In this document: piece by piece, positions 1-64,000 of the stretch | How positions within the stretch are numbered: position 1 is the first letter of the stretch | How the letters are laid out: every line of letters starts with the position of its first letter | Assembly: GCA_949710005.1 (NCBI GenBank) | Contig: OX453275.1 | Span: 31,444,718-31,508,717, forward strand | Origin: Ricordea florida | Lineage: Eukaryota > Cnidaria > Anthozoa > Corallimorpharia > Ricordeidae | Direction of reading: 5' to 3' | Length of the DNA stretch: 64,000 bases | Made by a program: the position numbers and the translations under genes | The notes under the pieces: generated by a model | Told to the model about the DNA's origin: nothing | Database searches by the model: none | What the model saw: only the letters and a program-made list of their open reading frames with translations

Positions 1-634
1 CTTGGGACGTTCGAGACACGCGTCATTTTGCTCTGTAGGATTGCATAGATTTCCTAGATTCAAACGTACTTGAAGTCTTGTAATGAATATAGAGCCGTTT
101 CCAATAGCGTCTTGTTGACTACTGAAGTTAGCAAATCCAGGCTAATCAATCTAACCATTTAAAACACAGGAATAAAGTCCAAACAAACTGATCAGAACTC
201 AAAGCAATGCAAATACATGTAGTCTACATTCATGTCCAAGTTTACAGCTCACTGGAAAACCCTGGCAAGACTACTACAGTTGGTTTAAATTTTTAAGTTA
301 AAGTTTTTAATATCATCTTGTAAAACTATAACTAACATATATTTTGACCTTTTTGTCCTTTTTTCCATTGTTACCTCAATTCTTTCTATCTTTTTTGTTT
401 TCATAATGATAATTTATAATGATTTTATCTGTAGTGTGGCAAAATGAAAATACAAAAGTAGATCTAGATACAATGCACAATTGGTTTAGAAAGATTCTGT
501 CGCCATTCTTTTCTCGCAGCTCTACAAAACCAAAGCAGTTGTGAAAGTAATTTCCAGATTAAGTTGGGAACCACTTTATGGTAATCTGAAAGTAATTTTA
601 AAGATCAACCTCAATTATTGTTATTTACTTTCAG

Positions 635-1468
635 TTTCCAGCAGTTGTGAGTCTTGACACTCAGAGTACATCATCAAATGCAAGTTCACAAAACAAAGAA
701 AGCTTAAAAACCAGACAATTTATTCCTAAGGACTGCACAAAACCTGGTAAACTTGGAGAATGCTCAAGTGACACTGATGTTTATACTGACACAGATGATG
801 ATGATGATGTTGCAATTGTCAATGAAGAGAGGACAAGCCTCTTCACTGCTCTAAAAAGTAGATTTAATAATAATGATAATTCTCACATGAGCACAACAAA
901 GGATTTGACAGCACAAGAGGATATAAACATTTCTGCCCAGAATTCTTGTATTAAAAGCAATGTGTGCAACAAAAAGTTAGCAAAGAGTCAAAAAACCAGT
1001 GAAATCATTGACCTTTCATCTTCAGACGATGATAATGTAAGTAGTGAGCACAAAAGCAGGGTGGCACGTCAAAACACAGAAACAGCAGGGAATGAATGTG
1101 TTGTGTTAGGATCACAGAAGCATAGAATATGGAAAACACTGCCTTCAGATAAGGACAACCATCAACAAAAATTTTCGTCAATCAAGAAATGTGTGGAAAA
1201 GTTTGTAGATTTATCTCAATCTGATTGCGAATCTGACTCCAACAGTGATGACAGTACTGAGCTTCCATGCATGCTGCCTCCCTCCTGTGTTTCCTTTGCC
1301 AAAGTGATGCATCAGACAGGATCAGAGTCAGACAAAAGTGTGGGTGGCATTGATTCAAGAACAAGAGAAAGCACTGCTGACTCTGACGAAGACTCTACAT
1401 GTAGGATTCCCTGCAAAAAGAAGAAGAGGTCAACCGAAGGGGTTCTTCTTCAAGGAAAAAAAAGTCTG
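635..1468 (+). CDS. EME1: EME1-like exon 2, copy A (disordered, SIM-containing)
   Basis: This internal exon of 278 codons, phase 0 at both ends, lies between a pyrimidine-rich TTTCAG acceptor and a G|GTAAGT donor. It has no ATG at its start because it is internal; the reading frame begins FPAVV. It is low complexity, rich in Ser, Asp, Lys and Thr. Two hydrophobic-acidic motifs, EIIDLSSSDDD and KFVDLSQSD, look like SUMO-interaction motifs, and CKKKKR near the end looks like a nuclear localisation signal. Human EME1 also has an acidic N-terminus with a SIM-like motif. The frame is open with no lesion, and copy B is about 96% identical in protein. Assignment to EME1 rests on the downstream ERCC4-like exon rather than on this exon. 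Confidence 0.75.
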
Positions 1469-1835
1469 GTAAGTAGCAATATCACTATTCAGTATTTTGT
1501 ATAGACATACACCTGTACTGTACTAGTTTAAAGTGCTCAAGGTAATATAAATTATCAAACACAAAATGGCTCTCAGTGAATCATCACATGTTAAACACCA
1601 AGAAGAGAGTTGTTATAAAAGACATTGCATGGCATTTTCGTTAAAGTTTGCTGATACCATATGGTGGCCAAACGTGTTTTTCTAGATTGATTGGTACATT
1701 ATTTCTGCTCAAACAAATCAAAATTTAAGATGCAAGGTTGAGGTGTGTTTCCTTCAAATTTCTAAACACATCTCATTGCTTAATTTGCTTGTCATTAGCA
1801 TGTATGTATTATTTGTCAATTTAAGAAGCTCTTAC

Positions 1836-2024
1836 CAGGGGTTTCAATAGAAGCCAGCAACCGGCGAATTTTGCCACCTTCTTCCCAAATCATCGCCGCC
1901 TACTTTCTAACATTAAACTTCTTTTTGGTCCCATGAGTTTCTTGAGTCACAGAATGTCTCACCTGTTTCAGCCGCCTACTTTAATATGGTCAGCCGTCTA
2001 CTTTAGAACTTACTGAAACCCCTG
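1836..2024. mobile_element. 189 bp hAT-like MITE, only in copy A
   Basis: The inverted ends are CAGGGGTTTCA and TGAAACCCCTG. The insert is flanked by the direct repeat TCTTAC (1830-1835 and 2025-2030). Copy B has the unoccupied site with one TCTTAC at 36,325-36,330, so the insertion followed the duplication. Ends starting CAGGGG suggest hAT, although a hAT target duplication is usually 8 bp and only 6 match here. No coding content. Confidence 0.75.
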
Positions 2025-3539
2025 TCTTACCCGTCATTGGCATTTTCATTTATAATTAACAGCTATATTTTTGCAAAAGAGTTCACTGGCATATAGTATT
2101 TTATGGTGATTTTGTTTTCAGGACTTTCTAGTTTTTAAAAAGACCAGTGTTACTCAGTCTGTATAATTTTGAGATTGGTTTTCCAGTATTTGGGTGTTTT
2201 TCACCACAGCAGCTTTTGACAGCCAAAGTTGTAACATGATTGCTGTTAAACCAGATGGAAAACATACTGTACTTTATTTTTATTAGCATCTCGAATTTCT
2301 CAGAAACAAAGAATAATGCAAAATACTCCAGGAGCTAAGTATAGAGAACGTGTGATACTACCATTATTGTACATGTACATGTTAATTGTGGAATGGAGTC
2401 TACCTGTTCTTATAATAATTGTAAGTTATTTACATGTTAAATAAATCAATATAAACATGTACTGGTACATGAAAAGATATTACTCAATTGTGACTGGTTA
2501 AGAGCAGTGCAGTTCAAGTGTACTTTAACACCAGTGCAAAAAGTGTAACACCAGTGCAAATTACAAATCAGAGTTTTTTTGTAATAAGTAAAAAGTAATT
2601 GTATGGCTTTCTTGTTCAATTTGTGATTTCTTTGCACTCGTTAGTTTTTTTCAAAAAGCTCACCTGTTTAAATAAATCGCAAATTGAACTTGAAACCATT
2701 ATGACAACCATTACAAATACTTAGGTGAAAAAGCAAGCATGGGATCAAACACAAGAGGCCAAAAAAGAAGAGAAGGAAAAAGAGAAACAGGCAAGACAAC
2801 TAGCCAGATCACAGTTAAGGAAACCAAAGTAAAAAGAAAAGCTTTTGAAACAGGTTTGTAGGTAACCAAACTTTTAATTCTTGTTTTAAGTGAGCTGAAA
2901 AAAAACTCCATTTTTCTGTTGAGGTGGTTAGATCAGTGCATGTACCTGTAGTCATTGTGCTAGAGAATGGCAACATGCATTTAATTACTTTCTACAGCTG
3001 TAAAGTTGAAACCAGTAATAGCACATGTATATGTATGTGTGTTTTTATAAAAAAAGTGAAGTATTAATAGCTTTGATTGATTTTTATCCAGTGAATGTTT
3101 GTTCTTGTGAAACAGATATTGTTCCTTTAGAGTTTACCATACTGTACATGTATGTAATTATTACTACATGTATAATTATTTTCTAGCAGTAAAGTTGTCA
3201 AAGAGACTCTCCATCATAGGAGAATGTTTTTTTTTTCTGACATCTCTCTCTTTTTTGGAACATTGACAAATCACAGCTGGAACAAACATGAAAGTGGCTG
3301 GCACTATCATTCTTTCAATAATTTATTGTTGAAATATGATTATGGCAATAGACCTTGGAAACAAGTGATTTATTCCTGGTATGACCAACTAGTTACTATT
3401 TTGGGGGTCTTTCTCCACCCTCCTCTTACTAAACCCATGTTCCATGTTGATTTATAGTACTGTATTAAATTGGAAACATCACTCCAATTCTGGCAACAAT
3501 TGATTGGGGAGTGGGGGACAATACAGACAAAGCTACCTT

Positions 3540-6115
3540 ATATTAGGCCATCTTTGCTGTTGTTGGGGAGCACAAGGCGTCAACATGGACCTCCACCTGA
3601 CTCTATTTTTGGCAGTTCTCTTTGCCTCTGTCCAAGTAATATGTTTTTCTTAGCAAGCTCATCTTGCACACTTTGCCTCCATGATTGCTTTGGGCGGCCT
3701 CTTCTTCTGAACCCCTGAGGATTCCACTCAGACGCGGAAGAAGTAACATTATTCCAGGCTTCCGAAGCGGATGCCCAATCCATTTTCATTGTCTTCTCTT
3801 AATGGTTTCTTCTGTGCGACTGTGTTGTGTCCTTACCCATAGTTCTTCATGTGAAATGACCTCTGGCCAATGGATATTCAGAAAGAAAACCCAGGGAAGT
3901 GCAGACTTTAAAGTCAGTGGCAGAGTTATAAGTGATGGTAGTCTTAAATCGAAAATATTAAAGAGACAATTCTTAAGTGTAATTACTAAGGAGGATCTTT
4001 AAAACATATTTCCCAAAATGGACTCTGATCCTAAACGTGCCCTCTGGTCATTAACAATCTCATTAACACGGAGTCCTGAAACAACTGTCTTCATTAAACC
4101 CTAACAAGGCCTTTGGCCCAGACCAGATTCATATTTTCATATTTTCTGAGAACTTTAGCTGACTGGAATTCTCTCCCTCAGGCCATTGTATTATCAAGTT
4201 CATTAGAGTCTTTTAAATCTTATCAGGTTTTCTTAAATATTAGTTATAAGGTCAATTTTATGAATTTTATTATTTTATGAGTTTTTTTTTTTTTATTGTC
4301 TTACGGTTGGTGTGATTCTTAGTAATTTTATGTAAGTTGTTGATGAACACTTGTTGATAAAGGTTTGCAATGTCTTAATCAGCAGTTTTGTCGATCTCCA
4401 TGTTTCCAAACGATACATAAGGACAGACTTCATGTTCATATTGAAAATCCTGAGTTTTGTTTGCAATCTGATACATTTTTCCTTCCACACAGGCATAAGC
4501 ATTGAGAATGGTGATTGCACCTTCCTTATCCTGGCTATTATGATTGTCCTTGTCAGTTCATTGATGATGCTTCCCAACAGCATCCCCATGAAGTTTCAAT
4601 GATTCTTGTTGCCTCACACTAATTCGCATCTGCTTTGTTTCATAAATGTTGATTTTGAACCCAACCTGCTCACCAGTCTCTTGTAGTTTTTCTCCTTTCA
4701 CTTGCATATCAACCAGTTGGTATGTTAGTAAGCAAAGATCGTCAGCATAGTCCAAGTCTTCTAGACATTGGGTCAATATCCACTGGAGACCCAAACCTTT
4801 ACCCTAATTTGTGTTCTTCAAAACCCAATCAAGTACCATGAGGAACAGCAACAGGGAAAAACATCCCTGTCTAACACCAGTCTAGACCTTGATGGACTCG
4901 GTCATATAGTTCCTCCATGAAGCACTTAGCAAGTAAAGCCGTGATACTGAACCTTAAGCATATTGATGACTTTATCAGGTATACCATAATGACGAAGATC
5001 CTCCACATAGCCTCCCTATCCAGAGAATCAAAGGCTTTCTCAAGCTCCACGAATAGCAAGTACAGGAGGGAAGACCACTCGATTGTTTGTTCTATAATAA
5101 TCCTCAGTGTGGCAATTTGACTGATGACTGATAACGACTCTTTCTAATTCCTGCCTGCTTATCTCTCAGGGCTTTGTAAACAGCCACCTTCATTCGGTTC
5201 AATATGAGAGCAACATTATTCCCCTCCAGTTACCACACAAACTATTAAAGGTTGCCTTTCTTTGCCAGCTTTACTAGAAGACCTTACTTCCATTCGTCTG
5301 GAATCTCTTCTTTCTCCCATACAAAATTTAGAATTCTATGCAGTGCTTCCACAATACAAGGCCTTCCCTGCTTCTATTCTTCAGGAGAGATGTTATCCAC
5401 CCCTGGAGCTTTGGCATTCTTCAGTTGATTGAGTGCTGTTCTAATTTCTCCTCTGTTAATAGGTCCTTTGTTGATGTTCAGGAAAACATCTGCAGGTCAA
5501 GGATCTGGTAATTGGCTTGGGGCTTGTCTGTTGAATATGGATTCAAAATGTCTTTTCTAACGCTGAAGGGCGATTCTGATTGCATTTTATCCCGCTACGT
5601 CTTCTGCTTCTCATGCAGTATGTGCTCTCAATTAAGTTCCTTTTGTCTCTTCGGCAAGATTTCTTAACCTCTCTGTTCTTCTCGTTGTAGTGACTGTTTG
5701 CTTCACATTTCCCTTGTCTTGTTTGAGCATCATTCAGTTTCTGTTTGGCCTTCTGTCTTTCTTCAATCTTCCTGTATTTCTTGTCAGATAGCTACCCCTT
5801 CCAGGTCCTTTCCATAAGTCCGAGAACACTCTCATGCGTATCAACAAGTATCATTTTATAATATCTTGGGCCTACACACCACCATCCTTGTCTACATTTC
5901 TTACTTCTTCTCATTCTTCTTTAAGGAATAGGGATTCAAACCGGTTTTGCAAACTCATTTTGAAAGGCCTGTTTTGTTTCAGGGTCTCACAGTTTCATGA
6001 CATCAAAATAATTTCCTTCTTGTAGTTATGAACGGCTTTATTGCAGCCAGCTTGATCTTTGGAGAAGCACTACCACAAGGTGATGGTCAGACCCAATATT
6101 GGCTTCCCTTTTTAC
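3540..6115 (-). mobile_element. Non-LTR retrotransposon remnant in an EME1 intron, copy A
   Basis: Read on the minus strand from the right: the SDHH motif of an APE-type endonuclease at about 6,070-6,105, the linker to the reverse transcriptase (NRGEIRTALNQLKNAKAPG-like, about 5,380-5,470), a FDSLDREAMW segment near 5,000, the catalytic YADD box near 4,745, and a C-terminal RRRGRPKQSW tail near 3,690. Many frameshifts and stops break it, so it is dead. It lies antisense to EME1. The same remnant is in copy B, so it predates the duplication. Copy B lacks the bases equivalent to about 2,990-4,080, including the C-terminal tail. I cannot assign the clade. Confidence 0.8.
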
Positions 6116-6949
6116 AATTCCCTTTTTACAAAAAAATTCATGCACATCCTGTAGTCTAGGTACATGTAATTAAGGATCTGACTTTAAGTTTTCTTAAGTA
6201 TTTCTTCTTAAAGATTGTACAGTAGCTACATGACATTAATTGTATTGCCCTGCCATGTAAAGAATTGCCTTTGCTTTTAAACCTCTTTTCAGGTCGACAA
6301 AATGAATCAGAAGGCAAATCGACTTGATACCTGTGTCAAGGTATGACTATCAGTATATTCAATGTTTTTTAAAAACTCATTAATAATGCATAAAGAAAAC
6401 ACAAAGGAAACAAATGTTTTGTAATGAGTGTCTTTGTATTTGATAAAGACACGGCTAACATTTGTGTTCAATTTTCTTGGTCAAAATACACCAAAATCCA
6501 AAGTTAAGTGTAATTATGAATAGGTCCATTTGAAGCCATTCAATAGGCTCACATTTCATGCTTTGTCAGTATAAAACAATTGGCTATACCTCATGTTTTA
6601 TACTTGATTAAGCACTTCTGCTTGTTTATTAAACCACACTTAAGAAATTAGTTTTCTTGAATTCTAATATTATTGTACATCATACTTCATTTTCTTTTGT
6701 CTGCTATTGAATTTGAATTGCCTGGAATGATTAAACAACAAAACTGTGAGGTGAAGATTTCTATAAGGTGATTTTGTAGTTGTTGAGAAGAAAAGCCCAA
6801 AGCCGACTGTCAACAGTTGGTGGGGACCACAGGTAGGCTGTCTTCTTGTTTAAGGAAAGTTCTTTTGAAAGGGAAAGTTACAGTACTCTATTATTGGAGA
6901 AAAGAAACTGGTCAGTGTGGGGGTGGGAAATTGAAACACACTAAAACAC

Positions 6950-7100
6950 TGTTTATAAATTAGTTGATAACGCAAGTTTTACCACTGTAGAATTTAAGGA
7001 TGCTGATGAGGGAATATGGGGGGTAATGAGGGGATTAGTGCTCACAATGTGAGCACCTCTTAAACCTCACAGTGGTAAATCTTGATTTATCAGCTTCTTT
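6950..7100. mobile_element. Short inverted-repeat element (MITE), copy A
   Basis: The left arm reads AGTTGATAACGCAAGTTTTACCACTG in short form, and the right arm is its complement (CAGTGGTAAATCTTGATTTATCAG in short form). The element is about 140 bp, non-coding, and shared with copy B (about 40,315-40,465). A related but different copy sits at about 50,740-50,895. Confidence 0.6.
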
Positions 7101-7308
7101 GATGAACTACATGTAGTTTTTGTGTGTTTTAATAAGCTTTTATTGACTTAAATCATCCTGAATTTAAAGTTTTCTTAAGAAACTAAACATTTAGTAAGAA
7201 TAAAAATATCAGTTTGGGTTAGTGTAAATTGTCAATGTTATTTTTAAAAGTAGCTATAGTTAGCAATTCCATGGCTGTGTACATGTTGTGATTGGGCAGA
7301 ACAAGCTT

Positions 7309-7359
7309 TTTATTATTATTATTTTTATTATTAATATTATTATTATTATTATCATATTA

Positions 7360-7397
<38 letters not shown>
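7309..7397. repeat. (ATT)n microsatellite, copy A
   Basis: A run of ATT/TAT trinucleotides with a few interruptions. The copy B counterpart (40,665-40,767) is longer. It lies just upstream of the 28 nt EME1 exon. A second shorter tract at about 7,647-7,690 is the site where copy B gained an ISL2EU insertion. Confidence 0.9.
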
Positions 7398-7748
7398 GTT
7401 ACAATTCTCTCTAGTTTTTTGTGTTGTTCTGGGTTTTCTGAGTCATGTCTTAACAACTCCCCGCAGCATAGAGGCACATCACTATCTGCAACAGGTGAGC
7501 AGTTCTGAGGATGACCAACAACTGTTAACTTCCAAGGGTTTCAGGTAGATCTGGCTTCCCGCACCAGGCTTTAGTGTTTTTTGAGATACATCCGAGTGCA
7601 CCAATTATGACTGGTAATACTGTCACTTTTTAGGCTCCATGAATCCTTATTATCATTATTATTATTAATATTATTTATTATTATTATTACACTGGTGTTG
7701 ATTTCATCACCCTGAATTAAAATCTGCACTATTTTTACTTTCTTTTAG

Positions 7749-7928
7749 CAAATTCTCGTTTCTATTGACCCTGCTTTGTTGAACATTGGCCAGCTTCAAG
7801 AGGAAAGTGTTCTCGTTCAAACGTTGAACGATTTGGGAGCTGGTTACAACATAAAGCCCCAGCCTACCCCTGCCAGTGTGACATGGCAGAGGACTGTCTT
7901 TGAGCATGATGTAGGGGGAACACTTCAG
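7749..7928 (+). CDS. EME1: EME1-like exon with start of the ERCC4-type domain, copy A
   Basis: Sixty codons, phase 0 at both ends, acceptor TTTTAG and donor CAG|GTAAGT. The first strand (QILVSIDPALLN) and the PASVTWQR segment match the beginning of the non-catalytic nuclease-like domain of EME1, where other EME1 proteins have a DP-LL strand and an SVTW motif. The exon is undamaged here. Copy B carries a TAG and a one-base deletion in the same exon. Nothing resembling the next exons of the domain could be found between this exon and the ROCO gene. Confidence 0.75.
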
Positions 7929-8604
7929 GTAAGTTTAATATCAAAGAAAAGCAACTATTCTGGAATGCTTTTAGACAGAGGACGTTTACTAAGGAGAGTC
8001 TAGTTTCATCAAACACTTAAACAGTTCTACGCTACGGAGTGCTACCTCTGGTGAGACGTTTCTGTCAATCGAACATGTTTTAGCAGGCGCGCCTTCTGTA
8101 GTTAATACATGTTGAAAGAACGTTCTTGACTACATTACGACCGATTTGACGGGCCTGCGAAGTTAGTCTCAAAAATAAGGTGTGCCGGTGATCATGGTAC
8201 AAGTACATGCGCGTTGTTTTAGATTTCACCCTTTTCACGTAAAGTTTGTGGTTAGAAACTCTTTCGTTCTAAACCTGCAGTGTTAAATTGCGTAGGAAAT
8301 CTTCATCAATGTCTCCACTAGCAGTGCAAGTTAGTATATGATTTGTTTCATGTATTCAGCAAATTTTTTCCAAAGATCATGGCGGGAATTGCAGCATATT
8401 TTGTGGGAATAAGTTGTCTAATAAAACAATTTTTTTATAGGTTCACGGCGACTGTTGAAGAGCCAAGGGTCACAAACTAAACAACTTGTCGCAATCAAAG
8501 TAGCGGGGCGGGATATTGCTTTTACTAATCAAGTAAAATCAGGAATCATGGATTATCGATGATTTAATCAATGATACGCGAATGTAAACTGAAATACTAT
8601 TCAA

Positions 8605-9026
8605 GTATAATACAAAATCTAAATACTTATAATGATAATAAATTTGTATATCGCTCTTTTTCATATGGATATGTTCAAAGGCGCTTTGGATCAATTCTAC
8701 TATTACTTAATGAATTAATTAATTATTTACAATCAAACTTTATCAAAGGTCGACCACAACACTGGGGTCTACGTCCCCTACTCCATTCTAACAGTGTTGT
8801 GGGATATTTAACGTCTCATAAGAACAGCGTTGTGAGACGGGGCCTACAGTTTTTCGTCCTTATTCGAGAAGACTAGAATGTCTAACCATTTGCATATTTC
8901 ATAACAAAGGCAGTACATTCTCCTCAGTTATTTTAAGACCTTGAGTGCTGGTCCGGCCGAGGTTTGAACTCACGACCTTCCGCTCGACAGGCCGGCACTC
9001 TAACAACTGAGATAACGGGGCGGCGG
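8605..9026 (-). mobile_element. tRNA-headed SINE, copy A
   Basis: On the minus strand the right end reads like a tRNA gene: an A-box-like stretch (GTTAGCTCAGTTGGTAGAG in the better-kept copy B) followed by a B box (GAGTTCAAACCTC). A conserved body of about 300 bp and an AT-rich tail follow. Four copies of the family are in this window (also 19,185, 20,330 and 46,295), all with the tRNA head on the minus strand. This copy and 46,295-46,716 are the same insertion duplicated. The rest of 7,929-10,834 holds no gene that I can recognise. Confidence 0.85.
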
Positions 9027-10834
9027 TTATACACAGCAGTTAGTAAATAAGATGAAAATATAATACACCAAGGGCAGAAGGTACTATTTAAAAAGCTACA
9101 AATACATGACTACAGTTAATATTTGGGGGTGTATGCGTGAGTGCCATTGCAAGTGAAACGTGACAGCTGGAAAAAAAAACTAAGTTACTAGAAATGCCTA
9201 AGGGCGAAAAAAAGGGCTAAGAATATGTAAAACGGTTTTGATTACGCTAATTTAGTGCTCAATGAGGCGAAAAGAGAAGTTGTATAGACTAAGGCCTTGT
9301 CACGTGGCTAAACTTAAAACTCACGGTAAAGGGAATTACAAAGTATTAAGCACTAGAAAAAACAATTATCCTAGGCAAATATATCCCAACAAAGGTATCG
9401 AGATAACTGCACCTACACATCGGATCCCCCTCGGGCTCTAAGTAGCCAAAGATTGATGACTACAAAAAAAGACCTTGTCTAACTAAAACACTTTAACTGG
9501 AGGCGACAACTACTGAAGACTAAAAGCTACTGGTAAAATTCCGCTATTATCTACTAAATATTTCCACTTGTAAGGCCAATGTGTAACGCCAAACAAAATT
9601 GACCAATCAGGGAGAATCATTTGTAATGATCGAAAACAGACAAGCCTCACTTTGGTGTTCTGTACAATTATTACAGCAAATCAAACAGCACCCAAGTCAC
9701 TCATCCTTCAAAACACTTTAAATATATACATTATGCACTTCTGGGAGTGAAAGGGATAAACTAAAACTAAGAAGAAACTTGAAGTGGCTTGGCCAATGCA
9801 GTTGTTTAATATTTATCCATTAGCAGTGATGATCACACCAGCACATGAAATTATCACAAATTCCTAAGGAAATAAGAACAAAGACAATACTTCAATTGGA
9901 ATAATATCCTGCTGACCAAATTTATTACAGCAAGTGTTTGTAGCCAATGCATATATCTGGAAAGCGGTTTTAAAAAGCAAACAATAATCACAGTGAGCAT
10001 TGAGAAAATTAGTTTTACCTTAAAGTATATTTACCACTAGATAATCTCCAAATATTCTTAAAACAAAATGTATGGCACTCACTAAGGAGAATTGCTACTC
10101 GTATCCAGAGAGTAAAAGGGTTACATGAATCACAAAATTCCTTCACAGTGTGGTCATCTGATTTTGTCTGAAAAGATTTGCATTTATGATAAATTCGCTC
10201 CAACAGAGGCCTACTCTGGGACCTTGAGTCTCATTAAGTCTACTTAAATTGCCATGTTTATTTTTTCCGTAAATTTTGCTTAGGTCGCCTAAAGTCGCCC
10301 AAAGTTACGGTGACTTAGGGTCCCAGAGTACTGTAGGCCTTAACAACATGTTTTAACTTTTTTGTTCACAGAACTGACTTAACCACTTCCAGCTATCAAT
10401 TAATGCAGCAAGCTACATGTGTGATATATAGGTTTCCTTAAATTTTTGGTAACTACATGTATCAGTTAGTAAATATTCTAAGAAATACATGCAGTAACTA
10501 ACATGAAATTAGAATAGATGCAGATAGTGTTTTTACCATGCTAAGTTGTTCAAACATATTCAGTTTGGTAAAGTATATAAAATACTATCTACAGCTTGTT
10601 GGGAAACTCAGCTTCACAGATTATTGTTCATGTCGTGGATGTAATGTAAATTTCCCAGGTTACCATTACCATAGTGTATTTATACCTTCGCTTCAGTGGT
10701 AACTGATAAAAACACAGGATCAGGTGTCATTACAGTCCTCCTACATGAACAATGGCTGATTCGTGTTCCGATCGTCATCATTAAGAATAAAGATTGTTTA
10801 ACGACAGGATTTGAATTTATATATCTACACTAAC

Positions 10835-11139
10835 CTAGTATTTCATCTTGCAGCAGAACTTTCGTACCAAATCCCTCCTGCCCACCTCATTCAGACCCTT
10901 GGCCAGGTTCCCGTATGTAGCTGCACTTCCCTCTCTGTCCATCCATTTTATTAACATTTGGTAACTTTTATCATATGATTTAGGGGAATCGGAATCTATT
11001 TCATCAAGGCGCGCATCTGGCAGGTCTAGGGCGCGTCCAAACTGTTTCCAGTTGCCGCCTTCAAGTACGCGATAGGCTAGGTCGTCGATCTCTTGTTCAG
11101 TGGGGCTGCCATCCTTGTAAGACCACTGCTCCTCAGCGG
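10835..11139 (-). CDS. ROCO copy A exon 4: death domain 2 and C-terminus
   Basis: The 305 nt terminal exon begins after a CAG acceptor with AEEQWSYKDG. It contains a death domain (LAYRVLEGGNWKQFGRALDL, DEIDSDSP, GLNEVGRRDLVRKF) and stops with TAG at 10,835. Copy B 49,312-49,616 is nearly identical. Death domain 2 is the one kept in both genes. Confidence 0.88.
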
Positions 11140-14100
11140 CTGTATAAGAAGAAGAGGTACCTTTAGTTGTTAATACAACCATTGATAAAGTAACAGGAAG
11201 GGAAATGGGTGACGACTTTACCAAACGCTAAGTGATAGTGCGGTGTAAGTGTAGACACGGTTTGTAAACTCCAAATACAGTGGGACCTCTATTAAAGGGC
11301 CACCCTCGGGACTTTGAAAAGTGGCCACTAAATAGAGGTAAAAAAATAGATGGGGCAGAAATGGCGGTCAAAGTGATTTATTTACTCTATATGGCAAAAT
11401 CCTTTTTGAAAAGAGGAAAAACCCTTCTCAGAAAGCATTTTGCCATACAGAGTCAACAAATCACGTTGACCGCCATTTCTGCCCAATTTATTTTGTAAAA
11501 AATACGTGAATTGAGTTACCATTCAAACAAGACGATCTAAGATCGTGAGTCGGGCAACAGGTAGACGTACTGTTATGAGTGTTGACCACTCATGGTGCGG
11601 AATGGTCCAAAAAAGAAATGCTAAGGGTACCAAGGTCCAGGTTTCAAACGTGGCATTTTTGTTATCGTTTCCTCGAGTTTCATCGCGAGGCACCTTGTCT
11701 TAATCAGCACATGCTCTTCTGTAACTCTATCCACATTTTCTCTCCACTGGTAACTCGCTTGATTTCTGGTTTGATTCTAGTGAGATATTCGCTAAATCCT
11801 TTGATTCTTTTGCTATTTTCAGTTCGCGGAACGACCCGTTTCGAAATATACGCTCATTACACATGCCATCTTTTAGAGTGGGTCTACCGCGAACGGTTTG
11901 TGGGTCTGTATGTTTGAGTGTAGAAAAGATGACACCATTTGTTTTCAACATATTCGCCATCGACTTCGACATCGCAGAAAGAAGTTTGCGCCCGTATTAC
12001 GTGTCTGCGGTATTCCCATTGCACGTGACTGCGATTTGCGATGAAACTCGAGGGTAAACCTATAGTCGGTTGCCCGACTAATAAATCCATCAACATAAAA
12101 CAAAACTTAGACCTTCTTTATCACGCCAACAGTCTGTGAAAAATCTATCGTAGTTCAAAGCCTTTGATTTGTGAAAGATTTCCTTGTGTATACAATTTTC
12201 GGCTTGTGACTTGTCATTACAATGGAGATTAAATTGCAGTTCTCGTTGTTATCAGTTATCACCTATTCTTGGTGCCGTATCACGAAAAGATAATTCACTG
12301 GTCGCTTAATAGAGGTAAAAAAGCGATAAATAATGACCTTGCAACAACAAAAAGGTGGCTGCGGCCGCTAATGGAGGCGACCATTGAAAATGGCCATCAA
12401 ATACAGCAATTCAGTGACAAATAATTCGGGACTTTACTTACAATAAGAACTCTCTTCAAAGCCTGGTGCAGCCTGCACAGCACAGTACTTGAACACAAGG
12501 TCTACTCTGTTGATGTTTTTTAGTGCTCGACCCAGATCTTCGCAGGTAAGCGGAAACCTGGCCTGGTACCATGCTTTTAACATGACGTAGCACTGCTCAT
12601 AGGTCTGTCCTGGATTGTCAGCCTCAATCTGAGTGAGGTGATCGTCTGTTAGGCCCAACTCACGGCCAAGTGCCTTCCAACGAGCGCAAGCATCTTGAGA
12701 AAGACAGTGAAGTACTTTCTCTGAGAGACTGCCACTCTTGTACGTGATATTCTGCAAAGAATCTATAATAGAAGAAAATGTCCTGATAAGTCACAGCTGC
12801 ACAAAGATGTGCTGGACACTTACACTTCTCAAATCTTGACACTTAATTCAAATCTTGTCTTCCAGTACATAATGATCATACCAACATAATTTTAATGAAG
12901 AAACAAAAAATTATATGCAAACATACCATAAAATATCACTGACAACGTAAAACAATCTGACTGAGGTAATTCACGGGTTTTCCAACTTGAAGCAACAAGT
13001 GGCTGTTACTCTGTAGATAATCAAGATTCTAGTCCAGTCCATTCCACCGGGGCAACTTCCATCAAACATTTTACTGAGGGGTACTTATCGCATATTTTCG
13101 AAAAACATCCCAAAAGGTACAAAAACCAGGTTTGATGGGCGTAGCTAAAATAAATCCTTACTCTCAAGGAGTACTAATTCAAAAACTGAATGTGGACCCT
13201 TTCATTGTTGATGAATGAATGAGAAAACAGTGAGAACCAATTGACTGACAAATAGTTCCTGTCATATTTTTAAGCCATAATTTTTACCCCATAAGGTACC
13301 GCGATAATTCTATCAGTGGTATAATTTTGGATTTTGCATCCCAAGAGGTAGCAATCTACAAACTTTAACCACAAAAGGTACGACAATAACCCATGCCAGT
13401 TTATTTATGAGAGCCGCTACAGGCCATTCTAGTCCACTGAAGATTATCCACGTCATTATTTTAGCAGTATCCATTTTTTCTAAAAACATTAACCACTGTA
13501 CCTTAATCTTGGTCAAGAAGCAACTCGGGGTTTTTAGACATGTTTTTTTAGCTGTAGTTACGAAGGATTTGCACTCTGCTATGTTTTAATAGTCAGTTAA
13601 GACCTGACTGTTTGGGACTCATTTCTGACTTGCCGGTCGGTCTTGAAAATGTCTTGATCAATGCACTACACCCTGGATTTACCACAAACCGTTCCCAAGA
13701 CATACTAAGAAATTGGACAAGCGTGAGTAATGTGAGGGGGAAGGAAACAAAGGGGAAGTGACACGAAGTGAGCTGAGGGGATCTTAAGGTAAGTAAAGTT
13801 TAAAAGAATCAAGCATCTTTTGGATCTTTTATTCAGTACCTGGGTAGCTGGAAAGGCAGGTGGTGTCTTTCTGTACCACTTGATTCTGGTACTGCTCCAA
13901 CATTTTTTGGTGCAGCCGATAGTCTATGAGAAACGAGAGAAATAAGAGCAAGTGTAAACTCATAACTTTCTATCAACAAAAGTTGCTTAGCCGAGTCTCG
14001 GGAATCTACTCTAAAACTGTTTCTTAATTTAAATAGATATTGTCCACGTCTTCTACAAAGACTTCTGTAAAATAAGTGACAAGGAAGAAAGATTCTGCGG

Positions 14101-17100
14101 GCATAACACAACAACACTTAAAAGAAATTTTGATAAAAAAAAAAACATCGCGATAAGGTGATCACAACGTGACAAGCGGCTTGACAAAAGAACAAAGTCC
14201 TCTGTAACAAAGACCAGTAAAAAAACTATTTGTGACAGTTTTAGCCCCTTGGTCCTCTAAGGATGGGAGCTAATATGCCTTGTTTGCCCTCACAAATAAT
14301 TTAAGATGAGTTGCTCTTTCTCTTTGATGAGTTGTTCTTTCTGTTTGACCACGCTTGTAGGTCATGAATTGATATATGTGAAAGAATTTAGAAAAAGCGT
14401 AATTAGTGTTATATACAGATACTCACCATCACCATCTTTGATTGGGTAGACCAGACAAGCTGGTATGCGCTCGTTGTGGTGATTACAACTCACTTTTCCT
14501 CTGGGGCAATCAGTCTCCAGCTGTTTGGATTTAAATATTCCAGGCGGCGTGATTCCCCTGCGAATGCAGTGAGGGCAGAGTATCCAACATTCCCATCTGA
14601 GACCAGCCCAGTCACTCATCACTGCCTTCAGTTCCTGGTGACACGACAGTAGCACTTTCCACACTTCAACAAGGTCTGACCCTTCAACAGACACGCGAAT
14701 GACCTTTTCCGTGGATTGGTCAGATCTGTGAACAAGCATTTCTGTTTCTCCGACAAATGCATACACTCCATCTTTCCATTCATGACGACTTTTGATGTCG
14801 TCTACATGGCGATGAAGACGCACAACGAAAGTGTGATACACAGGTGGAGGACACCTGGCTGGATACCGGAACCTGAGCCGTAAGCGGTATGACTCTTGAC
14901 AAGGGCATTCATTTAACATTTTCTGAACTCCCGACATCTTTGGTGCCTCCTCAGTTAAGAACCAAGGGAAACGAAGACACTTGTTGCCAAATGCATCATC
15001 CATTGGATAGCACAGGTCTAGCTGAACCAGCAACTCAGACATTGCGATGAAAAGCTCCCTTTTCAGGTCAAGATGGTTCCAAAGACCTAATAAAAGTTTA
15101 TAGGACATAATTCCTCTCTTCAGCAAGTCCTCTTTGGCTTCCTCGAAAGAATCTGCGGTGAAGAGAAACCTGAAATGTCCGTGATAGGAAAGGGATTCAG
15201 TACTGAGCCGCTCTGAAAACACAGCTTTCATGAGCTCCGTAAGAAACTCTGGCCTGTGAAACACGAACTTTCTGACCTCACTGGAGTGTTTATACCATAG
15301 TAAGGAGCCAATATCGTGAAAAAAAGTGAGAACAATTTCTGCTTGGCTCATTTCGTCTTTATCAATGCGGGATTGTGAGATCGGCTTGTCAGACTTCACC
15401 ACTGCTTTCAGTTCTTGTTCATTGTTCTCGTCGTCCTGTAGTTGCGCTCTGATGACTTCCTCAACAAAAGTTAAGGTCAAAAAATGTTGACCCATACCAA
15501 TCTCTGATTTCTGTAACTTTTTGTGGATACCTGACCATCGTGCGGGAACCATCTTTCCATGCTTTGAGATAAAGTCAATTAGAACGTTCCTTAGAACGTC
15601 AATGCCGGTAAAGAGAGAGGACGAGACCAGATACACTTGGTTGGACACAATGTCAATCTTTTGGCAATCTTCATCTTTTGCTAGACACAGAATATCTTGT
15701 AGAACTTGATCGCGTCTGCAATGGGTTTTCTCTTCGTCTTCTAAGCGGTCAATGTGTGTTCCCACCAGAACAACTGAAGCTTTTGGCACTCGACTCGTTA
15801 TCACATCTAGCCAGCAGCGAACGTCTCCATGGAACGTTTTCTCTGAATATCTTTCTAGATTAACCACAAGTAGTATCAGAGCATCTTTATCCAAGAACAA
15901 ATGATGTACTATCTGGTACCACTGGTTTCCACCAAAGTCCGCCATAGTGATGTTGAGAATTTTCCCACCCCCTTCAACCTCCCATGTTCTCCTATCTAAC
16001 ACGATGGTTCTGTCTTCTTCTCGAACACAAGATGGTTTGTTGTTCAATAACGTGTTTGCAAGGCTAGTTTTACCAGCACCACTTGCACCAATAAGAACCA
16101 CTTTATGGTGAAAGGTCTTTCCACGTCTTAATTCCAGGAAATAGGCACGAATAGCAGACAAGCCACGGTCGCAGACTTCACTGGGAGGAACTTTAAGAGG
16201 GTTTCTTCTTAGGTCAAGTGTAGAAAGGTTCTCTAGTTGACAAATGGCTTCTGGTATCTCTTCGAGCCTGTTGTTCATCAATTTAAGATTCTTCAGCTTA
16301 TTCAGGGCTGCAATGTTGTCAGGTATACTGGTCAATTGGTTAGATGATATATCAAGCGTGTACAATTCCTTTAACTTACAAATGGCTTGAGGAAGTTTTT
16401 GCACATTATTTCCAATCAGGAGAAGTGTTGCAAGCTGATCCAGATCTCCAATACCGTCAGGTATGCTGGATAACGAGTTCCATCTAACGTTCAGTTTCCC
16501 CAGCTTCTTTAACTTCAACACAGCCTCAGGTATCTGTACCAGGTTATTGTGATTTACATCAAGTTCTTGAAGCTGATCCAGAGTTCCAATACCGTCAGGT
16601 ATGCTGGATAACGAGTTTCCTGAAACGTTCAGTTTCACCAGCTTCTTTAACTTGAACACAGCCTCAGGTATCTGTACCAGTTTATTGAAACCTAAATCAA
16701 GTTCTTGAAGCTGATCCAGACTTCCAATACCGTCAGGTATGCTGGATAACGAGTTACGTGAAACGTTCAGTTGCACCAGCTTCTTTAACTTGAACAGAGC
16801 CTCAGGTATCTGTACCAGTTCATTGAAACTTACATCAAGTTCTTGGAGCTGTTCCAGACTTCCAATACCGTCAGGTATGCTGGATAACGAGTTCCGTGAA
16901 ACGTTCAGTTTCACCAGCTTCTTTAACTTGAACACAGCCTCAGGTATCTGTACCAGTTTATTGAAACCTAAATCAAGTTCTTGAAGCTGTTCCAGACTTC
17001 CAATACCGTCAGGTATGCTGGATAACGAGTTCCGTGAAACGTTGAGTTTTACCAGCTTCTTTAACTTGAACACAGCCTCAGGTATCTGTACCAGTTCATT

Positions 17101-18693
17101 AAAACTTACATTAAGTTCTTGGAGCTGTTCCAGACTTCCAATACCGTCAAGAATGCTGGATAACAAGTTCCGTGAAACGTTCAGTTTCACCAGCTTTTTT
17201 ATCTTGAACACAGCCTCAGGTATCTGTACCAGGTTATTGTTACTTACATCAAATTCTTGAAGCTGATCCAGACTTCCAATACCGTCAGGTATGCTGGATA
17301 ACGAGTTTCGTGAAACGTTCAGTTTCACCAGCTTCTTTAACTTGAACACAGCCTCAGGTATCTGTACCAGTTTATTGCTTCTTACATCAAGTTCTTGAAG
17401 CTGATCCAGAGTTCCAATACCGTCAGGTATGCTGGATAACAAGTTCCCTGAAACGTTCAGTTTCACTAGCTTCTTTAACTTGAACACAGCCTCAGGTATC
17501 TGTACCAGTTTAGTGTCACTTACATCAAGTTTTTGAAGCTGATCCAGAGTTCCAATACCGTCAGGAATGCTGGATAACCAGTTCCCTGAAACGCTCAGTT
17601 GCACCAGCTTCTTCAACTTGAACACAGACTCAGGTATCTTTACCAGTGTAGTGTGACTTACATCAAGTTCTTGAAGCTGATCCAGAGTTCCAATATCGTC
17701 AGGAATGCTGGATAACCAGTTCCCTGAAACGCTCAGTTGCACCAGCTTCTTTAACTTGAACACAGCCTTAGGTATCTGTACCAGTGTAGTGTGACTTACA
17801 TCAAGTTCTCGAAGCTGATCCAGAGTTCCAATACCGTCAGGAATGCTGAATAACGAGTTCTCTGAAACGTTCAGTTTCACCAGCTTCTTTAACTTGAACA
17901 CAGCCTTAGGTATCTGTACCAGTTTATTGTGACTTACATCAAGTTCTTGAAGCTGATCCAGAGTTCCAATACCGTCGGGAATGCTGAATAACGAGTTCTC
18001 TGAAACGTTCAGTTTCACCAGCTTCTTTAACTTGAACACAGCCTTAGGTATCTGTAGCAGTTTATTGTGACTTACATCAAGTTCTTGAAGCTGATCCAGA
18101 GTTCCAATACCGTCAGGAATGCTGGATAACAAGTTCCCTGAAACGTTCAGTTTCACTAGCTTCTTTAACTTGAACACAGCCTTAGGTATCTGTACCAGTT
18201 TATTGTGACTTACATCAAGTTCTTGAAGCTCTTTCAGATAGACTGCGATCTTTGCACGTTGGTTCTGCGAAATGTTCAGCTTACGTAGATTCTTCAACTT
18301 GCACATAACGTCTGGTACTTCTTTGAGGATGTTATCCTTCAGGTCAAGTTCTTCAAGTTGCCCTAGACCTTTAATTCCCTCTCCGATTGTCATCAGGCGG
18401 TTGTGTGAAAAGTCTAGCTTGATGAGGTTCTTGAGCGCACTAATAACATCTGGGAACTTTCGCAATCTATTCTTTTCTAAGTGAAGTTCCTTTAACTGGG
18501 ACAGATTGGAAAAACTGTCAGGCAATTCTTCAAGGCTATTATTTGACAAAACTAAGACTTCCAAGTCCATCATTCTTGTAACACCCTCTGGAACGTGAGT
18601 CAGATGTTTGCCATCCAAGTTTAGTCCCTTGAGTCCATCTGAAGTGATGAAAACCAACTTTTCGAGCTCTTCGGTGCTGAACGTGTCCTCCAT
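10835..18693 (-). CDS. LRR-Roc-COR protein with two death domains (ROCO family), copy A
   Basis: Four exons on the minus strand: 18693-14427, 13923-13840, 12762-12442, 11139-10835 (stop TAG). Every intron has GT-AG borders and phase 1, giving 1658 aa. The order is: N-terminal LRRs; a regular array of 13 two-LRR units; a Roc GTPase with P-loop GASGAGKTS (about residue 869), DFGGNQ and THID; COR; a short linker exon; death domain 1; death domain 2. Roc-COR modules bind GTP and dimerise; death domains recruit signalling partners. DAPK1 and MFHAS1 are relatives by architecture. A cytoplasmic immune or cell-death role is likely but inferred. I chose the ATG at 18,693 because copy B starts at the equivalent codon. 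An in-frame ATG at 19,035 would add 114 residues from DNA absent in copy B. Confidence 0.85.
11278..12432. mobile_element. pogo/Tigger-like MITE, right end lost, split by another insertion
   Basis: The left end CAGTGGGACCTCTATTAA follows a TA. It matches the complete copy B element at 49,755-50,404. Here the last 60 or so bases are missing and the sequence joins directly to the splice donor of death-domain exon 1. An insert of about 545 bp (11,535-12,081), with AGTCGGGCAAC / GTTGCCCGACT ends, interrupts it and is absent from copy B. Confidence 0.7.
11535..12081. mobile_element. Copy A-specific insert with AGTCGGGCAAC inverted ends
   Basis: Copy B reads straight through this point (ATTCAAATAAATCC near 49,977). 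Short inverted ends AGTCGGGCAAC and GTTGCCCGACT border most of it, with about 20 extra bases at the left end. No convincing coding content. Superfamily unknown. Confidence 0.55.
12442..12762 (-). CDS. ROCO copy A exon 3: death domain 1 (missing from copy B)
   Basis: Symmetric phase 1-1 exon of 321 nt. It encodes a death-domain fold with the hallmark core W (ARWKALGRELGL), DHLTQIEADNPG and a terminal NRVDLVFKYC helix. No equivalent is found in copy B. Its 5' splice donor GTAAGT lies within about 10 bp of the broken end of a pogo-like MITE. Because the exon is symmetric, its presence or absence leaves the frame intact. Confidence 0.85.
13840..13923 (-). CDS. ROCO copy A exon 2 (linker)
   Basis: An 84 nt exon, phase 1 at both sides, encodes YRLHQKMLEQYQNQ and then a Ser/Thr-rich tail to SSYP. 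It is a short helical, coiled-coil-like linker between COR and the death domains. The copy B counterpart (51,223-51,173) shares YRLHQ and then diverges and is shorter. The interval 12,763-13,839 between exons holds no recognisable gene. Confidence 0.7.
14427..18693 (-). CDS. ROCO copy A exon 1: LRR array, Roc, COR
   Basis: A single 4.27 kb exon encodes 1422 codons plus one base. Residues about 20-830 are 23-residue LRRs. The Roc domain starts with HHKVVLIGASGAGKTS; the switch region has MADFGGNQWYQ, which fits a DxGG G3 motif, and VGTHIDRL gives the G4 motif. COR follows, to about residue 1400. The exon ends ..KDGDG at a G|GTGAGT donor (phase 1). No frameshift or stop is present despite the repetitive array, which argues for selection. 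A large single exon holding LRR-Roc-COR is unusual compared with vertebrate LRRK genes but resembles MFHAS1. Confidence 0.88.
16440..18235 (-). repeat. Tandem 138 bp coding repeat (13 two-LRR units), copy A
   Basis: The unit encodes 46 residues: one LRR of type LVQIPEAVFKLKKLVKLNVS and one of type SIPDGIGTLDQLQELDVS. Thirteen IPDGIG-type steps can be counted (with variants PDDIG and LDGIG). Copy B has eleven. Unit-to-unit changes cluster right after the QELD strand (SHNK, SHTT, RSNK, GFNK, SFNE). Confidence 0.92.
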
Positions 18694-18727
18694 TATTATC
18701 TGATTGAATGAAGGAACGTATTCACGT

Positions 18728-19058
18728 ATCAAGAAAACCGGCTCAACATTGATAACAATAGGCATTGTTATAAGACCTAAAATTGGTCTTATATGGTCAT
18801 TTTGAACAATGGCGGTATAAGCTTCTAAATGCTCGCTGGAGTTTTTGAAATTTCCGATTACCATACGAGCTCGAAATTTAAACGATCGGAAAGATTGAAT
18901 GGAAGACAAATTCTCCCGAGGGGAGATGGTATTGGTATAATCCTGTCGGTGCAAATAGTTGCGATGGGGTGGCTGGTGGGGTGACGGTTGTACACATGTA
19001 TTTAAAAGTGAAAGTAAAAGCTGCCGACAAGGCATCTTTTTGCTTTAAAATAGTGGCA
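18728..19058. other. 331 bp segment present only in copy A, upstream of the ROCO start
   Basis: Copy B joins GTATTCAC directly to TATGCTGTCAAG (about 55,759). In copy A 331 bp lie between these words. On the minus strand the segment is open in frame with the ROCO exon and contains an ATG at 19,035, so it could add a new N-terminus, or it could be leader sequence lost from copy B. No domain recognised. Confidence 0.6.
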
Positions 19059-19184
19059 CTATGCTGTCAAGACTGATGTATGATCTGCATTATGTAGTAT
19101 TCTATTCATGAATATAGTAGAATTTTATATCGAGTCTAGGTTTAATTTAGCTACTTGTTGAGCTCCTTGATGAATGAATGAATG

Positions 19185-19570
19185 TGTTTACAATTTATAA
19201 GGCGCAAATTCTATACGTATATAATCAAATGCTCCACAACACAACCACTACGGAAGACACAAGAAATCGCATTTACAAGGGCCAAACCACGACACTGGGA
19301 TAGGCCCCCTACTCTTCGCGAACAGTGTGTGGGTTCTTTAACCTCCCACGAAGTATTACGAAAAAGAGCTGTGAGACGGGACCTACGGTTTATCGTCGTT
19401 ATCTGAGAAGACTAGCAAAGTCTAACCATTTACAGATGTCATTACAAAGACGGCACTTTCTCCTCAATAATTTTAAGACCCTGCCTGATAGATGGTCCGG
19501 CCGAGGTTCGATTCAACGACCTCCCGCACGATAGTCCATTGCTCAACCAACTGAGCTAACCGGGCGGCGG
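19185..19570 (-). mobile_element. tRNA-headed SINE
   Basis: Same family as 8,605-9,026: the tRNA-like head is at the right end (minus-strand TTAGCTCAGTTGGTTGAGCA-like A box; B box near 19,500) and the AT-rich tail near 19,190. Copy B has no SINE at the matching place (about 55,855), so this one inserted after the duplication. Confidence 0.82.
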
Positions 19571-20246
19571 TGATGTGATGGTATACCATCGATCAATCCC
19601 CGCGCCTCTAGACATAACCTCTATTTGGAGGCTCCTTCATTTAGGCTGTAGTAGTTTGAGAGCAGGGCCGTTGCTATCAACGAAACTTCCCAGACGTTAT
19701 TGTTTTACACAAAGAATGTTACAATTCCATCTTTGTTTTAATTCAGCAAAATACTGTGTGATTTAAATAAACTTAATGTGTCACGGTACCCTTTTTCATT
19801 TACTTGATAACATCGATCTAACGTGCCGGGTCACGTTATAAACATAAACGTTTTCAACTGACACTGAACGTTTAAAAAAAATTTCAAACTTTGATTATTT
19901 AATTAACTGTGTTTGTTTATAGAGACACACACGTTTAGGTTTATATCTATATCAATGGTTTACTTAACAAAATTCATATTAAAATCGAACGGCTTTTAAA
20001 CGTTCACTGTAACAAACGACTTTGTAAATTTAGGTATAATGAATCAGTGCACACCGGGTGAACTTTCCTTGTTTATAAATAACAGTTTTATAACTAGTTT
20101 GCCAAACTTGTAAACAATTGTTATAGAGACAGCCCGATTAAAAGAAGTTTGATAAATTATGTTTATTTTTGTTTGATAAATATTATTTTTATTTCATAGA
20201 TCCTGATAAAATGCAAGGATTTTTCCTTTTACTAAAAAATCATATC

Positions 20247-20250
<4 letters not shown>

Positions 20251-20277
<27 letters not shown>

Positions 20278-20290
20278 CATACATACATTA
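20251..20290. repeat. (CATA)n microsatellite
   Basis: About ten tandem ACAT/CATA units next to the SINE tail, inside the left inverted arm. It may have grown from the SINE 3' end. Confidence 0.95.
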
Positions 20291-20329
20291 CTTTATTTAC
20301 CCTCGGATTTTTAGAAAAGCTTTATGCAG

Positions 20330-20660
20330 CTAATTTCTCCGAGCATTTAACCATCAGATAAGAGATAGGCCACAACACCGGGAACTACGTCCCCTACTCT
20401 TTTCGAACAGTGTGTGGGTTCTTTTACGTCCCACGGAATCAATTATGAAGAGTTGTGAGACGGGGCCTACGGTTTATCGTCCTTATCCGAGAAGACTAGA
20501 AAGTCTAACCATTTCCAGATGTCACTACAAAGGCAGCACTTTCTCCTCAAATATTTTAAGTCTTCGAGTGTTGGTCCGGCCGGGGTTTGAACCCGCGACC
20601 TACCGCACGCTAGTCCGACGCTCTACCAACTGAGCTAAACGGTCGGCGGTTAAGCTAAAC
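20330..20660 (-). mobile_element. tRNA-headed SINE inside the inverted arm
   Basis: Same family as 19,185-19,570. Minus-strand head: CTCAGTTGGTAGAGCGTCGG, then B box GGGTTCAAACCCC, the best-kept head of the four. It splits the left inverted repeat, so it is younger than the 3.1 kb unit. Confidence 0.85.
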
Positions 20661-20929
20661 GGTCGGCGGATCTTCATCGCGCCCAGTGAAGATACTACTT
20701 TTATCTTTCACGTTTGAGGATATTGGTGTCACCATGGTTACTAACATGATAAGCCAATTACAAGAGAGCTTCCAGTGAGTTACCAGTGACTTTCTCGATG
20801 AACTGCCAAATTTTCACATCGATATATTTTTTCCGAGCTTGAAGAACATCTACGAAGATCTGCCGAAGTCTCGACAAGTGATGTTGAAAAATTCACTGAG
20901 GGGGGAAGAAAATGCAAACAGTTAAAAAT

Positions 20930-22640
20930 AAAGACATCCTAAGACTTAAAATTATATTAGTCAAAAAGTTTCTATTAGAAGAGCGCCACGAAATCAGAGA
21001 AACAGAGAAGATTCCTCCTTCTGAATTAGAGGGCTACTTGATGAGACATTTTATTTAAGCTGCAACGACCAAGATTGGAAAAGATTATGAAAAGTCACCT
21101 CTCTGCGGATTTTTGGCTAGTGTTGAACGCCATTTGAGTCGCTCCAGTTACGGCAAAATTATCTTCAAAGACAGTGATTTCAAATAAACAAGAGACCCAT
21201 TGAAAGCGAAAAAAAAGCAACTCTTGCTGACGTCCGATCTCACTTTAGAGGAAGAAGAGTAAACTGCCATGAACAATCAGTGGATCTGTGCGGTATATAA
21301 ATCCATTACCATGAACGGACGACAATTAAGTTCACCGCAAGCTCTGATAAGGCTACTGTTAACCTTCAGATCGGCAATTTTCTTGAAATCTGGATATTTC
21401 GATTAAAGTAATGACCGAAATGTGGTCTCTAATGTAAAAAAGAATTATTGAAAAAGGCTAAATATTGGCGGAGAAATGGCGGTTTTACGCTTTGGTCAGA
21501 AGTAACAATTACCCATTTGACTGACATTCTTAGCGCTTTTTTCTCGACGATAGGGTGACAGGGGAAGGCGACACTTCAACAGCTGAAAGTGAAAGGGAAT
21601 TTGTACGTTTGCCCTCAAATTTTCACAGTGGCTGTAGTTTAGCATGATCCAACAAAACTGTGTCTGCAGATTTCTTATTTCCAAATAGTTTTTCTGCGAG
21701 AAAGATTTTTGTAAGATCACTTACAATACGATTATTTCGAAAATGTTCTATACCTTTTCACTGTAATTGAGTATGGCAAAACGCAGACACGTTTTTTAGC
21801 GCTTAGGAACAGATACAATTAGTGCGGAAAGACAAAATTCACTTTGACTCGTTGGTTTGAATAGGTGATTCGGACGCTCGCATTTAGAGGTCGTGAAAAA
21901 TTCGACAATTCATTTTATTTCAAACTTCTTGGTATAGTTTTATAGTCAGCTTTATAAGCTTTATTTCCATATGGGGGTTTAGGTAGGTACAGGTTTAAAC
22001 TGAACGCGCTACATCACTTCTACGCGAGCCGTCACTGAAGGTATACAGTAACCTTAGATACTGTGTGGCTGAACATGATTCATTTTGGCCTTCATGGATG
22101 AAAGGAACAAAAAGAACTTCGCTGGGGAGACATCGTTTTCAAAACTGACAAGGATGGTAAAGAATATCTCGAGTACTTTGAACACCAAACAAAGACTCGA
22201 ACGGGAGAGGATCCACGTAATCATGTATGTATGCCAACAACGATGCCACAGTTTCTGTTCATCGTGATCCGGTGCACGTTTACAAGATGTTTAAAGAACA
22301 ACGATCACCATTCATGCTAGAACCGGATTCAAATTTCTATTTGTCTGTAAATTACTCAGTAAAACAGAGACTCAAGCATCAGTGGAAGGCAAAAATTCAC
22401 AGGTTCAAAGCACAACCAGTGGGAATGAACAAGTTAAACAATATCATGAAAGACATGACAGAAGCGGCGGAGATTTCAGGCAAAACAAACCAGAGTGGTA
22501 GAAAAACTTTACTTCAAAAACAGCAAGACAGTGGAGTTCCTCCCAACCAGATAATTCAAATAACAGGGCATAAAAACTTACAGTCAGTTAACAATTACAG
22601 TTCTCTTCGAGAAAAGCCAATGGAAACTGAGTATTTCACG
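20930..22640 (+). pseudogene. Crypton-like (DUF3504-type) tyrosine recombinase, decayed
   Basis: Pieces in several frames follow the order of Crypton-derived tyrosine recombinases (relatives in animal genes such as QRICH1, KIAA1958 and ZMYM). They are: an N-terminal SVERHL / DPLKAKKKQL region (about 21,100-21,220); an ELRWGDI / QTKTRTGE segment (about 22,110-22,210); and a catalytic C-terminal part in one 164-codon frame (22,227-22,721) with GMNKLNNIMKDM, an RKT arginine, ITGHKNLQSVNNY and the final tyrosine. Stops and frameshifts separate them, so it is inactive. Identity as a tyrosine recombinase is strong for the C-terminal part; the family name is from memory of the motifs. Confidence 0.75.
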
Positions 22641-22801
22641 ACGTGTTCTTTCTTCGACAACCAAAGCCGCTTCGAACGTTGCACAGACCGAAAACAACTT
22701 AACAACGCCAGCCCTGGCTGAGTATCGAATCGCTTCAACGTCTACCACTTCATCTACCTTGGAGGTGAATTCCTTCAATGAGAATTGGCTTCAAACGATG
22801 T

Positions 22802-22888
22802 AGCCTACGTGTAGCCGCATCCTCCCCCCGAAGGAAAAAAACGGGTTCCCTCCTCCCGTTTTTTGCTTCAGGGGGAGGGTGCGGCTAC
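22802..22888. mobile_element. 87 bp hairpin MITE with a 9 bp target duplication
   Basis: The core is a near-perfect hairpin (GTAGCCGCATCCTCCCCC against its complement at the right end) flanked by AAACGATGT on both sides (22,793-22,801 and 22,889-22,897). A 9 bp duplication suggests Mutator-like transposition. Non-coding. Confidence 0.72.
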
Positions 22889-23875
22889 AAACGATGTTTC
22901 ACGGAAATTAAATAACTGGAGGCGTCTTTAACATTAACTTAGCTGCCGCAAAAAATGAAGTTAAGAGTCCAGAAGTTCCTTATTGAAAGTTACAGTAGCC
23001 AAGAATCCACAACATGACGCTATTTTAAGACACGCTTTTGCTGTTATAGAATTCATTTTCTTTTTATTAGAATTTTGACTTTTTGGAACAGAGGACATTT
23101 TTGGAAGGAAATTTCAAACGTACCGGCCACGTGCCTGAGCGGGAAGCTCTCTTGTAATTGGCTAATCATGTTGGTAACCATGGCGACACCAATATCCTCA
23201 CACGTGAAAGATAAAAATAATATCTTTACTGCGCGCAATGAAGATATGATTTTTTAGTAAAAGGAAAAATCCTGGTATTTTATCAGTATATAATAAAATT
23301 ATTTATAAGGCACCACAAAAAAAACTGAATAGAACGTTTCATTAATTCAGTAGTAGTAAAAATAATGTAATTTTGACCACAACGGGCCCTCACAGGAATT
23401 AAGATGCCAGATAATTGAGATAAATGAATACTTTATCATCTATAGATTTCATTTATCTTGCAGATGTCATTCCAAAAATAAATTGAGGATCATTTCGGCG
23501 CCAGGGATCATTTTGGGTCCTGTTAATAAATTACTCAGATGTTACAAAGTTCAGTTTTTAAAGTGACTATGTCAGCTGGTGCACTGACATGCGCTGTAGA
23601 GACCACTTGAAACATAGTCGTGTGATTCCGCTTTACCGTTGCCGTCAGATATTTAACCCAACTGAAAGAATACTGCTAGATCACGCTCACAAGCCATTTG
23701 AAATTCAACGTTTGCAATGTATTTGATAGGAATTACTATTACAGGTAAAATACAACAGTGCTTCCAATCCACTTTCCCTAAATCAAGGACTAAGAATAAA
23801 AATTATTCTTTTTTCTCAGTGGAGCTCAGATATTTACTTTATTTTAATTGATAAGGGAATGAATAGCAATAATCA

Positions 23876-24154
23876 GTGGATCCACGCAGGGTTTGGCTTA
23901 TTTTCTTAACTGTTGTATTAAGTGGCCCCAAATCCAATGTGTGTGTAACCACAGCTAATGTTCTTATGGGGAAATGGTATTTAGTTCAAAGCCAACCAAT
24001 TCTTAAAGAAATATTTAAGGAACCTCTCCCATTATCATATCGCAAAGGAAAATCCCTTAAAGATATCCTGGTCATAGCTAGACTGAGCGACCCAGGATTG
24101 TCTGTGCACAGCAGGATTCGTGCAGGCCTGTCAACACTTTTAGACGCTCTGTGA
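23876..24154 (+). pseudogene. Retroelement C-terminal fragment
   Basis: A 92-codon open frame contains LKEIFKEPLPLSYRKGKSLKDILV, a signature I know from C-terminal ends of some animal retroelement polyproteins (LSYRRGKNLKDLLV type, as in Penelope-like or LINE ORFs). There is no intact domain on either side. Stretches 23,291-23,875 and 24,155-24,500 show nothing recognisable. Confidence 0.45.
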
Positions 24155-25639
24155 CAAAACCTCACAAATATGACGCATGCAATGCCCACTGTTTTTCCAA
24201 ACCTCATATTTACACTTATTTATTTTTATTGATAGTTCCGTGTTTTAGGATTTGGGGCGATTTTCTGCCGCAAATTTCATCTGCATGTGGCAGCGCAAGC
24301 TCTCTTTCCATACTCTCATGTTTTTGTGTCTTTATCTTTTGTCACGATAGTTACATGACGTGTACACCGATACCAGGGCATTTGTCTCATTTTGTATTTA
24401 TATTTCATTGATTTATTTTAAAATATTTATGTTCCATCCTTAAGAATTTGGGGTGATTTTCCGTGGTTCCGGCATTCCGCCGTTCCGGCTTTTAGGGTCG
24501 TCCGATTGATTGATTGATGTTATTTCGAGGGTATGAAATGTTTGCATTCTACACACACTAATTCCAATTCTAAATCGATTAATTCCAACTGGAAATCAGT
24601 GGCACTCGGTCAATATAGGAGGCGGAAGTGTACCGGGAAAAAATCAACAGCCGTGAACTCTCAGGAAGAAATAAAATCTCGAACACTAGCTGCAGAGGCT
24701 GATAATTCAGAGCGTCGAAATCACCAAGAATAAGGCAAAGCTTTTAAAAAACTAAGCAGAAATAATTATGGCAAACAAGCGTATATAAATCAGGGGGTTT
24801 GGGTCTAGAATAGGGTATCATTTTTTACGAAGTAAGTATATAGGTGACAACTTTTCTTTTCCTGATTTTGATTACAGCACTTCGCCATACGCGAACTCTT
24901 CTTCCAGCAGGTTTCGGCGACAGTCTTAAATGATAAGTTAAATTATTTGACATTCACACAACGTAGCAGTGATGTGCGCCCGTGTGTTCTTGGTTATTTC
25001 ATTAAGCTACCCGGACGAGAACTCTCAATGTTGTTGATTGCTCTAAGCTGAAAAACGCTTATCCAGGTTTTAAAATCAATAGTTTTACAAATAAAAAGTC
25101 ACAGGCCGATAAACAAAGACAACTCTAACTAACTTCGTTCAGCAGGCGGGTACTGGACATGGCTTAGCTTCCGCTTTGGCAGAGAAATGTGTCTCCCCCA
25201 TCGCTGATTCAACAGGACCAAATCTCTAGTTTATTTCCTTTCTACAGTTTGTTGTATTGTTGTTCATTCAAGAATAAAGTTGCCTGACCTTTTCGTGTTA
25301 TTTTAAGAGTATGAAATGTTTGAATTCTACATACACTAATTCCAATTCTACATCGATTAGTTCCAATTAGAAATCAGTTAACACTCCGTCCAAAAAGGAG
25401 GCGGAAGTTTACTGGGAAAATATCTACAGCCGTGAACTCTCAGAAAGAAATAAAATCTCGAACACTTGCTGCAGAGGTTGATAATTCAGAGCGTTGAAAA
25501 AACCAACCATGAGGCATCGTCATTAAAAAACCAAGAGGAAATAATTATCGCGATCAAGCGTGAATTAGCATCTCGTTGCTTTACAAAGTGCATAATACTG
25601 TTTTACCCTGTACGGCTCGATATGTCGGTAGCCTGTCAT

Positions 25640-25790
25640 TTCGTTCCATGGTCAGATCGTTCCACAGTATGGTCACATCATTCCAAAATAAAAGTTAGAT
25701 CGTTCCACGAAAAGTCAGATCGTTCAACGACACAGTCAGATCGTTCCACTATATATTCAGATCGCTTCACAGTATAGTCTGAGAGAGTTT
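25640..25790. repeat. Minisatellite of GTCAGATCGTTCCAC units
   Basis: About six imperfect units of 20-24 bp, each with AGATCGTTCCAC or a close variant. A second array in the next tandem unit is at 27,515-27,645. Confidence 0.75.
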
Positions 25791-27514
25791 TACGGTAGTT
25801 TCGCCAAATATTCGGTTTCCTACATATCATTCGACTGCACAAAATTTACAACGGAATCAAGGACAAACCGGATACTTTTACTGAGTACGAATTCGGTTAA
25901 AGAATCCTGGGAGTCTAGGAAGAGAGAATTCTGCAACTCCAGATCTTAAAAAGACTCTATTGATACATTGGCACCTCATTTATTTCTGTTGACGTAAAAG
26001 CTTACAATTGGGGAACAATTTTCCCTTATGCCGCTATCAAATCAAATCATTCACTAATTTGCACATTCGTCGAACTTTCCAGAGACCAATTTCGGGATTT
26101 TGAAGAAATGTCGGAGTAACTCGACTGTTTGATCTGGAAATGCTTTTTTATTCGCAAACTTCAACCACAATTAAACAATCAGAGTGACTCTATCCGCGCA
26201 AACCTATTTACTTAACGTTTTATTACTCATACCGCAATTTTCTTGTATTGTTACTATGTAAATATTTTAGACTTTGTCAGTGTCTCGGTAGCATTCTTAT
26301 TCTGTCGGTGCAAAGGGTTTCGACACAACTGTACTATAATACAGATTAGGAGGTCAGATGTTGCCTGGTATTCTACAGTTAAGTTGTACAATTTAGAGTA
26401 ACTGGTTTCTTACCTTTCGATCAGAAAGCCTTGAGGACGCCAAAGGCGTCGGTTGAGACTTAACGCAGTGTCGACGGGGCTGGCTTCAAAATTACGTCAT
26501 GTGCATGCGCAATCGTAAAGGCATTAAAGCGTGAATGCCGTCCTCCTCCCGTGCCCCGCGGGGGGGGGGGGAGGGGGTGGAGAGCGTACTGCCATATATG
26601 GGCTATATGGGCTATATAGGCATGTGCCTCTGTGAAGGGTATGGTTTTCAAGCACTTATCTCTAACATAGCGTATGTAAATCGGAGCGTTTGGGTCTAGA
26701 ATAGGGTATCATTTTTTACGAAGTGAGTATATAGGTGACCAGTTTTCTTTTCCTGATTTTGATTACAGCACTTCGCCATACGCGAACTCTTCTTCCAGCA
26801 GGTTTCGGCGACAGTGTTAAATGATAAGTTAAATTATTTGACATTCACAAAACGTAGCAGTCATGTGCGCCCGTGTGTTCTTGGTTATTTCATTAAGCTA
26901 CCCGGACGAGAACTCTCAATGTTGTTGATTGCTCTAAGCTGAAAAACGCTTATCCAGGTTTTAAAATCAATAGTTTTACAAATAAAAAGTCACAGGCCGA
27001 TACACAAAGACAACTCTAACTAACTTCGTTCAGCAGGCGGGTACTGGACATGGCTTAGCTTCCGCTTTGGCAGAGAAATGTGAGACCAGATCTCTAGTTT
27101 CCTTTCTACAGTTTGATGTATTGTTGTTGATTCAAGAATAAAGTTGCCTGACCTTTTCGTGTTATTTTAAGAGTATGAAATGTTTGAATTCTACATACAT
27201 TAATTCCACTTCTACATCGATTAATTCCAATTGGAAATTAGTGGGCACTCGGTCAAAACAGGAGGCGGAAGTGTACCGGGAAAACATCAACAGCCATCTG
27301 ATGGACTCTCAAGAAGAAGTAAAATCTCGAACACTAGCTGCAGAGGCTGATAATTCAGAGCGTCGAAATCACCAAGCATGAGGCATTCAAATTAAAAAAC
27401 TAATCAGAAATAATTATGGCGATCAAGCGTGAATTAGCATCTCGTTGCTTTACAAAGTGCCTAATACTGTTTTACCCTGTATGGCTCGTCATGTCGGTAG
27501 CCTGTCATTTCGTT

Positions 27515-27645
27515 CCATGATCAGATCGTTCCAAGTCGGATCGTTCCACAGTATGGTCAAATCGTCCCAAAATAAAAACAGATCGTTCCACCGACGACAT
27601 ATGCAGTTCCACTATATGGTCAGGTCGCTTCACAGTATATTCAGA
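27515..27645. repeat. Minisatellite of GATCGTTCCA units, second array
   Basis: Same motif as 25,640-25,790 with more divergence, in the matching position of the next tandem unit. Confidence 0.7.
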
Positions 27646-28272
27646 GAGAGTTTTACGGTAGTTTCGCTACAAAATCGTTTTGCTGTATATCATTCGACGG
27701 CAAAAAGTTAAAATTTTCAAAGGAATCAAGGACAAGCCGGATACGTTTACTGAGTACGAATTCAGTTAAAGAATCCTGCGAGTTTAGGAAGAAAGAATTC
27801 TACAACTCCAGATCTTAAAAAGACTCTAGTGAAACATTGGCATCTCATTTATTTCTGTTGACGTGAAAGCTTACAATTGGGGAACAATTTTTCCTTATCA
27901 TAGAAAAATTTGTAGTAAAATTTTACGCCCTGTGTTGAATTTCATTTGCACGTGCTCCTAGACTCATTATATATTCAGTTTCGTTTGTACCTTCGAGGCA
28001 CTTGATAGAGATTAAAAATGTCTGTTCAGTAACCGCTTGAACGTGTGGTTCCCTGTGTTATTACAGGGTGGGGTGAGGTACTGCCATACTCGGGCGATAT
28101 AGGTATGTGCCACTCTAAAGGGTATGACTCTGTTTCGCCATTAGTCATTGATCCCTACAGAGTCACGTGAGATAGCGCACGAGCCGCGGGAAAGTCAAGG
28201 TTGAGTGCGATTCTTCGGGAAGGTCAATCACGTATATTCCAGCGACTTCGAAAACTTTTAAAGATATCATGA

Positions 28273-28950
28273 ATTAATGGCGATGGAAGAGACTCTCTTT
28301 CGTTGGCCGATAAAGACACATCACTTGCGGATGGTGGTGAGCTAGCAGGCTGCGGACCTGAGGTTTTACATTCAACCAGAATAGGAACAGACAAGAGCGA
28401 TCAGCTCCTCACACAAGTATTGTCGTTCATGATAAAAGTCGACTCGAACTATATGAAGGAGGTGTTCAAACGGTTGACTGGCGATCATGAGATGGCAGAC
28501 GCTGCCACGCCACCAAAACGGAGGAAAACTTCTCGAGCATTTGATAAAATAAGCGATAGCGAAGCGACTGATAATGAACAGTCGGACTCGGACGTGTTAA
28601 ATATGGCGCCAGAAGCAAGTACAGGCGACCCGCCACATGTACAGAAAGCGAACAGCTCAGCGGCTGCGGCCGACGAGTTGCTGGGTGAAATTGCTCTAGA
28701 TTTTGAGTCAGACGAAAAAACCGACGCAAAAGTAGCTCAAAAGTTGGCGGATATTGTCAACAAGAGATGAACCTCCAAGTTGGGGGAAACCAAATTAAAA
28801 GATAAGTTGCTGAAATACAATCGCCCGGACAACTGTGAGCAGTTACAGGTTCCAAAGGTCAACCCAGAAATCTGGAGTAGACTTATAAGCAAAGTGTCAG
28901 AAGCACGGATTTACGACTCACAAATATTTAGAAAGTGCTTGTTAAAGTGC
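28273..28950 (+). pseudogene. DIRS gag-like protein, broken
   Basis: The main frame, 28,303-28,770, encodes an acidic protein with a KRRK basic cluster and ends with LADIVNKR at a TGA. The same frame continues with KLKDKLLKYNRPDN and PKVNPEIWSRL, which is the conserved gag end of animal DIRS elements, so the TGA looks like a Trp-to-stop change. The likely ATG at 28,277 is one frame off. A further frame, 28,952-29,308, holds the remaining gag tail. Confidence 0.7.
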
Positions 28951-29308
28951 GTTGGTTAAATCAACTGACGCATTGTTCACTATCCGTGCAAATGCTGACA
29001 AATTTCCTCCCTCGGTATTAACGGAGCAACTGGGAAATTTGGTCAGATTTAATACCGATGCCATAGCCTTGTTAGGCCATGTCAGTATGATGTCCCATCG
29101 TCGACGCGACGCCATTAGGCCAAACCTGAACACGAAATATTCAGCTTTATGCGGGTCCCAGATACCAACAACTGGGCTCTTGTTTGGCGATGAGCTGCAA
29201 TCACAGCTTAATAGTATCAAAACTCCTAATAAAATCGGTCACATCCCAACGTTTAAGTCTCCTTATCGACTCAAAAGCGGTAACTGGAAAATCAAGAGAA
29301 TGTTTTAG

Positions 29309-29745
29309 CCGATGCTGAACCTAGGAAAGTTAGAAAAGTAATTGAGTGGACTTTAGATAGAAACTTATTTCAAGAAGCAACTGAGAAAATAGGGGTTGTG
29401 TCTAAAATTAACTTCTTTGCTTCAAAGCTTAACTATCAGATAAAGCCCTTTGTTGCTTATCAACCACACCCTGAGGCTATGGCTATTAATACCTTTACTA
29501 TTTTTTGGAAACCTTATCGCTTTTATGCATTTCCTCCTTTTAGTGTTATTCCTCAAGTGTTAAAGAAGATTCACGAGCAAGAGGCCACATGGCTATTGGT
29601 TGTTCCATGGTGGCCCACCCAACCCTGGTGGCCAGTGGTCATGCGAATGTTGATCCAGGAACCCCTTGTGCTTCCCAAAGGAACACAGACAATTTTCCTT
29701 CCACAGCAGCCAGGCCTGCTACATCCACTTCACCAGAAGCTTTAA
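29309..29745 (+). pseudogene. DIRS RNase H-region remnant
   Basis: The frame starts after the gag tail and reads VSKINFFASKLNYQIKPFVAY, then FYAFPPFSVIPQVLKK and WPTQPWWP, the signature of the RNase H end of DIRS polyproteins. The whole reverse-transcriptase core, including its YADD-type box, is missing between gag and this point (junction about 29,310). Confidence 0.75.
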
Positions 29746-29749
29746 CTTC

Positions 29750-30743
29750 TTCTCTCTTTTCAGGGAATCACTTGGAAACAGAGACCTTTCTGCATCAGCT
29801 ACCTCGCTCATCATGCAGTCCTGGAGAATGGGCACTAAACAGCAGTATGGACCTTTTGTCTCTAAATGGGAACAGCACTGTAGTACATGGTACAAGGAAG
29901 ATTGATCCCTTTTCTGCGACTATAGAACAAGGAATTAATTTTCTGACCGAGCTGTATCAAACAGGGATGGGGTACAGTGCCTTGAATACAGCACGGAGTG
30001 CTCTCTCTACCATGATTTTTGTGCATTCAACAGAACATTCCTCTTTTGGACAACATCCACTGGTCTCTCATTTCATCAAGGGTGTTTTTGAATCTAGGCC
30101 CACCCTACCAAGGTACCAAGATACCTGGGATGTTATTTTGGTGCTAGACTATCTAACAAAACTTGGGGCGCCTGCAGCTCTCAGTAAGAAGGACTTAACA
30201 TTGAATGTTGTTATGTCAATGGCATTGCTCTCCGGCTAGCGTCGCCAGACTTTACACATGCTCCGCATTGATTTGATGAGTTTGGGTGCTTCCAAGGGTG
30301 TTTTTAATATTACCTCATTGTTGAAAACTTCCAGACCTGGAAAACATTTAGGTTTTATTATGTTCCAGGCCTATGCGCCTGATATTCGCCTTTGTGTTGT
30401 TAGGCATCTTGAGCACTATGTGAATAGAACAAGCAGCCTTCGAGGTGACGAGAAGCAGCTTTTAATAAGTTATTCCAAGCCACATAAAGCTGTATCCACT
30501 GATACCATTAGCAGGTGGCTAAAAACAACATTGCACCAGGCCGGTATTGACACTTCAAAATATAGTGCACACAGCACTAGGTCAGCATCCACAACTGCCG
30601 CTAAAATGAACAGTGTCTCTGTTGACACCATTATGAAGAGTGCTGGGTGGACACAAGAGTCCACATTTGCAAAGTACTATTACAAACCAGTTGTGGCTCA
30701 AAATAATTTTGTGACTGAGCTGCTTAAAGCTGTGCTGAGTTAA
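29750..30743 (+). pseudogene. DIRS tyrosine recombinase, interrupted
   Basis: The N-terminal SAM-like part is split over two frames (about 29,760-29,905, then to 30,239). A TAG at 30,237-30,239 replaces a glutamine-like codon just before RRQTLHMLRIDLM. The catalytic C-terminal part, 30,258-30,743, is open: SRPGKHLG, HSTRSASTTAA (His-x-x-Arg), AGWTQESTFAKYYYKP with the nucleophile tyrosine. Only one stop and one frameshift separate it from an intact gene. Confidence 0.82.
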
Positions 30744-30887
30744 GATATTTGTGTGGCTCAATTAAAGTTCAACTTTCGAAACTGTTAGACATTGGTCTAT
30801 AATGGTTGGTTTACTGAGTGTTTGCACTCACACTGCTTTTAAATCTCAAGTGACTCTATGGCGACCAATGACCAATGACGAAACAGA

Positions 30888-31169
30888 ATACCCAAATTAA
30901 AAGAGGCTTACCTGTAAGGTGAAGTTTGATTTGGATTGTGTGAGTCATTGGTTAGGAGCGAAGGAATCATGGGCCCACCGCTGTGCAACATGTACCCACC
31001 CTCTTCTGGATGTGTGAGTACTCACTCCAGGCTCCTGCTCACACTTGTTAAATACTGACTTTCCCGCGGCTCCTGCGCCATCTCACATGACTCCTTCGCT
31101 CCTGACAATGACTCACAGAATCCAAATCAAACTTCACCTAACAGGTAAGCCTCGTTCAATTTGGGTATT
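30888..31169. repeat. 84 bp-arm hairpin at the right end of the DIRS element
   Basis: The left arm (starting ATACCCAAATT, ending GGAATCATG) pairs with the right arm (CATGACTCCTTC to AATTTGGGTAT) with few mismatches, around a loop of about 114 bp that holds the inverted terminal word. Confidence 0.85.
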
Positions 31170-31740
31170 TTCAAGCAGTTTACTCTAACATAGGGTATAT
31201 ACATCAGAGCGTTTGGATCTAGAATAGGGTATCATTTTTCTCGAAGTAAGTATATACATATAGGTGAAATTTTTTTTTTCACTTCAGTTATCGCTCAATT
31301 CACATAAAATTTTATTTTATAACTGACGAGTTTAACGCCGCCTTTCATCTGACTGACCAGTTTTTTTCCTTATTTTGATTACAGCACTTCGCCATACGCG
31401 AACTCTTCTTCCAGCAGGTTTCTGCGAGGGTCTTATGATAAGTTAAATTATTTTACATTCACAAAACGTAGCAGTCATGAATGTGTGGCCGTGTGGTTTT
31501 GGTTATTTCATTAGGCTACCCGGCGAGAACTCTGAATGTTGTTGATTGTTCTAAGCTGAAAAACGCTTATCCAGGTTTTAAAATCAATAGTCTTACAAAT
31601 AAAACGTCGCAGGACGATAAACAAAGACAACTCTGGACAGAGAAATGTGTTTTGCATTTCGCGCCAAAAGCACGGAACACAGTCCTGATTCCTGAAAACC
31701 ACTCTTGCGCAACAATGTTGCGTAACGTAACTTGACAGTC
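31170..31740. repeat. Third copy of tandem block Y
   Basis: Continues the tandem unit interrupted by the DIRS element: TTTGGATCTAGAATAGGGTATC, then CTTCGCCATACGCGAACTCT and GAAAAACGCTTATCCAGG as in the copies at 24,785 and 26,670. A short insert (about 31,270-31,360) is private to this copy. Confidence 0.75.
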
Positions 31741-33972
31741 GACAGATGGAGGTTGTCGTCACAGTTCCTTTGGATCGCGAACGCCGTCGTCAAACCCTCC
31801 TATCGTCGCTGCGTTAAGTCTCTAATGTAGGAATGCTGTATTCATGTGATGTAGTATCAAATAAGGGATGGACCATTATATTTTTGATCGAGTAGGGGGG
31901 TGGGTGGTTGAGTTGCAAAAAAAAGTTTCTTGCACAGAAAAAGTATTGAAAAACATTTATGCACAGTGAGCCAAGAGAAAAAAAAATGTTGCTAAAAAGG
32001 GCGAGGTGCTAATATTTCTTTTCACACGAACAAAACTGCCCAAACCCTCCCCCCTCTAATCAAAAATAAAATGGTCCGCCCTTTACATGTGTGCAACCGT
32101 CTTCTTTCAAAAGTAGATATTTCGGCTCCTCGGACGAGTGAGCTAGAAGAGAGCAAATTAAAAATGATGTAAACGGGGATAAGAGGGGGGAAGAGGCAAT
32201 GGAATGATAGTAAATAACGTTAAGCTGTACCCTTTTATTTTAGCGTGGAAGATTGAAGTTTTTTAAGATTTAGGTTTGTTTTGTGAAAATTTGTTCGTGT
32301 TTACGAAATTGGATCGCGGGAAAATTTAAATAGCCACTTACCTTATACGCGAAGAAGTATTAGCGCAGGTTCTTCCCGAAGGCGATGGCTTTGCAGGGAC
32401 GGCGGAGCCGGGGAGGCTGGGGGGGCCTTAGCCCCCCCACTTTTGAGGAGGTGTAAGAGAAGGTGAGGTAGTGGTGGTTTACACTTGTACAATATTTTTT
32501 CATACACCCTTGTAGTATGGCGTGTTTGTCCTTCGAGGGTTATAATTTGAAGAAACCATATCGAGTCAAATTTTCAGTACAGAAATTTTCAGTAGCAGAA
32601 TTACCGACAAACATTTGACACATTGTTTTTAAAAAAATCGGCATTTGCTCCATGGTACTTGGCAGGAGCCCATGTACTTGGTCAAAAAAATTTCCAGCCC
32701 ATCCCTACCCAGAGCCCATCGCAATCCTATTGATAGGCCCCTGGAGTCCTGATATCACACAGTAGAGGGTCCTGAGAGCGGAGGGGATGGGGATAACAAT
32801 TAGTTATGGAAATACTGAAAGCAATTAATCAGCTCACTTCTGTCAGTCGTCACAGGAATCGACAATGGACAATGTTTTGATAAACAAGAGAGCAGAGTAG
32901 AACACTGAATAAATTAATATCGTTACAAACAACACACCATTATTTTATTCCACCAATGATATAAGTACTCAAAACAGGTCGCTGACTTGAAACAAAGCCA
33001 AAATTGCGCATGGATAAATATAAAATTACGACTGAGCTTGCAGTAAGCCGAGGAAGCCCATGTTACGGTTTGAAAACGATGCCTGGGGGTGTTTACGCGG
33101 GATGGGCCATGCGTAGAAAACGTTACAAAATGATTCTTCCCAATGGAATTTTCTTGCATGAGATCAATTGAGAAACTGATCAGGCCGCCAAAGGAAAGTC
33201 TGTGAGGATATGTAAGTTGAATATGTAAGTTGGATACAACTGGGATAAGAAATCATACAAGAATTCAATCTCCGGTCACCATTTGAGAAGAGTGAACAAA
33301 CTGGTTTGACTAGAGAACTTCTTTCTGTACATTTGATGAACATTCCGGTAGTGTTGTGCAAGATCAGCGCTTGTGTTTATCCACACTGATCGACCCCTGG
33401 TCTTGAACGTGATTACAGCTTGGACTGGAGCCAAAGAAATCGCACATAGTAAAAAACACGGTTATGTGTGACTACGATAAAAAAAAGGAGAAACAATGCA
33501 AATGAATCCAAAAATTTAATATAAAACATTCAATCGATTCGATCGTGGAGGTGCCCAGTTGGAAGCGCACTCTGTGCAAATATTCAGCTTTTCATTACAC
33601 ACAAAAACAGGGTAAAAGAGGATCAATTCACGCGCCGGACTATGTTATGGTAGGTTGAAAAGGATTTTCTTCCCTACCTCCTAAAACAAGTTTGAGTTTT
33701 GCTTCTTGGCGTCGAGTCTGAACTCTGAAAAGGTGGGAGTCAGCCTGGAAATCGCGCAAATGGTTTAAGACTTAATTTACCACGCGTGAATTTTAGATGC
33801 CTTGGTGGCGCAGTGGTATTTCACTGGCCCTTCAATCTGATGCCCGGGCCGTGCCGCGGTTTGAGGAAATCAGAATCTGATCCCGCATCCCGCGTTAGAA
33901 CCCGCGAGTCATTCTCGTACCCAGTGTCACTTGGCCGAAAGCTCTCCGGACGGGAATGGCGCGGATTCTGAA
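31741..33972. other. Stretch without a recognisable gene
   Basis: I see no convincing exon. At 32,390-32,450 there is a GC-rich GGGGGGGCC / GCCCCCCC palindrome with the word GGACGGCGGAGCCGGGG, probably the end of a mobile element. At 33,800-33,910 a TGGCGCAGTGGT word resembles a Pol III A box. The last hundred bases should be the EME1 copy B promoter and 5' UTR. Confidence 0.5.
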
Positions 33973-34158
33973 ATGGCAGAATCGCTTGTGAGCGGTCTTT
34001 CCTCGCTTTTAAACGAAAATTACAATGGTATCGTTGCTGAAAACATGATTGCTGATGTACTGGCAGTATGTCCAGATGTCGATCGTAGTGATGTTACCAA
34101 AGATCTTAAAATAACTGGGAGTGCAACGCGTACCATTAACAGAATCTTGGATGGACAG
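33973..34158 (+). CDS. EME1: EME1-like exon 1, copy B: CUE-like domain
   Basis: Exon 1 starts at ATG 33,973 and gives 62 codons, phase 0, to a CAG|GTATGA donor. The protein (MAESLVSGLSSLLNENYNG..., then VLAVCPDVDRSDVTKDL and a terminal NRILDGQ, continued by FP in exon 2) has the spacing of a CUE/UBA-like three-helix ubiquitin-binding fold: the P-D-V-x-x-x-x-V-x-x-D-L core and an I-L-D/E-G end. Upstream in-frame codons to 33,931 lack an ATG. The fold is inference from pattern; I do not know a CUE domain in human EME1. Confidence 0.62.
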
Positions 34159-35135
34159 GTATGATAACAGACTGAAGAGACGAGAGATTATCAAGACACA
34201 ACTTAGCTTGTAAAAAACGGGCTGCCGATTTCTACTGGGGCAATCACTAAAGAGACAGTTCAGATGGTAGTTATTTCACTTTTTTCAGGTCGTTAAATTA
34301 TCATGCAGCCCCTAGCTTTTTGGACGAGCACGTAAATGTTTGAAATTGCCACTGCCCCATTGGCTTTGAGTGTCCAAGTCTTTGTTGTGACTGGGGAAAA
34401 ACATACTACCGTCTTGAATATATTCCTTTCACCTAGAAAACGTTTGAAGGTGATTCTCAATTTTTATTCACGTCATAGACAGGCAGTGTAAAAATGTACC
34501 TAATTTGGGACGTTCGAGACACGCGTCATTTTGCTCTGTAGGATTGCATAGATTTCCTAGATTCAAACGTACTTGAAGTCTTGTAATGGATATAGAGCCG
34601 TTTCCAATAGCGTCTTGTTGACTATTGAAGTTAGCAAATCCAGACTAATCAATCTAACCGTTTAAAACACAGGAATAAAGTCCAAACAAACTGATCAGAA
34701 CTCAAAGCAATGCAAATACATGTAGTCTACATTCATGTCCAAGTTTACAGCTCACTGGAAAACCCTGGCAAGACTACTACAGTTGGTTTAAATTTTTAAG
34801 TTAAAGTTTTTAATATCATCTTGTAAAACTATAACTAACATAGATTTTTTCCTTTTAGGCCTCCTTTCCATTGTTACCTCAATTCTTTCTATCTTTTTTG
34901 TTTTCATAATGATAATTTATAATGATTTTATCTGTAAAGTGGCAAAATGAAAATACAAAAATAGATCTAGATACAATGCACAATTGGTTTAGAAAGATTC
35001 TGTTGCCATTCTTTTCTCACAGCTCTACAAAACCAAAGCAGTTGTGAAAGTAATTTCCAGATTAAGTTGGGAACCACTTTATGGTAATCTGAAAGTAATT
35101 AAATATCAACCTCAATTATTGTTATTTACTTTCAG

Positions 35136-35969
35136 TTTCCAGCAGTTGTGAGTCTTGACACTCAGAGTACATCATCAGATGCAAGTTCACAAAACAAAGA
35201 AAGCTTAAAAACCAGACAATTTATTCCTAAGGACTGCACAAAACCTTGCAAACTTGGAGAATGCTCAAGTGACACTGATGTTTATACTGACACAGATGAT
35301 GATGATGATGTTGCAATTCTCAATGAAGAGAGGACAAGCCTCTTCACTGCTCTAAAAAGTAGATTTAATAATAATGATACCTCTCGCATGAGCACAACAA
35401 AGGATTTGACAGCACAAGAGGATATAAACATTTCTGCCCAGAATTCTTCTATTAAAAGCAATGTGTGCAACAAAAAGTTAGCAAAGAGTCAAAAAACCAG
35501 TGAAATCATTGATCTTTCATCTTCAGACGATGATAATGTAAGTAGTGAGCACAAAAGCAGGGTGGCACGTCAAAACACAGAAACAGCAGGGAATGAATGT
35601 GTTGTGTTAGGATCACAGAAGCATAGAATATGGAAAACACTGCCTTCAGATAAGGACAACCATCAACAAAAATTTTCGTCAATCAAGAAATGTGTGGAAA
35701 AGTTTGTAGATTTATCTCAATCTGATTGCGAATCTGACTCCAACAGTGATGACAGTACTGAGCTTCCATGCATGCTGCCTCCCTCCTGTGTTTCCTTTGC
35801 CAAAGTGATGCATCAGACAGGATCAGAGTCAGACAAAAGTATGAGTGGCATTGATTCAAGAACACGAGAAAGCACTGCTGACTCTGATGAAGACTCTACA
35901 TGTAGGATTCCCTGCAAAAAGAAGAAGGGGTCAACCGAAGGGGTTCTTCATCAAGGAAAAAAAAGTCTG
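35136..35969 (+). CDS. EME1: EME1-like exon 2, copy B
   Basis: 834 nt, phase 0, same borders as copy A 635-1468, with open frame and about ten amino-acid differences. Both SUMO-interaction-like motifs are kept. The basic cluster reads CKKKKG instead of CKKKKR. Confidence 0.75.
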
Positions 35970-37329
35970 GTAAGTAGCAATATCACTATTCAGTATTTTG
36001 TGATGACATACTGTACATAATAGTTTAAAGTGCTTAAGGTAATATAAATTATCAAACACAAAACAGCCCTCCGTGAATCATCACATGTTAAACCAAGAAG
36101 AGAGTTGTTATAAAAGACATTGCATGGCATTTTTGTTAAAGTTTGCTGATACCATATCGTAATCAAACGTGTTTTTCTAGATTGATTGGTACATTATGTC
36201 TCCTCAAACAAATCAAAATTTAAGATGCAAGGATGAGGTGTGTTTCCTTCAAATTTCTAAACACATCTCAGTGCTTAATTTGCTTCTCATTAGCCTGTAT
36301 GTATTGTTTGTCAGTTTAAGAAGCTCTTACCCATCATTAGCATTTTCATTTGTAATTAAAAGATATATTTTTGCAAAAGAGTTCACTGGCATATAGTGTT
36401 TTATGGTGATTTTGTTTTCAGGACTTTCTAGTTTTAAAAAAGACCAGTGTTACTCAGCCTGTATAATTTTGAGATTGGTTTTCCAGTATAATTTGGGTGT
36501 TTTTCACCACAGCAGCTTTTGACAGCCAAAGTTGTAACATGATTGCTGTTAAACCAGATGGAAAACATACTGTGCTTTATTTTTAATAGCATCTCAAATT
36601 TCTCAGAAACAAAGAATAATGCAAAATACTCCGAGAGCTAAGTATGGAGAATGTGTGATACTACCATTATTGTACATGTAAGAGATTAGATAAATTGTGG
36701 AATGGAGTCTACCTGTTCTTATAATAATTGTAAGTTATTTACATGTTAAATAAATCAATATAAACATGTACTGGTACATGAAAAGATTACTCGATTGTGA
36801 CTGGTTAAGAGCAGTGCAGTTCAAGTGTACTTTAACACCAGTGCAAAAAGTGTAACACCAGTGCAAAACGTGTACATGTAACAGAAGTGCAAATTACAAA
36901 TCAGATTTTTTTTGTAATTAATGAAAAATAATTGTATGACTTTCTTGTTCAATTTGTGATTTATTTGCACTCATTAGTTTTTTCAAAAAGCTCACTTGTT
37001 TTAAAATAAATCACAAATTGAACTTGAAACCATATGACAACCATTACAAAAACTTAGCTGAAAAAGCAAGCACGGGACCAAACATAACAGGCCAAAAAAG
37101 AAGAGAAGGAAAAAGAGAAACAGGCAAGACAACTAGCCAGATCACAGTTAAGGAATCAAAAGGAAAAAGAAAAGCTTTTGAAACAGGTTTGTAGGTAACC
37201 AAACTTTTAATTCTTGTTTGAAGTGAGTGAAAAAAAAACTCCATTTTTCTGTTGAGGTGGTTATATCAGTGCATGTACTTGTAGTCATTGTGCTAGAGAA
37301 TGGCAACATGCATTTAATTACTTTTAACA

Positions 37330-39480
37330 ACTGCCTTCATTAAACCCCAACAAGGTCCAGACCAGATTCATATTTTCATATTTTCTGAGAACTTAAGCTG
37401 ACTGGAATTCCCTCCCTCAGGCCATTTTATTATCAAGTTCATTAGAGTCTTTTAAATCTTATTTATCAGCTTTTCTTAAATATTAGTTATAAGGTCAATT
37501 TTATGAATTTTATTATTTTATGAGTTTTTTTTATTGTCTTACAGTTGGTGTGATTTCTTAGTAGTTTTATTGACCTAATATATGTAAGTTGTTGATGAAC
37601 ACTTGTTGATAAAGGTTTTGCAATTTCTTAATCAGAAGTTTTGGTCAATCTCCATGTTTCCAAACGATACATAAGGACAGACTTCATGTTTGTATTGAAA
37701 ATCCTGAGCTTTGTTTGCAATCTGATACATTTTTCCTTCCACACAGGCATAAGCATTGAGAATGTTGATTGCACTTTCCTTATCCTGGCTATTATGACTG
37801 TCCTTGTCAGTTCCACCAGTTTCATTGATGATGCTTCCCAAATACGTGAACTCAGACACTCTTTCAACAGCTTCCCCATGAAGTTCCAATGATTCTTGTC
37901 GCCTCATACCAATTCGCATCTGCTTTGTTTTACGGATGTTGATTCTGAACCCAACCTGCCCACCAGTCTCTTGTAGTCTTTCTCCTTTCACTTGCATATC
38001 AACCAGTTGGTGTGTTAGTAAGCAAAGATTGTCAGCATAGTCCAAGTCTTCTAGACATTGGGTCAATATCCACTGGAGACCCAAACGTTTACCCTAATTT
38101 GTGTTCTTCAAAACCCAATCAAGTACCATGAGGAACAGCAACAGGGAAAGAAGGCATCCCTGTCTAACACCAGTCTAGACCTTGATGGACTCGGTCATAT
38201 AGTTCCTCCATGAAGCACTTAGCAAGTAAAGCCGTGATACTGAACCTTAAGCATATTGATGACTTTATCAGGTATGCCATAATGACGAAGATCCTCCACA
38301 TAGCCTCCCTATCCAGAGAATCAAAGGCTTTCTCAAAATCCACGAATAGCAAGTACAGGAGGGAAGACCACTCGATTGCTTGTTCTATAATAATCCTCAG
38401 TGTGGCAATTTGACTGATGCAATAACGACTCTTTCTAATTCCTGCCTGCTCATCTCTCAGGGCTTTGTAAACAGCCACCTTCATTTGGTTCAATATGAGA
38501 GCAACATTATTCCCCTCCAGTTACCACACAAACTAAGGTTGCCTTTCTTTGCCAGCTTTAGTAGAAGACCTTTTCTTCCATTCGTCTGGAATCTCTTCTT
38601 TCTCCCATACGAAATTTAGAATTCTATGCAGTGCTTCCACAATACAAGGCCTTCCCTGCTTCTATGCTTCAGGAGGGATGTTATCCATCCCTGGAGCTTT
38701 GGCATTCTTCAGTTGATTGAGGGCTGTTCTAATTTCTCCTCTGTTAATAGGTCCTTTGTTGATGTTCAGGAAAACGTCTGCAGGTCGAAGATCTGGTAAT
38801 TGGCTTGGGGCTTGTCTGTTGAATATGGATTCAAAATGTGTTTTCCAACGCTGAAGCTGGTGTTCCATTTTTGTCAAGAGAGTTCCATCTTCACTTCTAA
38901 TTGGGCGATTCTGATTGCATTTTATCCCGCTAAGTCTTCTGCTTCTCATGCAGTGCTCTCAATTAAGTTCCTTTTGTCTCTTCAGCAAGATTTCTTAACC
39001 TCTCTGTTCTTCTTGTTTTAGTCACTATTTGCTTCACATTTCCCTTGTCTTGTTTGAGCGTCATTCAGTTTCTGTTTGGCCTTCTGTCTTTCTTCAATCT
39101 TCCTGTATGTCTTGTCAGACAGCCACCCCTTCCGGGTCCTTTTCATACATATGAGAGCACTCTCATGCATATCAACAAGTATCATCTTGGTTTTCTCCTA
39201 TTGTACATTTATGTGAATAATATCTTGGGCCTGCACACCACCATCCTTGTTTACATTTCTTACTTCTTCTCATTCTTCTTGATGAAATAGGGATTCAAAC
39301 TGGTTTTGCAACTCATTTTGAAAGGCCTGTTTTGTTTCAGGGTCTCACAGTTTCATAACATCAAAATAATTTCCTTCTCGTAGTTATGAACGGCTTTCTT
39401 GCAGCCAGCTTGATCTTTGGAGAAGCACTACCACAAAGTGATGGTCTGACCCAATATTAATTGGCTTCCCTTTTTGCAAT
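37330..39480 (-). mobile_element. Non-LTR retrotransposon remnant, copy B
   Basis: Same insertion as in copy A. Better preserved pieces on the minus strand: GSDHH endonuclease end (about 39,435-39,465), 38,949-38,662 (linker with NAKAPGMDNIPPE), 38,493-38,164 (RT with LLFVDFEKAFDSLDREAMW) and 38,084-37,632 (palm and C-terminal part). The catalytic box reads YADN instead of YADD. The 3' tail present in copy A is deleted here. Confidence 0.82.
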
Positions 39481-40314
39481 TCCCTTTTTACAAAGAAAGT
39501 CATGCACATCCTGTAGTCTAGGTACATGTAATTAAGAGTCTGACTTTAAGTTTTCTTAAGTATTTCCTCTTAAAGATTGTACAGTAGCTACATGACATTA
39601 ATTGTATTGCCCTGCAATGTAAAGAATTTCTTTTGCTTTTAAACCTCTTTTCAGGCAGACAAAATGAATCAGAAGGCAAATCGACTTGATACCTGTGTCA
39701 AGGTATGACTATCAGTATATTCAATGTGTTTCAAAAACTCATTAATAATGCATAAAGAAAACACAAAGGAAATAAATGTTTTGTAATGAGTGTCTTTGTA
39801 TTTGATAAAGACACGGCTAACATTTGTGTTCAATTTTCTTGGTCAAAATACACCAAAATCCAAAGTTAAGTGTAATTATGAATAGGTCCATTTGAAGCCA
39901 TTCAATAGGCTCATATTTCATGCTTTGTCAGTATAAAACAATTGGCTATACCTCATGTTTTATACTTGATTAAGCACTTCTGCTTGTTTATTAAACTACC
40001 CTTAAGAACTTAGTTTTCTTGAATTCTAATATTATTGTACATCATACTTCATTTTCTTTTGCCTGCTATTGAATTTAAATTGCCTGGAATGATTAAACAA
40101 CAAAACTGTGAGGTGAAGATTTCTATAAGGTGATTTTGTAGTTGTTGAGAAGAAAAGCCCAAAGCCGACTGTCAACAGTTGGTGGGGACCACAGGTAGGC
40201 TGTCTTCTTGTTTAAGGAAAGTTCTTTTGAAAGGGAAAGTTACAGTACTCTGTTATTGGAGAAAAGAAACTGGTCAGTGTGGGGGTGGGAAATTGAAACA
40301 CACTAAAACACTGT

Positions 40315-40465
40315 TTATAAAATTAGTTGATAAAGCAAGTTTTACCACTGTAGAATTTAAGGATGCTGATGAAGGAATGTGGGGGGTAATGAGGGAATTA
40401 GTGCTCACAATGTGAGCACCTCTTGAACCTCACAGTGGTAAATCTTGCTTTATCAGCTTGTTTGA
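40315..40465. mobile_element. Short inverted-repeat element (MITE), copy B
   Basis: Duplicate of 6,950-7,100. The arms AGTTGATAAAGCAAGTTTTA and their complement near 40,430-40,458 are slightly better preserved here. Confidence 0.6.
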
Positions 40466-40664
40466 TGAACTACATGTAGTTTTTGTGTGTTTTAATAAGC
40501 TTTTATTGACTTTAATCATCCTGAATTTAAATTTTTGTTAAGGAACAAAACATTTAGTAAGAATAAAAATATCAGTTTGGGTTAGTGTAAATTGTCAATG
40601 TTATTTTTAAAAGTAGTTAGCAAATCCATGGCTGTGTACATGTTGTGATTGGGCAGAATACGGC

Positions 40665-40713
40665 TTTTATTGTTATTGTTATTTTTATTAATATTATTAT
40701 TATTATCATATTA

Positions 40714-40766
<53 letters not shown>

Positions 40767-40767
40767 G
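40665..40767. repeat. (ATT)n microsatellite, copy B
   Basis: Longer version of the copy A tract at 7,309-7,397, just upstream of the 28 nt EME1 exon. Confidence 0.9.
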
Positions 40768-40902
40768 TTACAATTCCCTCCAGTTTTTTGCGTTTTTGTG
40801 GGTTTTCTGAATCATGTCTACTCCCCGCAGCTTAGAGACACAACACTTTCTGCAACAGGTGAGCAGTTCTGAGGATGACCAACAACTGTAAACTTCCAAG
40901 GA

Positions 40903-41044
40903 TGGGATCAATATCAGTTTCTGGGCAACTGTGCACCTACCCCTCCCCTAATCCAACTAGTTATAATGAGTTAAAAAGTTAGCGTTAATGTTGGTTTAGG
41001 GGAGGGGTAGGTGCACGGTTGCCCGGAAACTGATATTGATCCCA
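40903..41044. mobile_element. About 140 bp MITE only in copy B
   Basis: Long inverted ends: GGGATCAATATCAGTTTC and its complement GAAACTGATATTGATCCC, each followed inward by a CACCTACCCCTCCCCTAA word or its complement. Copy A has the empty site AACTTCCAAGGGTTTCAG near 7,530. Non-coding, high copy type; superfamily unassigned. Confidence 0.78.
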
Positions 41045-41361
41045 AGGGTTTCAGGTAGATGTGGCTTCCCGCACCAGGCTTTAGTGTTTTTTGAGATACA
41101 TCCGAGTGCACCAATTATGACTGGTACTACTGTCACTTTTGAGGCTCCATGAATCATTATTATTATTATATTAGGGTTTTTCATAATTATGATTGTTGTA
41201 TCTTTCTTATTTTTTCGCTGTTATAGCATGTTTATGCCAATTTTTAAAAATGTAATAGCCCTTATGCGTGATGATGTCACGATTTCTTTGGTAACTTCAA
41301 TACGAGGCTTGGTGGTGATGCTTTCGCGGGAATATTAAAAAACATAAAGGTCAGATCGAAC

Positions 41362-41915
41362 ATGACTGCCAATAATTCTACTAAAATCACTCTAACTGAG
41401 GAGGATATAAGTGGTGCTTCGCTAAGAGGAAAAATTCCTAGTGCTCTCACTATTCCCGAATTAAAGAGATGGCTTTCCTGCAGGAAAGGAGCGAAATTAA
41501 GCGGCACGAAGCGGACCTTGGTCGAAAGGTAAGATGTGCGCGAAATGCGAAGTTCGCGATTTAGTGCTTCACGATCAGTGCATTTGACTGAAAAACATTA
41601 AATTTCCCTTCTAGAGTTCAGAGTTATATCGATGGTGGTCTGGATAAGGATCTTGTTGATTTAGACAAGGGAGAAAGTATCGCTAGAAAGAGACGAAATC
41701 TGGGTATAAACGCCGACGACGCCGCTGCTGTCAATGATGAGTTTATGTTTCCTCCTCCTACCGCACTGTGGAAAGGAATCGCCGATGGTCGAACAATTCT
41801 ACCTGAATTTACACTTGCGAATATGATGAACTACTTTGTTACACGAAAAGTATGTGATGGAGAAATCGCTGGCGAATTTAAACATGTAAATAATCACTCG
41901 TACCCGCTTTTTAAA
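41362..41915 (+). pseudogene. SAP-domain accessory protein of the ISL2EU element, 5' exons only
   Basis: Exon 1 is 41,362-41,528 (ATG to GAAAG|GTAAG, phase 2) and exon 2 is 41,615-41,915 (acceptor TTCTAG, ends PLFK at a GTAATT donor). The first exon encodes a SAP-like DNA-binding helix pair (IPELKRWLSCRKGAKLSG, then KRTLVER). The second has a region common before SWIM-type zinc fingers in this family (FTLANMMNYFVTRK, HVNNHSYPLFK). No lesion is present in either exon. The zinc finger and the expected YqaJ-type nuclease are deleted right after the donor. Role in transposition inferred. Confidence 0.65.
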
Positions 41916-41937
41916 GTAATTATTTATTATTTTTTAC

Positions 41938-42751
41938 TAATTATTCTAGACACGTGCGATTGAGACAGCTCAAACCGAACGGCCAAATCTTGTTCAAGCA
42001 TTCCAACACGAAGCCTTGTCAACACAAGAAGCAGCTCATCTTCGGTGGTTAATTTTCTCGTTGGCCCAGGTTTTAAACCCCCTAAATCATCACTGTTTGA
42101 GTTGGAAGCACTTGATGTTCCCCAGTACGTAAGATTGTTCATTTCATCGCCTAAGAATTCCAAGAGGCAGTAAAACTGTTCTTCAGTAAAACCGGTGTAA
42201 AACTTAAAAACCTTGGGGTCTTTAAGCAAATTTTTTACCGAGAATCGCTTGGCTTCAAAGGCAGCTTCGGCTGTCTTCCTTCGGATGACCTCGCTCTCCA
42301 GTGATAGCTCCAATTCTTTTATTCTCCGTCTTTAAAGTTCCTCGTGAGACTCCTCGATATCCGGCTCGATGTCATTATTTTCGATACCATCCTCTGCGAA
42401 TTCAGCATCTGCCGCTTCGGTGAATACATCTGAAATCTTTTGTTTCTCGACCGGCTTACGGTCTTTCGGGGGCTTCCTCGGTTCTTTCTCTTGAACAAAG
42501 CAAAACTTAGTCGGAACAGACACTGGCTTTAAGTTGACACGAGAAGAACCCGGCTTTTTTGTAAAGCATTCAGCTTCAAAGTGATCTCCACATATCCTCG
42601 AGTGCTCATTCACTGGCGTGTTTGTTCGCCGTATTTTCGCAAGCCATTTGGATAGTAACTCTTTGCTTTCCAGTGGTAAGCGATGCCAGGACTTTTTGAC
42701 TTCCATGTCTGAAGAATTTGTACAGCCGTAGGCAATACACCAGTGAGGCAT
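41938..42751 (-). pseudogene. THAP-domain transposase of the ISL2EU element, 3' half missing
   Basis: Start ATG at 42,751 (MPHWCIAYGCTN). A THAP zinc finger follows, with the C2CH ligands (C-x4-C, then ICGDHF), the WLAKIRR segment and an acidic linker. The frame stops at 42,332. One frame over, the protein resumes with a coiled coil (RRIKELELSLE), FYTGFTEEQFYCLLEFL and a helix-turn-helix (LTTEDELLLVLTRLRVG, VRFELSQSHVSRI), the N-terminal signature of DDE_Tnp_4 transposases. One frameshift separates the parts, and the DDE catalytic core is missing after a GTAAAA donor at 41,937. Confidence 0.78.
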
Positions 42752-43800
42752 TGCGAAAAAAGCGACGAATAAACCACAATCACTGAATATTTCTCCTTGA
42801 TCGTAAACAAACCACGCGAAGCGTTCACCACCAAGCCTCGCTTTCATGTTACCAGAAACATTTGTGACGTCATCCCGCATAAGTGCTATTAACAAAGTAC
42901 ACATTACCAATGAATGATTTCACCAATAAAGTTATTAATTATTATTATTATCATTATTATTATTATAGATATTTATTATTATTATTAATATTATTTACTA
43001 TTATTATTACACTGGTGTTGATTTCATCTCCCTGAATTAAAATCTGCTCTATTTTTCCTTTCCTTTAGCAAATTCTCGTTTCTATCGACCCTGCTTTGTT
43101 GAACATTGGCCAGCTTCAAGAGGAAAGTGTTCTCGTTCAAAAGTTGAACGATTTGGGAGCTGGTTACAACATAAAGCCCCAGCCTACCCCTGCCAGTGTG
43201 ACATGGTAGAGGCTGTCTTTGAGCATGATGTAGGGGAAACACTTCAGGTAAGTTTAATATGAAAGAAAAGCACACTATCCTGGAATGCTTTTAGACAGAG
43301 GACGTTTACTAAGGAGAGTCTAGTTTCATCAAACACTTAAACAATTCTAAGCTACGGAGTGCTACCTCTTGTGAGACGTTTTTAGCAGGCGCGACTTCTG
43401 TAGTTAAGGTATTCCTGGAGGCTAAATTGCACATTTTTTCCTGGAAATTAACATCTTTGAAATCTGTCAAAATATTGCTTAAACTTGATCATATTTTCAC
43501 ATCTGAAATCTTATTGAATGTAGATTACTTGAAAAACAATTTTATTGATAAAGATTGAAAGAACGTGCTTCACTGCATTACGACCGATTTTACGGGTCTG
43601 CGAAGTTAGTCTCAAAAGTAAGGGGTGCCAGTGATCTACATGCGCGTTGTTTTAGATTTACGCTTTTCAAGTAAAGTTTGGTTAGAAACTCTTTCGTTCT
43701 AAACCTGCAGTGTTAAATAAAATCGGAGTGTAAAGTTGCGGATGGTTTGAGAAGTAAACCACGGGACGAGGAATTTAGAATTGACTAGTTTAGACACGTG

Positions 43801-44195
43801 GCACCGCTCAAGCTAACTGTGAAAAGCCTTCCATTTCAGGTTTGTACAAAGACGTCCTTTGCAGATGCTAACTATGAAAAGCCTCCCATTTCAGATTTCT
43901 ACAAAGACGTCCTTTGCAGATGCTAACTATGAAAAGTCTCCCATTTCAGATTTCTACAAAGACGTGCTTTGCAGATGCTAACTATGAAAAGCCTCCTATT
44001 TCAGATTTCTACAAAGAAGTCCCTTGCAGATGCTAACTATGAAAAGCTTCCATTTCAGATTTCTACAAAGACGTCCTTTGCAGATGCTAACTATGAAAAG
44101 TCTTCCATTTCAGATTTCTACAAAAACGTCCTTTGCAGATGCTAACTATGAAAAGCCTTCCATTTCAGATTTCTACAAAGACGTCCTTTGCAGAC
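43801..44195. repeat. 55 bp minisatellite, about seven units
   Basis: The unit contains CCTTTGCAGATGCTAACTAT, CATTTCAGATTTCTACAAAG and ACGT. CCTTTGCAGA starts at 43,856, 43,911, 43,966, 44,021, 44,075, 44,130 and 44,185, giving periods of 55 or 54. The first unit (from 43,801) is degenerate. As 55 is not a multiple of three, it is unlikely to be coding. Only in copy B. Confidence 0.93.
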
Positions 44196-44355
44196 GGGTG
44201 GTTATATATTGTGCACCTTGTTTTGCATGACATTTGTTTTTGATTCTACAAACAAATTTGCCACCAAATAATTGGGATTGAATGAAAGTTCATTGTTTTA
44301 AAGAGCTGCCTACCCCCTTGCCATCCTCCCTCCCCCCCCCCCCCACTGACGTTGT

Positions 44356-44905
44356 GTGGTCGATTTTTTGTTGCATCGATACCAGCGCGCAAAGCTCTCA
44401 GCGGGCAGATATTCCATCATGCATTACCCGGAACTGTCATATATTGACTCCTTAAATAGGCATGGCTTAGTATCACTTTGCCATAGACGCGTTAAGTTAT
44501 GCGATAATCTGTTTTTGACCATGTCCAGCCCCTATCATAGGCTTTGCTCTTTGCTGCCCGAAAGGCACCATGCGACTTACAACACGAGACGCCAGCGCGT
44601 TTTTAATATGCCACGGTTGCGCACTGACCGTTTCATGCACTCGTTTATTCCGGCTACCCGCGCGCGCGAAAATTTAGGGCCTTGGCAAAGATTATGTCTT
44701 TCATATTTAGTCTGTAGCTTTGTTATCGTCATATTGTTAGATATGAGGCCTCCCTTCTCTAGAACTTATTTTTGCACAACTATTCCTGTAAATATATAAT
44801 TTACATATTTATTTATGCTTACATAAATATATTTAATTGTAAATAATACGCAATTCAGCCTCTAGGCTGTGGTGTATTTTTTTATAAATAAACTATCCAT
44901 CTATC
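44356..44905 (+). mobile_element. LINE 3' fragment with (ATCT)n tail
   Basis: The open frame 44,356-44,799 carries the C-terminal end typical of CR1/L2-like LINE ORF2 (ERHHATYNTRRQRVFNMPRL, TDRFMHSFIP). A short AT-rich 3' UTR and a tail CATCTATCTATCT at about 44,892-44,904 follow. It is a 5'-truncated insertion. It lies within the 2.2 kb block (43,716-45,950) found only in copy B. The rest of that block, including a G-rich tract at 45,425-45,475, shows no gene. Confidence 0.72.
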
Positions 44906-46294
44906 TATCTAAGATGATTCTTTCGTGACGTCAAGTTTTCTTCACCATGCCGTGAGAGCACTGGCGTTCAAAATAGTGCAAATATTTTCGGTAAATCGAG
45001 ATGAACATTTCTAAAATACAAAACCATGAAGTGAGAGATAAAACGTACCCATTTGAGCTCTAAAAGAAGTATGAAGAACGATTTCTTCGACACCCAAATA
45101 TGTCAATAATCCTTTGCATGTCATTCTCCATTGTCTTGTTACACGCACATGCACTCGAGAACTGACATAAATCAACATGGCCGCCAACTCATACGCAGTT
45201 CCAGTCCCAGCGCGGTCTTGATTATCACTCCCAGTCCCTCGACAGAACTCAATGTTCTAACTCCGAGTAATAACAGCCATCCCGTGAAGTAGTACAGAGA
45301 TCAGTTAGAAGATTAGGCGAGATGCGGGATGAAAACAAAAAAAACAAGATATTAAATAATATAATATTTTTTACTGTGTCTTTGCCCGAACGGTACATCA
45401 GTTTTGCCCGAATAATACTATTTTTTTCCGACAGGGGGGGGGGGGGGGGGCTGCAGCCCCCCCGCCCCATACGCTGATGCTGATCAAGCTTGTTCGTTCA
45501 AGATGGCTGCATAGTGACCGAGTTCTTTTTTGACTACATCATGGCCAATAAAAGCACTAAAAAGAACGAGGTCAATATCCAACTTATCTTGGCTGAAGGC
45601 GATAAATGATTTATTACATAGCCATTTTACTTGGTTTTGTCTCGCCGCACAACGCGGGAAATTCTGGGCCGACAAGATATAGGCCTATAAGGACACCTAA
45701 TGACGTTTATTAGCTGTTGGTAGATTCATCTGTTGACTCTGTGATAAATCTAGGACAAGAATATGCCAAAGGTGAGATGCATGCAGGCCGGTGATTGAGT
45801 CTATAGATCTTGCAAGCCTTTATTGTATTCATTATCACCATCATTCGTTAGCTACTGGAAGCATTTATATGCATACCACAACTATGACAACAGTTCAGAC
45901 TGTTTTATAATTTTATTCAGGCTAAATCGCATGAAACTGCCAAGATCAAATTAAATCTTCATCAATGTCTCCACAAGCAGCGCAAGTTAGTATATAATTT
46001 GTTTCATGTATTCAGATTTTCTATCTAAAGATCATGGCGGCAATTGCAGCATATTTTGTTGGAATAAGTTATCTAATAAAACAATTTTTTTATTGCTATA
46101 ATTATTGTAACGCTAAGTTCACGGCGACTGTTGAAGAGCCAAGGGTCACAAACTAAACAACTTGTCGCGATCAAAGTAGCGGGGCGGGAAATGCTTTTAC
46201 TAATCAAGTAAAATCAGGAATCATGGATTGTCAATGTTTTTATTGATGATACTCGAATGTAAACTGAAATACTATTCAAGTATCTACAAACTAG

Positions 46295-46716
46295 TTACGA
46301 ATACAAAATCTAAATACTTATAATGATAATAAATTTGTATAGCGCTCTTTTTCATATGGATCTGTTCAAAGGCGCTTTGGATCAATTCTCCTATTACTTA
46401 ATGAATTAATTAATTATTTACAATCAAACTTTATCAAAGGTCGACCACAACACTGGGGTCTACGTCCCCTACTCCATTCTAACAGTGTTGTGGGATTTTT
46501 AACGTCTCATAAGAACAGTGCTGTGAGACGGGGCCTACAGTTTTTCGTCCTTATTCGAGAAGACTAGAATGTCTAACCATTTGCATATTTCATAACAAAG
46601 GCAGCACATTCTCCTCAGTTATTTTAAGACCTTGAGTGCTGGTCCGGCCGAGGTTTGAACTCACGACCTCCCGCTCGACAGGCCGGCACTCTACCAACTG
46701 AGCTAACGGGGCGGCG
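46295..46716 (-). mobile_element. tRNA-headed SINE, copy B
   Basis: Duplicate of 8,605-9,026, with a better-kept head: minus strand GTTAGCTCAGTTGGTAGAGT, then B box GAGTTCAAACCTC. The AT-rich tail is at the left. Confidence 0.87.
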
Positions 46717-47169
46717 ATGTATACATAGCAGTTAGTAAATAAGATGAAAATATAATACACCAAGGGCAGAAGGTACTATTTAAAAAGCTACAAATACATG
46801 ATTACAATTAATATTTGGTGGTGCCTGCGTGAGTGCCATTGCAAGTGAAACGTGACAGCGGGGGAAAAAACTAAGTTACTAGAAATGTCTAAGGGCGCAG
46901 ATAAGGGCTAAGAATATGTAAAACGTTTATCGACTACGCTAATTTAGTGCTCAATGAGGCGAAAAGAGTAGATGTATAGACTAAGGCCTTGTCACGTGGC
47001 TAAACTTAAAACTCACCGTAAAGGGAATTACAAAGTATTAAGCACTAGAAAAAACAACTATCCTAGGCAAATATATCCCAACAAAGGTATCGAGATAACT
47101 GCACCTACACATCGGTTCCCCCTTGGGCTCTAAGTAGCCAAAGATTGATGACTACAAAAAAATAACTTA

Positions 47170-47370
47170 TCTAACTCAAACACTTAAGAGGCCCCAACAA
47201 GCGACATGGCCTTGAAACGGCGACATGAAGGAGCTGAAATGACGACGAACGACGAGCCGCTCACGGGAAATTACGACAGCGACCTGCGAACCTTCCGAAA
47301 TTACGACGTGAAAACGTTTGAAACTCAGAAGCGCGACATAAAGAACCCCCCTTACAGGGCTTCTTGTAAG
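47170..47370. other. Segment replaced between copies A and B
   Basis: The flanks on both sides match copy A (AAACACTT on the left; CTTGTAAGGCC on the right), but the roughly 190 bases between are unrelated to the roughly 85 bases of copy A at about 9,495-9,575. The copy B piece opens a 131-codon plus-strand frame (47,206-47,601) with no recognised domain. Probably two independent indels. Confidence 0.5.
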
Positions 47371-48012
47371 GCCACTGTAACGCTAAACAAAATTGACCAA
47401 TCAGGGAGAATCATTTGTAATGATCGAAAACAGACAAGCCTCACTTTGATGTTCTGTACAATTATTACAGCAATTCAAACGGCACCCAAGTCACTCATCC
47501 TTCAAAACACTTTAAATATATACATTATGAGTGAAAGGGGTAAACTAAAACTAAGAAACTTGAAGTTGCTTGGCCAATGCAGTTGTTTAATTATCCATTA
47601 GCAGTGATGATCACACCAGCACATGAAATTATCACAAATTCCTAAGGAAATAAGAACAAAGACAATACTTCAATTGGAATAATATCCTGCTGACCAAATT
47701 TATTACAGCAAGTGTTTGTAGCCAATGCACATATGTAGCAAGTAGTTCTAAAAAGCAAACAATAATCACAGTGAGTATTGAGAAAATTAGGGTTACCTTA
47801 AAGTTTATTTACCACTGGATAATCTCCAAATATTCTTAAAACAAAATTTATGGCACTCACTAAGGAGAATTGCTACTCGTGTCCAGAGTAAAAGGGTTAC
47901 ATGAACCACAAAATTGCTTTGCAGTGTGGTCATCTGATTTTGTCTGAAAAGATTTGCATCATGATAAATTCGCTCCAACAAAGGCCTATTCTGGGACCTT
48001 GAGTCTCATTAA

Positions 48013-48702
48013 GGTTACCGTATACCTTCGCGGGTGTCCTTCGCGAAAAAAATATTACCGCGCTGTCTTAAATACAACCACTACAAATTATATATCAATG
48101 TCAAGGTTATAGAATGCTCTATTCGATAAAAATTGTTTCGCTTCAATTCTTCTTAATAGTAAGGCGAGCGCGACCTAAAAGCGCGAAACGACCGACGTCC
48201 CTTTGAGCGAATTTATCGGGTATCAAACTCAACCGAGTAAACAAAACTACTGTATTATATCATTCACAAGGCATCAATCATCAAAACCGTGTCAGGGATT
48301 TCCGTTTTTTTAAATTGATCCCCCGCAATGGCCATTGTTGTGAAAGGTATCGGTAAATTTTTGATCATCAAAATTGACAGAAAAATTGCGAAGGAACCAA
48401 TAGAAATATCGAAAAAGCCTCACAAGGTTTTGAAGATTAATGCCTTGTGATTGATATAATGCAGTAGTTTTCATTCTAAGGTCGAATTCCATACCCGATA
48501 AATTCGCTCAAAGAGACGACGGTCGTTTTGGGGTTTTGGGACGCACTCTCTTTACGGTTAAAAAAAATCAAAGCGAAATAATTTTTACCGGATAGTGCAT
48601 TTCATTAGCTTTGTACTGATATATAGTTTGTGGTTGTTACATTTAAGACAGCGCGCAAATATTTTTTTTCGCGAAGGACACCCGCGAAGGTATACGGTAA
48701 CC
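48013..48702. mobile_element. 690 bp MITE with TTAA target duplication
   Basis: Arms of roughly 225 bp each side. The ends are GGTTACCGTATACCTTCGCG and its exact complement, flanked by TTAA at 48,009-48,012 and 48,703-48,706. Copy A has the empty site with a single TTAA at 10,234-10,237. A TTAA duplication fits piggyBac-like transposases. No coding content; minus-strand frame 48,310-48,492 in the loop is not convincing. Confidence 0.9.
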
Positions 48703-49311
48703 TTAAGTCTACTTAAATTGCCATGTTTATTTTTTTCCGTTAATTTTGCTAAAGTCACCTAAAGTCGCCCAAAGTTACGGTAACTTAAGGTCACAGAGTA
48801 CTGTAGGCCTTAACAACATGTTTTAACTTTTTTGTTCACAGAACTGACTTAACCACTTCCAGCTATCAATTAATGCAGCAAGCTACATGTCTGATACTCA
48901 GGTTCCCTTAAATTGTTGGTAACTACATGTATCAGTTAGTAAATATTCTAAGAAATACATGCAGTAACTAACATGAAATTAGAATAGATGCAGATAGTGT
49001 TTTTACAACGCTAGGTTGTTCAAACATATTCAGTTTGGTGACATATATCAAATATCTTAATTCTCACATTTACAGCTTGTTGGGAAACTCAGCTCCACAG
49101 ATTATTGTTCATGTCGTGACTTGTAATACAGGTTTCCCAGGTTTCCATTACCGTGGTATATTTATACCTTCGTTTCAGTGGTAACTGATAAAAACACAGG
49201 TGTCATTACAGTCCTCATACATGAACAACAGAAAGATTCGTGTTTAGATCGTCATCATTAAAAATAAACGTTGTTTAACGACAGGACTCGAATTTATATA
49301 TCTACACTAAC

Positions 49312-49616
49312 CTAGTATTTCATCTTGCAGCAGAACTTTTGTACCAAATCCTTCCTTCCCACTTCATTCAGACCCTTGGCCAGGTTTCCGTATGTAGCTG
49401 CACTTCCTTCTCTGTCCATCCATTTTATTAACATTTGGTAACTTTTCTCATATGATTTAGGGGAATCGGAATCTATTTCATCAAGGCGCGCATCTGGCAG
49501 GTCTAGGGCGCGTCCAAACTGTTTCCAGTTGCCGCCTTCAAGTACGCGATAGGCTAGGTCGTTGATCTCTTGTTTAGTGGGGCTGCCATCCTTGTAAGAC
49601 CACTGCTCCTCAGCGG
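49312..49616 (-). CDS. ROCO copy B exon 3: death domain and C-terminus
   Basis: 305 nt, same length as copy A 10,835-11,139, with a handful of changes (for example EQEIDD to KQEINDLAYR, RRDLVRK to RKDLVQK). Acceptor GCAG; stop TAG at 49,312. Confidence 0.87.
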
Positions 49617-52600
49617 CTGCATAAGAAGAAAAGATAGCTTCAGTTGTTAATACAACCATTGATAAAGTAACAGGAGGGAGATGGGTAACGACTTTACCAA
49701 ACGCTAAGTGATAGTGCTGTGTAAGTGTAAACACGGTTCTGTCAACTCCAAATGCAGTGGGACCTCTGTTAAAGGGCCACCCTCAGGACTTTGAAAAGTG
49801 GCCACTAAATAGAGGTAAAAAAATAAATTGGGCAGAAATGGTGATCAAAGTAATTTATTTACTCTATAGAGGAAAAACCCTTTTCAGAAAGCATTTTGCC
49901 ATACAGAGTCAACAAATCACGTTGACCGCCACTTCTGACCAATTTATTTTGTAAAAAATACGTGAATTGAGTTACATTCAAATAAATCCATAAACATAAA
50001 ACAAAACTTAGACCTTTTTTATCACGCCAACAGTTTGTGCAAAATCTATTGTAGTTCAAAGCCTTTGATTTGTGAAAGATTTACATGTGTATACAATTTG
50101 CGGCTTGTGACTTGTCATTACAAATTATGTAGATTAAATTGCAGTTCTCGTTGTTATCAGTTATCACCTATTCTTGGTGCCGTATCACGAAAAGATAATT
50201 CACTGGTCCCTTAATAGAGGTAAAAAAGCGATAAATAATGACCTTGCAACAACAAAAAGGTGGCTTCGGCCGCTAATGGAGGTAACCATAGAAAAGAGCC
50301 ATCAAATACAGCAATTCAGTGACAAATAATTCGGGACTTAAGAAAGTGGCCGTTTAATGGAGCATGCCTGCTTAATAAGGGGCGGCTTAATAGAGGTCTT
50401 ACTGTAAGTTAAAATCTCCTCAAAATTGGTTTTGAAAAAGAAATTGCAAAACCTTTAGCTGTATGGTACTTTCTACACATTTTCTGTGAAAGTTTCTTGG
50501 ACTTTCCTGGTTTAAGATTCCAATAGAGAAACACCTCAGAAGTTTCATCATCCGAAGATGATAAATTAAGCCCCGTTCTTTAGGTGAATGATTCCTAAGC
50601 TTCTTAGCACTGACAAAGGTACATGTCAAATTTACGCGTTTACCTATAGTCTATCCATTTAGAACTATTCTAGGCGTAGTTTCTAAAGAAACTGGTGCTG
50701 CGTCGGTGGGGAATTGAAACACAAGAAATAGGGATAATCAAACAAGTTGATAAAGTAAGTTATACAACCGTAAGGTAAAACAGGGGGCGCTGACGTTTCG
50801 AGAGTTAGCCCTTCGCCAGAGCGAAAGACGCTCGAATCATCGGCACCCCTTTCTTACCTTACGATGGTATAAATTACTTTATCAACTTGTTTGATAATCC
50901 CAATTTCTTGCACTCATTTAAAAGGACGACATATCTCCTCGGACTACCAATAACTGCTTTTTTTTAAATGCTGTGCTAACACAAAACGTGAATACAAAAG
51001 ACAGCCTAGATCAAAATGGTTTCATTGTTGCGATCATGAATCAATCTTATGCTATATTTTACTGTTCTTGTTAACAAAATTCCAAAGAAGTGACAGCAAA
51101 CTGCCTGACATGTCTCATGGAAGACACCATTTATACTGTAACAATTATGTATATGACCAAAATAATAATTACTTTTTGTTTCAGTCTTGTACTCCTCCAA
51201 CATTTCTTGGTGCAGCCTATAGTCTATGAGAAACGAGAGAAATAAAAGCAAGTGTGAACTCATAACTTTCTATCAACAAAATTTGCTTCTATCACTGAAC
51301 AAAAGTTGCTTAGCCGAGTCTCGGGAATCTACTCTAAAACTGTTTCTTAATTTAAATAGATATTGTCCACGTCTTCTACAAAAGACTTCTGTAAAGGAAG
51401 AAAGATTCTTCGGGCATAACACAACAACACTTGAAAGAAACTTTGACAAAAAAACATCGCGATAAGGTGATCACAACGTGACAAGCCGCTTGACAAAAGA
51501 ACTAAGTGCTATGTAGAAAAAAGACCAGTAAAAAATATCTGTGACAGTTTCAGCCCCTGGGTCCTCTAAGGATGGGAGCTAATATGCCTTGTTTGCCCTC
51601 ATAAATAATTTAAGATGAGTTGTTCTTTCTGTTTGATGAGTTGTTCTTTCTGTTTGACCACGCTTGTAGGTCATGAATTGATATATGTGAAAGGATTAAG
51701 AAAAAGCGTAATTAGTGTTACATATAGATACTCACCATCACCATCTTTGATTGGGTAGACCAGACAAGCTGGTATGCGCTCCTTATGGCGATCACAACTC
51801 ACTTTTCCTCTGGGGCAATTAGTCTCCAGCTGTTTGGATTTAAATTTTCCGGGCGATGTGATTCCCCTGCGGATGCAGTGAGGGCAAACTATCCAACATT
51901 CCCATCTGAGACCAGCCCAGTCACTCATCACTGCCTTCAGTTCCTGGTGGCACAACAGTAACACCTTCCACACTTCAACAAGGTCTGAACCTTCGACGGA
52001 CACGGAAATGACCTTTTCTGCGAATTGGTCAGATCTGTGAACAAGCAATTCTGTTTCTCCGACAAGTGCATACATTCCATCTTTCCATTCATGACGACTT
52101 TTGATGTCGTCTACATGGCGGTGAAGACGCACAACGAAAGTGTGATACACAGGTGGAGGACACCTGGCTGGATACCGGAACCTGAGGCATAAGCGGTGTG
52201 ACTCTTGACAAGGGCATCCATTTAACATTTTCTGAACTCCCGACATCTTTGGTGCCTCCTCAGTTAAGAACCAAGGGAAGCGAAGACACTTGTTGCCAAA
52301 TTCATCATCCATTGTATAGCACAGGTCTAGCTGAACCAGCAACTCAGACATTGCGATGAAAAGCTCGCTTTCCAGGTCAAGATGGTTCCAAAGACCTTGT
52401 AAAAGTTTATAGGACATAATTCCTCTCTTCAGCAAGTCCTCTTTGGCTTCCTCGAAAGAATCTGCGGTGAAGAGAAACTTGAAATGTCCGTGATAGGAAA
52501 GGGATTCAGCACTGAGCCTCTCTGAAAACACAGCTTTCATGAGCTCCGTAAGAAACTCTGGCCTGTGAAACACGAACTTTCTGACCTCACTGGAGTGTTT

Positions 52601-55600
52601 ATACCATAGTAAGGAGCCAATATCGTGAAAAAAAGTGAGAACAATCTCTGCTTGGCTCATTTCGTCTTTATCAATGCGGGATTGTGAGATCGGATTGTCA
52701 GACTTCACCACTGCTTTCAGTTCTTGTTCATTGTTCTCGTCGTCCTGTAGTTGCGCTCTAATGACTTCCTCAACAAAATTTAAGGTCAAAAAATGTTGAC
52801 CCATACCAATCTCTGATTTCTGTAACTTTTTGTGGATACCTGACCATCGTGTGGGAACCATCTTTCCATGCTTTGAGATAAAGTCAGTTAGAACGTTCCT
52901 TAGAACGTCAATGCCGGTAAAGAGAGAGGACGAGACCAGATACACTTGGTTGGACACAATGTCAATCGTTTGGCAATCTTCATCTTTTGCTCGACACAGA
53001 ATATCTTGTAGAACTTGATCGCGTCTGCAATGGGTTTTCTCTTCGTCTTCTAAGCGGTCAATGTGTGTTCCCACCAGAACAACTGAAGCTTTCGGCACTC
53101 GACTCGTTATCACATCTAGCCAGCAGCGAACGTCTCCACGGAAAGTTTTCTCTGAATATCTTTCTAGATTAACCACAAGTAGGATCAGAGCATCTTTATC
53201 CAAGAACAAATGATGTACTATCTGGTACCACTGGTTTCCACCAAAGTCCGCCATAGTGATGTTGAGAATTTTCCCATCTCTTTCAACCTCCCATGTTCTC
53301 CTATCAAACACGATGGTTCTGTCTTCTTCTCGAACACAAGATGGTTTGTTGTTCAATAACGTGTTTGCCAGGCTAGTTTTACCAGCACCACTTGCACCAA
53401 GAAGAACCACTTTATGGTGAAAGGTCTTTCCACGTCTTAATTCCAGGAAATAGGCACGAATAGACGACAAGCCACTGTCGCAGACTTTACTGGGAGGAAC
53501 TTTGAGAGGGTTTTCTCTTAGGTTAAGGACAGAAAGGTTCTCTAGTTGACAAATGGCTTCTGGTATCTCTTCGAGCCTGTTGTCCCTCAATTCAAGACAC
53601 TGCAGCTTATTCAGGACAGCAATGTTGTCAGGTATACTGGTCAATTGGTTAGATGATACCTCAAGCCTGTACAATTCCTTTAACTTACAAATGGCTTGAG
53701 GAAGCTTTTGTACCTTATTTCTAACCAGGAGAAGTGTTTCAAGCTGATCCAGACTTCCAATACCGTCAGGTATGCTGGATAACGAGTTGTCTGAAGCGTC
53801 CAGTTTCACCAGCTTCTTTAACTTGAACACAGTCTCAGGTATATGTACCAGTTTATTGCTTCTTACATCAAGTACTTGGAGCTGATCCAGACTTCCAATA
53901 CCATCAGGTATGCTGGATAACGAGTTCTTTGAAACGAGCAGTTCAACCAGCTTCTTTAACTTGAACACAGTCTCAGGTATCTGTACCAGTTTATTGTCAC
54001 TTACAACAAGTACTTGGAGCTGATCCAGATTTCCAATACCGTCAGGTATGCTGGATAACGAGTTGTCTGAAACGTTCAGTTTCAGCAGCTTCTTTAACTT
54101 GAACACAGCCTCAGGTATCTGCACCAGTTTAGTGCGACTTACATCAAGTTCTTGAAGCTGATCCAGACTTCCAATACCGTCAGGTATGCTGGATAACGAG
54201 TTCCCTCTAACGTTCAGTTTCACCAGCTTCTTTAACTTGAACACAGCCTCAGGTATCTGCACCAGTTTAGTGCGACTTACATCAAGTTCTTGAAGCTGAT
54301 CCAGACTTCCAATACCGTCAGGTATGCTGGATAACGAGTTCCCTCTAACGTTCAGTTTCACCAGCTTCTTTAACTTGAACACAGCCTCAGGTATCTGCAC
54401 CAGTTTAGTGCGACTTACATCAAGTTCTTGAAGCTGATCCAGATCTCCAATACCGTCAGGTATGCTGGATAACGAGTTCCATCTAACGTTCAGTTTCACC
54501 AGCTTCTTTAACTTGAACACAGCCTCAGGTATCTGCACCAGTTTATTGCTTCTTACATCAAGTTCTTGAAGCTGATCCAGATTTCCAATACCGTCAGGTA
54601 TGCTGGATAACAAGTTCCCTGAAACGTTCAGTTTCAGCAGCTTCTTTAACTTGGACACAGCCTCTGGTATCTGTACCAGTTTATTGTGACTTACATCAAG
54701 TTCTTGAAGCTGATCCAGACTTCCAATACCGTCATGTATGCTGGATAACGAGTTCCCTCCAACGTTCAGTTTTACCAGCTTCTTTAACTTGAACACAGCC
54801 TCAGGTATCTGTACCAGTATAGCTTGACTTACATCAAGTACTTGAAGCTGATCCAGATTTCCAATACCGTCAGGTATGCTGGATAACGAGTTGTCTGAAA
54901 CGTTCAGTTTCACCAGCTTCTTTAACTTGAACACAGCCTTAGGTATCTGTACCAGTTTATTGAAACTTGCATCAAGTACTTGAAGCTGATCCAGACTTCC
55001 AATACCGTCAGGTATGCTGGATAACGAGTTCCCTGAAACGTTCAGTGTAACCAGCTTCTTTAAGTTGAAGACAGCCTCAGGTATCTCTACCAGTTTATTG
55101 CCTCTTACATTAAGTTCTTGAAGCTGATCCAGACTTCCAATACCGTGAGGTAAGCTGGATAACGAGTTAAATGAAACGTTCAGTTTTACTAGGTTCTTTA
55201 ACTTGAACACAGCCTCAGGTATCTCTACCAGTTTATTGAAACTTAAATCAAGTTCTTGCAGCTCTTTCAGACAGTCTGCGATTTTTTCAAGTTGGTTCTG
55301 CGAAATGTTCAGCTTACGTAGATTCTTCAACCTCAACAAAGCGTGTGGTAGCCCTTTGAGGATGTTATCCTTCAGGTCAAGCTCTTCAAGTTGCCCTAGA
55401 CCTTTAATTCCCTCTCCGATTGTCATCAGTCGGTTGTGTGAAAAGTCTAGCTTGATGAGGTTCTTGAGCGCACCAATAACATCTGGGAACTTTCGCAACC
55501 TATTCTTTTCTAAGTGAAGTACCTTTAACTGGGACAGATTGGTAAAATTTTCAGGCAATTCTTCAAGGCTGTTATTTGACAAAACTAAGACATTCAAGTC

Positions 55601-55726
55601 CATCATTCTCGTAACACCCTCTGGAACGTGAGTCAGATGTTTGCCATCCAGGTTTAGTCCCTTGAGTCCATCCGAAGTGATGAAAACCAACTTTTCGAGC
55701 TCTTCTGTGCTGAAAGTGTCCTCCAT
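49312..55726 (-). CDS. LRR-Roc-COR protein with one death domain (ROCO family), copy B
   Basis: Three minus-strand exons, 55726-51736, 51223-51173 and 49616-49312, all introns phase 1, give 1448 aa. It starts MEDTFSTEEL at the ATG 55,726. The order is LRRs with eleven 46-residue units, Roc (P-loop GASGAGKTS at about residue 777, DFGGNQ, THID), COR, a 17-residue linker exon and one death domain. Compared with copy A it is 92 residues shorter in the LRR region, exactly two units, and lacks the first death domain. The open frame across 4 kb argues it is functional. Role as in copy A: a GTP-regulated scaffold, probably in immune or cell-death signalling, inferred from architecture. Confidence 0.86.
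49755..50404. mobile_element. Complete pogo/Tigger-like MITE, 650 bp
   Basis: Ends CAGTGGGACCTCTGTTAA and TTAATAGAGGTCTTACTG, with TA right after the right end (the left flank is TG here but TA in copy A). Copy A carries the same insertion without its right end. It lies in the intron between the linker and death-domain exons of ROCO copy B. Superfamily inferred from ends and TA target. Confidence 0.75.
50735..50900. mobile_element. Inverted-repeat MITE in a ROCO copy B intron
   Basis: The left arm ACAAGTTGATAAAGTAAGTT and right arm AACTTACTTTATCAACTTGT (complementary with few differences) enclose a GC-richer core containing GACGTTTCGAGAGTTAGCCC. Related in its arms to the element at 6,950-7,100. 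Only in copy B. Confidence 0.7.
51173..51223 (-). CDS. ROCO copy B exon 2 (short linker)
   Basis: 51 nt, phase 1 at both sides, encodes YRLHQEMLEEYKTETK and ends at an A|GTAATT donor. It is shorter than the copy A version (84 nt). The donor is inferred from phase; reading on in frame is open but would not join the death-domain exon in phase. Confidence 0.6.
51736..55726 (-). CDS. ROCO copy B exon 1: LRR array, Roc, COR
   Basis: 1330 codons plus one base, ending at a G|GTGAGT donor like copy A. Roc and COR are nearly identical to copy A, while the LRR array is rearranged. The first LRRs differ (EELPENFTNLSQLK; SSLPHGIGSLDQL). Three consecutive units share the SRTKLVQ face, which suggests recent unit duplication. 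Confidence 0.88.
53740..55260 (-). repeat. Tandem 138 bp coding repeat (11 two-LRR units), copy B
   Basis: Same unit as in copy A. Eleven IPDGIG-type steps (variants PHGIG and HDGIG). Units near 54,110-54,420 are almost identical to each other. Confidence 0.92.
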
Positions 55727-55955
55727 GTTTACCTGATTGAATGAAGGAACGTATTCACTATGCTGTCAAGACCGTTGTATGATCTGCATGATGTAATATT
55801 TTATTATTATGGTAAAATTTCATGGCTGTAGGATTAGCTACTTGTTAAGCTCTTTGATGCGATGCTGTAGCATTGATCAATCCGTACGCTTTCATTAATA
55901 AACTCTATTTCAGAGCTCGTTCATTCATGCTGTAGTTTGAGAACTGAGCCGTTTC

Positions 55956-56816
55956 TATTTAAAAAAAATTTTTCTCAAGCATCTGAGCGGGCCGGAATCC
56001 CAAATCCTCGAATTTGATTGGCTAATCACGTGCACGTGACCGGTCCAGCTTTTTACGATATGGCCCACGGGTCCGATTTTTTCCCTAGTGTAGCAATTTC
56101 CTATGTATTTTCTTACTTTTAAAAGGAGGCATCAAAAAGAAAAGTTATTTACCGGGCTTGGTCGGTCCGTACAGGAAAAAACTGTGCTCTTGGTCTGAGT
56201 ACCTATATAAAAAAGTAAGAGAGTTTTGTCGGGAAGGCACAGAAGCTTTAGTAGCCCCGCCCCAAGAATCACAATCTGAACTAAATGCGTACGCCAAATG
56301 ATGCCATTTTGAAATAACTAGTACTCGCCCAATAAGAGAACACTGGACAATTAAAACTGCGCAATATTTTTTCACAGATCTCGTTTGGTGCCTTGCTCAG
56401 TAATACGCGAGTAAAACCGTGCACTGCGTTCTGTTTTGCTACGAGTTTCATTTGCTGCTACGCATCTAACCTTGCAGGATACACAAGATATTTTTTGTAA
56501 AGGTACTGAATAGTTATCATCTACTGTGATGTTGTCTGTTTAACTGTACAGTTGTTTCGTAACTTTTTATCCCTACATGAAACCATGCCGTGTGACCATT
56601 CTTTGAAGAGCTACTACTTAGCACTTTTGTACTCTGGTACTGTTTCTTTTCCTTTTAAGTGATGTACTAACGTTTACCGTTAAGTACGAAATCAATGTAA
56701 TGACACCATTTGGTGACATAAAGTTATCGAAAAGAGCCATGTTTTGGCCTCAACGACCGAGTCTACAAAAGACATATTTATGCATCTGCCATTAGTACTT
56801 TATTTGATATTCTTAC
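55956..56816. other. Intergenic stretch after the duplication end
   Basis: No gene recognised. Contains a repeat-like word GGGCTTGGTCGGTCCGTACA near 56,155. The ROCO copy B promoter should lie between the start at 55,726 and about 56,100. Confidence 0.4.
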
Positions 56817-57619
56817 CAACAGTGTCTTCCTTAGCCGGTTCTGTAGTTTGAATTCCCACCCTACGAGTTGCCACCAATTTATCATGGGGATTCTCAATTT
56901 CCTTCTCCTGAGCTTTCGTTCGTTCTCGCTCCAACTGTAACTTCTTTTGTGACTGCTTCGGTTTAATTATTATCGCTTCTGTCTCCATATCTTTCAATAC
57001 GACGGAAAAATGTACCCTCTCTCCCAGGGAAATAACGTGCATAATGTAAATCCACTATTAAGCTACTCAGCTGGCTCATTTATTCAAGGTACTTTGGAGG
57101 TGGTCACGGGTCGATTAGAGGATGGCGGGCTAATCTATAATCTATTTATGCATTCCGCATTAAACCAATCACAACCTGTAAATTTTATTGAGTATGTTAT
57201 AATCTCACTTCAGTCTGATGGCATTGGTTATTTTTACCTTCCATTTCCGCGATCCTCAGATCTAAGCAAGCATCTTTGTATTCCTGCTCATCAATAGTGA
57301 CAGTAACTTCAACCTCCTTCTCATCAGCTAGCTTTTTAATTTCCTCAGTAATAAGGAATTCCTGAAGACGTTTCTGTAGTGTGCCATCCTGGTACATATC
57401 CCATAAGGCTTTGAGTGCTGACAAATTTTCGGCCTGGACAGTAAAACACAAACTGCCCCTCTTGATGTCAATCAGCGTGATTCCACCAACCAAGACATGA
57501 AGAGCGAAATCATCAAAAAAGGTAGGAGTGCTTGTACAAAACTTGTAGATAGCGGCACCCGCGACAGCTCCAACTCCCGCAATCATGATATATGTTTTTA
57601 GATTCACAACTGTGAACAT
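56817..57619 (-). CDS. TRADD-N-like protein with N-terminal membrane anchor, partial
   Basis: Two minus-strand exons: 57,619-57,238 (ATG to G|GTAAAA, phase 1) and 56,990-56,817 (acceptor GAAAG, ends G|GTAAGA, phase 1). Residues about 10-27 are hydrophobic (IMIAGVGAVAGAAIYKFC), so a membrane anchor or signal anchor is likely. The following GSLCFTVQAENLSALKALW ... LITEEIKKL ... VTVTIDEQEYKDACLDL segment resembles the TRADD-N-like domain common in cnidarian and mollusc proteins; this name is from memory and uncertain. The second exon is a charged coiled coil. The gene needs at least one more exon downstream, which I cannot find before the ROCO copy B gene. Confidence 0.6.
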
Positions 57620-59014
57620 TGGAAATCACACAATAGGTAACTTTGCATTAATTATTGAGGCACATGACACAGTTGCAACAAATACCTTCACCTACAGCCT
57701 TTAATGCCCTGATATGACACAACTAAACATTCTTTAAAAGAGAGTATTTCAACACAAGTGGGAAAGACAAGAGGCGCACCCATTGGATCAATATAACCCT
57801 CTAGCACTCGTAATTTATTCAAGAGAACCAACGGAAAAGTGGACCTTCTGCGCATGACTTATGGGGTGATAGGCACATACCATCACTTCCGACACTATAG
57901 TCTATTAGGTTGTAAATTTTGATGATGTATAGGTTTCTTCTTTTAGATTTTATCGTTGAATTTTACTGATAAATGAAAAATCATGTTGATAAATTTCCTT
58001 GAATAATCTTTTTCATTGGCTACAACTTTCCAATATGAGCAAACATGCACTCTGATTGGTTCTCTACTCATAGGCCATCAGCTCATAAACCGTGATTACA
58101 GAAAAAAGGAGATAAACCATCAAAACAAGAGGAATTAGATGAGGAGGAAATTGAAGTCTTGCTAGTTTAGAATACGGAAACTGGGAATTGCCTGTCAACA
58201 AAATATAATAAGCAAATTTAAATTTACTTGCAACTCAGTTTAATAGCTGGAATGTGCTGGTAACCTCAGTAGTTTCTGGAAAATGGCAACTCTGAGATAG
58301 AAGAGTTGGGGGGGGGGTGGGGGTTTGGGGAGTTAAGTCCAGTGAAGTGAGCTAGGTCTTGTATAATCTTAGGGTTCAAGGATTCCAACAGCACATTCCC
58401 ATCCAAAAATGAGAAATGTGCAGAAATACATGTTAATGAGATTCATGCTCCTTACAATAGACACCACAATGTCTCTTGACAGTTTTTATCTCACCAAAAC
58501 ACATAATATCTCTCCTATATGAAGTGATATGGAATTCCGAAATCACTGCTACAAACATGAAGTGCTTGTTAAAAAAATGTGGCATGCATTTCCAGCCATA
58601 AGTGCTTTGGAAGGGACAAATACAAACATTTTATTTCGAGGATAGATATGCATTTTCCCTCAACCTTGGAAAAGTTGTAACTCAAGAAAAAGATATGTCA
58701 GAAAAATAAAGAACAGATCGAGCTTCAAAGAGAAGAAGGATCCAGAACAAATGATAACTACAAATCAACACTTTGTACCTCCAACATGACCCCCATCCAA
58801 TACTGCTGTATCTGTGATAAAGTAAAAAAATAAATGGATTAATGCTCATATAGTGACATAAGGTTTGTAAACTAATAATTAACAATTAGATTCAAGTTTG
58901 ATGAGTCAATAGTCAAGGAGACATAAAGAGCCAAGTTGACTGTTAAATTACCCTCCAGAAAATAATAAACAAACAGTGTAATTGTTTTAATTTATACAAA
59001 CTATCAAGCATTTT

Positions 59015-59052
<38 letters not shown>

Positions 59053-61330
59053 GTCGGTGGTCAGCGGCAATTTTTCTAATGCGTGCCGGACTGACTACCC
59101 GACTTGAAACAAAATGTGGGCACATTTTTGGCATTCCTTTGTTCTTCCAACTGGAATGAATGGTATGTGAGTAAACGGCGGAGCAAAGGCCCTGGTGTTG
59201 AGTTCAAGGTCCGTGTTCATTGGTCACGTGAATTTCATGTTTATAGAAGAATTTAATTCCGTGGGATGCCTGTGGCAAACCACGGTAAAAAACCGGTAGA
59301 TTTGTAGGCGCAAAATGCAAAGCTGACCAATAGGATTGCATCAAATTTTTATCGATTCTTCTATCGATTTCTCTGCGATTTATTGATTTGTGATTACTTC
59401 GACCAAATATGGAAGTTTAAAGTTGGAGCTTGGTGGTGTTTAGAGCGTCGAACATCTACCTGTCAGGTTAGTGTTTAGCATTTAAAAATTACACGAAGCG
59501 GTTATATTACTTATCGCAGCTTTCAAGTTCTCTTTAACAGTCGATCTAATGAAAGGTGTTCTATATTTTGTCGAAGGTTTTGGTCAATGTCTTCTACGAT
59601 ATTCTGTGATACTGTGCATAGGATCTGAACGGTCTCAACTGAGAAAATGTATACAGTCCCCGATAAACAGGGTCAACAATGAGCTCTGTATGGAGGAAAA
59701 ACAAAAGCCCTTTAATAAGGGAAAACATGAGCCTCTGATGAGGATAACTAAGCCTCCTCTGAGGATTACTGAGCCACTCTGTAAGAGGAAAAGTGGCATT
59801 CTTTATTGGATGATTTCTAAGTTCGTGTACGGAATGAATGGAAGCTTTTGCTTTTGTATGTTGTAAAAAGAAGGAATATTTGGATATTGGCTGAAGATAT
59901 TTCGTCGTTATGCTACTAAATTATATCCCTATGGTTCCGTAATTCAGCCGGGTAACCAAATTATTAAAATACACGGCTGAGCTTCGTGAAATTGTGAATA
60001 GAGTGGCCGTATCAGGTCAAGTCAATTTTTATTTAACTTACACAGAATATTATGTACATAAATGTTTAAAAACAAAATAGGAAAAGAAGGGAAAGTGAGT
60101 TTGTTAATATGCTATTGTGGTGTTGTCTGGGACACCTAAATAGTTAGTAAACTAATCGAGTAGGTGCCCCAAATTAGTTACTTCATGAGCAAAAGGAGTA
60201 GAGTAAATAACTTTTTTTGTCAAAAAAGTATTACTTCTGGTACTAATTACTAACGTTAAACTTGTTGAACATATTAACAATTGCTTAAGAATCAAATTAA
60301 CGAAAATACGAATATAGAAAAATATCCAGTCACTCTCAAACAGATATAACGTTTTATTATTCATTCAAAATATTTCCCCGATTCTGATTGGCTAAAAGCA
60401 CACGTTTAATTCACCATAACCAGTTACTGATGACCAAATTTGGAAGAATTTTGACTTAAACGAGGAAATGACGTCAAAAATGCAGCGTTTTCGCAGGTTA
60501 ATGCACCGTTAACCGAGAAGACCTGGGGACGAGCTTGTGCTATTTTGTTGTTTTGTTATATTGCTGGTGGGTGTGAAATTTGTGAAAATGGAGCTCATTT
60601 TCTCCTTAACTCTTTTCCATCCAACTCACCATCATTGATTCATATATGAATCATGATTTAGAAAACTCACCAAAATATTACGTTACTTCCTATTGCTTCC
60701 AAATTTGGCACACAGGAAGTAAATGAATGCACCCAATTACCTGATGAATTTTAGCTTGTATGCTTTAGTGACAGATGCGTGACGAATTTTTAAATTCTGA
60801 TTTTAGAGCACGAGGAAGGGTTAAGGAGGAGGGTTTTCCCTATCATTTGACATCATTTTCTGATGGACATTCCCATATGGATATAGCTCCCCGGAAATTT
60901 TGAAAAACAAACTTTTATCGATTTTTTGTTTGTAAAAATGGCTTCTAGAAATTAAATTGTATTAAATTCTGTATTTGCTATTTTTCAAGCAGATTTGAAA
61001 GAAATGATACCAGATAAAAAGAGAAAACTTTTTTCCTTTAACTTTTTTCAGCAGTTGGATGGCGTCCTGGTTTATGGGGATTTACATGCAAATTGTATGC
61101 ATACGTTGTGTAAATTTGGCAAAATGCACAATTTTTTGGGAAAATATTATTGCCTACTTGAATGTGAAATATACATGTTTGAAAACCCTATTTTGTACCC
61201 TACAAAATGAGGTATATCTTTGATCACTGCTGTAAATATCTGCGGAGATATTAAATAAAAATGAAATGTCCGTCAATTTGCTTGATTTTTGGGCGTATGG
61301 AAAAGAGTTAAGTGTTTGAAAATATTTTAA
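57620..61330. other. 3.7 kb without a recognised gene
   Basis: Short open frames (for example 59,549-59,866 plus) lack known motifs. Minor structure: a G-rich tract at 58,311-58,330 and a GCGGGCGAGC/AAAAGC/GAGCCCGC hairpin at 59,017-59,040. Nothing else supportable. Confidence 0.5.
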
Positions 61331-61500
61331 TAAATAATAAAGCAATTAATGAATTCGGCTTTCGTAGGATATTAAGAATTAGGCGGATCTCGGAAGGGTG
61401 TTATCCACCTCGGCCTACGACCTCTGTGGATAACACCTTCCTCGATCCGCTTAATTCTTCATATCCTACTCAGCCTCATTCATTAATTGCTAAATAATTG
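61330..61500. mobile_element. Foldback MITE, about 165 bp
   Basis: The left arm AGCAATTAATGAATTCGGCT ... AATTAGGCGGATC pairs with the right arm GATCCGCTTAATTC ... CATTCATTAATTGCT. The centre reads GTGTTATCCAC / GTGGATAACAC. Non-coding palindrome. Confidence 0.8.
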
Positions 61501-61694
61501 TTCAAAATTAAGCTAACTAATAAACAATATTGTTATACCTGTCAGTCATAGAGTTCTTAACGTTTTGACGAAATCTAGAAAAAGGAGTAATCTTTTTTAC
61601 ATCAAGAGGTAATGAAATCCAGAGTTTAGCTCCAGGAAAACCGTTTTGTACTCTTGTACGGTTTTGTGTGGTCTGAACTTGGTTTACAAACAGG

Positions 61695-64000
61695 TAAGTA
61701 AGTAAGTTGCCTTTATTTAAACACGATGTAGATAAAAGCTAACAAGCTTGTGGGGTCCTGTAAAATTAAAGTGTTAATAAAAATTAAATTAATATTACAA
61801 TCATTCAAGCTATTTATATTTGGATTTGATTTTAAAATTAGTAAAAGTTCAAACTATTTAACTTATAAACCTATTTGCATTTAAATTTAATTTAAAAACT
61901 AGCGCTAAAAATAGGTAAAATCTTTCTGTTTAAAATTAGTGGTTGACACAGATAAAACTTTAAAATTGAAATCAATAAAAACATCCGAAGTTTTAAGCAT
62001 GTGGACGAGGTCCTTTCGAAGTGTCACATTTGCTAAGTCCTTATGCTTAGTTGCGAGCGTATTCCAGAGTACGGAGCCTCTGTAGGCTAAGGAGTCTTTC
62101 ATATAACGCGTGTTAAAACGCGGCACTATCAAAGATTCGCGTGCCCTAGTTGAGATCTTATGGTCTCGCTTCGCAATAATGCATTTACTTAAGATGGTGG
62201 GTAATGTGTCGTTATATGCGTTTTGCACGAGCTTCAACACGGCGAATTTATAATGGAAGTTGATATTTGTCCACGCAGACCGTTCTAGTACTTCGGTGGA
62301 AGCCATATCTTTGGGCAGATTATAAATAATTCTAGCGGCTCTACAGTGCAGTCTTTCAATGGAATGAATGAGGTCTGTATTGCAGCACGATCCCCACAGA
62401 ACTAAGCCGTAGTTCACGGAGGGCAATATGATCTTAAAGTAAAAATCTTCAAGGACTTCTTTTGGTAGAAGCCTTGATCTCTTAAGCAAGCTTAATTTGT
62501 TCGCGAAACTCTTTTTGAGCTCCTGTGTGTGGAGGACCCAGCCGAGATTCTCGTCCACTGTCGTTCCTAGCAAGCGTGTTTTGTTGACCCACTTAATGGC
62601 GGACTCCCCAATGATAATTGGCGCAAGAGACTTCGTAATATTTCCTCTACAAATGAGCATCGCCTCGCTTTTGCCTGGGTGGGGTGTAAGCCTGTTAGTA
62701 AGACACCACGAGTGTAACTCTCTCAATGCAGTGTTGAGTTTTGTAATGGCTCCGTCTGCCGTATCACTTATGCAGTAAATTGTTGTGTCGTCAGCGAACA
62801 TATAGACCTCTCCGGTTTCTACAGATGATGGTAGGTCGTTTGTAAACAGGGTGAAGAGTGTTGGACCCAGAACAGACCCTTGTGGGATGCCGAATGTGAC
62901 TGGGAGGAAGTCTGATTTCGTTCCGTTGACAGTTGTGTATATCAGTCTTTTTGATAGCTCCTAAGCCAATCTAGAATTGGGCCCCCAATTCCAAAGTTCT
63001 TTTGCAATTTCATTTCTAGGACCGTGTGAGATACGCTGTCAAATGCCTTTTTAAAGTCTATAAAGGCGACTGCTACAACCAGTCCTGAGTCAACGGCTTT
63101 TCTCCACGTCTCAGTGAGGTGAATTAGCAATAGTTCCGTCGAGTGTTTTGCACGGTATGCCATTGTCTGTCTGATACAAGCTGATTCTCTATGAAGACGT
63201 GACGTACGAGCGTGTCATTTATCTCGGATTCCAATATCTTGCTTGGTAAGCTTAGCAGTGATACTGGTCTGTAATTCCCCCTGTCCGTTTCATCATCCTT
63301 TTTGAAAATAGGGGTAAGTCTCGCCGTTTTCCAGCTGGTGAAGACCGTTTTTGTCTCGATACTGTGTTGGTATAGGCTAAGTAAGGAAGGAACAATTGAA
63401 TCACTTGCTAGCTTTAAAAGTTTGGGCTGTATGTCGTCAGGGCCTGTTGATTTGTTCGTTTTTAGTGCATTAACTTTGTACCGTATCTTTGACCACGAGA
63501 CATTGAAGTCTACGAGTAGCGGTACGTTCTTCGTGTTAGCATTTACAACAGTGGCTCCCTTTACATTGTCAGCCGGTGGTAAGTTATCAGATAGCTTTTG
63601 TCCAATCGTTGCGAAAAATGAGTTCATGAGGCAAGCTTTCTCGGAATCATCAAGTGCTAGGGTATTATCGTCCCTTTTCAGAGGACCGATGTTCTTACGT
63701 ATCTAAGGATTGGTAGCCTTCATAATTAGGTTCCAATATGCTCTCGTGTTTTTGACCTCACTGAACATGTTTGAGAAATATGCTGCCTTGGCGTTTCTTA
63801 GATCTGAGGTGACCTCATTTCTAACCATTTTGTATTCCGTCCACTGTTGAGGGCATTTAGTAGAAGCCGCTGCTTTAAATAACTTGTATCTTCGATTCAT
63901 CTTGTACCGAATATCACATGTAATCCAAGGATCGGAGCTGCTTCTGACTTTGACTTCTTTCCAAGGGGCGTGTTCATCACATATGTCATTGAATAAACAT
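61695..64000 (-). mobile_element. Non-LTR retrotransposon (LINE), 3' part, runs off the window
   Basis: On the minus strand the order is 63,900-63,703 (pre-RT region), 63,627-63,124 (RT fingers: KSTGPDDIQPKLLK, NYRPVSLLSL), 63,163-62,942 (FIDFKKAFDSVSH), then GIPQGSVLGP near 62,890, the catalytic FADD at 62,800, and the C-terminal region to 61,905 (LLGTTVDENLGW, YGLVLWGS, HCRAARIIYNLPKD). The 3' end has a TTAC repeat near 61,695-61,712. Frameshifts near 63,150 and a stop near 63,703 show it is dead. It resembles Jockey/CR1-group elements; clade not certain. Confidence 0.85.
61905..62801 (-). pseudogene. LINE reverse transcriptase C-terminal region
   Basis: A 298-codon open frame from the FADD catalytic box to a stop at 61,905. 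The thumb and C-terminal segment are intact, including RLHCRAARIIYNLP. Upstream codons continue the RT in the same frame without an ATG, so this is the tail of a larger ORF2, not a separate gene. Confidence 0.82.

Follow-up and report, generated by a model that had tools for sequence, protein, structure and literature searches.

A Family of LRR-Roc-COR Genes in Ricordea florida with Leucine-Rich Arrays Varying in Two-Repeat Steps

Two ROCO genes, A and B, in a 64,000-nucleotide stretch of the Ricordea florida genome (the window) are among at least 11 intact members of one gene family, and their leucine-rich repeat (LRR) arrays are, on balance, likely to be receptor surfaces renewed by unequal exchange. 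Array length varies in whole multiples of 46 residues, near-identical genes have gained and lost units, two genes are chimeric between classes, and residue variation is concentrated on the concave face of the LRRs.

Organisation of the Two Genes

The earlier note on this DNA had described 13 units of 46 residues in A, 11 in B and an intact frame in both. A parse of the minus strand confirms these features, with both ORFs open (Table 1), as does Tandem Repeats Finder, which reports 138 bp x 13.0 copies at 16432-18230 (score 2933) for copy A and 138 bp x 11.0 copies at 53741-55263 (score 2416) for copy B. Parsed from the common start MEDTFSTE, the array units span residues 153-750 in A and 153-658 in B. 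The ORF of A opens 114 residues before this common Met, and these residues are probably not in the A protein because they lie mostly inside ca. 330 bp missing from gene C; the tract ends at -32 from the Met, and the 114-residue N-terminal extension was rejected as protein. The two genes are carried by the two copies of a segmental duplication, which share 90-97% identity in collinear blocks of at least 300 bp, broken by insertions.

Table 1. Features of copies A and B and of the surrounding duplication, in window positions.
Feature	Position	Strand	Description
Copy A, LRR-Roc-COR (ROCO) gene	14362..18693	-	single open frame; 1443 residues counted from the Met of the conserved MEDTFSTE
Copy A array	16444..18237	-	13 tandem 138-bp units, each of two 23-residue LRRs
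Copy A N-terminal 152 residues	18238..18693	-	diverged LRRs, outside the array
Copy A P-loop GASGAGKT, residues 869-876	16066..16089	-	
Copy A Roc GTPase domain	15748..16104	-	Pfam PF08477
Copy A COR-A and COR-B	14494..15357	-	Pfam PF16095 (33.7 bits, cut-off 35.3) and PF25497
Copy B, LRR-Roc-COR gene	51671..55726	-	one open frame, 1351 residues
Copy B array	53753..55270	-	11 tandem 138-bp units
Copy B P-loop GASGAGKT, residues 777-784	53375..53398	-	
Copy B Roc GTPase domain	53057..53413	-	Pfam PF08477
Copy B COR-A and COR-B	51803..52666	-	Pfam PF16095 (35.8 bits, cut-off 35.3) and PF25497
Segmental duplication, left copy, carries gene A	2..18729	.	may continue past the window edge
Segmental duplication, right copy, carries gene B	34505..55761	.	

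In both genes the Roc GTPase domain is followed directly by COR-A and COR-B in the Pfam matches, the arrangement that defines the ROCO family. COR-A is above cut-off in all 11 family members in the genome-wide search, where PF16095 of copy A scores 36.9 bits, and the P-loop, DFGG and GTHID motifs are kept in every one. The C-terminal half of B matches LRRK2 Roc structures (phmmer, E 1.4e-12). Among the Pfam matches of A or B there is neither a kinase domain, as characterises LRRK1 and LRRK2, nor a NACHT or NB-ARC domain, as characterises NLRs. A zinc-finger-like Cys/His pattern at the C-terminus was dropped, its regular expression matching 0 of the 11 genes. Both genes are LRR-Roc-COR only, and in domain order and lack of a kinase they resemble the MFHAS1 subfamily. 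Human MFHAS1 is not known to have a high-identity array. MFHAS1 (MASL1), an animal LRR-Roc-COR protein without a kinase, is described as restricted to deuterostomes among protostomes and deuterostomes, the human protein being linked to innate responses (PMC4104024), and an MFHAS1-like gene is reported to have decreased in larvae of Acropora on contact with their native symbiont (PMC8861010).

Array Length Across the Family

Genome-wide, 11 intact LRR-Roc-COR genes (A-K) were delimited, falling into two sequence classes and carrying 9 to 22 units, counts that omit LRRs beyond the last unit in both classes and, in class II, diverged LRRs N-terminal to residue 272 in H, I, J and K and to residue 134 in G. 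A and B are of class I, and the nine genes closely related to them lie elsewhere in the genome; class II is absent from the window. The P-loop starts at residues 869 (A), 777 (B), 731, 823, 823 and 685 in class I, each of which leaves 41 modulo 46, and at 597, 1103, 1333, 1287 and 919 in class II, each leaving 45. This constancy within each class, without exception among the 11 genes, means that array length changes in quanta of two LRRs, so that both the 92-residue shift of the P-loop between A and B and the growth and shrinkage in 46-residue steps proposed earlier hold. The frame is open across the whole array of 138-bp units in every gene, over as many as 22 units, although frames were chosen for having a start and an array and the intactness of the 11 genes is therefore partly selected.

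Variation and Selection at the Concave Face

Variation is concentrated at LRR positions 6, 8, 10 and 11, which form the concave face, with predicted strands spanning positions 6-10. Entropy is highest at position 11 (2.3-2.9 bits) and is high also at 6, 8 and 10. Mean entropy of concave positions versus the rest is 1.47 vs 0.36 bits in class I (Mann-Whitney P 3e-5) and 1.77 vs 0.29 bits in class II (P 5e-5), which bears out for both classes the suggestion that exposed surface is what varies. The fourth most variable column of class I, position 23, lies outside the concave set. The variable stretch after QELD, singled out from the first reading of the sequence, is indeed seen but is an incomplete description, as the second LRR of the pair varies much like the first (2.33 vs 2.89 bits at position 11, 1.65 vs 0.90 at position 6).

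The expectation of dN/dS above 1 at exposed sites is well supported for the concave sites of class II. In 25 disjoint pairs, closest first, nonsynonymous changes number 40 against 1 synonymous (pN/pS 11.7, P = 3.5e-4), and the median over 300 random pairings is 2.6-3.0. Nei-Gojobori ratios at positions 5, 6, 8, 10 and 11 over pooled pairs are 1.94 in class I and 2.37 in class II, with core ratios of 0.54 and 0.21, respectively. Pairwise dN/dS of Roc-COR is 0.40-0.53 within class I and 0.29-0.78 within class II.

For class I, to which the genes of the window belong, the expectation fares less evenly. The pooled ratio favours it, as does a concave ratio of 4.5 on the tree, a method whose likelihood P-values ignore recombination, but recent disjoint pairs have no concave excess (0.84 and 0.61) and the concave medians of 1.15-1.73 are not significant; positive selection in class I was therefore not accepted from recent pairs. 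Trees built from non-concave columns gave concave ratios of 8.7 in class I (lnL -1572 vs -1346) and 2.0 in class II (lnL -3162 vs -1647), and their P-values were left unused because these trees fit much worse. Other exposed positions of class I have a pooled ratio of 0.97, exposed positions outside the concave set show a nonsynonymous excess of 27.5 to 0.5 (P = 0.003), and when only the 24 units of A and B are taken, the concave ratio of 1.71 is accompanied by 1.72 at other exposed columns. Synonymous divergence in class I is 0.157 at concave columns vs 0.058-0.082 elsewhere, and part of the pattern may therefore be exchange homogenising the backbone.

These class I results are what favours a neutral explanation, in which a coding repeat of 138 bp fluctuates like a minisatellite, the frame survives because partial units are not tolerated, and exposed residues, being unconstrained, drift with no role in recognition: concave pN/pS does not exceed 1 in recent pairs, other exposed positions are free as well, and repeat arrays are inherently unstable. 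Drift is nevertheless exceeded by the class II concave excess, in the closest as in the random pairings, while the core and Roc-COR remain constrained and frames stay open over the longest arrays, making this explanation unlikely. More doubtful still is a structural or scaffold expansion, whereby solenoid length would be selected for reach or for holding multiple copies of one conserved partner; the wide, quantised range of lengths would suit it, but a single conserved partner would not be expected to favour a concave face that varies more than any other part of the repeat.

Turnover and Exchange of Units

When A and B are aligned unit by unit, 4 units of A and 2 of B have no partner; those that pair differ at 7-16 of their 138 bases. 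The two-unit difference between these genes is a net outcome of more than one event, a single two-unit deletion being rejected because the alignment needs gaps in A as well as in B and most units do not correspond by position. The Roc-COR halves of I and J differ by a dS of only 0.010, yet aligning their arrays leaves 3 units present only in I and 2 present only in J.

Units are ca. 90% alike. Exact internal tracts of at least 150 bp at whole-unit lags are present in 6 of the 11 genes; copy B repeats a 220-bp stretch without mismatch at a one-unit lag, and gene J has an exact tract of 481 bp at lag 4. The earlier proposal of unequal exchange is consistent with the internal duplications of these six genes, B included, but A has none. 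Identical unit pairs occur within and between genes (27 in class I, 17 in class II). Strong within-gene concerted evolution was not found: in only 7 of the 11 are units nearer to others of their own gene than to those of other genes, indicating weak within-gene homogenisation.

Genes E and G, both outside the window, are chimeras with the array of one class on the GTPase half of the other. E has a class I 5' flank and array, being close to D there with an N-terminal dS of 0 and 20 differences over 12 units, but its Roc-COR and 3' flank are mainly class II; G is the reverse, a class II array joined to a class I GTPase half. Over the first 225 bp of the gene the mean difference between the classes is only 3.5%.

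Long near-identical repeats are hard to assemble and D and E lack any synonymous difference in their first 152 codons, but an assembly artefact, with repeats collapsed or expanded or alternative haplotypes placed as paralogues, is very improbable, given that the genes are spread over C4 and C1 at distances of 37 kb to 31 Mb, that flanks differ in several pairs (in B/D and E/I the upstream sequence matches only from -32), that all arrays are in frame and exact multiples of 46, and that class I Roc-COR halves diverge by dS 0.05-0.20.

Proposed Mechanism and Comparison with Known Systems

If the arrays are receptor surfaces renewed by unequal exchange, each would act as a renewable binding surface. 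Unequal crossing-over or gene conversion would add, remove and trade its two-LRR units in frame, both inside one array and from gene to gene. Recombination in the Roc-COR half would pair arrays of one class with switch halves of the other. Substitutions at the four concave positions of each LRR would be retained in a conserved backbone, while core and GTPase would be held by purifying selection. The concave face may then bind varied ligands, whether microbial, symbiont or self markers, and binding may be relayed to the Roc-COR switch, the output being innate immunity or self/non-self recognition. The receptor-type array of the earlier note is thus favoured by stepwise length and concave variation; its receptor or immune role is what we infer from the sequences. 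The 11 ROCO proteins are apparently cytosolic.

LRR residues of plant NLRs are under diversifying selection, with recombination within and between loci. The present arrays share the signs of recombination and, in class II, of such selection, but their switch is Roc-COR, with no NB-ARC in the Pfam matches of A or B.

The LRR-ROCO genes of the brown algae Ectocarpus and Saccharina form a large family with 23-residue LRRs, up to 49 of them, in which four concave sites (14, 16, 18 and 19) are reported as positively selected and an immune role is proposed; every LRR sits on a 72-bp exon of its own, and exons are shuffled and alternatively spliced (PMC11378527; see also Zambounis 2012 on these genes, as cited in PMC11378527). 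Domain order, large arrays of 23-residue LRRs and large family size are shared with the present genes, and the algal sites would map to positions 6, 8, 10 and 11, judging from the same x-L-x-L-x-x spacing. In contrast to the algal genes, those described here are from an animal, their unit is two LRRs, and the whole array occupies one open frame in 11 of 11 genes rather than one 72-bp exon per LRR; diversity must therefore arise by DNA exchange inside the frame.

The Podospora hnwd/NWD genes, including het-d, het-e and het-r, form a ten-gene family that combines a nucleotide-binding switch with an array of closely similar repeats. The number of units is variable, exchange takes place within and between genes, and four codons per unit at the binding surface are under strong positive selection; repeat-number polymorphism, spontaneous rearrangement and recognition are reported as experimentally shown (PMC1805685, PMC2873952, PMC12222747). 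The present family likewise joins a switch domain to near-identical repeats, exchanges units and varies among members in whole units. It differs in having LRRs and Roc-COR rather than a WD40 propeller and NACHT, and its turnover is read from sequence comparison. The best reading is that these arrays resemble fungal hnwd genes and brown-algal ROCOs, and would be cytosolic receptors diversifying by unequal exchange.

A bolder suggestion, offered tentatively and with the odds against it, is that the family is an animal germline (perhaps somatic) repertoire of cytosolic ROCO receptors, with arrays continually remade two LRRs at a time and passed from one switch domain to another, and as such a counterpart of hnwd allorecognition. 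In an anthozoan that is colonial or symbiotic, such a repertoire could govern whether a symbiont is accepted or whether self and non-self fuse. Receptors with self-renewing repeat arrays are documented in fungi, where WD40 is combined with NACHT, and have been proposed for brown algae, where LRR exons go with ROCO; the animal version, with two-LRR units in one open frame and a Roc-COR switch, would be a third arrangement, and ROCO arrays a convergent solution for recognition diversity.

Extent of the Family Set

An LRR-like pattern is present in 13 ORFs of at least 300 residues. Two on C14 (602 and 671 aa) were set aside and are not among the eleven genes, which start MEDTFSTE or MADTFSTE. The family set also left out matches on C6, C12, C14, C1:9.3 Mb, C2, C7, C10, C16 and C4:22.0 Mb. 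No relatives in viral contigs were confirmed. Outside the set, a short fragment at C4:31802746-31802952 hints at a partial gene copy.

Array Length and Gene Family

The two ROCO genes of the window, A and B, lie within a segmental duplication with collinear blocks 90–97% identical at offsets of 33–38 kb. Both encode LRRs, Roc, COR-A and COR-B (Pfam, COR-A of A being slightly below cut-off), with no Pfam match to a kinase, NACHT or NB-ARC domain in either. The earlier note had counted 13 units of 46 residues (two 23-residue LRRs) in A and 11 in B, and TRF returned the same numbers (138 bp × 13.0 and × 11.0). The P-loop shift of 92 residues was likewise recovered, at residues 869 and 777 numbered from the shared start Met (MEDTFSTE).

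A search of the genome (538 Mb in 48 contigs) with protein B gave at least 53 matches. From overlapping loci 13 long ORFs were delimited, and the 11 with the common start and an array were taken as the family (A–K, see the table), in which two sequence classes of unit occur. Nine of these genes are grouped within 0.6 Mb of C4, the contig on which the window spans 31444718-31508717. All 11, including A and B, whose frames had been called intact, read as open frames, 1172 to 1906 codons long, with undamaged P-loop, DFGG and GTHID motifs. The position of the P-loop modulo 46 is 41 in 6/6 class I and 45 in 5/5 class II genes, and thus genes of one class differ in the distance from the start Met to the P-loop by nothing but whole two-LRR units; the 46-residue steps proposed between paralogues therefore hold for 11/11 genes. 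A stretch of ca. 330 bp ending near −32 from the Met, upstream of window position 18693 in A, is present in A, D, E and F and absent from gene C, lengthening the open frame of the former by 117–123 codons (counted from the previous stop).

The genome contains at least 38 COR-A matches, of which 30 are marked above cut-off, which shows a wider ROCO expansion. Further COR-A clusters are found on contigs C11 and C15, with frames of 538–887 residues, those on C15 being mostly below cut-off.

Location of the family genes and other features (C1, C4, C11, C15 and C48 are contigs of the assembly; units total 67 in class I and 82 in class II)
Feature	Position	Strand	Unit class	Units	P-loop residue	Remarks
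A	window 18693 (Met) to 14362 (end)	minus	I	13	869	ROCO gene
B	window 55726-51671	minus	I	11	777	ROCO gene
C	C4:31.4-32.0 Mb	minus	I	10	731	
D	C4:31.4-32.0 Mb	minus	I	12	823	
E	C4:31867489-31872006	plus	I	12	823	mainly class II Roc-COR, class II 3' flank
F	C4:0.24 Mb		I	9	685	
G	C4:31795593-31799108	plus	II	9	597	class I tail, class I 3' flank
H	C4:31.4-32.0 Mb	plus	II	17	1103	
I	C4:31.4-32.0 Mb	plus	II	22	1333	
J	C4:31.4-32.0 Mb	plus	II	21	1287	
K	C1		II	13	919	
COR-A cluster	C11:22.4-24.4 Mb					8 matches
COR-A cluster	C15:20.15-20.30 Mb					7 matches
Acidic serine-rich ORF	window 647-1504, 35148-36020	plus				two copies
Phage_integrase matches	window 22227-22721, 30258-30743	plus				weak
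THAP domain ORF	window 42332-42910	minus				PF05485, E 3.2e-14
Tandem repeat	window 43812-44194					55-bp unit, 7 copies, 93% matches
cox1	C48:5053-7588					mitochondrial contig

Turnover and Exchange of Units

Unequal exchange, the process suggested for these arrays, fits the exact internal tracts of at least 150 bp at whole-unit lags in 6/11 genes (B, D, F, H, I and J), the longest being 481 bp in J at a lag of four units, but no such tract occurs in A, nor in C, E, G or K. I and J differ by a Roc-COR dS of 0.010, but when their units are optimally aligned at a gap cost of 9 (the analyst's choice), three units are found only in I and two only in J, and many identical units are common to B, D, E and F in altered number and order. 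The alignment of A with B requires gaps in both genes and leaves 7–16 of 138 bases different between matched units, so their two-unit difference is a net result. Within-gene homogenisation is weak, the mean unit difference being smaller within than between genes in just 7/11.

Exchange also extends to larger gene parts. D and E are nearly identical in the first 152 residues before the array (dS 0, dN 0.003), have only 20 differences in total across 12 units each and resemble each other in the 5' flank, which was compared over 3.4 kb, while their Roc-COR halves are separated by a dS of 0.20. Fixed class differences counted per 75-bp block place the switch of E to class II directly past the P-loop, with class I patches further on; its class II 3' flank is 96.4% identical to I in a block reaching 1.46 kb beyond the stop. 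G is class II as far as the point where COR begins, then class I into the 3' flank (90.4% to A). Between-class divergence averages 3.5% in the first 225 bp of coding sequence and 27% in the next 225 bp (30 pairs), which together with both switches indicates that gene parts have been exchanged between classes.

Variation and Tests of Selection on the Predicted Concave Face

Variation had been described as concentrated at exposed LRR positions, and column entropy bears this out. It peaks at position 11 of both LRRs (2.3–2.9 bits) and is also high at positions 6, 8 and 10, most L, I and P positions being near-invariant. These four concave positions exceed the other columns, with 1.47 vs 0.36 bits in class I (P 3e-5) and 1.77 vs 0.29 in class II (P 5e-5), though fourth place in class I is taken by position 23 of the second LRR. 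Their placement on the concave face is predicted from the LRR pattern and an AlphaFold2 model of residues 1–770 of B, made without an alignment, in which confidence is modest (mean pLDDT 65, pTM 0.52). Where the model is better (ca. residues 470–735), strands cover positions 6–10 or 6–11, with a short helix at 19–23, and at ca. 200–460 strands are longer and less regular, still covering 6–10 in most repeats. The Foldseek matches listed include LRR proteins, FLS2, SHOC2 and TLR8 among them, and their query TM-scores are low (0.2–0.5).

Pooled Nei-Gojobori dN/dS, calculated from unit pairs which are not independent, is 1.94 (bootstrap 1.57–2.39) in class I and 2.37 (1.95–2.86) in class II at positions 5, 6, 8, 10 and 11, against 0.54 and 0.21 at core and 0.97 and 0.71 at remaining positions. 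With disjoint pairs (closest first, at most 6 differences), positions 6, 8, 10 and 11 gave 40 N to 1 S in class II (P = 3.5e-4), but 9.5 N to 2.5 S in class I (ratio 0.84, not significant). Across 300 random pairings at three cut-offs, medians were 2.6–3.0 in class II and 1.15–1.73, not significant, in class I. A fixed-partition codon model on the unit tree gave ratios of 4.5 in class I and 5.4 in class II, its P-values being unsafe because of recombination. The expected excess of dN at concave sites, and with it diversifying selection, is thus well supported in class II and only suggested in class I, the class of both window genes. When only the 24 units of A and B are taken, dN/dS does exceed 1 at positions 5, 6, 8, 10 and 11 (1.71, 1.13–3.35), but the positions outside this set and the core reach much the same value (1.72, 1.02–3.37).

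Putative Function and Related Arrays

The proteins are probably cytosolic, since no signal peptide is apparent by eye at the N-terminus and, in four proteins tested, hydropathy over 19 residues does not rise above 1.48. A recognition receptor would fit the combination of a conserved backbone with a variable binding face and an intact switch; it may act in immunity, symbiosis or allorecognition. In larvae of Acropora that encounter their native symbiont an MFHAS1-like gene is down (PMC8861010), innate receptor genes amplified in tandem are numerous in corals (PMC10236652), LRR-Roc-TIR genes are present in actiniarians (PMC5094078) and Aplysia has TIR proteins carrying Roc-COR (PMC9334734).

The nearest cases are the brown-algal ROCOs and the Podospora hnwd genes. 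In the former a 72-bp exon holds one LRR, with positive selection at four concave sites (PMC11378527). In hnwd, units are exchanged, their number is polymorphic and four codons per WD40 unit are strongly selected (PMC1805685, PMC2873952). The available part of an account of Nematostella proteome tandem repeats mentions leucine-rich repeats only as an example (PMC2805694). Among the open-licence matches listed, judged by title or abstract opening, none describes arrays of this kind in the ROCO genes of an animal, which is weak evidence of absence.

Other Genomic Features

The mitochondrial cox1 is interrupted by ca. 1.1 kb containing a long open frame, presumably a group I intron. In its first exon TGA occurs once where Trp is expected, ATA 16 times where Ile is and AGR 4 times where Arg is, codon use that follows the code of cnidarians and sponges, unlike that of bilaterians. 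Three ATP-synthase C matches lie on contigs C7 and C8 and none on the mitochondrial contig, which argues against a typical demosponge. The host is accordingly read as an anthozoan of hexacoral-like type. Within the window, the ORF with acidic serine-rich stretches is duplicated along with the ROCO-bearing segment, its first copy (647-1504) having no Pfam match. The Phage_integrase (tyrosine recombinase) matches are probably mobile-element remains, and the THAP domain ORF is perhaps transposon-related; a tandem repeat of 55-bp units is also present.
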